Shown here in pieces: positions 1 to 64,000 of a stretch of DNA of 64,000 nucleotides (positions are counted from its first letter, which is position 1; each line of letters starts with the position of its first letter). The DNA lies in NCBI GenBank assembly GCA_903813345.2, contig CAIIXF020000004.1, positions 12,732,196-12,796,195 of the forward strand, read 5' to 3'. The notes under the pieces were generated by a model. It saw nothing but the letters and a program-made list of their open reading frames with translations, made no database searches and was not told the origin of the DNA. The translations under genes and the position numbers were made by a program. This DNA comes from Owenia fusiformis. Its lineage: Eukaryota; Annelida; Polychaeta; Sabellida; Oweniidae.

Positions 1-189
1 TATTTAACGAACATGATTTAATTCATCGATATTTTTACTTAGAATTAAATTTCCCCCAAACTTTTGGTTTGAAATTACTTTTTGCAAAAAATCTTGCAAT
101 ATGTTACAATTTTACTTATTTTCATTTTTTCTCATTTCCATGCTAATTATACGAGAATAAGATGCACAATGCACAACAAAATGATTGAG
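1..189. other. AT-rich sequence, no gene seen
   Basis: No splice-bounded coding segment or recognisable repeat was found. The short open frame near 82-270 runs straight into the palindromic repeat that follows and has no recognisable product. Confidence 0.5.
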
Positions 190-360
190 AGAGAGAATCT
201 GGCTTTTAAAACTGGCTTCTTGGTAACTGCAGAAGCCGGCTTCTGTAAGTCATTCGAAGCCGGTTTTTAAAAGCCGGCTTCTTGGTGACGCCAGAAGCCG
301 GCTTCTGATGTACTGTAGAAGCCGGCTTTAAAAGCCGGCTTTGAAAGCCGGCTTTGTATA
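190..360. repeat. Short palindromic tandem repeat (GAAGCCGGCTTC)
   Basis: The 12-base palindrome GAAGCCGGCTTC and close variants recur about eight times within 170 bases, separated by short variable linkers such as TTGGTGAC or TGATGTACTGT. Every copy is its own inverted repeat, so the stretch can fold into serial hairpins on either strand. The open frames crossing it are by-products of the repeat. Confidence 0.8.
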
Positions 361-785
361 TTTGCCGTCGACTCTTTCTCGATGAATCGCAGCAAATGTG
401 ACCCAGGCATAACAAATGGTTATAATAAACGCTGTGCAGAGAAAGGTATGACTAGTTACGGTTTACTCTTATACCGTACGAGTATGTAGAGCAGACTGAT
501 GATTACTTTGTCGAAAATGTCTTAAAAAGGGCCTTTGCAGTGGAGGATCAAAACAGTGACATCGTCTTACAAATACATCTTGATGCATTACCAACATATT
601 GTAAGGGAGCCCAATTGACAAAGGCCGACATAACCATGGTAAAGAAATAACACTGCATTTGGGAACCTAGTTTCACACATTGCATGAGGCTTTGGACAGG
701 TAGCTGTGATAATACAGCGCTTATGAGCTGTGCAGTGGCCATTGCCTATGTGATTTTGGGGTTGAACCCGCCAGGAGGTATGCTC
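361..785 (+). other. Unrecognised stretch with possible degenerate coding remnant
   Basis: Plus-strand translation around 518-650 gives a frame open for about 40 codons (VLKRAFAVEDQNSD...LPTYCKG) ending at TAA. A second frame, about 684-938, runs into the duplicated block described next. The composition looks protein-like, but I recognise no family, splice boundaries are not convincing, and the frame is broken. It is most likely a decayed gene or transposon fragment. Confidence 0.25.
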
Positions 786-968
786 GCATCCTTCGAGGTG
801 GAGCGATCTGTTTTTAAACAGGTTGGAGAGCGTAAGCAGCTTGTAGCAGGGTGCACGATGAATTGGGTGAATGGCCCCTCGCTACATTGTAACAATATCA
901 GTTTAACAGACGCTTTTACAGTTTTGAGGACTTCTTAGAAGACAGTCAGTGGGTGGTGCGAGGTATGT
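786..968 (+). repeat. Left half of a duplicated block, interrupted by a foldback element
   Basis: This segment is nearly identical to 5961-6148, from GAGGTGGAGCGATCTG through GCGAGGTATGTAC. Its continuation is not adjacent: it resumes at about 5490 (ATGCACCTACGAGGG), on the far side of the foldback element. The translated block (ERSVFKQVGERKQ...) carries a TAG where the sister copy has GAG. The two copies therefore share an ancestor, and this one was split by a transposon insertion. Confidence 0.85.
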
Positions 969-2839
969 ACTCAGGGACCCAAGTTCTGAGAAACAGCTAG
1001 AAAGTGAAAATGGATATTAGAAAGTATTACGCGAGATTTTTTCAGTTCTTGTTGGAAAATAAGTTACTTTTATGATGTGGGGTGATATCTAGAGTTTGAG
1101 ACTTGCGAAAATAAGATATCTTCATCTTTATACCCCCCGCCCTATAATTTTAGGGGGGTCAGAAGAAAATAGACTTTAATTCATAACTTTGGAAGTATAT
1201 GAGATACAAACTTAACTTTTTCACCAAAATTTATGAAATAACATCAGTAATGAAGAAAAAAATATTTTGAATGAAAAAAAGCTAATTTGCATAATTTAAC
1301 CCTTAAACTGCCATAAAAACTAGTAAATGACGAAATGATGTTATATCACATTTACTGTTATTGCCTTCATATGAACTTATAACTTATGAAATAATTCCTA
1401 AAAATGCATCTATATATGTATAATAAATGTGCTAAATATTAGAAGTGTATCTTACATAAAGACTGTGAAAAAAATTCTCCCCCTATCCAGATTTTTGTGG
1501 GGAGGGGGTCAAATAAAAATGGACTTTAATTCATAATTTTAAAAGTATATGAGGTACAAACTTAATTTTTTCACCAAAGTTTATGTAATAACATCAGTAA
1601 TTCAGAAAAAATATTTTTGATACGCAAATAAGCTAATTTGCATAATTTAACCCTTATACAGTCATAAAAACTGTTAAATGACGATGCGATAAAATACGAC
1701 ATTTACTCTAATTGACCTCTCATGAAGTTTTAACAAATAAAGTAATTCCTAAAAATGCATCTATATATGTATAACAGTTGTGCAAAATATTAAAAGTGTA
1801 TCTTACATAACGACGCTGAAAAAAAATTGTCCCCCTACCCAGATATTTGAGGGGGGTCAAATGGAAATGGACTTTAATTCATAACTTTGGAAGTATATGA
1901 GGTACAAACTTAATTCTTTCACCAAAATTTATGTTATAACGTCAGTAATTCGGAAGAAATATCTTGATATGAAAATAAGCTAATTTGCATAATTTAACCC
2001 TTATACGACTACAGTCATAAAAAACGTTAAATGACAAAGTGATGAAATACGACTTTTAATTGACTTCTATGAAGTTATAACTTGTGAAATAATTCCTAGA
2101 AATACATTTACAATGGGTATGCACAATATAAAAAGGGTATTGTATATAATGAGTGTGAAAAAATCTCACACCCTACCCTAATATTTTAGGGTTGGGGGAA
2201 GTTAAAAGAAAATAATAAACTTTGATTCATAACTTTGAAATCGTATAAGAAAGAGCTTATACATGTATTTCTTCGCCAGAATATTGAGAAATCACATCAA
2301 GAATGAAACAAATATTACATGGAAACAATATTATACTAGTAGTAGTAGTAAAATTATTATTTAAAGTCTAACACACTAAAGATGTTACATTAAGATACAT
2401 ACATGAATTAAAACAATTCCTGGTTGATGCCGACCTATTAGAGACCATCGCATGTAACTATTTCACGCCTTTTGACTAACATATTTATCATACATTTTCC
2501 AAGTGTCTTTTGAACAGTTTTTTTCATTCATTATTATACAATATTTTCCTAGACTTGTATACATGTAAAAGTCACTATGGATATCAGTCATTTAGGCAAA
2601 CAGACTTAATCGTTCATTTTCAAACATATGACATTCTACTTTAAAGTGAGTTTCTGTCTCCATTAACTGTCCACATGGGCACGATCTCTGGTCTAGGGGA
2701 GTTGCGTTATTTTTGTTTATATTTCAATATAAAAACAAACTATCATTGGATGTATTACACTTGTTTGCAGCATCCAAAATGATATTAAAGCATTACCACT
2801 AACTATGGATGCATTTTTGGTTTACAACAATTATACATT

Positions 2840-3271
2840 TCAATGAATGCTGACAAACCACTTTTTGAGATTCCAGAGCCAGGGAATGGATTTGGATGTC
2901 AAGTGGTTCATATTACTCTTGAGACCATTAAAATGACCAAAAACCGAAACTCGATATAACAAAAATCCCAAAGTCATTTTGCACATGCAAACGATACAAG
3001 GACAAAGCAATATGTTAAACCACTTGCTCATGTGCCACTGCAGGTACAGAATGTTTTGCTGCATGTTCATGCGGCTCAAAGGAAAGTTAGTGTGGACGGG
3101 AATAAGTGGATTAACCCAAATATATATGATGACAATTTCACTGCATCAGGTACCTACAACCTAGAATATGACACCAGTCCCCACAGTGACTCTGAATATG
3201 GTTTAATAAACTTTAGAATTGTTACGGTTACCTTTTTAAGGGTTATTCTGAAACATTGCAAGTTCAATTAA
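2840..3271 (+). other. Core of the foldback element, possible captured coding fragment
   Basis: Between the inverted arms a plus frame from about 3032 to 3271 reads PLQVQNVLLHVHAAQRK... and then NIYDDNFTASGTYNLEYD, with protein-like composition ending in TAA. A splice-donor-like CAG-GTACAG lies at about 3040. No family is recognised. It may be a captured exon, a remnant of the element's own gene, or chance. Confidence 0.2.
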
Positions 3272-3759
3272 ACTCAATTTATTCATACATTTAATCATTA
3301 TGTATACACATATTATTAATAATAGGTGGCACCACAGGTGATGCTTAAATACCCGTACATATAGTAGTTAAATCATGAAGTATATCATTATGTTGTCAAC
3401 AAATCAAACCGGAATGTAATCACAAAGTTAGATTATAATAAATAAAGGTATGGGGGATCCATGATGCTCATTTCATTTGAAGCCAAGAAGGTGCCATATG
3501 CCATGGGGAAATTTTATGAATGTGTAGCTTCATTAATTATTATTTAAAGATACCAGGCTACCGCATTGACGCAAATAATCGTTAAAAGTGTGATTCTTAT
3601 AAAATATTAGTTATTATTTTACCTTCCCCAAGGTTGGTATGGTCAGAATTATTATTTTAGATCTAAAGTAGTTTGGAGCAGCCCCCAGGTTGGCCCATGT
3701 ACCTCCCTTGAGAGCCTACCGTTCTTACTGAAGAAACAAGAAATGATATAGTCAACTTA

Positions 3760-4000
3760 TGATTAATAAGCTAAGAGAATATGCTTCTTCAGTTTTGATT
3801 TAAGAAAAGAAATGGAATTTGACTTTTTATTTCTTCTGGGAGATTGTTCCATATGGAGTAACCACTAAAGGCTATTGTTTTTTGCCATCATTTTCATTTT
3901 TGCTTTAGGAAGGGTGAAGTTTGATTTGCCTCTAGTATTATATCTATGAAAATCTCAATGGGCATTGAAATAGTTGGGAAAAATAGCTTCATAATTGTTG
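3760..4000 (-). pseudogene. Decayed LINE reverse transcriptase C-terminus inside the foldback element
   Basis: Minus-strand translation gives HRYNTRGKSNFTLPKAK, then after a frameshift YSIWNNLPEEIKSQ, then FLKSKLKKHIL. This order (YNTR..., sIWNnLP.eik, sfK.klk..l) is the conserved C-terminal tail of CR1/L2-type non-LTR retrotransposon ORF2 proteins. At least one frameshift and several stops show that it is dead. It is either a passenger in the element or an older insertion. Confidence 0.6.
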
Positions 4001-5485
4001 ATATCATTTTTCCATTTAAATGCTAGTATTAAGAAAGGATATATTGTCAAAGTCCTTACTTCATGTGAAGTCAATTTCAGTATAGAACCACTTTGCCTTA
4101 TAATGATTCTCATGTCTGTTTGAAGCTTAAATTATGCAAATTATTTGAAATATAGTATTGTCCCCATGTAATATTTGTTTCATTATTGATGTGATTTCTC
4201 AATTTTCAGCGAAGAAATATAAGCTCTTTCTTAAATTATTTCAAAGTCATGAGTCTATTATTTTCTTTAACCCCCCCCCCGAGCCCTCAAAATTATTAAG
4301 GTAGGGTGTAAGATTCTTTTCACACTCATTATATAAAATAACCTCTTTATATTGTGCATATCTGTTGTAAATTTTTTCTTGAAGTTATAACTTCATAAGA
4401 AGTCAATTAAAATAAATGCCATATTTTATCACTTCGTCATTTAACGGTTTTTATTACTTTAAAAGGGTTAAATTATGCAAATTAGCTTATTTGCATATCA
4501 AAAATGTTTTTTCTTAGTTACTGATGTTATTACATAAATTTTGGTGAACAAATAGGTTTATACCTCATATACTTCCAAAGTTATAAATTAAAGTCCATTT
4601 TCAATTGACCCCCCTGAAATATCTGGGTAGGGGGAGAAATGTTTTCACAATCTATATATAAGATGCACTTTTAATATTTTTCACATCTATTATACATATA
4701 TAGGTGCATTTTTAGGAATTATTTCATCAGTTATAACTTCATATGAAGGTAGTTACAGTAAATCTCGTATATTATCATTTTGTCATTTAATAGTTTTTAT
4801 GGCGGTTTAAGGGTTAAATTATGGAAATTAGCTTATTTTTGTTCAAAATATTTTTTTCTCCATTACTGAATATTATTTTGTAAATTTTGGTGAAAAAATT
4901 AAGTTTGTATCTTATATACTTCCAAAGTTATGAATTAAAGTTTATTTTCTTTTGACCCCCTCCCTTCAATTTTAGGGTAAGGGGAGAAATATTTTTCACA
5001 GTCGTTATGTAAGATACACTTTTAATATTTTGCACATCTAATATACATATATAGATGCATTTTTAGGAATTATTTCATAAGTTATAACTTCATATGAAGG
5101 CAATTACAGTAAAAGTTGTTTATTATCATTCCGTTATTTAATAGTTTTTATGGCGGTTTAAGGGTTAAATTATGCAAATTAGCTTATTTTCGTTTGATAT
5201 ATTTTTTTCTGCATTACTGATGTTATTCTATAAATTATGGTGAAAAAATTAAGTTCGTATCTCATTTACTTCCAAAGTTATGAATTAAAGTTTATTTTCT
5301 TCTGACCCCCCTGAAATAATAGGGTGGGGGGTATAAAGATGAGGATATCTTATTTTCGCAAGCCTCAAACTCTAGATATCACCCCACATCATAAAATAAA
5401 TATATTTTCCAACAAGAAAATGAAAAAATCTCGCGTAATACTCTCCAATATTAAAAAACAAAATTATTCAGGCTGGGTCCCTAAG

Positions 5486-5620
5486 TAATGAACATGCACC
5501 TACGAGGGACATTTGCCCCAGGACGAGTGCCTGTCAAGGGCCAAGGTGAAATACTGCAATGCAGAGTTGCTGATTATCAATAATAATATAGACATTGAGT
5601 CATCATGAACTTAAGTATGT
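5486..5620 (+). repeat. Right half of the interrupted duplicated block
   Basis: It matches 6149-6270, starting at ATGCACCTACGAGGGAC and running through GCAGAGTTGCTGATTATC. It restores the sequence missing after 968 and marks the right border of the foldback insertion. Confidence 0.85.
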
Positions 5621-5696
5621 ATATTATCATATATACACTATCCTTATGTAAATAGTCCATGTAAAAGAGATTGTGGGACGGTTCTGATGACTTGGT

Positions 5697-6260
5697 TTGG
5701 GTCGTGGGAGTGAATGGCATCGTCTTACCAATAATCATTTGCACTTAATAAATGGGGCAAAAGACGGTTTGATGGCGTTGATTGAACCTGACTCAAAAGT
5801 TATTGTTATTGAAATGGACTTTTCGATGACACCGCCGCCTCAAATGAGGGTATGGGGTGAAACAGTGAGCACTATTACACAAATCTTAGACTCGACACCT
5901 AGGGGAGAACAGTTTCATTATAGGGTTGAGGGTGTCACTAAAAGAGAGGGCCGCGAGGTATCTAGGCATCACTTGAGGTGGAGCGATCTGTTTTTAAACA
6001 GGTTGGAGAGCGGAAGCAGCTTGTAGCAGGGTGCACGATGAATTGGGTGAATGGCCCCTCGCTACATTGTAACAATATCAGTTTAACAGACGCTTTTACA
6101 GTTTTGAGGACTTCTGAGAAGACAGTCAGTGGGTGGGGCGAGGTATGTACATGCACCTACGAGGGACATTTGCCCCAGGACGAGTGCCTGTCAAGGGCCT
6201 AGGTGAATACTGCAATTCAGAGTTGCTGATTATCAATAATAATCTAGACATTGAGTGATC
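5697..6260 (+). other. Unrecognised coding-like segment and intact copy of the duplicated block
   Basis: A plus frame at 5697-6026 is open for 109 codons (GSEWHRLTNNHLHLIN... MRVWGETVSTITQILDS...). After a switch to another frame at about 5978 it continues through the duplicated block to a TAG at 6202 (WVNGPSLHCNNISL... TYEGHLPQDECLSRA). The sister copy at 786-968 has an in-frame TAG. The residue composition is protein-like and some of the frame is conserved between copies, which suggests a decayed gene or transposon ORF. I recognise no domain. The copy from 5961 onward is useful mainly as the empty site of the foldback insertion. Confidence 0.4.
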
Positions 6261-6587
6261 ACGAACTTAAATATATATTAACAAATAGACACAAATTTCA
6301 CATATAATGCAAATAATACTTTTTAATACGTTTAAGGGTGGAACCATCAATATGTACATAATATATAATAAACAAACTGTATCTATGTGAATCATTAAAA
6401 TACGCCTTGTAAATATAATGTAGACCAAAATATAATTGTGTATTAAAATGTGTATATCGTTACAAAAAGAAAAATCGTCTTATATGAATTATTCTACTAG
6501 TTGATCAGCAAGAGTTGTTAAATGAAATAAAGATGACAGCTTAATTCAAAGAGACTGATTTTGACCCTGCTATTTAATATTACATAT

Positions 6588-6798
6588 CAGGCCCGTAGCC
6601 CCCGTAGTTTTGGCCCGGGTCCCCCCCCCCCTGGCCAAAACTTCTTTCAAAATCATGCAGTTTTACACCATTTTGAGCACTTCTCAAGTGATTTTATCCA
6701 TATTTGGGCCAAAATTGTCAAATGTGAACCCCCCCTGAAAATTTTTGAAAACTGAACCCCCCCCCTTGGCAAATCCTGGCTACGGGCAGTCGGGCCTG
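6588..6798. mobile_element. 211-bp MITE with 5-bp CATAT target duplication
   Basis: The element starts CAGGCCCGTAGCC and ends GGCTACGGGC...GGGCCTG, so its termini are inverted repeats. CATAT flanks it on both sides (6583-6587 and 6799-6803). The interior carries poly-C tracts and TGGCCAAAA. A rearranged relative lies at 55367-55530. It sits about 110 bp upstream of the scramblase start codon. Confidence 0.8.
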
Positions 6799-6911
6799 CA
6801 TATAAAATGTATTTCACGGTGTCCGAACCAAACGCACTTACCACGACGGAGTGTTTCATTACTGAAACTAAACAAAGAAACGCTCCGGAGTAGGAAAACT
6901 GGCGGGCGGGA

Positions 6912-9900
6912 ATGATGAGCCGTCTCACGATTTACCCAATAATGGGAATAAGAGGTATGAGTTACGTATAACTTAACTTTCAGTTCATGTTTATATCCAT
7001 GTTATTGTACCATTTGTGTTCTTAAGTGGACGATTATGACGATGACAGCGATGACGACATCCCCAAAGGAATGGAAGCACTGGAAGATGTGGCTAATCTC
7101 ATAATTACTCAAGACATGGCTAGAGATATAAAAGGTACAGATACATCCCTAAAATCCCTAAACGTTAAGTATAATGATTTACATTTTGTGATTCCATTTT
7201 TACAATTTGGGAAAACTGTGTTTACATTTGATGGATTCTGTGTTTACAGTGAATGTTTTCATTGTATGGGTTATGTCGAATAAGTTCGAATAAGTTCTTT
7301 GTTTACATTAAATGAGTTCTCAGTTTACCTTGAATAGATCTCGTATTTACATAAGATGGATTCTTTGTTTTAAAGAGCTTCTTTCTTTCAGCTGGGTGTT
7401 GTTCTGGTTTGACTTATGACATCAGAGGAAACGATGAAGACCTTTACTATGCAACTGAAGGTACACTATGACATCATACAATCATTTATCTCTTAACCGA
7501 CCCAGACATCCCAACGTCTAATTTGAAAAATATTTGGAAATATTTATTAAAATTGTTTGAAGTTGTTTAAATTGTGACGTTATTTGCTACTGTATATAAC
7601 GTGCATGCCTCTCGTATACCAATCTGCTGTTCATGCGTATATGACAAATATTTTTCTTGGCTCTTTGAAAAATGAAATTGTGACAGAATGTTCCACTGAA
7701 GGCTTTACACAGGTTGCGATATTTTTAACAAATTCATTTTCAGACAAGAACTGTTTTTGTCGTTGGACATGTGGACCGGCTCGGAGTTTTATGATGCGAA
7801 TCTTCGATAGACGCTCCGACTTGGAGATGATGTCGCTAAAGCGAGCTGCGTGTCGGTGTGACTGGTGGTGTTGCCTTGATAAATGTTGTTGTCAGCATAG
7901 TATCATCATACAGAACTACAATAAGGAAACAATGGGCTTTATCAGACAAAAGTAAGCGCCAGATAACTGCAACTTTGTAAAGTTAAGAATTCCCGATGAA
8001 TTGTTGTTACCATGGAACAGACGTAATATAATAGAAAGAGAACACATTTAAAGAATGATGTCACAATTCTTAGGGCATATATTTTTAATTTCTAGTTTTA
8101 GAAGTTTTGAGCTGATATTTGTGATATACTAGGGTGCATGCTTTGATTAGTTTAGAGCTCGGGTTTAATATTACCCGAGGTTTTATTTCGTCTCTTACGT
8201 TTGGCAACCAGTCACCTTCTAGAGTGCATATCAAAGCCTGTAAAAAAATCATCAAATTGACACCAATTAATTTCCGAATTATTGATATAACGGAACATGA
8301 AACATTCAAACATAACTTCAACACGTTACAAAATGAGAACTTCCGGTATGCAAACTTATGGAGTGAAATACATAGTACTTATGAAATAGTTAACTATATA
8401 CAGTGTATTTCGTTTATTTTAGGTTCCATATATTTGGCGCAAAATTGGACGTTTTGAACAGAAATCGAGAAGTGAAGTTCAAAATCAAAGGGCCGTGTTG
8501 CCCATGTCGATGTTGCCAGGAATTGATTTTTGATGTAAGTAGATGCATATTAAATCGTCTGCTATCAGTGGCGAAGCGTCAGTATTTTGTGTGTATACGC
8601 CACAAGTGAGCGAAGGAAACGAGCTTTGTTGAGGGGGGCTGGGGTTTGGGAGGTTCTCTCCCCGAGAAAAATTGAAAATGAGATTGCATTGTGAAGCGTT
8701 CTTGGGCGTTTTAAAATACGAAATTCTGACTAATATGGACTGATAAAATCAAAATTATTGGCCATTTTTCATAATATCCAGTACTTTGAAGTGTTGGGCA
8801 ATTCAATGCAAAAAATCATCTTTTCTCTAAATTTTGAGAGTACGCCATGGCGTTTTATGTGTATATATTGATTATGTACTATGTAATGACCTTGACACAT
8901 ATTAAATCGTCTGCTGCATATATGCAATGACCTTGACATGTCTACAAATGTAAGTTGAAATTGTCTGCTGCATATGTTCAATACTAGATATAGTAACCTT
9001 GACAATGTCTCTGAAAAATATCGTCGGCTATAAATGTTGAATGAGTTTGAAATATCCTTTATTTATCTTTTGGTACTAATGTTGCAATCTTCAAGCACCC
9101 CTTTGATTGTCACTTCAAAATTTACAGTTAATTCTTCCGATGCATTCGTTTGTTACCGTCTACCTTAACTGGTTTGATACCAGTCCTTTGCTATTATTTA
9201 GGCCCCTTAAACCAAAAATTGGGCTGAAAGTCTGAGAATTAAAGGACCATTTTTTGTAATTTTGCTTTAAAAAGGCCCAAAATTCATGCCAAGTAATGGG
9301 CACAAAGGCCCATTTTTAAAGTCCTATTACACTTTTGGTCCGAAATTTTCTTCCTGGGCCCATGCCCCTCCTGGATCCGCCAATTGCCTTGATTCACGAT
9401 TGAGATTGAGAAAAAATATTGTGTGAGATATTAAATATGTGCACATTTTGCATTCTAGAAATATGACAAAGTATAGTTTGATACAAGTCCTTTGCTACTA
9501 CATAGACTTGAAGAACCGTTGATTTTACCATACGCCTCACGAAAAGATTGAGACAAAATATTGTGTGAGACACTAAATATGTGGTTATCATGCATTCTAG
9601 ATATATGACAAAGAAGGAGAGAAGTGCATGGGGTATATCCTGAAGACATGGCAAGGCTATAACCCAGAGACGAACATGGACCACGAAAACTTCGAAGTCA
9701 GATGTACGTATGTAAAAATGAAATATTACCATCAGGGAAAATGCACTAGTTTGCATATAAATAATCTGATTTAAGGCCAAACACAAACCTGATGGACCTA
9801 AAAATCTGTAAGTGGGAAAGAATTGATCTAATGTCTCATCTTATCTGAATTTCAATCGTATAATAGGTTATGCGAATACGTTATTTCTTTTTCAGTCCCG

Positions 9901-11071
9901 ATGGGTATAAGTGCGAAAGACAAAGCACTGTTGCTTGGCGCCGCCTATCTTGTGGTATGATTTTTATTTTACATACTAGCCTTGTCCTGATTGTAAACTT
10001 AATTGAATTATAGATTGTACTAGACTAGTTGAGCGAGTTTTAAAACAACATTAGACATACAACCCTTTGGACTATCTACTGGGCGTCCACAAAAAGTATA
10101 CCCAACTTGAAATTCAAATTACTGGTATCCTAAGCAGTTTTTTGAAATACAAAGGTAGGAGTAAAAAGCCTGATTTATTCTCCATCAAATGGTACCAAGG
10201 TAACTGTCATGTATGACTGAGTAATCTTGACCATTGTGAGAGGTGGTAAAATTAGCACAATGCCAAGTTACCTTCCTGTGTGACATGATGTGTAATTGGC
10301 TAAGCATTCTTTTTCTGTTACATTAAGTTAGAGGACAGGCCTTCCATACTGAACTGAACTTGGGGCTGAGTAACTCTCTTATGAAAAAAGGTTTGGCAAA
10401 AAGCTGAACTTAGTCTAAAATAGGCCTACTATTGAAATGGTTTCTAGCAATACTGTCCCACATTAATTTACTTGTTTAGACTCAATAAAGTCGAGTTCTT
10501 CTGAGAAAATGAGGATTTCAGCAAGGGTTACTGGCTTTACATGAGGATATAATTGACTTCAAAGCTGCACATGCATATCAGCAAGTAGAAGTTTCATTGC
10601 TGTTCAAGAGACTCTTCGGATCCAATTTCTCGAGAGGGAGGTACCAACTAAAAGTTATGGAAAATTATGCAAAAGTGTGAAGAACATAAAACAAGTGTCA
10701 ATTTGAACATTAATAATGTTTTGAACACAAAAAACATTCACTGTGTCATTCCTACGTGAATGCTAACTTGGCACAGTGCTCAGAATTCTAGTAACCTGGC
10801 ATTGCATTTGGGTATACTTTTTGTGGACGCCCTGTACATGTATTGACAAACTTTTAGGAAACAGGTAATCATATGATTAGGTCACGTGTTGCCTCAATCA
10901 AATTCTCTTCGTCAGCGACGGCAAACCACATGACGTATTTATGATTTAATATCATAATAGCACATATAAACTGAATTCCATTTAAAATGGGAAAATAGCT
11001 TTTTATTTTATCTATATTAGAGAATATCTTTATTTTCATTTCAGAATTTTATGTACTTTGAGATGTCTTAG
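6912..11071 (+). CDS. Phospholipid scramblase family protein (8 exons, 242 aa)
   Basis: Exons: 6912-6954, 7027-7134, 7392-7460, 7744-7951, 8423-8534, 9601-9703, 9896-9954, 11045-11071. All joins are GT-AG and in phase. Scramblases are membrane proteins associated with Ca2+-dependent lipid movement between leaflets. Family landmarks in order: core start GCCSGLTYDIRG (about 52-63), ATEDKNCFCRWTCGPARSF (71-89, like the family's CCGPSRPF), a cysteine cluster at C110-C123 (family palmitoylation region), IKGPCCPCRCC (165-175), an EF-hand-like acidic stretch before FP (about 204-216) and a C-terminal membrane segment ALLLGAAYLVNFMYF (225-239). The N-terminus is acidic (DDYDDDSDDD, 16-25), not the proline-rich tail of many vertebrate members. 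Exon 1 is the least certain; it was chosen because its ATG and phase-1 donor fit exon 2. Reading through the exon 7 donor would stop at 9960 and lose the family's end. Confidence 0.9.
8535..9600 (+). repeat. Scramblase intron 5 with duplicated acceptor region
   Basis: About 9407-9473 duplicates the stretch that precedes and begins exon 6: AAAATATTGTGTGAGA, then TTAAATATGTG, then GCATTCTAG followed by ATATGACAAAG. The true copy ends at the 9600/9601 acceptor. The decoy acceptor is at 9457-9458; its exon-like continuation reads YDK and then reaches TAG. CAGTCCTTTGCTA is also repeated (about 9182, and as AAGTCCTTTGCTA near 9484), so the duplication is wider than the splice site. Around 8570-8700 there is a GTGGCGAAGCG-type dispersed repeat fragment. 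Confidence 0.7.
10079..10834. mobile_element. 756-bp Tc1/mariner-type MITE in scramblase intron 7
   Basis: It begins CTGGGCGTCCACAAAAAGTA and ends with the reverse complement, TACTTTTTGTGGACGCCCTG, flanked by TA on both sides (10077-10078, 10835-10836). Inner inverted matches include TTAGCACAATGCCAAGTTAC near 10250 and GCTAACTTGGCACAGTGC near 10763. No transposase ORF is present, so it is non-autonomous. Confidence 0.85.
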
Positions 11072-11394
11072 TCATAACAATGACTACAGATGATGTCATT
11101 ACTTGGAACGATTTCATCCTGCAAAATATATAAATAGACTATACATATCAGAGACAAAAACATAAACCTAGGAACGTGTTTAGTACATAATCCAAGTTTG
11201 TCGCCGACTGTTGTGGTTTGTAAAATTGGAGGCAGACTGATGATGAATTGGAGGCTGGCTCCCTATTTCTATAAATATACATTCAGCCTGCGATTAGACA
11301 AACATTGTACGCTTGCACTGATGTATATTATCCTTTGTAACAGCAGATATATAGATTTATTTTTTTAATTTTTTTTTATCAATATTTTGTAAAT

Positions 11395-11400
11395 AATAAA
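11395..11400 (+). terminator. Candidate polyadenylation signal of the scramblase gene
   Basis: AATAAA lies about 320 bases after the scramblase stop codon in AT-rich sequence. It is the first canonical hexamer I noticed downstream. The assignment is positional only. Confidence 0.4.
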
Positions 11401-12323
11401 TGATTTTTTCTCCAACAATAGATCTAGTGTCAGCTTGTACAGTACATGGCTTGCTATTTTTCATTATTGTTTGTAACAGATATAGCTGGCAGAAACTCTT
11501 TGAAATGTTGATAGTGGGTAGCTTTGATCGATAGTAAGGAGCAAAATTGGCTAAGTTCAAAAAAGTTAAAAGATCTCCTTATTTACAATAAATATGCAAT
11601 TAAGTTCTTATCTGAAAAAAGGATGTACAAACTTCCTTTAGAGTTGAAAAACGGGACGTCCAGTTTTTCAAATTTGTTGCCACGAGCCAGATAACCCTTA
11701 ATATCAAAATGTTTACGTCTCTCAGCCTCTTAGCAAATATTCATGACATGGAGTGTGATGTGAGTAAAAGTGCAAAATTGTGACAATTATTGTAAAATTA
11801 CTTCAACCTTTCCCAAGTCTTTTTTGCACCACATTTGTAAATATGGCTTGGCACTAATTTTTTTTATTTATTTTTTATTCCAGTTTTATTCATGACTTTA
11901 ATATACAGATCAATCGAACAATAAGGTATTTAATGTTGAATCTGGAAATAACAATTTTGTAACACTTTAAAGGCATCACTATTTCAAAATGCTAGAAATA
12001 AAATGTGCAAAGTATCCATAGTCACCTTTGCTGTATCTAAAATTGCCCTATGTTTCTGGAAATCCAAGAACAACTTGGCGGTTATTAAATACCTCAGATA
12101 ACGTCATACTATGTACATTTTAAAAGTAATATATTACGTAATATAAGTAATCAATTATGCTTCTTTAAATCCGTTAAAGATCATCAGAGCATTTCTGTGA
12201 TTTTCAAATGCAAATTCTAATTTACTTCATTTATTGATATAAAAAATAACTAGAAGGGGCATCATAAGCCAAAAGACCTAAATCAAAAAATATGTGGCTA
12301 TAAACAGATAAAATGTAATTATA
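11401..12323. other. Intergenic AT-rich sequence
   Basis: It lies between the scramblase 3' end and the next MITE. I saw no exon with splice signals, no RNA gene and no clear repeat. Confidence 0.4.
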
Positions 12324-13317
12324 CAGTGCGTATAAAAAAAAACGCAACAGATTGTTATCTCGGAAAAGCACAAAACCAGTGATAACAGCATTGATTTCAT
12401 TCAATACACCATAAAGCCATGTGTCCCCTCTTTACAATGATATATCATTGATTGATATTTGTTAATGGTTGGGCGAGTAATCATTCCATTTGCCAAGTAG
12501 GCCAAAACTAGTTTTTGACCAAGTTATAAACATCGCAAAAGTCAGTGTACGGAGCCTGATGCAAAATTGGAAGAAATCATAAAACCAATCCTGACTGCAT
12601 CCTTTTCATTCAATGTACCAAAAAGCCAAATTACTCCTCTTTGCAATGGAATATCATTCATCCACAGAGAGTCATGGCTGGCCGAATAATCATTAATTTT
12701 GCAAAGTGGGGCAAAATTCAGCTCGGACCCAAGTTTTAAACATTGCAAAAGTCAGTACAAGGGGCATAGGGGATATTGGAAGAAGGTGTGACAGGTGTGG
12801 CATAGACAGTTAAGTGTTCATACTCATACTCTTGCAAGAATACATCCTATTCCCCTCCAAATTGCCACCACTTCCTTGCACATAAAGATGCGCTCATCTG
12901 TCCACGTCATGCATGGTTCAGCCCTGAGTCATCTGTGGGTTAAAGCAGAGAAAAGCAGCTCATGGGCACTTCTTTCTCGAGGTTTTGCAATATCTGGTGG
13001 AGGAACTGTGAGCACAGATGCTCCTGAGATAGCTCCAAAAGAAAAAGTCACAACAATTGAAGTCAGAGGAACTTCCATTGGCACTTAACCCTTGCACTGA
13101 TTTTTGCAATATCTAAAACTTGGCCCAGAGTCGATTTTGACCCACAGTGCAAATGGAAGGATTTCTCACCCAACCATTACCAAATGTGAATGAATGACAT
13201 ATCATTGCAAAGAGGAGAGACGTGGCTTTATGGTACATCAAATGAAATTCATGTAGTCATCACTAGTTTTGGAATTTTACGAGATAACTACTTGTTGCGT
13301 TTTTTTGATACGCCCTG
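12324..13317. mobile_element. 994-bp Tc1/mariner-type MITE, palindromic
   Basis: Left end CAGTGCGTATAAAAAAAAAC followed by GCAACA; right end TGTTGCG, then TTTTTTTGATACGCCCTG; TA flanks both sides. Internally a unit of about 190 bp (TTCATTCAATACACC, CTCTTTACAATGATATATCA, GCAAAAGTCAGT) occurs twice on the left and once inverted on the right, so most of the element can pair with itself. The reading frames in it are unrelated to known transposases. Confidence 0.85.
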
Positions 13318-13651
13318 TACAGAGCAATCTTCATCCTCGTGCGCTATATCTAAACTTGTCCTGTGTATCTGGAGATCCAGAACAACTTGAAACGGTCATT
13401 AGATACCTCAGAAGATGTTATACTATGCAGATTACCTGCTGATAAGATAGGAATATTAAGATATTAATGGCACAACTGTTCATTGACTATTATTCAAGAA
13501 TGTAACTATTCTATATGAGTATCGATACTAATTTAGTGTTATTATTTTGTATAAAAAGTAGATTTTGATTCCAATGTATGTTATTACAGACTTTCTCAAT
13601 AAACGAAAAAATAATACAAATTTACAGAATCACGGCTCTATTGATGTTTGT
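13318..13651. other. 3' flank of sulfotransferase A
   Basis: AT-rich sequence between the MITE and the stop codon of sulfotransferase A, so it should hold that gene's 3' UTR. I found no canonical AATAAA on the minus strand here. Confidence 0.4.
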
Positions 13652-16600
13652 TTATCTTCTTTCATATCCGAATAATTCATAGTCGAATTTATAAAGATCC
13701 ATTACTTTATCTAATAAATCTCTTGGTATATTCTTAAATGGATCTTTTGTGGCAGTTCGAAATTTTTCGGAATGTCTTGCTTCCAATTGGATTTGTTTCT
13801 CGAGAATTTGGAGAGCTTCTTCGTTCGTTGAGTTCAATGGGATACTAACAGGGAACCTGATGTAGCCATGCCGCAGAAAGTTACTAACAAGTCTATCTAA
13901 AAATTCCCTTTCTGTGAATATCAAATTCGTTAGAGCAGTCTTTCGTTGAAAAGCAGCGTAAGTATCTTTACGTACGTTTCTAAGAATATTGGCTGTCTTG
14001 TCTTCATCTGGAAGCTGAATAATGTTTTGCATTCCAGAAGTACATAGTACATATTTTGCGTCCGTGTCAAATGTTTCCATGCGACCTATGACGTCAAAGT
14101 CGGTGTCACAAGGATGACAGGCATGTTCTGTAGTGAACCAATGAGAATCGACCTTGCCAAGAGTCTCAAAGTTGAATACGACAAGTCTTAAGAATTCCTC
14201 AAATGTGATGTCATGGCCGTTTCTGCAACACAAAATATATATGCAATTTAATATATTTAGTGGTTTCTGAATAAGAAAGGTGTACAGGCACTAACGTTCT
14301 CATTGAAAATTTCCAGTTATCGGAATAGTATTGAAAGCAACATTTTGACATATATTGGTCATGCCTCAAATAATAGTACAAGATTGAAATCTACAGTCAG
14401 TCGGAGACACATGTTACGAATGGTGCATAACATAATGTAATTAAAATTTCTGATCAGACCAATAAGGAAGAAGATTAGATGGACTGGTTCAACATCAAGA
14501 AAAACGGGACAGGTTGGCCAAATTCTGAGTGAAATTTGGTGCTATCATTTTAGCCAGGAAGATTATCAAAAAAGGTTGCCCAAAAGGACAAGTTCTTTCT
14601 CATATGGACTCAATAAAGTACCATTCTGATATACCACATATGACACAAATAAGATCTCAGAATAGATCTTCTTGTAAGGGCAGATTTTCGTAAATTAGAC
14701 TTTTTCTTGATCTTACTTATTTGTCCAAGGATATACCTCTAAAATGTTACTTCTGTAATATTCCATTTTTGTTTTGAAAATAATTTCAAAATGTATTGAA
14801 TTTCCCATCCCATGTTTTTTTTCTCACAGACTGAATAATATGTTAATCTGGCACTATACTTTAAGGTATGATTAATATCAGTGTAAAAATGTTGCTTTGA
14901 ATATCAACCTGAAAACGAATCCTAGTATTTGTTTACCTTTGTTCTTCTGAAATTTCTTATTATGTGTTTTCTCATTTCCTCTCGCGAAAATCTATATCCA
15001 AAACCATGCATTTTTAAAAAAGGTATATCGATATAAAGAAATGGACCTTTTTGTCTCACACTGTAGAATAGTGTTAATATTCACTTTTATACATATGTAA
15101 ATAGGCTAACTGCACTGACATATTTTCATGAACATTCTCTCTATCACCCCAATACAATGGCATATACTTACGCTAAAGATTTTTCTGTTGCATTTTCACG
15201 AAATAATTGGACAGCCATTTTCCCAAATCCCCAGTAAACTTCATTAAAGTTGACAAATTTATCTTGGTACGCCGAATACAATCTGGAGAGTGGGTCTCTA
15301 GTAAATATGACTTTGGTATACGAATCTAGTTTTATTTTCCGGACATCTGGCGGATCAAAATTCAACTGAGGAAACGATTCAGAGTTTATTCCGGATAACA
15401 TGTCTAGTGGGTTTCTCTCTACGACCCTCTTTGATGTTATTAAAAGAACTGCTTTCCAGAACGAACAGCCGATTTTTGCAACTGGGCATATAAGAAGTTT
15501 GTGTTCATCGTCAACATAAAAATGCCCGTATGTTTTAAGTTTGCGTTCGAGTTTTAGCTTTGCGCATGCGTCCTTAAGGTGTTTCATCCTGGCCCTATGC
15601 ACTTTTTCAAGCCATGTAAAGGTGTCCCATTTGCAATAACTGTCATTGGGAGTTCTTTTTGAATTGTTTTCACTGTGATTGTCTTTCATTGTGATGTCCT
15701 TGGAATATCTCGAGCCTCTTAGAATTTCAATATGAGACTCTTCCTGAAACTAAAAAAATAAAACATTCAGAGATCGATCGATTTCTGTATCTACTTTTAT
15801 AAATACTATATTACTTCATAATTGTATTAAAGAAGCACTAAGCTTAAAATAAAGGTACGAGTACTATACTTGAGAATTAGTATTTATATCGCAATATACA
15901 TGTATCAATCGTGGAAAGTTCCAATCGCATATACCAAAATGTACAGTGCAATAAATTCACTCAAGCACCTCTGACTAAGAAGGCCTTCGCGAAATGAACT
16001 ACCGACTTTTGATTGACGATTCGATTGCTATTTTATGGCCAACTCATTTAAATATGAATATATAAATATTTAAATGAGTTGGCAATAAAATGACGGTTAA
16101 AGCTAGACAAGACTTCTCAGTATAACCTACATTGGCAAAGCATGGTCTAGCATAAGCATAACACAATTTAACACAACACAGCAACACATAACTGCAATAT
16201 AGAATGGTATTGGAGGGCATAAGGTATGATCCGTGGTAGTTTAGTATAGAATGACATACATGTAAGATTAATACCACATCTGTTTGGTGTTTGACTATTT
16301 CATAATATAGCTTAGCATAATATAATCTACCGCACCGGCATGAAGGTAATTGTGAGAAACTGAAAAATGAAGATGTGTTGAATGATTTATATGTTCCTGA
16401 ATATAACCTTTGTGGCAAATATATAGGGGTTATGCACTGGGAGGTTTTGGATACAGGGAATATCCCGAGGGATATACAATATATCTTCCCGAGGGACCGA
16501 AGGGACCGAGGGAAGATGTATTGTATATCCCAAGGGATATTCCCTGTATCCAAACCGACCGTGCATAACTGGTGTATCTCATACTTGAGTGTGTTTAGGG

Positions 16601-18568
16601 TAGATATAACCTTTTCCACCTTTTTTTATTGACAAGATATTTATATTTGACATTTTCGTAATATTCTTTTTGTTCAATACAATGAAATTGTAACATTTAA
16701 ACTTAAAAAAATCAAATTAAAAAATCAAAAAATTAAAACTTTTGATATTTAAACTTTTTTAAACTTTTGAAAAATTCCCGGGAGCGGGATGGATATATTA
16801 TATCTGCCCGCATTTGGCCTGGAGCGGGACATATACAATATATCATGCCCGCTCCTCAGATACGATATATATTCCCGGGTGATATCTACCCCAAACCCAC
16901 TCAAGTATGAGATACAAACATGTACAAATACGAATAACAAAAAATGGCATTCTCTTTATGTAAAGAGACGTACAGGTATGTACATTGCAATCATGTTGTG
17001 GTAATCCTGTATGTCGATTGAGATGCAATAATTGTCTGAATATCTTTAGTACATTTGAATTTATAAACATATTTTCACTTCACTTGCGAGACTATTGTAT
17101 TTCATTGCATTGTATGTCAGATCATGGTTTACATTTAAACATGAACAGAATATGTAACAGGTTGGTGCATATAACAGGCATTCAGGAGCGATTACTCAAA
17201 GGCATGCTATATCCGCCATTGTGAACAACGGCACCTGCATTTACCGTTACTACACCACCCCAGTTTGACATAACGTATAAGATACTCAGATGTCCCCCGG
17301 GGCGCGTTTGACTCCTTTATTGCTATTTAAATGTCAGACACTAGGCCCATAACATTATCTTTTTGACTAGATAGTTTCTTGGGCGAGGTTACTCAATCCT
17401 CAAAATCGCCTCATTATTAAACTTTTCATGAACATATATAGGATTTGCCAAATGATCAACGTACATGTATTCATAGGATTTTTTTTTCTCCTATCATTAT
17501 ATTTTATTGTTGAGTTCTACCATTGTCATATGTGCTTAGTACTAGCTAGATAAACGTTCAAGTGACACTCTTTCAAAAATCCTAGCTCTAACAAGATGAA
17601 TATTGAAACAAATTATATAAGGAATTGTTTTGGTTAACTGCGATATCACAGTCACATATTTATGAGAATATGGGAAATATAATAAATTATTAAAAATTCC
17701 AGAACATACTGAAAATAATGAATCATGGCTAAAATGTAAAATCAGTAATCTCGACCATATAAGTAATAATAAACAATCAAAACACTATAAGATACAATAA
17801 GAAATTATTCCGACCCTACAAATAAGCATTGAAGAACCAATTTGAATACAATACACTTTCTAAAACCTTTTCTTTATGATAAAGAATACTCGTACCTTGA
17901 GCAACTTCCAGTGTACCAGTAAGAAAATACCACCTACAAATATAAAAAATAATTATTCAGAATTGACAGATATCATAGAAGTTCAATTTTCACATGTACT
18001 ATTTTAATACTGAATGGGATATAACTACTAATATTTGAAAATATTGATATTGCGAAAACTGTCAATTATTCTTACTTTTTACCAATAGTATAAATAACAT
18101 AAACAAATAGCTATTTGACAGATTTAATTGATTGATTAATAATTCTAATAAGTACAATATACATGTTAAACACATGCATATTAAACTGTACATCCAAAGT
18201 ATCTGTTTGACTGAAATGGATTTATTTATTCCTTTTTTATTTACATTGTATTTTATTTATTCCTTTTCATTAAAATCTTTTTTTAAATTTCACTGCAATG
18301 TACTGTATGTAGTTACTGATGTATTGTTATTGAGAATGGAAAGTATAGTATTTAGTGGTGGATCTGAAAAGAGGTGACCTTTTTGAAAATTCAAATCGAT
18401 TTTTGAAAATTTGGGCCCAATTTGCGAATAGTTAGAAATATATATACCTTTTGTAGTGAACGATTCTTAACACGAACAGTACTCACCGAGCACGAGACTA
18501 AAATGTATGAATACATTATGTGAAGCAACAGATCTCCGGATTTTCTTCAACGTTGAAGATGACTTCAT
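13652..18568 (-). CDS. Carbohydrate sulfotransferase A (Sulfotransfer_2 family, 4 exons, 420 aa)
   Basis: Minus-strand exons: 18568-18487, 17933-17896, 15743-15172, 14222-13652, all GT-AG and in phase. This is a type II Golgi-type enzyme that should transfer sulfate from PAPS to a sugar of a glycan, as CHST8-14/HNK-1 family members do. The N-terminus has a basic cytosolic stretch (LKKIRRS, 7-13) then a membrane anchor (about 19-38) built across exons 1 and 2. A stem with sequons at N62, N66 and N73 follows. The 5'-phosphosulfate loop is CPVAKIGCSFWK (126-137). The 3'-phosphate site is FTRDPLSRLYSAY (187-199). Exon 4 holds the family block CHPC (266-269), FDVIGRMETF and the ending YKFDYELFGYERR. 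Length and motif order are normal. The acceptor sugar cannot be read from the sequence. The closest relative is sulfotransferase B downstream. Confidence 0.93.
16016..16092. repeat. Palindrome in sulfotransferase A intron 2
   Basis: CCAACTCATTTAAATAT and ATATTTAAATGAGTTGG face each other. A related, more diverged palindrome (CTCATTTAAATATG / ATATTTAAATGAACTGG) lies at about 26130-26215 in the matching intron of sulfotransferase B. It was therefore probably present before the genes duplicated, or the family inserted twice. Confidence 0.7.
16425..16910. repeat. Two hairpin repeats in sulfotransferase A intron 2
   Basis: About 16425-16570 is a long hairpin: GATACAGGGAATATCCC, then GAGGGATATACAATA, facing TATTGTATATCCCAAGGGAT and ATTCCCTGTATC. 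About 16775-16890 is a second one: CCCGGGAGCGGGATG and ATATATCATGCCCGCTCC. Both are followed by CTCAAGTATGAGATAC-like sequence in inverted orientation. They look like foldback MITEs; a relative of the first is at 22140-22260. Confidence 0.65.
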
Positions 18569-20338
18569 ATTCCATAGATGCCGGTGCCCAATTGTCGTCC
18601 TCTGTTATAATCCCAGAAAGGTAATATATGACACTTAATGTAAACAATTATATTCCCAACTGCGTTGCAATAATTTATTAAAATCCCTGTGTGTGATGTA
18701 CAGTTTATTTTCCAGCTTCTAGCTTGATTTAATGTTGAACATCAAATATATGTGAGATGTACAGTTTATTTCCCAGATTCTAGTTTGATTTAACGTTGCA
18801 CATAAAATATATAATCTCTATTCGTAAGTATTTATTGATTTGGTTTTTCACTTTTGTAAAACATATAGTGACATACTAAATCGATCTCTAAATGTGCATT
18901 ACTATAATTATTACTGATTGTCGTGATTCGATTGATTAAAACTTATGAGAAACAATAAGTTCGGTTATGACTAAAAAACAATAAAGATATCCCCTCTCTC
19001 TATTTCTTGAGAGCCTCATGAATATAGAGTGTGTTCAAAAAGTATTGATATAATCGCATCGTGTTTCTTTTCATACCTTTCTATGCATTTATATTTAAAG
19101 CAGAGGCGTAGCACAAGGATCTTATATAGGCCGAGTTAAAAGTTAATGCGACGCAAATTTAGACTTCATTTCATAGTTTTAGTTGAAAAACAATTGAAGA
19201 TACTTTTCTGTAAAGTTTTGGCGTGGCATTTGCCTCATCTGCCAATTGACTCGTGACCATGATGAAATGATCTAACTAGTTATGAGGTAGACAAGACAGT
19301 CTCTGAAATCCGAAGACGAATTGTGGTACATCCAGGCACTTTCCTTTTGACAAATTGCAGATATATCCCAAGTGCTGGTGTCTCAGTTTATGTTAAACGT
19401 ATGTTGTGTATTGCAGATCGATGAACACTCTCGATATATTTCAAATTGAATAATAAACATATAGGCAATAATATAAATAATCTGCAGTGAAATTGACACT
19501 AAGTGTTAGAAGGAAGTACATTATAAAAATATATGAAAGATTTGGAATAAGAGATGATAATATGTCGAAGATTAAAAGATTAAGCCCATATCGAGCCTTT
19601 CATACAGTTAACAAATCCCGGTTAGGAGGGATTTGTGTATCTTAAACCATGATCAACACGGTCAACATGAGATGTGATATTAAACTGTTAAGTCTGGGTT
19701 TTCTCAAACGAGGTCATTATAACTACTTTTTTGTTAAAATTTCAGTTGGATAATTCCCAGCTTTTAACAAGAGGGATCTTAGCTTGATATATGGCAGTGA
19801 AGCAGTAAGGCAAAACGCAGTATCTGGTCCCATATGAGTGAGCACAATAAATGGTTTTTGATGTTGTACACATTTTGTAATCGGTTATTGGATATAGAAC
19901 TAATTTCAAGAATTCTGAATTAAATCGGACAATATCCATTGTATTTGTAATACATATATGTAAATTGTATAAAATGGGTTTGTGAAGCCCTGTAAAGACA
20001 TTTTCAAATCTAAGACCCTTTAAACAGTGTACATAGCCCATTCAACACTCATATTGCATACATACGATTCAACTCATCCATGATTTCAATTACGGCAAAT
20101 TATTGAATAATAAATCTCGAGGTTAATTCTAGAAATAAACTAAAAATGTCATAGTATTTTATCAGTAATTATTGAATAGTCCAAGCGCTATTCTCTTCAC
20201 ATTAATGTCTGCCCGGGGTGGATTAAAATAATTTATGTCAACAAAATGACAGATATTGATGAACATACACTTGCATTCAGAAATGTTGTTATTTATGGTA
20301 ATTATACATACATTACCTTGGATTATCCTAAAGTAGCT
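18569..20338. other. Upstream region of sulfotransferase A, no gene seen
   Basis: This is 5' flank of sulfotransferase A. TGAGATGTACAGTTTATTT with neighbouring sequence occurs twice (about 18697-18735 and 18752-18790), a short duplication. GTGTTCAAAAAGTA at 19033 resembles a mariner terminus without a visible partner. The 99-codon minus frame at 19742-20041 has no recognisable product. Confidence 0.45.
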
Positions 20339-21345
20339 TTTTTTTTTTTTTTTTTTATAAGAATTTATTCATTCAAACTTATTAGCAAATACATAATTCC
20401 AATCGCCCGAAGGCATTATAGGAAAAATGGACATTTAAACAATATATATTAATACATATAATAAATCATAATAGTACACTATACAACAGGTTAAAGGGGA
20501 TGCACTTGTAGGGTGGGGATAGGGGAGGGGTGTTTGGAGGGGAGACTAAACAGGTTCACTTGAGGAGGGAATTCAGATATTGGCAGAAATAAAATCAGCC
20601 ACTTTGGACAAGAGTTGCGAATTTGTTTCTAAAGGTAGATCAGGATCTCCATAATAGAATAAAGAAAGTAAATCAGCTTGATTTTTATGTTTATTAAAGG
20701 CTCCTGGTGCAATCAATTCAATGTCATTTTTTAATGTTTGAAAATTCAATTCATTATTTGGACATTTCAGAAAAAAGTGCTTTGGCGTACTGGTAGCTCC
20801 ACATGAGCAATTTGGGCCATCAATAAAGGTAAAGTTATGGGCGTATAGTTGAGCCCTAAAAAGTAAATCAGCTCTAAGTCTGTTTATGATTATTTCTTGT
20901 TTTCTTGTCAAATTAAGAAAGGTAGATGGTAGAGTGAGTTTTTTGGGAGCAAAATAAGTTTTTTGATATTTTTTGAAAGTCTGAAGTGTCTTCTTTTCCC
21001 TGATATATGATGGCAGCATTGACCATGAACTGATTGCACCTAGGACTGCCGACTCCAAGAATCTGTTGCTACAGCGGATAGGTAGCTTGAAGTCAAAAGT
21101 GTTACGATTAGTTCTAATGCTTTTATTTTTGTACTTCTCAAAGATCTCATTTAGATATACAGGATTTGTTCCATTGACAACCTTGTACATGAAATTATTA
21201 ACTTGCATCTTCCTTCTGTCCTCTAATGTATGCCATTGTAGTAAAGTGAGCACTTTAGTGGTATTACTACCATGGTAACAGCCTGAACACAAGATGGCTG
21301 CTTGGTAATACAGCTTATTCAACCGTTCAAGTAAATATTTGGAAG
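20339..21345 (-). mobile_element. 5'-truncated non-LTR retrotransposon (LINE) 3' part
   Basis: A minus-strand frame from 21322 to 20573 encodes 249 residues typical of the ORF2 C-terminal part. It has WHTLEDRRKMQ and NRFLESAVLGAISSWSMLP, then a zinc-knuckle-like end (RLRADLLFRAQLY... CSCGATSTPKHFFLKCP). This matches CR1/jockey-like elements. A 3' UTR of about 230 bp follows and ends in a poly-A tail, visible as poly-T at 20339-20357 on the plus strand. No upstream reverse transcriptase palm or endonuclease is present, so this is a typical truncated insertion. The frame is open, so the insertion is not very old. Confidence 0.88.
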
Positions 21346-23640
21346 ATTTAGCTCATGACGTTCCCCTCTGAGTTTAACAGATGATGTTAAAATAAGTAAA
21401 CGATGATGTTAAAATACATAACAGATGATGTAAAATACATGTTTGCTGCATTTATTAGAAACCTCGTGGGACTTCATGGGACTCAGGGGATCCGATAGAG
21501 CTTTGACCTATAAGGTCCAATTGAGTCCCATTGGAATTTATTTTGGGTCCTACTGACATCCATGGAAAGATTTAAGCTATATACGTACATTATTTACATA
21601 CTAGGTTATTTTTGATCTTAAATGACACAAGGCTTGATAGGACTTCATGGGGCAAAAGTTGATAGGTTTCGCATGATTTGTCGTCATTGGTGTATGTCGG
21701 GTTTAAAATGGTAGTACTAGTAGCTGAAATTCACATCCTTTAATAATATAAATGGCATTATTGGTTGAGAGATAGGGATCGACGCCAGCTATAGTTTTCT
21801 CCTGATGAATATTGTGAAATATCGCGTTATGGGGAGTCAGGTTTGCGAATGGATGTAGGCCCTTTGATAAACTAGCATTATTGACTTCGAAATAGTTTGT
21901 CCCACATCATTTGAAGTTGAGTGCAATCATGTAGATGCACTGTTCTAGTAATTGCAATTAAATTGAAATTCAAAATTGAAATTGATCAGGGATCTGGTAC
22001 AACGCAAGCTTACAAAAATGTATTTCCTAATGAAAAAAGCATAATACGTAAAAATAACTTAGATTCTAAATATACTTTACGAAAATACGAAATATTGATT
22101 TTCTCTCCTCTACCTCTGATAAATAATGGTAATGTACGTGTACTGGGAGGTTTTGGATATGGGGTTTATCCAGAGGGAGATGCATATCTACCCGAGGGAC
22201 CGTATGTTCTAGATATGGAAACCTCAAAATCAGGATACGGGATATATCTTACCAACTTATCTCCCTAAATATCTTCTGGGCATACGATAAAGGACGTCAC
22301 ACTAGTCATAATTAAAGACCTGGATTGGTATTCTCATCATATGCTGAAAATGTTGTATTTACGGTCGAAATATAGTCCTGACCAAAGATGTAAAGGGGGA
22401 GGGGTGGACATACGACAAGACGGAAGGTACTTGTTGACAATACATTTTGTACGGATGCGACGCACAATTTACATACCTTGGACATGAATGTCAAGTCCAC
22501 TGGAGCCTCGACCGGAAACCTGTGTACGGAATAATATTCAGGATAATATTCAGAGGGTATTACTATACCTAGTACAAATTGTTTATTTCATAAATAGATC
22601 TACGTTATGCATTGCTATAGCTATGCTTCATATACTGTGCGTTGTTATAAAACCTATATATGAATTTATTATGCACCTCATAAAAATACTCAAATCTGAT
22701 TGGTTAAGAGCTGCAGGGTCTATTACCATACGTTACGTTACCATAAGTTACTCGATCCAAACTTGAAGAAAATACTCATAAAACAACAGCAAACATTATG
22801 AGATCCATTTCAATGGTAAATGAGTCCTGTTTATAAAATTGGTCATCGAACGTGCCGAATACTAGGCCACAGGTCATCTTTAGGAAATCTTCCCCCCTGG
22901 CCATACTTGGCAGCAAAATCTCGTTCTATCCAGTATTGAAGCAACGAGATCTCCAACCATCCCGTATGCCAGAATACCTATCCTCGAAAATAAATTCTAG
23001 GCTCGGCTTCTGTTTTAGTAGACCCATTCTTTAAAATAAAGTATTTCTTGACAATTTAACACCATATTTTATTTATTTACAGTAAATTAATGGTAGGAAT
23101 ATGGTATTAACCAAGGGAGGTGCATAATAAAATAAATACTGGATGACTATGAGGTGGATATGCCAGAATACCTATCCGAGGAAAAAATACTAGGCGAGGT
23201 GAAACCGAGCCTAGTATTTTTTCGAGGAGTATTTGTTTAAGATTGAGTCTTTATAGTGTTACATTTTTAGTAAGTTCCATTGGCAGAGCTGTATTAGCGT
23301 ACCTGCTGGTTTAGTAGAAAGAGATTGGTATCGATATGGCGAACTGAATTTAACTTTTTTTTCTCTCAAACCTACTAATGAAAACATTCTGCAAAAAACT
23401 GTCCTTTATGTAATGGTCACTGATTGACAACAATTTAATGATAAAAACCGATCACATGATTACAAATATGAGGGTATATTTACCGCATCGCGAAGGGCGA
23501 TGTGAATACTCCCCTCAAAAATATAATATACAGATCAACGTTCAATCAATGACAAAACGATCAATGATAGAGAGAATGGACTATTTGGCATGTATTTATT
23601 AGGCTATATCTCTTTATATAAGCATAATGTCATAACATTT
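21346..23640. other. Intergenic region with hairpin repeats
   Basis: No splice-bounded coding sequence was recognised. About 22140-22260 is a decayed relative of the 16425 hairpin (CTGGGAGGTTTTGGATAT). About 23166-23235 contains CAGAATACCTATCC, then AAAAATACTAGGC pairing with GCCTAGTATTTTTT, a short foldback element. 22965-23010 carries another copy of its outer part (CAGAATACCTATCC). The remainder is AT-rich. Confidence 0.5.
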
Positions 23641-23644
23641 ATTT

Positions 23645-23875
23645 TTGTTTATTGTCTTTTATATCCAAATAATTCTTAATCAAACTTGTAGAAATCTATC
23701 ACTTCATTCAACTTTGGTATATCCTTATGGTTATATTTATTTATACAAGGATAACGCCTTGACATGTATTTTTGCATATAGTCTTTCATATCCAAATTAT
23801 TCATGATTAAACATGTAGAGATCTATCACTTTATTGGTATTATGATTATATAAATTATTTATGTCATAACATGCA
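23645..23875 (-). pseudogene. Two decayed extra copies of the sulfotransferase B exon 4 end
   Basis: Immediately downstream of the gene, the last 20 or so codons recur twice at spacings of about 110-125 bases. Read on the minus strand in the exon frame, one copy gives NEVIDFYKFD-stop-ELFGYKRQ-stop and the other NKVIDLYMFNHE-stop-FGYERL. The genuine end is DKVMDLYKFDYELFGYERR-stop. In-frame stops and substitutions show they are not used as coding sequence. They are tandem partial duplications of the terminal exon. Confidence 0.85.
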
Positions 23876-23882
23876 TCATTGG

Positions 23883-26800
23883 TTATCTCCTTTCATATCC
23901 AAATAATTCATAGTCAAATTTGTAAAGATCCATCACTTTATCCAATAAATCTCTCGGTATATCCTTCGATGGATCGTGTTTGCTAGCTAGCAATTTATAG
24001 GGATGCTTTGCCTCTAATTTTACATGTTTCTCGAGTAGCGCAAATGTGTCTTTGCTTGTGGAGTTCAATGGTATAGTAACTGGAGAATTGATGTACCCAT
24101 GTTGCATAAAATTACTAACTAGTCTGTCGAGGAATTCTTTCTCAGTTCCGAATACTTTTAGTAACGTAGATTTTAAAGACAGTGCTCTAAATGTGTCTCT
24201 GCGTACGTTTTTAAGAATATTGGCTGTCTTATCTTCACTCGGAAGCTGGATAATGTTTTGCATTCCTGAAGTACATAGTACATATTTTGCGTCCTTGTCA
24301 AATGTTTCCATGTGACCTATGACGTCATAGTCGACGTCACAGGGATGGCAGCTTTGCTCGACGCTGACCCAATGGGAATTAATCTTGTCCATTTCAGAGT
24401 TGAGTACAACAAGTCGAAGAAATTCCTCAAACGTGACATCATGACCATTGCTGCAAGATAGAGAGTAGTACAATAACGTCATTTCAAAGGCAATATATAA
24501 ATGAAATACTGGACCAAGGGCCGAATGCCCAAAATAAATTTACTATTTTGCCCCCAGAAATGACGTTATTAAGCCTAGTATTATAACCACCGTTTATGCC
24601 CAGGGCTGAAAAAGCAAGTTTGTCACTGAACGAAAATTATACGCACTTAATTAACTATATCTAATTTCCCGGGAAACAATGCCACATATTGCTCAGGTCA
24701 ATATAGTAAAATAAAAGCCTTCTAAACTAGCATTACTAATGCTAGACCTCAATTTCAGAGATTTCAGGTTTTAGGCCGATAGCTATAGCCTACTAGTCTT
24801 GCTTATTTTATTTTTCAGGGGTAGGGCACTGTAAAGTCATACAAAAATACAAAATAGTACGTTACAATAGTTGTATTACAATATCACACATAGGTTGGAA
24901 ATGTTTTTAAAACACTTCATTGGGCTGTTAAAGCTGGCATTGTTTGCTTCAAGCTAAAAATATAAAATAGGTGGGGCTAAAAACCACAAATTCCTATAAA
25001 TTGTAATTTTTCCAAGACATAGCTATCAGCCTAAAACTTTGGGATATATTTTATCTCTGTAATAGCAACATATGCTGTAGAAATAAGAACAATAGCAACT
25101 CTATCCTTATATGTTATGAAATGATATTAGAGTACCCACTGACATCTTTGTAATTGAGGTCCAAGGGTCCATTTGCAGTGTGGCAGGTGATTTTAGACAC
25201 ATATTGTTTTAATAAAAAACAGTTTATTTGTACCAAGAAAGTATTCATGGTGAAAGATATGATTATTTAAAATCACTTGCCATGCTGCACATGGACCGTT
25301 GGCCGTGAAACTGTTTTACCAATTTAAAGCCAAACACCTTATATTTTCTTACACCGGGTTAGGCTAACATGATGTATGGTCAAAATATATTTAGCTCCAC
25401 TTTCCGAAAAAACTGCCAGCAACTTGTACAAGTCAGAAGCCCAAACCTTTGGAGGGCAGTGAAACAAACTGAAAGTACATACCTTAACGATTTCCTTGTT
25501 GCATTTTCCCTAAATAATCGGACTGCCAATTTTCCGTACATATTCCAAAACAGTGTATTAAAGTTGACAAATTTATCTTGATACGCAGAATACAATCTGG
25601 AGAGTGGATCTCTGGTGAATATAACTTTGGTATACGTATCCATTTTTCTTTTCTGAACATCGGGTGGATCTAACCTCAACTGAGGATACTCTTTGGAGTG
25701 CACTCCCGTTAGCACGTCCAGTGGATTTTTCTCTCCTGTTCTATGTGATAATATCAAAAGAACAGCTTTCCAGAAAGAGCAGCCAATTTTTGCAACTGGG
25801 CAAATAAGTAGTTTATGTGCATCGTCAACAAATAGAAACCCGTATGTTTTATTTTGGCGTTCAGAATTGAGCTTTGCGCATGCGTCTTTCAAGTGCTGCC
25901 TCCTGGTGTTGAAAACCTTTCTGAGCCTCGGAAATATGTCCCATTTACAGTAAGATTCATTAGCAGAACTGCTGTTGTTCTCATCTGTGCTTTCTTCAAA
26001 CGAGGTATCTTCGAATTGGCTATATATTTGTTGGATTTCGACAGGAGCATTATTCTGAAATTGTACAGTTAAAGGGGCTAAGGTACCATTCGCAAATTTA
26101 ACTACGGGCTGACGGTTTAACCTACTTGTATTTTACCGCCTCATTTAAATATGATTGGGATAGTGGCAAGTACTATTGATATTTAAATGAACTGGCCAAT
26201 AAATTGTAGGTTAATCCCTAAGCCAGCAGTCGAATTAAGTCTCTGATCAGTGAAATACACCAAAATCTAATCAACATTTGCCTCATTATCATCCATAGAC
26301 CCCTCTTTCACGTTAACATCAAAGTTTGAGAAAAAAGCACGTGTTCATCACGCGTTAATTTGAATATTAGACCTACCATATATATATATCATATTCCACT
26401 GTTTTTCTTCAAATTTGTTCCATTAAAAGCAAAATAAAAATGCCTTTCTGTTGTTACATTATACTGAATAGTAACGGGGTCCCCTCCTTTTAGCGGCATT
26501 TGAGTCCCACGCTATGAGAAGCGCTTCTCACAGCTGGGGACCCAAACGCCGCTAAAACAAAGACTCTTGTTTTCAAACATCCGGTAGATCTAAAATTCAA
26601 ATTAACAGTTGTTTTCGAATATAGTTGGTTCATGTGGCAGGTGAAATAATGGACTGTTTATAATGATGTCAAAGTCTTTACAGAACAATAAAGATCGACG
26701 TTACACGAAAAAATTACCTTGAGCAGATATCTCCAATATATCAGACCTACAAATACAACAAATACATGTAAACCTGTGAAAACATAAAAATTTATTCCCG

Positions 26801-27351
26801 GGGGGTTCACTCAGAATAGATTGGGTAGGTACGTGCAGCACGGTCAATTTTGGCTTTGGGCATAAACCATGGAAACTGGCTTATCTGTATTAAGAGGTCT
26901 ATTGGAGTGAAACCCCTGGGCATTTATTTGAATAATTCCCAATATGGTCAAACGTATCGAAAGCGCCGAGATACACGTGCTTTCAACATGTGCACATCCA
27001 GGAACTTTTCTAAAAAATTGTATAGCTCAAATTTGAAGTTGGCGGCCATGGTTAACCCCTGAAAAACTAGCCTGCAGTTGCGTACCAACCCCATGCCAGA
27101 TTTAATTGTTTCACTCGCTTCCATATGTTTGGCATCCTGAATAGCGCTTTCTAAAGGGGATTTAAGTGTTGCAAAACTTAAGGAACTGGTGCCCTTGGAG
27201 TCGCACTCCTAAAATACTTAATGAGAACTAAATGGGAGACTATCAATGGATTTTGAGATTTTTAGCAAGACTTACCAAGCATGAGAAAGACAAAATATTG
27301 TGTGGTGACAGTTTTCCAGAAATGTGCCCTCAGTGTGGAGTATTTATACAT
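23883..27351 (-). CDS. Carbohydrate sulfotransferase B (Sulfotransfer_2 family, 4 exons, 414 aa)
   Basis: Minus-strand exons: 27351-27276, 26746-26718, 26054-25483, 24450-23883, all GT-AG. Exon 3 is 572 nt, exactly as in sulfotransferase A, and all intron phases match, so the pair arose by tandem duplication. The N-terminus MYKYSTLRAHFW leads into a membrane anchor (about 19-33) split over exons 1 and 2; exon 2 has only 29 nt. Motifs: CPVAKIGCSFWK (120-131, 5'-phosphosulfate loop), FTRDPLSRLYSAY (181-193, 3'-phosphate site), CHPC, YDVIGHMETF and the C-terminal YKFDYELFGYERR. It should be a Golgi enzyme using PAPS to sulfate a glycan; the acceptor is unknown. Oddities: a giant minisatellite begins about 70 bp upstream of the start codon, and partial copies of the last exon lie just downstream. 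Confidence 0.92.
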
Positions 27352-27420
27352 ATCCGTATTTACGAATCAGGCTCAGCAGCAACTTCCTACATGTACTTCA
27401 GTCTCTTGATGTCAGTCTAA

Positions 27421-28975
27421 AAACACAAATATGACATGTTGTTGTCAAACCAGTGTCAAATACACAAATGTGCCATGTTGTTGTCAAACCAGTGTCAAAT
27501 ACACAAATGTGCCATGTTGTTGTCAAACCAGTGTCAAATACACAAATGTGCCATGTTGTTGTCAAACCAGTGTCAAATACACAAATGAGCCATTTTGTTG
27601 TCAAACCAGTGTCAAATACACAAATGTGCCATGTTGTTGTCAAACCAGTGTCAAATACACAAATGTGCCATGTTGTTGTCAAACCAGTGTCAAATACACA
27701 AATGTGCCATGTTGTGGTTATTACCAGTCTCAAATACACAAATGTGCCATGTTGTGGTTATCATCAATCTCAAATACACAAATGTGCCATGTTGTGGTTA
27801 TATTACAAGTCTCAAATACACAAATGTGCCATGTTGTGGTTATCATCAATCTCAAATACACAAATGTGCCAAGTTTTGGTTATAACCAGTCTCACATACA
27901 CAAATGTGCTATGTTGAGATTATAACCAGTCTTAAATACACAATTGTGCCATTTTGTGGTTACTAACAGTCTCAAATACACAAATGTGCTATGTTGAGAT
28001 TATAACCAGTCTCACATACACAAATGTGCCATGTTGTGGTTATTATCAGTCTCAAATACACAAATGTGCCATTTTGTGGTTATAAACAGTCTCAAATACA
28101 CAAATGTGCTATGTTGAGATTATAACCAGTCTCAAATACACAAATGTGCTATGTTGTGGTTATTACCAGTCTCAAATACACAAATGTGCCATTTTGTGGT
28201 TATTATCAGTCTCAAATACACAAATGTGCCATTTTGTGGTTATAAACAGTCTCAAATACACAAATGTGCTATGTTGAGATTATAACCAGTCTCAAATACA
28301 CAAATGTGCTATGTTGTGGTTATTACCAGTCTCAAATACACAAATGTGCCATTTTGTGGTTATAAACAGTCTCAAATACACAAATGTGGTATGTTGTTGT
28401 TGTTATTACCAGTCTCGAATACCTAATTGTGCGATGTTGTGGTTATTACCAGTCTCAAATACACAAATGTGCCGAGTTGTGGTTATTACCAGTCTCAAAT
28501 ACACAAATGTGCCATGTTGTGGTTATTACAAGACTCAAATACACAAATGTACCATGTTGTGGTTATAACCAGTCTTAAATACACAATTGTGCCATTTTGT
28601 GGTTATTGCCAGTCTCAAATACACAAATGTGCCAGGTTATGGTTATTACCAGTCTCAAACACACAAATGTGCCATGTTGTGATTATCATCAATCTCAAAT
28701 ACACAATTGTGTCATTTTGTGGTTATTACCAGTCTCAAATCCACAAATGTGCTATGTTGTGGTTATTATCAGCCTGAAATACATAATTGTTATTACTAGT
28801 CTCACATACACAAATGTTTCATGTTGTGGAAATACACAAATGTGCCATGTTGTGGTTATTACAAGTCTTAAATACACAAATGTGCCATGTTGTGGTTATT
28901 GCCAGTCTCAAATACACAAATGTGCCATGTTGTGGTTATTACCAGTCTCACATACACAAATGTCAGTGGTTTCAG
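27421..28975. repeat. Minisatellite array 1 (39/40-bp units) upstream of sulfotransferase B
   Basis: About 39 units. The first seven or so are 39-bp units (CAAATGTGCCATGTTGTTGT, then CAAACCAGTGTCAAATACA). The rest are 40-bp units (TTATTACCAGTCTCAAATAC, then ACAAATGTGCCATGTTGTGG). Because 39 is a multiple of three, the first block is open in several frames, which yields long spurious reading frames. On the minus strand each unit contains GAGACTG-GTAATAA, which resembles a splice donor. The array starts about 70 bases upstream of the sulfotransferase B start codon. Confidence 0.95.
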
Positions 28976-30905
28976 TAACTTTGTGTACAAGAGGCAGATG
29001 AAAAATACAAGAGGCGGCATTCAAAATAACCAATTTTACTGTCCCGACAATGCAAATTCTTGTTATTTTAGAGTCCATGGACTGAAAGAAAGATGTCCAA
29101 GATTGTCGAATTCATTTCCACGTATGATGGGGCAAGTCATGGGCTCCACAAAAGAACACCTGGAACTGTGGAATGACTAGGGCAACTTATATAGAATGTC
29201 ATTTACCTTTTATAAGATAACTTACCCTTACACAGGTTGCATTTCACAAATCCAAATGCACCTGTTGAATTGAGCACTTTTGATATAAATCAAAATCTAG
29301 AATTGTCATTATTAAAATGAGAGTGATGTATTGATAGATGATTCACTTGTGATTATGTGTATATCAGATTCATTTTAGTTTTTTTACCACTTCAGAGGGT
29401 ACAGGGTGTTCAAAAAGTAACAGGATTGGTGCTGGTATTTTGTTAAATATACACCAATTTTCTTCAAATTTTACATAATGTACCTTCATGTTTTGTTACT
29501 AAAATTGCCAAATTACATAATTTTTGTCGAAACTGATTTAGAAATCGGCCGATGACTACTCATCGGCCGGCGCCCGGCGCATATGTGGCCTAGGCATTAG
29601 AGAGAGACCGAGGTGGGGGATATCCCCCTCCCCTCTACACCAAACTTGTTCTCACTACGTTTTCGAAAATTGCCTGAAAGGCCTCCTCACACATTATTAA
29701 AGAAAACATATCTACACATATTGCGCATTTAACCATTTGATAACATGTTGTGGATCTTATCTTAATTTGTTAATGTGAATTCGCACCTCCATTTGCATGG
29801 AAGACTTGTATGTGTTGCTACTTGCATGTAGCTACAAGTATTTAATTTCAATAGATGATAAACTTCTCAATATAAGAAATTACCCTCATAAGACATTGTT
29901 GCAAGGTGTGTTGCAATGAATGTGACATCCAACATTCTCAGGTCCGCATTATGTATTCTCGAAGAAAGCCATCATGATAAAACACGATATCTCATTTCTT
30001 CTCAGCCCTGAGATGATTCAGGTGAAACAGAAAGATGCTATGAGTATCAGAATGGAAGAAAGCATATATTTGCATTGATGGTGTATAGTTATTTTATATA
30101 GTGTTTTTAGTTGTACGTGGAAACCTATTCTAACCAGGAAGGATATTGCAACTTTTTTCAAGATCCTAAAGTTGCAATTTTCGTTAGTGTTTCATTGTAA
30201 AGACGCACCTGTGAAAGTGTGTCGCTGGTACAAAGGCGTAGTTCTAAATACATTTAAGATTTTTAAACTTGTATGTGAACGTGTAGAATTATGGACCTGA
30301 TGGTTTTTTCTCCCTTTTGTACTGTTAATACTTGGCCGGTTGAGTATATAAAGGTATACATGTATACAAGTGGGGGTTCAAACCTCCCCCATCCACACAT
30401 ACACTTTTTATCATGCTTAAGTAACTTCGCATTGTAATTACAAGGGTGTTATAAACGAGACACCAGGATGATAAGGTAGGGGTAAACTATAGGGCCAAAA
30501 TCTTGAGAAAGAGTCGAAGGCATGCGAGGCAAATCCTGGAAACTCGGGTTCGGAAAAGCGGGGTTCACTGTTTGGTTCCGTCGACACCTGTGCGAAACTA
30601 CATTCATAATTTATACCGACAGTCGCTTTGATAATGTTTCTTTATCTCGTCTGCGACTCGATAAAGAAGAATTATGAAAGCTCATCAAGAATGGACGATC
30701 TTGCACAGGCACTCATATAAGAACCTCTATATCTTTTTAACACCAATATAAAGATTGAACAACGGACAAACTATGTTAAAAATAAAATGTTATATCTAAT
30801 GTGCCAATTCATTGATTTAGGATTTCGAAAATATTTTCAATATAAGTGACCTCTAAGTGATAAGTGAATTATCGCTTTAAAGAATAAGTGTGACATCTTA
30901 AAGTT
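28976..30905. other. Non-repetitive 1.9-kb segment splitting the minisatellite
   Basis: It begins with an open frame that runs out of the array (to the TAG at about 29178) with no recognisable product. 29401 onward starts CAGGGTGTTCAAAAAGTAAC, a mariner-type terminus without a visible partner. Around 29553-29600 is a GC-rich CATCGGCCGGCGCCCGG motif shared with 61750-61830. I saw no exon. Confidence 0.55.
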
Positions 30906-33900
30906 AGTTTTAAATTTTGTGATTATCATCAATCCCAAATACACAATTGTGTCATTTTGTGGTTATTACCAGTCTCAAATCCACAAATGTTCTATGTTGT
31001 GGTTATTATCAGCCTGAAATACACAATTGTGCCATGTTGTGGTTATTACTAGTCTCACATACACAAATGTGTCATGTTGTGGAAATACACAAATGTGCCA
31101 TGTTGTGGTTATTACTAGTGTCAAATACACAAGTGTGCTATGCTGTGGTTATTACCAGTCTCAAATACACAATTGTGCCACTTTGTGGTTATTACCAGTC
31201 TCAAATACACAGTGGTACCATGTTGTTGTTATAAAAGTCTCAAATACACAAATGTGGTATGTTGTTGTTGTTATTACCAGTCTCAAAATACCTAATTGTG
31301 CGATGTTGTGGTTCTTACCAGTTTTTAATACACAAATGTGCCATGTTAAATTGTGGTTATTACCAGTCTCAAATACACAAATGTGCCATGTTATGGTTAT
31401 TTCCAGTCTAAAATACATGTGCCATGTTGTGGTTATTACCAGTCTCAAATACACAGATGTGCCATGTTATGGTTATTACCAGTCTCAAACACAAATGTGC
31501 CATGTTATGGTTGTTAACAGTCTCAAATATACAAATATGCCATGTTGTGGTTATTACCAGTCTAAAATACACAAATGCGCCATGTTGTGGTTATTACCAG
31601 TCTCAAATACACAGATGTGCCATGTTGTGGTTATTACCAGTCTTAAATACACAAATAAGCTAGGTTGTGGTTATAACCAGTCTTAAATACACAAATGTGC
31701 CATGTTGTGGTTATTACAAGTCTCAAACACACAAATGTGCCATGTTATGGTTATTACCCAGTCTCAAATACACAAATGTACCATGTTGTTGTTATAAAAA
31801 GTCTCAAATCCACAAATGTGCTATGTTGTGGTTATTACTAGTGTCAAATACACAAGTGTGCTATGCTGTGGTTATTACCAGTCTCAAATACACAATTGTG
31901 CCACTTTGTGGTTATTACCAGTCTCAAATACACAGTGGTACCATGTTGTTGTTATAAAAGTCTCAAATACACAAATGTGGTATGTTGTTGTTGTTATTAC
32001 CAGTCTCAAAATACCTAATTGTGCGATGTTGTGGTTCTTACCAGTTTTTAATACACAAATGTGCCATGTTAAATTGTGGTTATTACCCTGTTACCAGTCT
32101 CAAATACACAAATGTGCCATGTTATGGTTATTTCCAGTCTAAAATACATGTGCCATGTTGTGGTTATTACCAGTCTCAAATACACAGATGTGCCATGTTA
32201 TGGTTATTACCAGTCTCAAACACAAATGTGCCATGTTATGGTTGTTAACAGTCTCAAATATACAAATATGCCATGTTGTGGTTATTACCAGTCTAAAATA
32301 CACAAATGCGCCATGTTGTGGTTATTACCAGTCTCAAATACACAGATGTGCCATGTTGTGGTTATTACCAGTCTTAAATACACAAATAAGCTAGGTTGTG
32401 GTTATAACCAGTCTTAAATACACAAATGTGCCATGTTGTGGTTATTACAAGTCTCAAACACACAAATGTGCAATGTTATGGTTATTACCCAGTCTCAAAT
32501 ACACAAATGTACCATGTTGTTGTTATAAAAAGTCTCAAATCCACAAATGTGCTATGTTGTGGTTATAACCAGTCTTTAATACACAAATGTACCATGTTGT
32601 GGTCATTACCAGTCTCAAATACACAAATGTACCATGTTGTTGTAATAAAAAGTCTCAAATCCACAAATGTGCTATGTTGTGGTTATAACCAGTCTTAAAT
32701 ACACAAATGTACCATGTTGTGGTTATTACCAGTCTCAAATACACAAATGTGCCATGTTGAGATTATAACCTGTCTCACATCAACAAATGTGCCATGTTGT
32801 GGTCATTACCAGTCTCAAATACACAAATGTACCATGTTGTTGTAATAAAAAGTCTCAAATCCACAAATGTGCTATGTTGTGGTTATAACCAGTCTTAAAT
32901 ACACAAATGTACCATGTTGTGGTTATTACCAGTCTCAAATACACAAATGTGCCATGTTGAGATTATAACCTGTCTCACATCAACAAATGTGCCATGTTGT
33001 GGTTATTACCAGTCTCAAATACACAAATGTGGTATGTTGTGGTTATTACCAGTCTCAAATACACAATTGTACCAGTCTAAAATACATGTGCCATGTTATG
33101 GTTATTTCCAGTCTAAAATACATGTGCCATGTTATGGTTATTACCAGACTCACATACACAAATGTGCTATTTTGTGGTTATTACCAGTCTCAAATACACA
33201 ATTGTGCCACTTTGTGGTTATTACCAGTCTCAAATCTACAAATGTGCCATTTTGTGGATATTACCAGTCTCACATACACAAATGTGCCATTTTGTGGTTA
33301 TTACCAGTCTCAAATACACAAGTGTGCTATGTTGTGGTTATAACCAGTCTCACATACACAAATGTGCCATGTTGTGGTTATTACCAGTCTCAAATACACA
33401 AATGTGCCATGTTGTGGTTATAAACAGTCTCAAATACATAAATGTGCTATGTTGAGATTATAACCAGTCTCACATACACAAATGTACCATTTTGTGGTTA
33501 TTACCAGTCTCAAATACACAAATGTGCTATGTTATGGTTATAACCAGTCTCACATACTCGAATGTGCCATGTTGTGGCTATTACCATTCTCAAATCTACA
33601 AGTGTGCTATGTTATGGTTATAACCAGTCTCACATACTCGAATGTGCCATGTTGTGGCTATTACCAGTCTTAAATACACAAATGTACCACATTGTTGTTA
33701 TTTCTAGTCTCAAATGCATGAATGTGCCATGTTGTGGTTATTACCAGTCTCAAATACACAACTGTGCCATGTTGTGGTAATTACCAGCCTCAAATACACA
33801 ATTGTGCCATGTTGTGGTTATTATCAGTCTTAAATACACAAATGTGCCATGTTGTTGTTATAACCAGTCTCACATACACAAATGTGCCACGTTGTGGTTA

Positions 33901-34125
33901 TTTCTAGTCTCAAAAACACAAATGTACCATGTTGTTGTTATTACTAGTCTCAAATACACAAGTGTGCCATGTTGTGGTTATTACCAGTCTCAAATACACA
34001 AATGTGCCATGTTGTGGTTATTACCAGTCTCAAATACACAAATGTGCCATGTTGTGGTTATTACCAGTCTCAAATACACAAATACGCCATGTTGTGATTA
34101 TGGTCTCAAATATACAATAGGCTAT
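30906..34125. repeat. Minisatellite array 2 (40-bp units) with higher-order repeats
   Basis: It has the same unit as array 1, about 80 copies, more diverged and with occasional deleted units. It begins with GATTATCATCAATC, as array 1 does at about 28681, so it was copied from inside array 1. A block of about 723 bp is repeated almost exactly (TGCTATGCTGTGG recurs at 31137 and 31860). Around 32570-32990 a block of about 200 bp is repeated. The last units before 34090 are the most uniform. Confidence 0.95.
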
Positions 34126-35100
34126 ATGATATGTTATAAATTGGTGATGTTCCAAAGTGAAAAATTTTGAGGAAATATAAAAATTCTCCAAAAAATAAAA
34201 AAGTTTTTTTAGAATCAATAATACAATAGGCTGCAATATAAAAATTCAGAAATAAAGTAGGCTATGTACTTTTCTGGATTTTTAGACATGACAAAGAATA
34301 ATCTTAGCCAAACATATTCTAAAATTGAAACGATTTTTGTTTAGCTTGCTCGCTAGATCTGAATCTCCCTTTAAGGAATACATCCGATAACTAAAATAAA
34401 ACCCAATATCCAAAACCAAAATTTAACGCATATAAGAAAACAATATATATATACCTACAAAAACAGTTTCCTCTTATTCCTCACCTAATTTTCTTCAAGT
34501 GACTTTGATCTTTTATTTTTAATTGTATTTATTAACTAAATAATAGGAAGGTTAAGCTTCACGTTTTAATGAGAAATTGTACGTGAATGTAGAATGTGTA
34601 TAGAATTATGGTCCTCTTGGGGATTAAGTTTCCCCTTTATAGCACAACTTATTTGCCTGATCAAGTACAAAAGAAAGGAAAATAGCCTAGTTGTAATTAG
34701 CTCCGCGAATAAAACAATTGAGAGGAATATAAATCCTTAGGGTCAATATATGTTACGTTCACAAATATGTTCTCTTAAAAACGTGTAGCTTAACCTCTCT
34801 AATGTTGTTGGTCAAGTAGAGTACAAGTAAGTCCTGGAGGCCACAATACATTAGGAGCGTATATTAGCAGTATTAAGACATTAGAGATGTTTTGGTCACT
34901 AAATTATAGCATGTTAATTATTCCCGTCAAGGAGGATTGCCCTAGAGCAATTGGAAACATAAAAGCTGTTAGAAGAATTACCCGTGCATAATCTATTCCA
35001 AAATACTTCCAACATGGATTTACACCTCAACCCAAATTTAGAAATCTGTTTACCTCACCGAGCTGGATGTATAATGGCACTCGTGTTTGAAATTTCCATT
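34126..35100. other. Intergenic AT-rich sequence
   Basis: It follows the minisatellite. I saw no recognisable exon, RNA gene or repeat structure beyond simple AT-rich runs. Confidence 0.4.
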
Positions 35101-35109
35101 CTAAGCCAG

Positions 35110-36500
35110 TGAAATCAATAAAATCGACTAGACTTTCATTTCTGATTTTTATCCCAAATTACAAAATGTCAACCATGTTTGATGACACAATTGATAAACT
35201 TTTGAGAGCCGCCACTCGCGTATTATCCAATTGTTGCCATTTATGTCAGGATTGGAGAAAAATATTTCAATGTAGAAAATTGTTTTTGCTTACTTTATTT
35301 GAAAGTTATTATTTCATTCTTTTTTATTTATTTTTTTTATTTGAAGTTATAGATTTTTTCAAAGGCCAAAATTTAAAAAAACTAGAAAAACAGCAACTCC
35401 ACGGAGTAGCAAATCCCAACGAACAAAAGATGTTTTGTGTTAGTGGTCATCTTGAATATTATTTCTTGAGCAGAGCTTGCATCAACATATAAAATGTAAA
35501 CCATATCCGTCAATTAGCATTTGGGTTATCAAAGAGTAAATTTTTTTACTCAAAATGGCCGCCATTGTGAAATTCATGAGACCATTTTGATATTCAACAG
35601 CCATCTTGAAAATCTCTTCTTGATCAATGCTGCTTTTTGCCTTGGCAATAGCACATAAAATTTAAACAGAATTTGTTCACTGGTATTTGAGTTATCAAAG
35701 ATTATGAAAAATGGCTGCCGTTTTTAAATTCAGAGGCCATCTTGGAAATTCTTTCTTGGACAATGCTCCTTTGCCCCTAAGCACAAGCATATAAAATTTG
35801 AACAAAATCTGTATTTGAGGTATCATATCAAAGAGGACATATTTTAGGAAAAATGGCCGCCATGTTCATATAAAGCGGCGATCTTTAAAATCCCTTCATG
35901 AGCAAAACTCCTTTGCCCCTAGGTACAATCATATAAGATTTGAACCAAATCCGTACACTAGTATTCGAGTTATCAAAGATTGCATTTTTAGAAAAAATGG
36001 CGGCCATTTTGAATTGAGTGGCCATATTGAAAAAAGTTTCTCGATCAGAGGTCCTACACCCATTAGGAATAAGCCTATAAAATTTGAATGAAATCAGTCA
36101 ACCGGTATTTGAGTTATTGCCCGGATACACGAACGGACGGACGGCTTTTCTGTATCCCCCTCGAACTTCGTTCGGTGGGATAATTACTCTAACTGATTGC
36201 GAGGCAAAATATGAATTTCAAAATCGACGTTGGAATCGCTGCAACTTTTTATTTCACATACAATCTGAAAACGTTAAAAGTACAAATCTTACATAGCAAT
36301 TCAATTCCCTGTATGAAAATGTTTTTGCTTAATGACGGATGAAAAGATGGCATGACATTTCATTTGCGGTAACTCCACTTTATAGTGGAATAACAGGTAG
36401 ACGGCGATTACTAAAAGGAAATCAAGTGTGTCGTCAAAGTAAGACATTTTGTAAGAGAGAAACTTTGAATATTGATTCAAATTCAACATTTTACAATTAA
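35110..36500. mobile_element. Composite repeat: inverted ends with ~135-bp tandem units inside
   Basis: TTACAAAATGTC followed by TTTGATGACACAATTGAT (from 35159) is mirrored on the minus strand at 36455 downward (TTACAAAATGTC, TTTGACGACACACTTGAT). Between them about five tandem units of roughly 135 bp carry ATGGCCGCCAT, GGCCATCTTGAAAAT, CATATAAAATTTGAAC and TATTTGAGTTATCAAAG. The right part has ACGGACGGACGGC and CTTCGTTCGGTGGGATAATT; the same ending reappears decayed at 57600-57640. This is a non-autonomous element. The reading frames on both arms are mirror products. Confidence 0.65.
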
Positions 36501-37305
36501 ACATGAAATGGAACTTTTTTCGATATCTGTTTTATTCGTCATAATAGTTTTCAACATGTTAAAAGGAAGTAAAGATTCCTGATTGTATTTGTACTTTACA
36601 AATGTAATTGAAATAATGAGTAAACACCAGTTTCTTGTTTTTAATTTAACGAACTTATTAGAAAATTGTTTCGAGGGCTACCAGTTGCTTATTTCAGCTT
36701 ATTTCAGCATTCACACAAACCTACTGTAAGCATTCCTATATAAATGTCAGGCCAATCAAAACGCAGTTAAGCAATGCTATATTTTACAACAGAGCATGAT
36801 TAATAAGGTAAAACTGTTATAGGGGAATACGACCATGTGTGAAGAATATATAAATAATAAAAACATTACTGAAAAGTGCTTATGCACGTGTATATAAATT
36901 AAACAAATGCCTGAACTTAACTCCTAGATTTTACATTTGCAAAAATGTTTCAGGTTGAATTTCAATCACAAGTATTTTAATGTTTTTAAAAAAATTCTTT
37001 GCTATGTCTGAGAAGAATTTTAACACAAAACTCATAAATTTTGTATGATTTCATATCAGTCTTAGTTTAAGGCTCACATACAATAACCTAATTCATTAAA
37101 TCAGGCATCAAACCATTACCCCAAGGACCTGGACTGTTCATTGTTTTACATTGGCTTTACATCAGTAATTTTGAAATAAAATACCCATTATACATACAGG
37201 TTGCACACTTGAATATATAACAGAATACAAAGTGACATGCTGACATGCTATAAAACGTCAAATAGTGATTCCTTTCAGAACACAATGACTGTATATATGT
37301 GTACG
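36501..37305. other. Intergenic AT-rich sequence
   Basis: No coding, RNA or structured repeat feature was recognised. Confidence 0.4.
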
Positions 37306-37850
37306 AGGGGTGATCAATAAGTAATGGACACGTGACTCAAACATTTAGTTTGTATACTTTCATAAAAATATTGTGCAACGTTATCACAAAGTCTGTATTT
37401 TTAGACTGTAAATCTCATAAAAATTGGATATTTTCACTGTAACGACTTAACCTTAAACTTCATGGTTTAATACCTTCATAAAGGCTGCCCAATTTCATTA
37501 CAAAGACTACATTTCCATTGTAGACTGTAAACTTTAAACTTAAAAGTTTAATTCCTTCACAAAGATTGCCCAATCTCATTACAAAGACTACATTTCTATT
37601 CCATTGTAGACTGTAAACTTTAAACTTGATGGTTGATTACCTTCACAAAGGTTGCCCAATGGCAATACAAAGACTACATTTCCGTTGTAGACTGTAAACT
37701 TTAAACTTAAAAGTTGAATGCCATCATAAAGGCTGCGCAATATCATAACAAAGACTACATTTCCATTGTAGACTGTAAACTTTAAACGTAAAGGTTGATT
37801 ACCTTCACAAAGGTTGTACATTGTCATTACAAAGAGCCTCTCCTCCTTTT
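37306..37850. repeat. Mariner-like terminus followed by ~105-bp tandem repeat
   Basis: TACGAGGGGTGATCAATAAG at about 37303 resembles a mariner terminal sequence. Downstream, four to five units of about 105 bp (ACAAAGACTACATTTCCATT, GTAGACTGTAAACTTTAAAC, GGTTGCCCAAT) follow. The right terminus was not found. The 79-codon minus frame across it is a repeat artefact. Confidence 0.6.
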
Positions 37851-38184
37851 ACTGTCTGTTAACGATGACTTAATGCCTCCACAATATGGGCAGAATTAAA
37901 CATTAAACTGTCATCAATAAATACAATTATAACATACCTATGATGATGTATAGTGCAAAGTGTACACAAGACAGCGGGCCAATATAAGTTTTGAAAAGCC
38001 CGCGCCCGCTAACTTTCTGATTGGTCAAGGCGCTGACGTCATAACCAATCAATCGAAGATAAAACTGCGCGAGCAATTTTTCTAAACTCATTTCAATCAT
38101 TTTCAAACCATTTGTTTGTCAATTCTATAAGAAAACGATACTCTCTGACCAGTCTACATCATCATAGGTGATGTTATAAATCGT

Positions 38185-38297
38185 TTATGTCACTATCGTG
38201 GCACATATGCCCTCGGTTCTCAGAGAGCAATGTCCCTCCCAAGGTCGGGCCATATATCACTGAGACCTCGGGCATATATGCCACGATAGTGACATAA
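38185..38297. mobile_element. Hairpin MITE of 113 bp
   Basis: TTATGTCACTATCGTGGCAC, then ATATGCCCTCGG, is answered by the reverse complement GGGCATATATGCCACGATAG, then TGACATAA. The stems are almost perfect, so the element is young or under gene-conversion-like homogenisation. No target duplication was assigned. Confidence 0.75.
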
Positions 38298-38432
38298 CCT
38301 CTAAATCTCCCCTTTTAGTACAGTATTCGTATAATAAGAATTATAGTTTGCTGTAATACATGGACATTATTCTGCTATAATACATGGACTTTACTATAAC
38401 TCTTTACTAACTTTACTTTACTCTTTATAATA

Positions 38433-39095
38433 CAGGGTGTTAAAAAAAAAACGCAACCCAAAGAAATGGCTATATCTTGAAAAATACTGGTTCAATTACG
38501 TTCATATTTTCAGGAAATAAAGAAGAGACTGTGTATGTATAGTTCCTGTAAATGGCTAGTTGGAAAACATGATGCCTTGGACACCTGCTCAAAAGACAGT
38601 TGTACAAGGAAAATACGAAAAACGCAGTCAGGGGTGACTGCAACCTCAAAAAAAAAAAAAACTTTCTAACCATAGTGTTTTGGCTCTTCAAATTTGGCAC
38701 GAATCATCTTCATTCACTGTAATAATTTAATTTGTGCCAAATCTGAAGTGCCAAAACACCATGGTTAGAAAGTTATATGGTTTTATTGCTGTGGCAGTCA
38801 CCTTTGACTGCGTTTTCATATTTTCCTAGAACAACTGCCATTTGAGCAGGTGTCCAAGGCATCATGTTTAACAACTTACTGACAACAGGAGCTATACATA
38901 CACAGTCTCTTCTTTCTTTTCATAAAAAAATGATCATAATTGAATTAGTATTTTCCAAGATACAGTGATTTTCCATTCGCGTTTTTCGTATTTTGCTAGG
39001 ACAACTGTCTTTTGAGCAAGTGTCCAAGACATCATGTTTTACAACTAACTAACAACAGGGGCTATACATACACAGTCTCTTCTTTCTTTCCTGTA
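38433..39095. mobile_element. Palindromic mariner-type MITE with a partially repeated right arm
   Basis: The left end TACAGGGTGTTAAAAAAAAA, then CGCAACC, resembles the element at 12324. The left arm (AAGAAGAGACTGTGTATGTA, GATGCCTTGGACACCTGCTC, CTAACCATAGTGTTTTGGC) is repeated inverted from about 38720 to 38975. Part of the right arm is present again at 38985-39090. The clean right terminus is missing. Confidence 0.75.
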
Positions 39096-39099
39096 TTTT

Positions 39100-39420
39100 G
39101 CTACAACAAAGATTGCAGCTTGCTATCACAAGTACTGTAGTCTGTCATTGACTGTAGTCTGCTATAATACTACAATGCATGATCTGGAATTTGCCATAAC
39201 TCAGACTTTAGTTATAACAAGGACTGTATTTTGCTACAACAAAGATTGCAGCTTGCTATCACAACAACTGTAGTCTGTCATGGACTGTAGTCTGCTATAA
39301 TACTACAATGCATGATCTGAAATTTGCCATAGTTATAACAAGGACTGTATTTTGCTACAACAAAGATTGCAGCTTGCTATGACCAGAACTGTAGCCTGCT
39401 ACAACAAGGACTATATAGTT
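39100..39420. repeat. ~130-bp tandem repeat downstream of SPRYD7
   Basis: TTGCTACAACAAAGATTGCA, then GCTTGCTATCAC, recurs at about 39110, 39234 and 39352, with GACTGTAGTCTGCTATAATA between. It covers the 3' flank of SPRYD7, whose stop codon is at 39436, and probably lies within its 3' UTR. Confidence 0.8.
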
Positions 39421-39435
39421 TATGACAGTATTCTG

Positions 39436-42400
39436 CTATAATAATGACTGCTCCACTAAAATTTCAGTGTATCCATCAGGTGGTGAGTGGTAGAAATTGT
39501 CGAAAAACACATCTAATATTGCACCTTCGTCCACTGAAAATATACACAATATTTTTTAAATACAATATATGGAGAGAATGACTCATGTCTTTTTCATGTT
39601 TTTTCACTCTATGATACACTTGAGTTGTCTAGTTACCCTTAGTCCTGAAGAGCATAGTTAAAATTTATTCTCTCTGAATAGGACAAACAACCATTGGTAA
39701 ACCGTTTGACCCAATAATTATATTTTGGCCTTAAAGCATTACATTCGTGTTAAAAAGTTTGAAGCCACACTGGCAATGTTTGCTGTTCTGTAACTTACAT
39801 GCTTTCAATAGCGTTTCAGCTTGATTGATTCTGCACCCATTTGCAAGTAATATTATACCTTTTGAGAAATTGATGAGAATAGCCTCAATCATGCAATAGT
39901 TGACTCAACATAAGAGCGAATAACTAGTTTTTGAAAGCCAGGGTTTCATTTTTATTTACAAAATCGTGTTTCGTGCCAAATTGTTTCAACCACACACGTC
40001 ATGTCACGTGACGTTAAATTTCTGCTCTGAAAATGAAATCAGTTTTGCCACAAAAACAGACGTGCTATCCCCGATATCATGATAAAATGAACATTTGGAA
40101 TGGTTGATGGTTCACCATTGTAAAGTTTGGCCTTGATACGGTAAGATAGCATAAATATATCTAAATCAAGTAAAATGGTTTGAGTACAACTTTAAGGTAA
40201 GATCAGTAAGGTAAGGTAAGAATTATCTATAGTTTAAACAGAATATATGAAGCTTAGATAGATTTAAAGAAACAACAAGGCATAAACATGCAAAATATGC
40301 CACCTGCCATTTGTCACAGACACCGAACACCAACAAACACCAACCCCCAAATGCTGACTACCAAACACCATCCACAAAAAGGAAAACTTTCATTATGATT
40401 CTGATTATGTGTTATTCTCAAAGCATTTCATTATACTCAAACTGAAAATATTTTCATGAGGATTCCGATTCTTCTCAATGTAATTCATCAATAATTTAAA
40501 GTATCTTTCGTTCTGTTTAAGAGTGAATTCATCGCAAATATGACTAAAAAATAATAATCAGGCCTAATATTTCTAAAAGTGATACAGCATATTAAAAAAT
40601 GTTATATATTACCATAAACTATTGGATATACAGTTCCTTTAACCCCAGTGATAGGTGTATTCAGGGGTTTGCCATTCATGTAGAAGTTCATCTCTATATG
40701 ATTAAAAGCGACACCCTGAAAAGAAAAGAAAAAAATATAAGAATTTATAATGCCATTTTTGAGTTCCTTCTCTAAATGATTAAAAGTGACACCCTGAAAA
40801 GAAAATAACGGTAAGAAAATGTATAGAATTGAAAATCACTTTTTTCAATATGACATTGTTTTGTTGATCATTGTTAATCGGTCAGTCAATGTTATGAACA
40901 TAATGGAAAATTTAAGTCTGAGAAAAACACATTTTCACCTTCATGATACTTCTTTCTCTGAAAGAAACGGAAATTGCACTAACTGCAACTCTTTTCAGTA
41001 TTTTCAATCAATAAAGGGATCATGGCCAGTTCGGCCACAATCTTAGTAAAATGTTGAATTTTTAAATGTACAGGTATTATCTCAGAGATCAGTTCAAAAA
41101 CTTTTGCAACTTACTATTATGTCACCTTCCGAGGGGTGTTCTGGAAGTTTTGCTTTTTGTTCGTTATTGTGTGCTATTGAACCATTGTGTCTAAGTACCC
41201 AGCTTTCTGAGTTGGAACCAAGTGGTATTTCATTGACATTCACTTTTCTTGTCCCTAATCCTAGACCCCAGATTCCTACAAAGAAAAGAATGAATGCAGC
41301 CTTTAAAATCTATAGTAGAGGGTATCTGAAAAATGTTGCCAACTGATGCCATATTTCTCTAAAGGTGAACCAAGTGGTATTTCGTTTATGTTCACTTTCC
41401 TTGTTACTAATCCTAAATACAAGAAACCGTGCAAATCCAGTCTATCAAATATCTGTCTCCACTCCATGTGCTGTATTTTTGATTTTGATTTCATTTTTAG
41501 AACAGATGATCTTCCAAAGGATTTTAAACATTGTGTCAATGGGGATTAAGACCAACCTATTTTTTTAGAAAATAACACAGTGAATTATATATGCCATAGA
41601 ATAGAAGAAATTGTTGGTCTTTAATGGCTGAAAATGCACATGTTATGTCCCCAAATCTCATTAAAAACGAGACTTCAACAAGATTTCAATTTTGTTTTAG
41701 CAAATCCTCAATTGAAAAACATCACAGTATACATTTTGTGATGATAGCATCATATATGATCGTATAAGTGAAAATACAAAAAATCATACTGAATTTGACT
41801 GCTTGACATTTAGCAAAACTGATGCAAATGTTGTCCTTTGTACGAGCATGAATCATACCTGTGGACTGTATTTTAACTTCAAAGTAGGCCTTGTCTTGCC
41901 TTTGTACGAGCATGAATCATACCTGTAGACTGTATTTTGACTTCGAAGTAGGCCTTGTCTTGCCTTTGCACGAGCATGAATCATACCTGTGGACTGTATT
42001 TTAACTTCAAAGTAGGCCTTGTCTTGCCTTTGTACGAGCATGAATCATACCTGTAGACTGTATTTTGACTTCAGATTAGGCCTTGTCTTGCCTTTGTACG
42101 AGCATGAATCATACCTGTGGACTGTATTTTAACTTCAAAGTAGGCCTTGTCTTGCCTTTGTACGAGCATGAATCATACCTGTAGACTGTATTTTGACTTC
42201 AAATTAGGCCTTGTCTTGCCTTTGTAAGAGCATGAATCATACCTGTGGACTGTATTTTAACTTCAAAGTAGGCCTTGTCTTGCCTTTGTACAAGCATGAA
42301 TCATACCTGTGGACTGTATTTTAACTTCAAAGTAGGCCTTGTCTTGCCTTTGTACGAGCATGAATCATACCTGTGGACTGTATTTTGACTTCAAATTAGG

Positions 42401-44938
42401 CCTTGTCTTGCCTTTGTAAGAGCATGAATCATACCTGTGGACTGTATTTTAACTTCAAAGTAGGCCTTGTCTTGCCTTTGTACGAGCATGAATCATACCT
42501 GTGGACTGTATTTTAACTTCAAAGTAGGCCTTGTCTTGCCTTTGTACGAGCATGAATCATACCTGTAGACTGTATTTTGACTTCGAAGTAGGCCTTGTCT
42601 TGCCTTTGCACGAGCATGAATCATACCTGTGGACTGTATTTTAACTTCAAAGTAGGCCTTGTCTTGCCTTTGTACGAGCATGAATCATACCTGTAGACTG
42701 TATTTTGACTTCAGATTAGGCCTTGTCTTGCCTTTGTACGAGCATGAATCATACCTGTGGACTGTATTTTAACTTCAAAGTAGGCCTTGTCTTGCCTTTG
42801 TACGAGCATGAATCATACCTGTAGACTGTATTTACACTTCAAAGTAGGCCTTGTCTTGCCTTTGTACGAGCATGAATCATACCTGTAGACTGTATTTACA
42901 CTTCAAAGTAGGCCTTGTCTTGCCTTTGTACGAGCATGAATCATACCTGTAGACTGTATTTTAACTTCAAAGTAGGCCTTGTCTTGCACAATAGGGGCAT
43001 TAGCTAGAGTTGCTCCTGTTCCACATATCCTTCTTCCATTCTTTACTATGACAGCGTCCTGACCTTAAAATTAAAGATCATTATGAGAAATATTATTAAA
43101 TAATTCTCTTTATAATATTCCATAATAACATGTTTTCCCAGGGAAAATAACAGGGAATAAAATTGATATTCAAAGAATCCCCTATCAGCCTTGATGGTTG
43201 TGATGGAATATGAATTTTTTCCTTGAGAAAATATGATATAGGCATCGGAAAATATCATATTGACACTCGGGCTATCGCCCTCGGTCAATATGATATTTTC
43301 CTTGGCCAATATCATATTTTCCTTCGGAATAAAATTCATATTCCATCCCTTCCATTAAATAACCTCTATATATGTATTATACAATGCAATGTTTGTATCA
43401 ATGATCCAATATGTACAATGCAGTGATCTCCACAGGATATTTTCTCAAGTGGGTGCAAAATTCTCATTTTCACAATTCAGACCAAAATTGGTCATAATAT
43501 GCCCATATATTTCATAATTTTTCTCATTTTCAATTGGGTGCAAATGGATTTTCAGGTGGGTGCAAGCCTATTTCCAAATCTCAGGTGGGTGCTGCACCCA
43601 CTTGCTTTATGCTGGGGAGATCACTGAAATGTATATGAAATTAGAAATATATATAAATTACATAATTTAACATACAATAAGCTATAATACTGGAGAGCAC
43701 TTTTCATGACGTAAAGATTTACCATTTACATGTGCATGCTTTAGCAGCCTGATTTCATTTGAATGTGGCAGATGGTGAAGTTTGACCACAGGTGAGGTAC
43801 AATCTGCCTTTTTTTCAAAAAATGTTCATGGTTTCACTTAAATTACATATTTTCCACCTGCTGGGCTACTAATAATTACAGCTGATTACATATTATGGAG
43901 TTATATCTTAAAATGAGATTCAGCTCCCATTAAGTACCTACACTGATTCGTGGACACTAAAAATGAGGGAAAACAATTTGTTTTAACTTCATATAATTAA
44001 ATAGCAGAATAATTCCAAAGCTAGAAGTCCAACCAACAAACCTTTAAACATACCATTATAAATTCAATTACCCTGCGTGCAGAGCCTAGTTAAACTACAC
44101 TCTGCCTAGTAGAGACCATATTACAGTTTAGTAGTCCCACCCCCACATCGGGTACCAGTGACATTTTGGGTAGTAAATCACTTCTGACCTACGCTCTGAC
44201 CTTTCTTCAACCAAATCAGCAAGCTTGAAGATACACGCCAAATGCGTTCTAATTAAATATGTGCATGTCATTGGTCAATTCCGGGCTCAACGATGACGTC
44301 AGAAGGAATGACCATATATAGAACGTCGGTCAAATTTGGCCGACGAACACTAGATCTCACTAGATCTTGATCCATGCGAGAAAAATGGCTAATTCACCCT
44401 CAGGCCTTGATTTGAAATTAGAGCAAAACAACTAGATGTCGAAGTAACCCCATATGTCGAAGTTAACCAAAATTGGTGTCAACGTTATACCCATTCACCC
44501 TAGCTTGGAGATCTAAAGTCTAATCTATAAATCTATCGGACAACAATAAAGATTCCAAATTTCTAGTTTTATGGGCTTAGCCTTTGGCAGATTATTGACA
44601 TAGACAAAAGAAAGAACTAGGGGGAGCCTTAATTTGAATAAAAGCCTATTTATATACCCCAAAAACATAATTGTAAAGCCTAAATTAATGTAACTTGATG
44701 GTAACGAGCATTGATTTTTGACCAACTGAGAAAAATAATTTACAAACAGACCGGAAGTAAACTAAAAATAGCTAATTCAAGAGAACAAACCCGTTCATAG
44801 TTTATCTGACGACTCACCCATATGCTCTGTGTCTAGTTGCACTGTTGGAAGCTCTTTGAGGGGAACATGTCCAGAATTGAAGCCAGGGCCGTTTAATAAA
44901 GAGCTCCAGCGACCGAAACAGCAAAAACAAGCCGCCAT
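39436..44938 (-). CDS. SPRYD7: SPRY domain-containing protein 7 (5 exons, 199 aa)
   Basis: Minus-strand exons: 44938-44818, 43063-42947, 41275-41115, 40715-40613, 39533-39436, all GT-AG with continuous phase. The 199-residue product is collinear with vertebrate SPRYD7 (about 196 aa) from end to end. It has an N-terminal Cys-rich start (MAACFCCF), HVPLKELPTVQLDTEHMG (24-41), IVKNGRRICGTG (45-56), KAYFEVKIQSTGIWGLG (68-84), RKVNVNEIPLGS, AHNNEQKAKLPEHPSEGDII (up to 133), FYMNGKPLNTPITGVKGTVY and FYHSPPDGYTEILVEQ. It is a single SPRY beta-sandwich, a protein-interaction fold. Its cellular role is not established, and no signal peptide or membrane segment is seen. An hAT-type MITE sits 60 bp upstream of the ATG and a TGACGTCA motif 23 bp upstream. 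Introns carry partial copies of exons 2, 3 and 4. Confidence 0.97.
40735..40793 (-). pseudogene. Partial duplicate of SPRYD7 exon 4 start with its acceptor
   Basis: CTTTTCAG followed by GGTGTCACTTTTAATCATTT (minus strand) copies the acceptor and first codons of exon 4 (GGTGTCGCTTTTAATCATAT). It lies about 80 bp upstream of the genuine exon and reads GVTFNHLEKELKNG, after which similarity ends. No donor equivalent to exon 4's is present, so it looks like a decoy acceptor. Confidence 0.85.
41346..41440 (-). pseudogene. Partial duplicate of SPRYD7 exon 3 start
   Basis: Upstream of exon 3 the minus strand reads TTTAG then GATTAGTAACAAGGAAAGTG, giving LVTRKVNINEIPLGSPLEK. The real exon has LGTRKVNVNEIPLGSNSES. 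The copy keeps the phase needed to join exon 2. If spliced it would diverge after the conserved part and stop within about 20 codons. It is most likely a pseudo-exon, but a truncated isoform is conceivable. Confidence 0.85.
41828..42946. repeat. 64-bp tandem array made from SPRYD7 exon 2 end plus splice donor (~18 units)
   Basis: Each unit on the minus strand is CAAGACAAGGCCTACTTTGA, AGTTAAAATACAGTCCACAG, then GTATGATTCATGCTCGTACA and AAGG. About 40 bases come from the 3' end of exon 2 (QDKAYFEVKIQSTG), followed by the 5' splice site and the first 24 bases of the intron. The genuine exon 2 is the outermost copy at 42947, so intron 2 opens with some 18 copies of its own donor. A ten-unit block is repeated (41848-42110 against 42488-42750, offset 640). 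GTGGACTG and GTAGACTG variants alternate. Confidence 0.95.
43195..43350. mobile_element. Hairpin MITE in SPRYD7 intron 1
   Basis: GATGGAATATGAATTTTTTC is mirrored by AAATTCATATTCCATCCC. Inside, CGGAAAATATCATATTGAC faces GTCAATATGATATTTTCC around the loop CGGGCTATCGCCCTCG. It is a foldback element. Confidence 0.75.
43351..44817. other. SPRYD7 intron 1 remainder
   Basis: 43425-43625 has a TGGGTGCAAATT/GGTGGGTGC-rich repeat with GATCTCC at one end and GGAGATCACTG at the other, a probable short MITE (CAGTGATCTCC...GGAGATCACTG). About 44071-44105 (CCCTGCGTGCAGAG, CTAGTTAAACTACACTCTG) is inverted relative to 62750-62800 and 61600-61660, a dispersed repeat. TGACGTCA occurs at 44294. No additional exon was seen. 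Confidence 0.5.
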
Positions 44939-44960
44939 TTTATGTTTTGGTATATCCCAA

Positions 44961-44968
44961 TGACGTCA
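44961..44968. promoter_or_regulatory. CRE-like palindrome upstream of SPRYD7
   Basis: TGACGTCA, the full CREB/ATF consensus palindrome, lies 23 bases upstream of the SPRYD7 ATG, between the gene and the hAT-type MITE. Whether it is in the promoter or the 5' UTR is unknown, since the transcription start was not located. Confidence 0.4.
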
Positions 44969-44997
44969 CTAATTGGTATGGGAATTTCCTGATTATT

Positions 44998-45659
44998 GGG
45001 TGTTACTAAATACCACCTAGGTGTCCCCTTGGGCACCTGGATTTCTAATTCCATTTTAAACCATGTACATATTTTAAATATAGTATTATTTCCTTTGTCA
45101 TATTGACTTGACATTGAATAGGCTTGAAATAATAATTTGTAGTCGAGAATATAGCAAAGAAGATTCAAAAATAAAATGTAAAAAGTTTTATTGTTATAAA
45201 ATGGGCACCTGGAATTTTGCTCATATGTATGGTAGCTATGGTTACTTATTTGTAGTAATAAAACACCATTAATGCTAATGCTAAAGTATGCATTTATATT
45301 TGAAATATATATATTGTTCATACTTGTTGCTAAAATAGTGAATTTGTAGCATTTAAAATGCTAAAAAAATGCTAAAAAAATGCATTTAAAAATTCACTTT
45401 TATAGTGAGCAAATAATGAAATATTATTCTTACAAATTACTTTTTCAACATCGATCAAAATTTTCAAGATAGGCCTAATTAAAAAAAATATCATAAACAA
45501 ACAGAAATATTTACACAAGTTCCGCGAAAATACTTTATTATGTACCATATTAACACCTGGAAAAATGTTATCTTGAAATAAAGTAGTAAAATATGCCAGT
45601 AAGGCATTTCAATGGGGACACCTAGGTGTAGGGCACCTAGGTGGTATTTAGCACAACCC
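44998..45659. mobile_element. 662-bp hAT-type MITE with perfect 8-bp target duplication
   Basis: The termini are inverted: GGGTGTTACTAAATACCACC at the left, and GGTGGTATTTAGCACAACCC at the right, with CTAGGTG continuing the match. TGATTATT flanks both sides exactly (44990-44997, 45660-45667). An 8-bp duplication is characteristic of hAT transposition. There is no transposase; the 142-codon minus frame inside is not conserved with anything I recognise. It lies about 60 bp upstream of the SPRYD7 start codon. Confidence 0.88.
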
Positions 45660-46018
45660 TGATTATTTAAAGGTTGTATATAACTATCAAAGTGTTTTTG
45701 ACACCTTTTCAAAGCCTTAATTCAGCATGTTGCCGTGTATGTATAATATGTTTCATTTCTTATACATTTAGAGTGGATATTCACCTTTCATTCCATATGA
45801 AGAAAATGCAAATTTATAAAATATTGACGGAGTGGGAGCTGTTACAATGACCCCTACTTTTAGCAATTTTCAGAACGTTTCGTCCAGTGTATTTAATGAG
45901 GGGCCCACCTTAAATCAAAAACATTGCCGTTTTTGGGCTTATTACTTGAAAGCATAATACCAGTCAATGGGTGAAAGCAGGGCAAACGCCTGCCTTTTTA
46001 TCTCGAGTTATGGATTTA

Positions 46019-46321
46019 CACTCCCCTCCATAAGTTTAGCAACCTTAGCTCCCCCATTGACCTACGTGTTAAAGCCTCTTTACGTTTGCATTTGTCGATT
46101 TTCAAAAATTCATCCAATTTTTCATCAATTTTCGACTTATTGTAATTGTGGAAAAAATGAGAAAATTTGGAGTTATTGGAAAGAAGTCAAATTACGTTCC
46201 CATCAATAGTATAAGTATTTTCATCGCAGGTTAAGTAAATAAAAATTCAAAGGTAAAGAGGCTTTAACACGAAGTTCAATGGGGGGGGGGGCAGAGGTTG
46301 CCAAACTTATGGAGGGGAGTG
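46019..46321. mobile_element. 303-bp Tc1/mariner-type MITE (short form)
   Basis: CACTCCCCTCCATAAGTTTA, then GCAACCTT, is answered by AAGGTTGCC-type sequence and AACTTATGGAGGGGAGTG, with TA on both sides. Its inner sequence matches both ends of the 862-bp element at 46587, so the short element is an internal-deletion derivative. Confidence 0.85.
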
Positions 46322-46586
46322 TATGTGGCCCTACTGGTATATCTGAAGTTCAAAAGCAATGTCTAAGCTAAATTTTGACACTAAACTCAATAGGGGCCAA
46401 ACATCTATAAATAATTTGTCAATTGTGACACTTCCCCCTCTCTCTGACGACAGAAACTGAAATTCACAAAAAATGAAGGCAAAATTAATACGCCACTTGA
46501 CTCGAAATTTTCCTTCAGATAATCCAAATAAACTCTTTTTCGGAAGAAATGGCATGTTAATATAATTGCAAAAAAAAGACAACTTA

Positions 46587-47448
46587 CAGTCCCCTCCATA
46601 AGTTTGGCAACCTTTTCGCCCATTGAACTACGTGTTAAAGCCTCTTTATGTTTGAATTTTTATTTACTTAACCGGCGATGAAATAACTTATGATATTGAT
46701 GGAATCGTAACTTGACTTTATTTTCAATACCTCCAATTTTTCTCAATTTTTTTCCTCAATTACAATAGGTCGAAAATTGATGATAACGTTGATGAATTTG
46801 TGAAAATCGTCATTCCCATGTAATCCAATGGGAAATGGAGGGTGTGGGGCAAATCAGAAATCAAGATATCTTTTCGGTAAAAGATTCAGCAAAAAAAATT
46901 TTATATAGAAAATTGAATTGTCTTACTTTTTTGAACACTAAGTGTTTAGTTTATTTGATGAATATTAAAGTTACAGCGCTTCAAAGTCATTTTTGAAAAT
47001 AATTTTTCGCCTCCTGTGTTATTTCAATGGGAGAGGTTTTTTGAAAAACAATTTTGACTTTAAAAGCCCTATAACTTTGTTGAACCTGAAGAACATATCA
47101 ATTTTTTGTTAAATAAAGTTAGCAAATTCAATTGCCTGCCTAACTCGTATTTTTCGCAAGGACTCGGATGTATGGATATTCTGTCATATGACTTGCGGCA
47201 AACCTACCATTTCTCATTGGTTAACATGGGAATGTCGATTTTCAAAAATTCATCAAATTTATCATCAATTTTCGACCTATTGTAATTGAGGAAAATTTGG
47301 AGGTATTGGAATTAAAGTCAAATTACGTTTTCATCAATAGTATAAGTATTTTCATCTCAGGTTAAGTAAACAAAAATTCAAAGGTGAAGAGGCTTTAACA
47401 CGTTGTTCAATGAGGGGAAAAAGGTTGCCAAACTTATGGAGGGGAGCG
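46587..47448. mobile_element. 862-bp Tc1/mariner-type MITE (long form)
   Basis: CAGTCCCCTCCATAAGTTTG, then GCAACC, with inverted GGTTGCCAAACTTATGGAGG and GGAGCG at the right; TA flanks both sides. AAAGCCTCTTTATGTTTG and GTTAAGTAAACAAAAATTC mark inner arms. Near the middle, CATTCCCATGTAATCCAATG and CATTGGTTAACATGGGAATG also pair. No transposase is visible. Confidence 0.82.
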
Positions 47449-48299
47449 TACCTACTATAATACTAGCTAATACTGACTCGTCTTTTTTCTATTCGGTGGA
47501 AGTGACGTACTAGGGCATTTTGGCCTATACGTTGGATGATATGGAGACGTTCATTGTGACATTTGTTTGGGGGATTCCTGACAACGGTCAAACACTTTTA
47601 CTTTCATTATTAGAGCACTTTGACATTCAACTGGAAATCGAAAGTGCATTTACTAGATTTAGTTCATGAAAATGAATCAAATTGATGATATCCTCAAAAA
47701 GTAGTTTTTAACGTTTTCTAAGGCCTAGATAGTTATATACATCCTTTAAAGGATCATGCTCAACGCCTCTTCGCCAAATACTACAATTTAAAACATTCTA
47801 ATTGTGGAAATGGTTTACAAATGTGTTTTTGATATTGAAATTTTATCTAAAAGTAAACTTGTTTGGAATCAAAATCGGTGACAGGGATTTGGCCTTGTTT
47901 GATAACAATGATGGCTGAATGACCCGAAATTAAAAGGTCCATTTTAGAGGGGGGGGGGTGATTCATGCGCCTTCAGTACAGGAGGGTACAAATTATACGA
48001 TTAAATGAGGTTTAGCTCGGCCGCCAAAATGTATTGTGGACTCTTGAAGAAAGACCTTGACTAGTTAGGCCTACTTACAAACTGAATTATCATGAGTTTG
48101 ATAACATACGGCAAGGATAGTCAAAATCTAGGTCACGGTAGTAAAGGTGTATGTCATACATATACAAGTGTAATCAAATAGCAAGCTAGCCTACTTTAAT
48201 GTTGTAGCTGCTCATGTAGCAGGCGTTCGTTATTTAAGGCCACTTTAGTTCAAGCTGCATTACATCACAACAGTCGGGATCGTGCGTTCGTGTAACAAC
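47449..48299. other. Upstream region of the hydrolase gene
   Basis: Intergenic sequence before the hydrolase start codon. No repeat or exon was recognised. It should hold the hydrolase promoter. Confidence 0.4.
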
Positions 48300-48307
48300 T
48301 GACGTCA
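48300..48307. promoter_or_regulatory. CRE-like palindrome just before the hydrolase ATG
   Basis: TGACGTCA sits three bases upstream of the chosen ATG at 48310. It is therefore probably in the 5' UTR or at a start-proximal promoter. A functional role is not shown. Confidence 0.3.
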
Positions 48308-48309
48308 TA

Positions 48310-51300
48310 ATGCCTCTACCCTCGGACCTTTCTCACCTCCACCCAGAGTCCCAAGCTCGTCTGAAACTCTTCGAAGAGTCGGGAGGAAAATATTATTTCG
48401 ATATGGACACCATTGAAGGAGCCAGACAGTCAAGCTGGGAATCCATCCAGGCGACCACTTTGCCTCAACCATTTGATGGCTCAACCACGGAACACTTTGT
48501 GTCCCTGGAAGAGGTACCAAGTATGTAGTTTGCATTAGCCTATTTTAGCATAGCATGGAGCATAAAACAATGTAAAGCACTTAACTAATCATTGCATGAG
48601 GCGTCGTTGCATTGTAAAGCATCATGAAAGAAGCATAGCACCGGGGCATTGGAACGAATTATACGTAAGACAAAACTGTATGCAGCATATTGGTACTATA
48701 TATTTTTCAAAATTCCAATGCCATTTAATTTGTCTGTTGTTCTTCACGGCCAACGTACGCGTATCCGTCCATCAGCTGTTATTGGTTTGGATAATGTTTG
48801 AAAATATTAAGTTTATCAGTAGTACTTTTATCAAAGCTCATCAATAATGGACAATCCTGCAATGGATGTCATACAAAAACATAATAGATGGCATTATCAT
48901 GTAGTAACCATTATTCTATTTGTTTGTTAAAGGGACATATTCAACTTAATAGAATAAACATGAGCACGACAGCGAGAAAGAAAGAAATTGGGACTTTTTA
49001 AAAAAAACTATCAATTTTAAATAGATTAGAGTGGAGATTCTATAAGAGTTCCCTGAAATTCTTTGTGTATTAGTCCTTCTCAAAAATTAACATACATGTA
49101 TAACCATATATATTTTACTGTATAGATGGCGTCCCAGTGTTTGTTTATAAACCAAACAAACTACCCGTAGATCCACAAATATTGGTGTACTTCCATGGTG
49201 GTGGTTTTACTGTGGGATGTAGAGAGGGGTATGAAACAATGCTCAAAATAATTGCTCAGTGAGTTTATTGTTTTAATTTACTTTCAAGTACAGGGTGACC
49301 CCAATAATGCAACCCATGATTGAATATTGCATTGTCAAATTACACGTGGCATAAAATATTACAAGAACCAGAAGTAATACCCCAGAAGACGGGACGGTCA
49401 TCACTTTGATGTTTCAAGTTATTCAAAAAAGCGTCACATTTTTGGGGTCACCATGTACCATACTTTACCTTCCATCGATTGATCTATTCATATTTTACTT
49501 TATATTTTGTCATTTGAAACATTTTGTTGCTTCTAATAAATGCATTTGACTTGTTTTTCGGTGACTTTTAAATCGAACTCTATCTTTTTAATGATCGTTT
49601 GCACGTGAAACTTTGCTATGGAGTAAGCCCACAATCGTTGAACCATGCTGAAATGTTTTACTTCTATTTCATTATTTTTATTTCTATAAAAAGATAAGCA
49701 TACATAATTAGAACGTACATTCATGATTTGATGTGCCACACCATTGTTAAAAGCTGGAATACGTTGTTTCTGCATGCATTTTTGTGTACTTTTTTTTTAG
49801 AGAAGCTGGTTGCATCATTGTAAACGTTGAGTACCGCATGGGACCAGAGCATAAAACGCCTGCTTGGCTGGACGACTCCGTGGCAGCAACAAAGTGGGCT
49901 ATGTCCAATAAAGATAACATAGGTACACATATATATGTAACATACTACGCTAGGTCTATTTGAGGCATCGGCCTCGTCCGAAAATAACAAGATATCTTTA
50001 ACACCCGGGCTTTAACATCTTTATTTGAAATACGATTTTACATGGATGGGGAATACATTTTTAATGTTTTTGAGAATCAATACCTACAGAAATTGTATGT
50101 AACAATAACATAGACTTTAGGTATGGGATTGATCAGGTGAGAGTTCATGATAAATGTCTGAAAAAGAGGATGCTCGATTTATGTCTTAAAAAAATATCAC
50201 ATTTGAAACCCCTCTCTCCAGTGTGGATCTTAAAATATCCATTAAGGTCAGAGGCAGTAATAAATGTCTTTAAACAAACATCACATTTGAAATTTCCCTC
50301 TCCAGTGTGGATCTTAGAATGGTTCACAAGAGAAGATTTTTGGTTAAATCTCTTCAAACAAATGTCACATTTGAAATCCTTCTCTCAAGTATGAATTTTA
50401 CAATGTTGGTGTAGTTGAGAGGCTGTGATAAATGTCTTCAAACAATCCTTACATTTGAAATTCCTCTCTCTACTATGGATCTAGGAATGTGTCGAAATGA
50501 GATTTTGCCCAAGTCGGTCTCTTTTACTTATTTTGATTTCTAATAATTCAAGATCAGATAAGTAAAAAATACCGACTTGGGCAAGGCTTAACCAAATTAT
50601 GTATACAAGTTTGCTATTTATTTGTATTTCTTGGAATATGTAAAGTACACACACACACACAGTATATTCATATATGCAATTTGTAGCACGAAATAAATAG
50701 TTCTCAAATATATATATATATAAAAAAAGAGATTTTCGGTAAAAATTATTTTAACAAATATCACATTTAAAATCCATCTCTCCAGTATGGATCTTGGAAT
50801 GTGACGAAAGGTGATATCTTCGATTAAATGTCTTCAAACAAATGTCACATTTAAATTTCCTCTCTCCAGTGTGAATTTTACAATGTTGGTTCAGCTGAGA
50901 GGTTGTGATAAATGTCTTCAAACAAACCCATTATTTGACATTCTTCTCTCCAGAATAGAGAGGCTGAATCAACATTGTAAAAAAGTGCCTTAAGCTAGGC
51001 ACTTAAGAAACTGAGCAAACATAAACCTCAAAACGATTTTTTCTTTTTGCTGGCTGCCTTTTTGTTCTCTACTTTAAAATTATAGAAAATATTGCATAGT
51101 GACAAAAATGTGCTACCTCTAAAAAATTGGTGTGGATATCCGAAAAGTGACGATATCTGCAAGCTTCTTTAGAGGTAGCACATTTTTTGTCTATATGTAC
51201 GAGTAACATTGTAATTGAAAGCGGACATAAAATGCCAAAAGGCGATTTGCCGCATGATTGTGTATTATGCCATGAAAAATATATCAATGAAATAGGAAAC

Positions 51301-54300
51301 CTATTGTTTAAAAAAAGCACATATCCGATAAATGTTTTCAATTTTCTAAAATTTCAAAAAGAAAGTTTATAACTTTCAAATTGCAAATATAATTTATATC
51401 GATTGGCCATCTCGATCATCAATACCAAATGAAAGCTGAAACTGTGCAATAAAGCAGCAGTTTCAAATTCTTTGCTTTGGAGCAAGGATGAATGGTTAGT
51501 GCATCGTTAAAAATGAAGAATACAACTACATATAGACAGAATTTCGCTTTTATCAGGTATCCTCTACAAATGGATGACTATAACTGAGTCCCAAAGATGG
51601 CTTAGTTTTTGAAATATCACAAATTCAAACCCAAACAAGATCTTTTATATCCGCACTTTGCGCACATGGTATCCACTCCACTTTTTTTCGTATAGCGCAG
51701 TCTGTAAAGGGTGATATATGATTAGCGGAAAACTCAATTACACGTTTAAAATGAAATAACTAGGAGAAAAAATGTTCGAAGTAAAGGAAACACCATTATA
51801 GCATGTAAAGTTGATATTTAGAATATAATGGATTAGAAAAAATGAAATTATGTTTCATGTATTTATTATAGGGGGAACTGGTAAGAGTCAAGTTGGAGTA
51901 TCAGGAGACAGCGCTGGGGGTTGTATAGCAGGTACTGTCGCATACCATCTCCCGGGAATTGACTATCAGGTACTGTCGCATACTATTTTCCGGGGATAAT
52001 TGGCTATCAGGTAGTTATATCTGTCGCATACTATCTCCCGGGGATCGACTATCAGGTACATGTAATTATAACTGTCGCATACTATTTCCCGGGGATAATT
52101 GGCTATCAGGTAATTACATCTGTTGCATACCAACTCCCGGGGATTGACTATCAGGTAATTATAACTAACGCATACCATCTCCCGGGATTGACTATACGGT
52201 AATTATAACTGTTACATACCATCTCCCGGGGATTGTCTATCAGGTAATTATAACTGTTGCATACCATCTCCCGGGGATTGACTACAAAGTAATTATATTC
52301 TGTTGCATACCATCTCCCGGGGATTGACTATCAGGTAATTATAACTGTTGCATACCATCTCCCGGGGATTGACTACAAAGTAATTATATTCTGTTGCATA
52401 TCATCTCCCGGGGATTGACTATCAGGTAATTATAACTGTTGCATACCATCTCCCGGGGATCGACTATCAGGTGCATGTAATTATATCTGTCGCATACTAT
52501 CTCCCGGGGATTGACTATCAGGTACATGTAATTATAACTGTCGCATACTATTTCCCGGGGATAATTGGCTATCAGGTAATTATATCTGTTGCATAGCATC
52601 TCCCGGGAATTGACTATCAAGTAATTATATTTTTTGCATACCATCTACTAGGGATTGACTATCAAGTAATTATATCTGTCGCATACTATCTCCCGGGGAT
52701 CGACTATCAGGTACATGTAATTATAAATGTCACATACTATTTCCCGGGAATAATTGGCTATCAGGGGGTCATTAACAGAACTTTCGCAAAGTTACGAATT
52801 CGCAAGTCAATTGTTAATTTTACGAATTTGGTAAATGTGCATTAACAGAACTTTCGTAAAGTTACGAACGATTCGCAAAGTTACGAAAAAATGACGTCAC
52901 ATGTGCTTTCGTTCGTAACTTTAATAGCACCTCAGACCCTTTCATAACTTTGCGAATGGCATATTTCTCATCCAATTCTTATGTAAGGCATACAGGTTGG
53001 CTAAAAGAAATTGTTCTTTATATGCATGCTAAGTTTCAAGCTAAAATATCCACCTATTCTTACATGATAAGCAAATATGTTCCTGAGCTGGGAATCTTTG
53101 AAATCGCGGAGACAGGTTTAATCACAGCGCGCAATGATATCAAATGACATCATATTTTTATTTGTGCTAAATAATGATATAAGATGACGTCACAATTTGA
53201 AATTCGTTTACGAACGATCAAACTTATGAATGACTTACGAAAGTGTTCTGTTAATGGCCGATTCGTAACTTTATGAATTCGTAAGTCATTCGTAACTTTT
53301 TAAATATTTACGAATTTCATAAAGTTACGAATTACGAATTCGTAACTTTGCGAAAGTTCTGTTAATGACCCCCAGGTTATTATAACTGTCGCATATCATC
53401 TACCGGGATTTACTCTAACTGCTGCATATCATCTCCCGGGGATTGTCTATCAGGTAATTATATATATAACTGTTACATGCCATCTCCTGGGGATTTACTA
53501 TCAGGTAATTATCATTTGTTGCATACCATCTCCCGACGATCGATTTTCATTAACAGTTTCGTCCAGGGATATTAACTATCAGGTAACTGTTGGATGAACC
53601 AACTCTTGAGTAATTAAAGGGTTAAATAGAACATTGGCGTTGTTTAGTTTTATTTCACCCTGCACCTAGGCCTGAACTGGACACGTTCATGTATTTTTCG
53701 TTACAGATCCTGGTGTACCCACATCTGGATCATAGGTGCCTTCTACCTTCATATACGGAATATGCTGACGATCATCTCCTCACTATGAAACTTATCACAT
53801 GGTAATTAGAAGTAATTACAGTACTTGCATCAGTGGGCATTTTAAGTGTTAATATCTATTTTTGCTATATTGACTGAGAGTTGAAATAAAGAACTATTTT
53901 GTTATTTCGATCAGATTTGCAGAGGTTTAGGAGTAAGATGATGGATGATGTGAATAATGAAATTAAACAATCTTTTGAGTTCACTTATAAGAAATTAAGT
54001 ACGAGATGTGCTCAACAATTATAGGACAATATAAAGCGTCTGTTACTTATTGAGCACTCCTCGTATTAACGTAATGCGCTTTTAATATAGGTTCCATTCC
54101 AATTATATATCAGAAGAGCAGAAGACCGATCCAAAGTACAACGTCCTCCAGCAGACAGAGTTTAAGCATGTTCCCAGATGTTTGTTCATAGTCGCTGAAT
54201 GTGATCCTTTAAGGGATGACAGTATTGGTACGTATTCGCTGAATGTGACCCTTTAAGAGTTGACAGTATAGTATGTATGAGCTGAATGTGACCCTTTAAG

Positions 54301-55708
54301 GGATGACTGTATGGTATGTATGAGCTATGTGTCCCTTTAAGAGATGACAGTATAGTATGTATGAGCTGAATGTGACCCTTTAAGGGACGACAGGATTGGT
54401 AGTTGGTACGTATGAGCTGAATGTGATCTATTAAGGGATGACAGTATTGGTACGTATTAGCTGAATGTGACCCTTTAAGATATGACAGTATAGGATGTAT
54501 GAGCTGAATGTGACCCTTTAAGGGATCATAGTATAGACGTATGAGCTGAATGTGATCCTTTAAGATATGACAGTATAGTATGTATGAGCTGAATGTGACC
54601 CTTTAAGGGATCATAGTATAGACGTATGAACTGAATGTGACCCGTTAGGGAATGACAGTACTTTTACGTATGAGCTGAATGTGCTTCTAGGATGGCAGTA
54701 CAAATAGGGGCGTGTGCGCTGAATGTGAGCCTTTAAGGGATGACAGTTTTGGTACGTAATACGCATGAGGTGAATGTAACAATTTAAGAAATGACAGTAC
54801 TGCTAGGCCTACCTGTGAACTGAATTACTTCCCTATGTTCGAAGGGTGAGCGAATCATTTTTACTTTTCAAAGAATTTCATGTGAGTACAAAGACCTGCT
54901 AATCTGTTCTTGATTTCTAGAAAACATAATTATGCTTGGTGATTAAAACTTAAGACGTAGTTATTCATATTATGTGTTGTGTTGGAGTTCGCATTATTCT
55001 TCAGTTTTTAATATTTCTTCTGTGCTTCGTCTTTATAGAATACGCAAAGAAACTTGACGAAGCTGGAGTGCCTAATGAAACACTCAACCTGAAAGGAATA
55101 CTCCATGGTTTCATACAAGCTAATGGTACGTACATACTGAACGTTTCAAACTTAGAGACACTAGTCTGTACATTATGTTTTTGTTCAAAAGTCGTAAATT
55201 CCGCTTTGATATATATTTATGGGGTTCTTGTTTCTTGATACAATGTTAGTGCTCTACAATGCCATCGGGGGAAAGGTGAAAATGTTGTTAGCCTAAATTG
55301 GACTAAAAATGCAATATTTAATAATGTGGGGCATGTCTAAATATCCTGTAAAATAATATAATGTCACGCAGGCCGGTAGCCAGGATTTATCAAGGGGGGG
55401 TCACTTTTTAAAAAATTTCGGGGGTTCACTTTAGACAACTTTGGCCAAAATCAATTGACAAGTGCTCAGAATAGTGGAAAACAGCATTATTTTGAAATAA
55501 TATTTGGCCCCCCAGGCTAGGGCTTGATGTGTGTAGAATTTATTTCAAGTGTGCTGTTTAATCGAGATTTCCGTCTGTTAACCTATGGAGGGGTGTAACA
55601 CTGAACGAAACAAAATGTAGCCTTTGTTATCTTGCAGGTGCCTATCCGGAAAATAGCAAGATTGCCTACGACAGAATAATTGAATACCTAAAGAAAATCA
55701 AACAGTAA
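48310..55708 (+). CDS. HSL/AADAC-type alpha/beta hydrolase (esterase/lipase, 8 exons, 317 aa)
   Basis: Exons: 48310-48520, 49126-49258, 49801-49922, 51872-51969, 53707-53801, 54091-54227, 55039-55125, 55638-55708, all GT-AG and in phase. It is a serine esterase of the alpha/beta hydrolase-3 (hormone-sensitive lipase) family, which includes arylacetamide deacetylase. Oxyanion motif HGGG at 94-97. YRMGPEH at 126-132 corresponds to the family's YRLAPEH. Nucleophile elbow GDSAGG with Ser169. Acid Asp258 in AECDPLRDD. His288 in GILHGF. All three catalytic residues are present, so it should be active on short acyl esters or lipids. It begins MPLPSDLSHLHPESQARLK with no signal peptide or membrane anchor, unlike the roughly 400-aa ER-anchored AADAC proteins. 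In length it resembles soluble, bacterial-type members. Introns 4 and 6 open with tandem copies of the preceding exon end. Confidence 0.93.
49291..49455. mobile_element. 165-bp Tc1/mariner-type MITE in hydrolase intron 2
   Basis: CAGGGTGACCCCAATAATG at the left and CATTTTTGGGGTCACCATG at the right are inverted copies, with TA on both sides (49289-49290, 49456-49457). It is too short to code for anything. Confidence 0.88.
50130..50990 (-). pseudogene. Degenerate C2H2 zinc-finger fragment in hydrolase intron 3
   Basis: Minus-strand reading gives repeated finger pieces: RFNQKSSLVNHSKIHTGEGN, FKCDVCLKTFITASDLNGYF and KIHTGERGFKCDIF. Further fingers lie in other frames up to 50990, with HTGE-type linkers. 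The 28-codon periodicity is clear, but zinc ligands are lost in several fingers (GYFKIHTGE, DIFLRHK) and stops and frameshifts break it. It is antisense to the hydrolase and is best read as an inserted dead zinc-finger gene segment. Confidence 0.8.
50505..50584. mobile_element. 80-bp hairpin inserted in the zinc-finger pseudogene
   Basis: TTGCCCAAGTCGGT, then TCTTTTACTTAT, is mirrored by ATAAGTAAAAAATACCGACT, then TGGGCAA. The hairpin interrupts the finger repeats. The neighbouring 50590-50740 contains CA and TA microsatellites and no finger similarity. Confidence 0.7.
51934..53585 (+). repeat. ~45-bp tandem array made from hydrolase exon 4 end plus splice donor
   Basis: Each unit is ACTGTCGCATACCATCTCCC, then GGGGATTGACTATCAG, then GTAATTATA. 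The first 36 bases equal the last 12 codons of exon 4 (TVAYHLPGIDYQ); the rest is the 5' splice site and first intron bases. The true exon end (51969) is the first copy. Roughly 25-30 units follow through intron 4, many still reading CAG-GTAATT. Two variant classes (GGGGATTGACT and GGGGATAATTGGCT) alternate. The array is interrupted by the 608-bp element at 52765. Confidence 0.95.
52765..53372. mobile_element. 608-bp MITE inserted in the exon-derived array
   Basis: GGGGTCATTAACAGAACTTT, then CGCAAAGTTACGAATTCG, is answered at the right by CGAATTCGTAACTTTGCG and AAAGTTCTGTTAATGACCCC. CAG flanks both sides (52762-52764, 53373-53375), a 3-bp target duplication that interrupts one array unit. CGTAACTTT-type motifs repeat inside. 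The 65-codon frame within it has no known relative. Confidence 0.85.
54186..54830 (+). repeat. ~44-bp tandem array made from hydrolase exon 6 end plus splice donor
   Basis: Units read GCTGAATGTGACCCTTTAAG, GGATGACAGTATTG, GTACGTATGA. The first 34 or so bases repeat the end of exon 6 (AECDPLRDDSI, including the catalytic Asp258 codon), followed by the donor. The true exon ends at 54227 and about 13 decayed copies fill the start of intron 6. Many copies have lost the donor (AGTATAGTATGT); a few keep GG-TACG or TTGGTACG. Confidence 0.93.
55367..55530. mobile_element. Diverged relative of the 6588 MITE in hydrolase intron 7
   Basis: GCAGGCCGGTAGCCAGGATT and GGGGGGTCACTTTTTAAAAA, then TTTGGCCAAAATCAATTG, correspond to the inverted content of the 6588-6798 element. 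The right end (CCCCAGGCTAGGGCTTG) is eroded and no target duplication could be assigned. Confidence 0.6.
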
Positions 55709-56311
55709 TATCCAACATGAATGTTTAGACATTACAGACATCTTTAACATTTAATCAGTTAATGAAATATCCACGAAAAGATTGCATCAAATCGGACGAT
55801 TAGCGGTTAAGTTCAAGAGCACTGTTTTGAAGATTATGTCCCGTGTTGGGTATTTGTACCTACCTTGTGAGTGAGGTATTATAAATGGATGATTCTGTTG
55901 TCTTTTTGACTATTTGTTCTCATGTACATTTTTAAGACATTTGATAGTATGACACACGTTTGTGATAAAGATGTCGTGGAACTTCTGCCTACTAAGCTCG
56001 TGAAATAAGGAAAGTTAAAAAAATCGTACCTTCGAGGTTCCGACATTTTGTTACCGTAATCGAGTACCAGTGTAATAAACGTGTTACACTGTCAGTCAGT
56101 ATACTTTTCAGAGTTTAGATAAATCAATATTTACCATACACTTCTAATTCTATTAGCGAACATCCTTTGCCCCCAGCAAGTTTTTAACATATTCCAGATT
56201 TCCTCTTTGTACCATTTATTGTATATTTCTTGTTATTTTCATGTAATTAATTTGCCGACAATGGTAGGCAAACATCCTGTATTAATTGTAAATAATGTAA
56301 TATTTTAATGA

Positions 56312-56317
56312 AATAAA
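56312..56317 (+). terminator. Candidate polyadenylation signal of the hydrolase gene
   Basis: AATAAA lies about 605 bases after the stop codon, in AT-rich sequence; it is a plausible end of the 3' UTR. The assignment is positional only. Confidence 0.4.
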
Positions 56318-56319
56318 CA

Positions 56320-58244
56320 GAAATTAAAAAGTAATGATCGTATTACCAATGTTTTCAGAATATTTCGATGAATAAATAATTGATTAGGAAGTCCAGAAAC
56401 ATTGTCAACAATGATATTTAGCAAAAAGGTTGGCACTAGGAAGTACTAAACAATTAGCTAGTGGATTTGGGTGATACAGTAATTTCGAGCGAAATAGTCT
56501 AAAAAAATGAATTATCAATTCCCAACTTTTCAGCGTAAGGCAGCTTTTCCATTTCACTCCTCCTGAAACACCAATTTTGGGGTTTGGGTAAAAAGCTACA
56601 ATATTTTCTATATTTTAGGGGGGAATACATTACATCATGGTATATGTGTAATGCAAAATATGACTGGTTTAGCTCTACTTGTTGCAATGGTAACCACTTC
56701 TTTAATTCGAAAATGCCCCAAAATGGCCATTTTCACATATTTGGAATGCTGCAAAGGACGATTCTCGGTTTGGAGAATAGTCTCCTGGGCTAATAATTTT
56801 TTTCATGAAAAATATAGAAATATTACCCAAATTAAACTATGAATATTCAAAAGAGGACATTTAAATCTACAAGATGTAAAAATAACAAATTGGTCTGAAG
56901 CAGGGATCACAACGAGAAACACTATATAATAAACATCAATACGACGAGATAATAGATTTATTATCCAAATTGAATAATAACTAATAAGATCAGTTACTGT
57001 TGAATAACATTCTGCCCGGGATTTGTTATTAATCATAAAGAAATGTCTTATCCGAACAGCTTACATGTACGTTTTATCCGTTGCGGCCATTAACAATTTT
57101 ACATATCTAATTAGCTAAGTAAATAAACATGCGTCGACACAGTCGCAGTTGACTATGAAAAGCTCAATCATCAATCTTATTTTTATTTTCTTGATTTAAA
57201 GATGTATTATGTTTAAAAAAGAAAATGTTTGATTTTTAAGTTCAACCTTTAATTCTTATTATCAAGAACGCGCATGCAAATTCGCCAACCATGTACATTG
57301 TTTGCAGTCTGAGCAATTTAATGTAAATCATTGTATATTTTTCGATATACTGTAATACTATTCATTATTTGTAAAATTGAACCGAATATAATCTAAAATT
57401 AATCAGCTTTAAATACATTATATGTCATAAAAGTTGCCTTAAAACAATACAATTCGTGCGTTTGTAAATGCTCTAAAGCCCCGCTAGTATATGAACGAAT
57501 CCTAAATAGAAATGAGTAAAATTCGTTCCCATTAGTGTGTACACGTTCTACACCGAGACTTCTCCTTTAAATCAAATCAGTCCACTAGTATGAGTTAAGA
57601 ATGGACAGAGGGACGGATGGCTTCATTCAATGGGATAATTAAGATATTTCAAAACCAGTGTCATTCTTCTATGCATACATCACTCCAATCATAACATGAA
57701 ACAAGCTGTTCATTTTAAAACTATTCTTTACGAATCTATGATAAGTGTATAATGTTCAATCATACAAATCGCAGTCAGTGATTGTTCTCCACACTCACCC
57801 CTCCCCCTTCCTGACATGAACTATTTTGTAAAACCATTGACAGTGTGGAAAGGATTTTTACACTCGAGTGTCAAGGGGGGGGGGGGGGCAGTTACAGAAA
57901 TATACAAGGCGATGGTTCAAATTGGACAATTTTCAAAACTGCTCAACATGGTGAAAACTTCACGTTTTTAAAGAATGCTTGCCCGGCGAGTGGTTTGCTC
58001 TGGATTGCGAGAGAACAAAAACTTTGAGTTAGGATTTTTCCTAATACTATCTATACTAAACAACTTTTTAAACCGTCTCTGACTACATATCATGCCAATT
58101 AATACCATTATTGTGTAGACAGGATTAAATATGATATCTATGGAATTATAATTTAATGAACTCAATAGTCTAAATGATAATAACTTCATAATTTAGTCTT
58201 GGCTGACGTAGTCTTGCACCATCAGAGTTGGATTGCAAACACCT
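56320..58244. other. Intergenic region with dispersed repeat copy
   Basis: 56755-56900 (GGACGATTCTCGGTTTGGAG, AATATTACCCAAATTAAAC, TCTGAAGCAGGGATCAC) is repeated at about 63640-63730, while its GATTCTCGGTTTGG part appears inverted at about 63765. 57600-57640 is a decayed copy of the right part of the 35110-36500 element. No exon was recognised. Confidence 0.5.
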
Positions 58245-58540
58245 CCCTAAATCAAATATTTAAAATTTACAAATTTACTAGTGTACGGGGTGGGGAAACA
58301 AGTCTCCATCCAACCACTAAAGTTTAAAAGGAAGACTATAGTGTCCCGTGAATTCATTATAATTATCTTAGACAATAGTGAAGCGGTACAATCATTGGAG
58401 TGTTAATTAATCGGAATGCAAGTTTGATTTAAAATAACTCCTTTGGATCAAATATTTAAATTCTACTAGAATGCGGGGAGTGGAAACAAGTCTCCATTCA
58501 AGCACTAAATATCAAAGGAAAGATTTCAGTACCCATTAAC
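58245..58540 (+). repeat. Diverged tandem duplication (~190-bp unit)
   Basis: ATCAAATATTTAAA...CTAG, then GGAAACAAGTCTCCAT and CACTAAA...AAAGGAA, occurs at about 58249-58340 and again at about 58446-58525 with many substitutions. Confidence 0.7.
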
Positions 58541-60707
58541 TTCACTCCCGGACTTTACTATTCACCACCACCTCTCCCCCTTCCCCGGGCCCTTCCCCAA
58601 GTATCCCTTATGACCCCAGAATGTTCGTTTCTGTGCCCCCCCCCCGCCTGTCCATGGCCAGTAAGTAATCTATGTGTATATATCTGTATAAAACCAGATG
58701 CAGGCATAGACATTGACAAGGTGAGGGGATTTAAATATAAAAATAGTCTTGTTTTTGGCTCCGACTTATATATTTTGGCACTGTTTAACGAAGCCGGTTT
58801 AAGGAATGAGAGGCAGAAATAATTCCTAGAAATAAGATGGCCTCATCGCGATAGCCGCGACCCCTTTGTCTTTATCCTTCCACAATCGGCAGATAAGAGT
58901 GGCTCTGGCATACCAGAATGAGATGGCCTGTCTTTACCGTAATCAAGATATGGTACCTAACCGCAGTTATTTTGGTTTTATAACGGGGATATTGCTCGAG
59001 CTTGAATAACAAATAAAAGGCATGTTCTTATTTCTGTATTCTGACCTTTGATTGTGTATTAAGTTGAGCTGCACGCCAAACGTTAAGATTGTTAAAACGC
59101 TGAAAATAAAACTTTATTCCTCTCAATTTACATAAAAATGAAACAGATTAGATTCGAATCTCAGTCACACCAGCACCACTGGTCAAAGGAAGTACAATTA
59201 TCTATATTAATCAAATGTCTGAGAATTTGATAACTGTCTGGGATCCAATGTTAATTTTATTGAAGCAAACTAAGAAAAGATGAATTTTAAACGTTTAGAG
59301 GGAAAAGTCAAATATGCATTGTAACCCTAAAAATAATTCATTAAAGTGTCGTACACATTTTATAACATTTATATAAATAAAACAAATAAAGCACAACCCT
59401 AATGCCCTATAATGAATTCATATCGGCGCTAAACGGCCCTTGCAATAAAAACGCATCGAAGCAGGGAATGCTTGGCAAATTCTTCCGAGACTGACTTTTG
59501 TTATTTCAAAATTGAAATATGCCTAATTCCTATGAACACGCGATCTTTTTCCCTGGGTTTTACTCTATTTTAGATTTACTAGAAAAAATGTTTATATGAT
59601 GATTGCGTTTGCTTCTCACGAGTTCATTGAAACGTTCAGTCGTAAAACTTTAGAGATCAAAAGACTAATTAGGCACCTGATTGCGAAAGTTTGATTGCAT
59701 TTCGATCGCCGGGATTTTACAAACGTATTGTTTAAGTAGCGATCGTGTTCTTGGGATCTTGATAACTTCCTATTTTAAGTTTTGGGTTGAAAGCAATGAG
59801 TATGTCGGACTTTCTCAAGTCCACATAATGAAACAATATCCCTTTATATTAGTCCAATCGGAATTTGCATAAACATACCAGTTTTATATTGCAAAAAGAA
59901 CTGTAATTAATAGCCTACATAAAAGCATCATGATAAATAAAACATTAAAGCAAATGTAAAGCCTATTGTTATCGCACCCATCGCACCCCCCCCCCCCTCC
60001 TGGCTACGCCTATGGATATTTTGGCAACTTTCACGTTTACCCCGCCCCCTAATAATTCTTGCGCCCCCTCTAAATATCAGACCCGTCAGGCGTTGAGGCA
60101 TGGATCAGGATACCCTGACTCCCAAGCTGTGCGACTTCTGGCAACCGCTACACCTATATTCCCGGGGAAAACGCTTTTAGAAAAATTGTCAAATATGGTT
60201 GTGTGTGGGCAAACACGGAGGAGGAGGAGAGGGGTGCGTGCATTGTGTGCGACCCTTCATCAGTTGTGTACCTTATTTTTTGTATGAATTTCTTCCGAAT
60301 AGTTATGCTAGAGGGGTTCTGATATTTATTTCTGTTTTCAAATGAAATAATTTCACCCTTGCCCGACTGACTTGTAGATAATGCACGAATCAAATAGCAT
60401 GGAGATCAGATAATCAGATTGATTCGTATTTTCGCAATCTGATGAATTAACTTATTGTTTTCTCTGATTAAAAGGCAGTTTGAAGCTACTTTTACAGGAT
60501 TTGTAAATTCACAATCAGACTAGCTTATTTTAATATTTAGTCAGTGCAAGAGGAGGGGACTATAATGTAGAAAATTGTTTTGGTTTCGACACTAACTGAA
60601 TAATTTATCACAATTGTTAAATAAGCAAACAGAAACAGGTTTAAAAATGAGAATAGAGGCAAAAAAGTCTATACATAAAATGTAATTAAAACCCGGGAAT
60701 TAAAAGC
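58541..60707. other. Intergenic, with a hAT-like repeat fragment
   Basis: 59976-60020 (ATCGCACC, C-tract, CTCCTGGCTACGCCTATGG) is the end of the same element type as 63022-63268. No splice-bounded coding sequence was recognised. Confidence 0.45.
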
Positions 60708-61310
60708 AATTTTAGACTGTTAGATGATCTCTTCTGTAATCAAGGTGATGTTGGTACACTTCCGCCGTTAGAAAAACAAAGACTAAGACAAAGACTATAT
60801 AGCAATTAATCCTTTTGTAATCATTAAATGTTAGATTCTTATTATTTTGTTGGACAATGTTCAGACTTCTGACCAAGATTAAATCATTTATGTTTGTATT
60901 TAAAAATAGTATTTCAATCAGACAGACGTTCTAATGAGTTAGAAAAATACATTTGTCCATTTCCTCTCAAGAAGTTTTCAAAGGTAATCAAGTCGATTTG
61001 TTTGAGTGTTTAGCATTGTTTTTCATAACTTGACGCTTCCATGAACAGAATGACTTTGAAATGAGTTTTTATAATTTTAGCTTTTATACGGACATGCTTA
61101 TTGTATATTTCTATATGAACGTTGTAGTTATGTGATGTAACATCGCCCCCCCCCCTAGACTGTTAGATGATCTCTTATGTAATCTAGGTGATGTTGGTAC
61201 ACTTCCGCATTTAAGAAAACAAAGAGAACTAAGCAATTAATCCTTTTGTTATCATTAAATGTTAGATTCTCATTTTTTTTGGACAATATTAAGACTTCTG
61301 TCTCCGATTG
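60708..61310 (+). repeat. Direct duplication with ~440-bp spacing
   Basis: CTGTTAGATGATCTCTTCTG, GTGATGTTGGTACACTTCCG and AAGCAATTAATCC-like sequence through AAATGTTAGATTCT occur at about 60716-60870 and again at about 61158-61300. The second copy is preceded by a C-tract. Confidence 0.8.
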
Positions 61311-61566
61311 TTATGCAGGTATGTGTATAAAATTATGTGAACAACATTATCGTGGAAACTCCCATATTCATTCTCATAATGTCTTACAGCTATTTCGCAA
61401 ATGACATAATCCTAAACAACATATGGAAATAATAGTGCAGAACTGAGCGAAAAGAAAGGTGGAACAAATCAGATTAAGATATTTTATTTTTGAAATGCAC
61501 AAAGGACAACAGTTGAAGAACAAAAGTTAAAGGCATTGTGAAATAGATCGTGCTTTTATATGATCC

Positions 61567-61860
61567 CCTTCTATAGTACCCTACCCTTTGCATTCGTTCG
61601 ACTTCACTTCTCTAATGAGAGTTTCGTCTTCTCGTAGTTTATAATTAGACTCTGCACGCAGTGTAATAGTTCCCCTATTATCCATGTTCATGTTCTCATT
61701 TGATTTTTCATCAGTTATGACTTGGTAACATTTGTTCCGATTTTCATTACGGCGCCCGGCCGATTGAGTATTTTGTTCAGAATTGAATACAATTTTGAAC
61801 AAAATACTCATCGGCCGGGCGCCGGTGCTGAAAATCTGAGCAAATGTGGCCACGGCATTA
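61567..61860. repeat. Dispersed repeat with GC-rich perfect hairpin
   Basis: CTACCCTTTGCATTCGTTCG, then ACTTCACTTCTC, recurs at 62701-62795 with CTCTGCACGCAG. Within it, 61751-61825 is a hairpin: CGGCGCCCGGCCGATTGAGT facing ACTCATCGGCCGGGCGCCGG, with ATTTTGTTCA / TGAACAAAAT inside. The GC-rich end also appears at 29553-29600. Confidence 0.75.
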
Positions 61861-63021
61861 TAAAAGCATACTCTTTAATACACGAACAGATTCAAAATGA
61901 GACTTTATCTATCAGAGAAATAAAAATGGAAAATTTGTATTCTGAAAATATTAACTGATGCATTGGTTAGTATTAAATATTAAGTTTTACAGTCGGAAAC
62001 CTCAAGGGGCGGGAAATTTGATTAAACAAAACGCCGGATTAATATGTGGACAACTTGCAAATGAAATGTAAGTAACATGACAGAACGAGTATGTACGCCC
62101 AATAAATACTTTTATAGTTTTAATGTGCATTCAAAGGACCCCGTTTGTAAAATTGATAGAAATTAATAGTTTTATTACCGGAAAAAACTGAGAAATATCT
62201 ACCCGATTCGCCAGAATAGTCATCATCATATCAGTGCGAAAAATTAGCTATATTTATTTTCTATGCGATATACACCTGATATTGATAGCCTTCCACGATC
62301 ATGGTCCGTTGACATCATCAACCTTGCGATTTGCCACAAGTGATTAACCAACATTTTGAAACAATTTAAAGTCGGGGTTGACGTTTCTTGACTTTTCACA
62401 CTGACATCCAAACAAAACATAATTTGAAAATAAAAGGCATAAAATGGCCATTAAAAGTACATTTTTGAACAAAAGTATCAACTTATATTACACTGCACGC
62501 AAATACAAAGTGAAAAGAACGTCTTCCCGGAGATTGAAATATGGATCGGTAAGTCAACAAATCTAACTGTTAAATAAACAAGCTTAGCCTATGTCTGCGA
62601 TTGTTTGTCTGAGTGGCCAGATGTTATCCGTTTCGGATAATAAATTTCTGAGAATACTACTGATATCTAGAATACATCTTCCGTGATATTTTTCATAAAA
62701 CTACCCTTTGCATTCGTTTGACTTCACTTCTTAAAAGAGAGCATCGTCTTAGTGTAGTTTAACTAGACTCTGCACGCAGGGTATCGTAAAACAGGCATCT
62801 TAGCTGCAATTTTGAATAATAGCGTAATTCATAGCACAATATAAATTAACCCGCCTCTGTTTAATTCAAATATGCATTACCCTTAAGAATCATATACTTA
62901 GACACCTTTTCATTCTTGATTCGAATTTTTATCTTGTCTTCATCTAAATTTGTGGATTAATAACAGTTTTTAGTATATAAATTGAACATACAAAATGTAG
63001 CGTATTGATTACACGTTACAG
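61861..63021. other. Intergenic, no gene seen
   Basis: It contains the second copy of the 61567 repeat at 62701-62795. I recognised nothing else. Confidence 0.4.
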
Positions 63022-63268
63022 TGGCGTAGCCAGCTTTCAGTCGGGGGAAGGGGGGGGGGGGGTGCGATCGTGGCATAAAAAATGTTTTTGAAGATTTGTT
63101 TTGAATTTTACAAAAATTGGTGCAACTTCGTTCAAAATCGAGCTAGAAGCTTCAAATAAAAAGCATTTTAAGACTTTTTTCTTCTATCTAATGGTTCTAT
63201 TTTCATTGGTTATGGAGGGGGGGGGGGTGCGATCGCACACATCGCACCCCCCTGGCTACGCCTGTGCG
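63022..63268. mobile_element. Short MITE with GGCGTAGCCAG ends
   Basis: ACAGTGGCGTAGCCAG at the left and CTGGCTACGCCTGTG at the right are inverted copies. G-tracts with GTGCGATCG occur inside each end. The CAGTGGCGTAGCC terminus is a common hAT-like MITE end in marine invertebrates. I could not assign matching target duplications. Confidence 0.7.
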
Positions 63269-64000
63269 CTATATTAATATAACAAGGTTATCATATCATG
63301 CCAATAGTTATATGGTTAACTAATATTAACACAAAATAATAATACACGATAATTAAAAAAATAAACCTCGGTATTCGGGCCTAAAATCCAAGGATACGTG
63401 TACCATTACTTAAGTGTAAGCTGCAATACCATATCGAATACCTGTACCATTACTCAATAATAACCACTAGTAAGACCATAATAACAAGCTTAATAACTAG
63501 CTTATCGCAAGTTATTCCATACGATTTTGTCTTGTGGATAACGCTCAATTAGACAGATTCAATAAAATACAAGTCTCGATTTGGGGAAAGAAGCTCATCA
63601 GTGTACTGCGCTAATATTTTTTTTGCGAAAAATCTAGAAATATTACCCAAATTAAATTATGACTATTTAAAAGAAGACATTCAAATCTATATTATCTAAA
63701 AAAAAATCAAATTTGTCCGAAGCAGGGATAATGCTCATTTAGATTGATGAACTTCGTTCTCCAAACCGAGAATCGTCCTTTTGTATCTTATTGTATATGT
63801 TGTAGGAGCATGCTTGATAACCCTAAAGATGCTCAAAAATATATTGATAATGGGCTATTATTAGGCTTACTATCAGAATATTTGGCTAGTATTTGGTAAA
63901 TATGAGGGTTGATATCATGGGCTTTTATGGAAATAATACAAGGCCATTATTTGGCTGTTATTGAAATTCCCAGCAAACAGTGACGTCCATGTAACGTCAC
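63269..64000. other. Intergenic with a repeat copy
   Basis: About 63590-63790 repeats 56755-56900 in rearranged order. No exon was seen up to the window end. Confidence 0.45.

Follow-up and report, generated by a model that had tools for sequence, protein, structure and literature searches.

The closest described systems are the mirages of amphioxus, which two reports present as minisatellite-like tandem duplications over exon–intron borders, at either splice site, with units of about 10–160 bp and many copies carrying AG/GT signals (PMC3087553, PMC3902484). The same reports place them in Adh3 and in the globins BflGb6 and BflGb9, with similar repeats in PGBD5 (PMC3087553, PMC3902484). The reports found by our literature search for mirages concern amphioxus only. 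In human IFI6 (6-16), a minisatellite reportedly gives multiple splice donor sites, and the extra donors are said, in work by Turri et al. of 1995, to be used and to lengthen the coding exon. Rogers (1989), as cited in PMC3087553, described how introns can be gained when AG/GT proto-splice sites are duplicated in tandem.

Here, we analysed a window of 64,000 nucleotides, the whole stretch of Owenia fusiformis DNA presented above, which holds three such arrays: A1 in a SPRYD7-like gene, and A2 and A3 in an alpha/beta-hydrolase-3 gene (Table 1). The preliminary description knew of no name for arrays of this kind, which had already been called mirages in amphioxus (PMC3087553). We consider it likely that A1–A3 are mirages, that is, near-neutral tandem duplications across an exon–intron border in which copy 1 stays intact. 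The end of a coding exon forms copy 1 of each array, and TRF and unit splitting bear out the common construction first described, in which the 3′ end of the exon is followed by its 5′ splice site and intron bases, about 8–24 of them by our split. The units of the three arrays are indeed unrelated, with no cross-similarity among them. The copy number given earlier was 13–30, of which the upper figure is too high; we count about 18 in A1, 22 in A2 and 14 in A3.

Table 1. Coordinates of the exons, arrays and inserted element within the window.
Feature	Position	Strand	Details and evidence
SPRYD7-like exon 2, authentic copy	42947..43063	-	donor GT at 42946-42945; open frame GQDAVIVKNGRRICGTG...QSTG; SPRY PF00622 match
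Array A1	41835..42986	-	TRF, unit split, donor scores, block duplication
Hydrolase exon 4, GDSAGG motif	51872..51969	+	donor GT at 51970; translation, Abhydrolase_3, Est8 alignment through junction
A2 main block, 18 units	51940..52763	+	TRF, unit split, 17 donor-place GTs
Inverted-repeat transposon (MITE-like) inside A2	52764..53373	+	610 bp; 45-nt terminal arms, 96% complementary
A2 distal block, 4 units past transposon	53391..53590	+	unit split, 3 donor-place GTs
Hydrolase exon 6	54091..54227	+	donor GT at 54228; translation, Pfam on joined protein, Est8 alignment through junction
Array A3, 14 units	54194..54812	+	TRF, unit split, donor scores

The host genes are identified from their joined exons. 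The spliced SPRYD7-like protein matches the Pfam profile SPRY PF00622 with 58.4 bits, and the hydrolase protein matches Abhydrolase_3 with 180.2 bits and aligns with the solved esterase Est8 across both array-bearing junctions. A1 is the most regular array, consisting of 18 units of 64 bp, each with 40 bp of exon end followed by the donor and 24 bp of intron (TRF: 41835-42987, period 64, 18.0 copies, 95% matches). At a lag of 10 units, five of eight unit pairs are identical, and this 10-unit block duplication shows past turnover of the array. A genome search with the A1 unit, which skips very common words, matched A1 alone, so a dispersed repeat family was rejected for this array. A2 spans 51940-53590 overall and comprises about 22 units on both sides of the inserted element, mostly 38–51 bp long, with 30–33 exon-like bases, the donor and 8–21 intron bases; GT stands at the donor place in 20 of the 22 (TRF: 51999-52713, period 45, 15.3 copies; flanking rows 51929-52059 and 53416-53512). 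The insertion of the transposon likewise shows turnover. Thirty-nine further near-complete copies of this element, with 96–99% identity, are among the 40 candidates scored, of 395 in the genome; since the transposon took up this search for A2 and A3, the rejection of a dispersed family covers A1. The units of A3 are mostly 41–51 bp, with 34 bp of exon end, the donor and about 9 bp of intron (TRF: 54194-54683, period 43, 11.2 copies), and several of its donors have decayed, as seen from the unit split and donor scores. A hydrolase paralogue stretch on contig C10 is too divergent for a comparison of the same introns. The transposon splitting A2 and the acceptor-side arrays found elsewhere in the genome are additions to the preliminary description.

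Arrays with unrelated units also recur at exon borders of other genes of the same genome, as had been supposed. Among 400 sampled exon ends, we found six further border arrays and two borderline cases. Four of the firm cases are on the donor side (MEK-like, STE20-like, mitochondrial carrier and RAB35-like genes) and two on the acceptor side (STE20-like and CDKL-like); thus, both splice sites are affected in the genome sample, whereas the border arrays of the window are on the donor side only. Two of the firm six are small: the RAB35-like case has a 20-bp unit present only twice, and the one in the mitochondrial carrier gene amounts to about 2.5 copies that contain some 15 exon-like bases. Besides the cases of this sample, a RAB27-like gene has an array with 41 donors in one intron. 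Selection of the sampled stretches went by a short open frame or by the close spacing of several exons, and preceded any inspection of their repeats. They comprise 47 of 144 kinase matches, 53 Ras stretches from the matches listed (of 153), 21 stretches out of 125 mitochondrial carrier matches, the tektin loci with one tektin stretch from 25 matches, and the one hydrolase stretch on C10. Three candidates (C3:16869400, C12:16919100 and C5:74500) were rejected by eye, as they lie close to an exon yet contain no exon sequence, and C1:60860700 was rejected for its position after a stop codon. Some side observations bear on the host. An amphioxus or echinoderm origin was weighed in view of the mirage literature and of the tektin match, which has a chain of 8snb, presumably a sea urchin structure, first at 307 bits and the next at 263.6. 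The mir-2 family, which is specific to protostomes, is clustered and gave four matches, three of them over the cut-off (three in a second search), and this speaks for a protostome instead. Searches for COX1 and bindin found no match and did not bear on the choice.

The preliminary description proposed a process seeded at the border. In such a process, features of the junction would make tandem duplication start there preferentially. Candidate seeds would be R-loops, U1-bound nascent RNA, or short homology of the donor consensus to exonic CAG-GT-like words; in A2, for example, the word CAGGTACTGTCGCATAC spans the donor and is also present in the exon, 38 bp upstream of it, a plausible homology seed. 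The recurrence in several genes with unrelated units also speaks for such seeding. The frequencies, however, argue against it. When the 60 sampled arrays are placed at random, 4.13 ± 1.92 of them fall at borders (4.11 in a second run), against which the firm count of six has P(≥6) = 0.24. Only when the borderline cases are included does the count of eight reach P = 0.053 under a 1.3-unit overlap rule, or 0.012 under a stricter 1.0-unit rule. Moreover, the automatic array rule yielded five border arrays, three of the firm six and the two borderline ones; the other three firm cases were added by eye, and the random placements had no such addition, which biases the comparison towards enrichment and against our neutral reading. 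Within the window, three of 15 arrays are at borders by unit split versus 0.60 expected (P = 0.016), a post hoc figure.

Two further comparisons argue against border seeding. First, 30-mers with a nearby copy make up 3/294 at predicted junctions, 1055/30639 in introns and 47/6500 in exon interiors, so junctions are duplicated less often than introns in this test, which is low in power because the automatic border finder flagged just two of the by-eye stretches (C5:69001 and C2:27320000). Of the 211 typed exon matches, eight were dropped as incompletely covered; in the remaining 203, the finder placed 116 donors and 197 acceptors. Second, the triple CAGGTAAGT, counted genome-wide regardless of exon position, gives nine distinct arrays among 100 of 106 matches listed, hardly more than the seven of the reversed motif (52 of 52); this pattern sees perfect CAGGTAAGT alone, and thus misses A1–A3 and the RAB27-like array. 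Lastly, since acceptors are hit too, a cause confined to donors would be insufficient. In the sample, rather than across all introns, the frequency at borders thus leans towards being no higher than at random positions; border arrays are about as frequent as random placement gives, the data being compatible with it, and there may be a roughly threefold enrichment. Border seeding is therefore quite unlikely in our judgement. The broader idea that exon–intron borders are mild hot spots of tandem duplication in this protostome, perhaps in amphioxus too, seems unlikely; it would imply thousands of mirages, with some genes having to find the correct donor by position alone among dozens of decoys that equal or exceed it in strength.

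Under the preferred reading, that of near-neutral mirages, an ordinary tandem duplication, by slippage or unequal exchange, would by chance span an exon–intron border, and the duplicated segment would then grow into a minisatellite. Copy 1 would remain the real end of the exon, and all other copies, including their decoy splice sites, would be intronic and spliced out. Because the extra copies would be removed with the intron, the array would be close to neutral, while duplications within exons would be purged. The non-coding DNA of this genome is rich in tandem arrays, and an exon's outer edge tolerates outward duplication; these two conditions would account for the arrays seen at borders. 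The anatomy, the recurrence in other genes, the turnover, the reading frames and the frequency are observed, and from there on the mutational mechanism and the neutrality are inferred.

The donors themselves bear on whether the array has a function, such as titrating U1 snRNP or tuning exon recognition, with copy number regulating productive splicing via nonsense-mediated decay. Among the donors counted (18 in A1, 20 in A2, 11 in A3 and 41 in the RAB27-like gene), only the first keeps the frame open, and each later one puts a premature stop codon into the first repeat. Repeated peptides of variable number, which had been suggested earlier, are thus ruled out at these loci; competing donors and intron-length polymorphism, suggested along with them, may still occur. 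Every decoy counted could in principle serve regulation by nonsense-mediated decay. The decoys are also intact and often equal to or stronger than the real donor: all 18 in A1 are identical (ACAG/GTATGAT), and in A2 the authentic donor scores 0.8, the lowest of 20, while nine of 19 decoys score 4.8–5.2, on a human-type matrix. This weak authentic donor fits simple neutrality awkwardly, unless exon definition overrides donor strength. Against a function, the repeated exon parts of A1 show no sign of being constrained, their variability (6 of 40 sites) being about equal to that of the intron part (3 of 24); the decay of several A3 donors and the lack of a common sequence among the three units speak against it as well, and amphioxus RT-PCR suggests regular splicing (PMC3087553). 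We therefore regard functional decoys as very improbable, and the first donor is presumably the one used in mRNA at these arrays. Misassembly, in which collapsed or expanded repeats are misplaced beside exons, is scarcely credible given the internal variants and block structure of A1, the transposon within A2, the large contigs and the similar arrays in six other genes, even though tandem arrays are error-prone in assemblies and one amphioxus mirage was apparently aberrantly assembled in the draft genome (PMC3087553, legend of additional file 4).

The arrays are ready-made tests of splice-site choice, with 18 identical competing donors in A1, dozens in the RAB27-like gene and, in A2, an only useful donor that scores below every decoy on the human-type matrix. 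If the first donor is accurately used, they would offer evidence from nature that donor strength counts for less than exon definition; otherwise, wasted transcripts would be a heavy load on these genes.

Compared with the known systems, the arrays share with human IFI6 the repeats of an exon end, each with a splice donor, but differ in that each extra donor counted in A1, A2, A3 and the RAB27-like gene leads to a stop rather than to a longer open frame. With Rogers-type intron gain they share the tandem duplication of a segment carrying a splice signal; however, a new coding exon is not seen and the copies lie inside an intron that was already there, since read-through from copy 1 stops in the first repeat and the first-donor protein is colinear with its homologue. 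The amphioxus mirages agree best. Border-spanning units with the authentic border at one end occur in A1–A3 and in the other genes, the splice dinucleotides are kept throughout A1, at 41 donors of the RAB27-like gene, in most of A2 and partly in A3, and either border is affected in the genome sample. Mirages would further be expected to leave regular mRNA splicing undisturbed and to be unstable in copy number between haplotypes or in the soma; on these points, the arrays show an open frame from the first donor alone and, in A1, the past turnover of the 10-unit block duplication. The differences are the protostome host and the number of donors, up to 41 counted in one intron. With a protostome host, mirages reach beyond cephalochordates, which suggests that they are a general by-product of minisatellite growth where intronic repeats are many.

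Border arrays, that is, tandem arrays whose outer unit overlaps the end of an exon, are real and recurrent in this genome, and their best reading is that exon edges tolerate the growth of tandem repeats. The window holds three of them. A1 lies in a gene whose joined exons encode a SPRY-domain protein (Pfam match) and which, following the preliminary description, we take to be SPRYD7; A2 and A3 follow exons 4 and 6 of a gene whose joined exons encode a full Abhydrolase_3 protein (180.2 bits). In all three, unit 1 is the end of the coding exon itself. Split unit by unit, A1 comprises 18 units of 64 bp, each with 40 bp of exon end followed by 24 bp beginning GTATGA; A2 has 18 units on the 5′ side of an inserted element and four on its 3′ side, with 30–33 exon-like bases preceding the intron bases; and A3 has 14 units of 34 exon bases and about nine more. 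Both TRF and this split agree with the preliminary description, in which an exon end, a donor and intron bases were repeated at three introns, and comparison of the units likewise bears out that their sequences are unrelated between arrays. The alignment of the hydrolase with the esterase Est8 is continuous across both array-bearing junctions; thus, the first donor is the sensible one.

Locations of arrays and associated features (plain numbers, window positions; C1–C12, large contigs of the genome)
Feature	Location	Strand or side	Detail
A1	41835-42987	minus	TRF: period 64, 18 copies
A2	51999-52713	plus	TRF: period 45, 15.3 copies
A3	54194-54683	plus	TRF: period 43, 11.2 copies
Inverted-repeat transposon in A2	52764-53373		610 bp, 45-nt inverted ends
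Pair of large arrays sharing a 40-bp unit	27413-34101		TRF: ~34 and ~75 copies
MEK-like kinase	C10:27469548	donor	
STE20-like kinase	C5:69001	donor	two copies
STE20-like kinase, same exon	C5:69001	acceptor	
Mitochondrial carrier	C4:7141700	donor	~2.5 copies
RAB35-like gene	C12:35841161	donor	two copies of 20 bp
CDKL-like kinase	C2:27320000	acceptor	
Borderline case	C1:49727326	acceptor	
Borderline case	C11:32573585	acceptor	
RAB27-like gene	C7:15784861-15786759		41 donors counted; usual spacing 45 bp
GSK3-like exon, copy 1	C10:2256896-2257045		
GSK3-like exon, copy 2	C10:2257074-2257205		

The arrays also carry traces of their history. Units of A1 are most similar at a lag of 10 (mean identity 0.982, identical in five of eight pairs), a sign of block duplication. 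Among its positions, 6 of 40 vary in the part derived from the exon and 3 of 24 in the part from the intron, so no constraint is visible on the copied exon parts. The transposon in A2 has 39 other near-complete copies with 96–99% identity among 40 candidates scored of 395; therefore, A2 is older than a fairly recent transposon insertion. Elsewhere in the window, the arrays of the 40-bp unit lie ~1.3 kb or more from exons read as sulfotransferase-like, and no exon border was found inside them.

A frame test on array donors is new here. Each exon was read from its start to each counted donor (18 in A1, 20 in A2, 11 in A3 and 41 in the RAB27-like gene) and then continued into the following exon. 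An open frame results only from the first donor, and every later counted donor leads to a stop within the first repeat. The arrays are therefore unable to add peptide repeats, which rules out the variable repeated peptide segments suggested earlier. In the RAB27-like array, the exon supplies 39 of each 45 bp, and the donor GTAAGT itself places an in-frame TAA stop after copy 1. Donor strength fails to mark the right site in A1, where the donors do not differ from one another, and in A2. With a human-type matrix, the authentic A2 donor has the lowest score of the 20 (0.8), and nine decoys (donors after the authentic one) reach 4.8–5.2, a new case of a useful donor outscored by every decoy. A human minisatellite that supplies several splice donors was reportedly described by Turri et al. 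in 1995.

The genome searched comprises 498,259,871 bases in 525 contigs, twelve of which measure 31.9–62.2 Mb each and ~477.5 Mb together; for Owenia fusiformis, an excerpt of PMC9977687 gives 505.8 Mb in 12 scaffolds. Recurrence was sampled around 203 exon matches of tektin, kinase, Ras, mitochondrial carrier and hydrolase genes, in 127 separate stretches totalling 245,218 bases; the matches merged into 200 exons with 400 ends. Read by eye, these contain six border arrays spread over five genes, named here by reading their translations. Border arrays at 6 to 8 of 400 exon ends constitute a first frequency estimate. Together with the RAB27-like exon, which lies outside the sampled ends, the array kind exists in at least six genes besides those of the window. 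In the STE20-like kinase (C5:69001-70197), arrays flank both ends of the exon, and the intronic acceptor-side copies are closer to one another than to the real exon. Separately, an exon read from its translation as GSK3-like is tandemly doubled, with good coding sequence in both copies and ~47 bp in between; the pair is a candidate for mutually exclusive exons, the intron perhaps being too short to splice both.

The counts do not establish border enrichment over random placement. When the sampled arrays, 60 after removal of redundancy (period ≥18, score ≥60), were re-placed at random over the same stretches, 4.13 ± 1.92 border arrays were expected if overlaps could reach 1.3 units [P(≥6) = 0.24, P(≥8) = 0.053], 3.25 with a limit of 1.0 unit (0.095 and 0.012) and 5.33 with one of 2.0 units (0.44 and 0.16); the automatic rule itself counted five in the sample. 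A low-power test of 30-mers with a nearby copy gave 1/108 at donors, 2/186 at acceptors, 1055/30639 in introns and 47/6500 in exon interiors. A genome-wide scan for three perfect CAGGTAAGT, separated by gaps of 12–42, gave 106 matches, with nine arrays among the 100 matches listed (up to 15 if every unlisted match formed its own array), and the reversed-motif control gave 52 matches and seven arrays; this pattern is blind to A1–A3 and the RAB27-like array, since their donors differ from the motif. Within the window, 3 of 15 arrays lie at borders versus 0.60 expected (P = 0.016, post hoc). By an estimate from the counts, roughly threefold enrichment is still compatible with them. Thus, of the border-seeded duplication proposed earlier, recurrence in other genes stands, and enrichment over random placement is not established in the sample.

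Border arrays in a protostome, which this animal probably is, are new here; no protostome report was recognized in a weak search, outside amphioxus, of titles and abstract starts of open-licence papers. The genome searched has a cluster of matches to the mir-2 family, which is not known outside protostomes, and this points to a protostome. The arrays already have a name in another lineage, although the preliminary description knew of none: passages of PMC3087553 describe minisatellite-like tandem duplications of 5′ and 3′ exon–intron borders in amphioxus globin genes, like structures in Adh3 having been termed 'mirages'. According to the same passages, RT-PCR suggested regular splicing, the repeat number of BflGb6 differs between two haplotypes, and the Adh3 repeats show somatic instability. 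An excerpt of PMC3902484 adds repeats of a similar kind from lancelet PGBD5 and refers to mirages in Adh and in troponin C. The amphioxus mirages and A1–A3 are alike in that both are tandem repeats spanning exon–intron borders.
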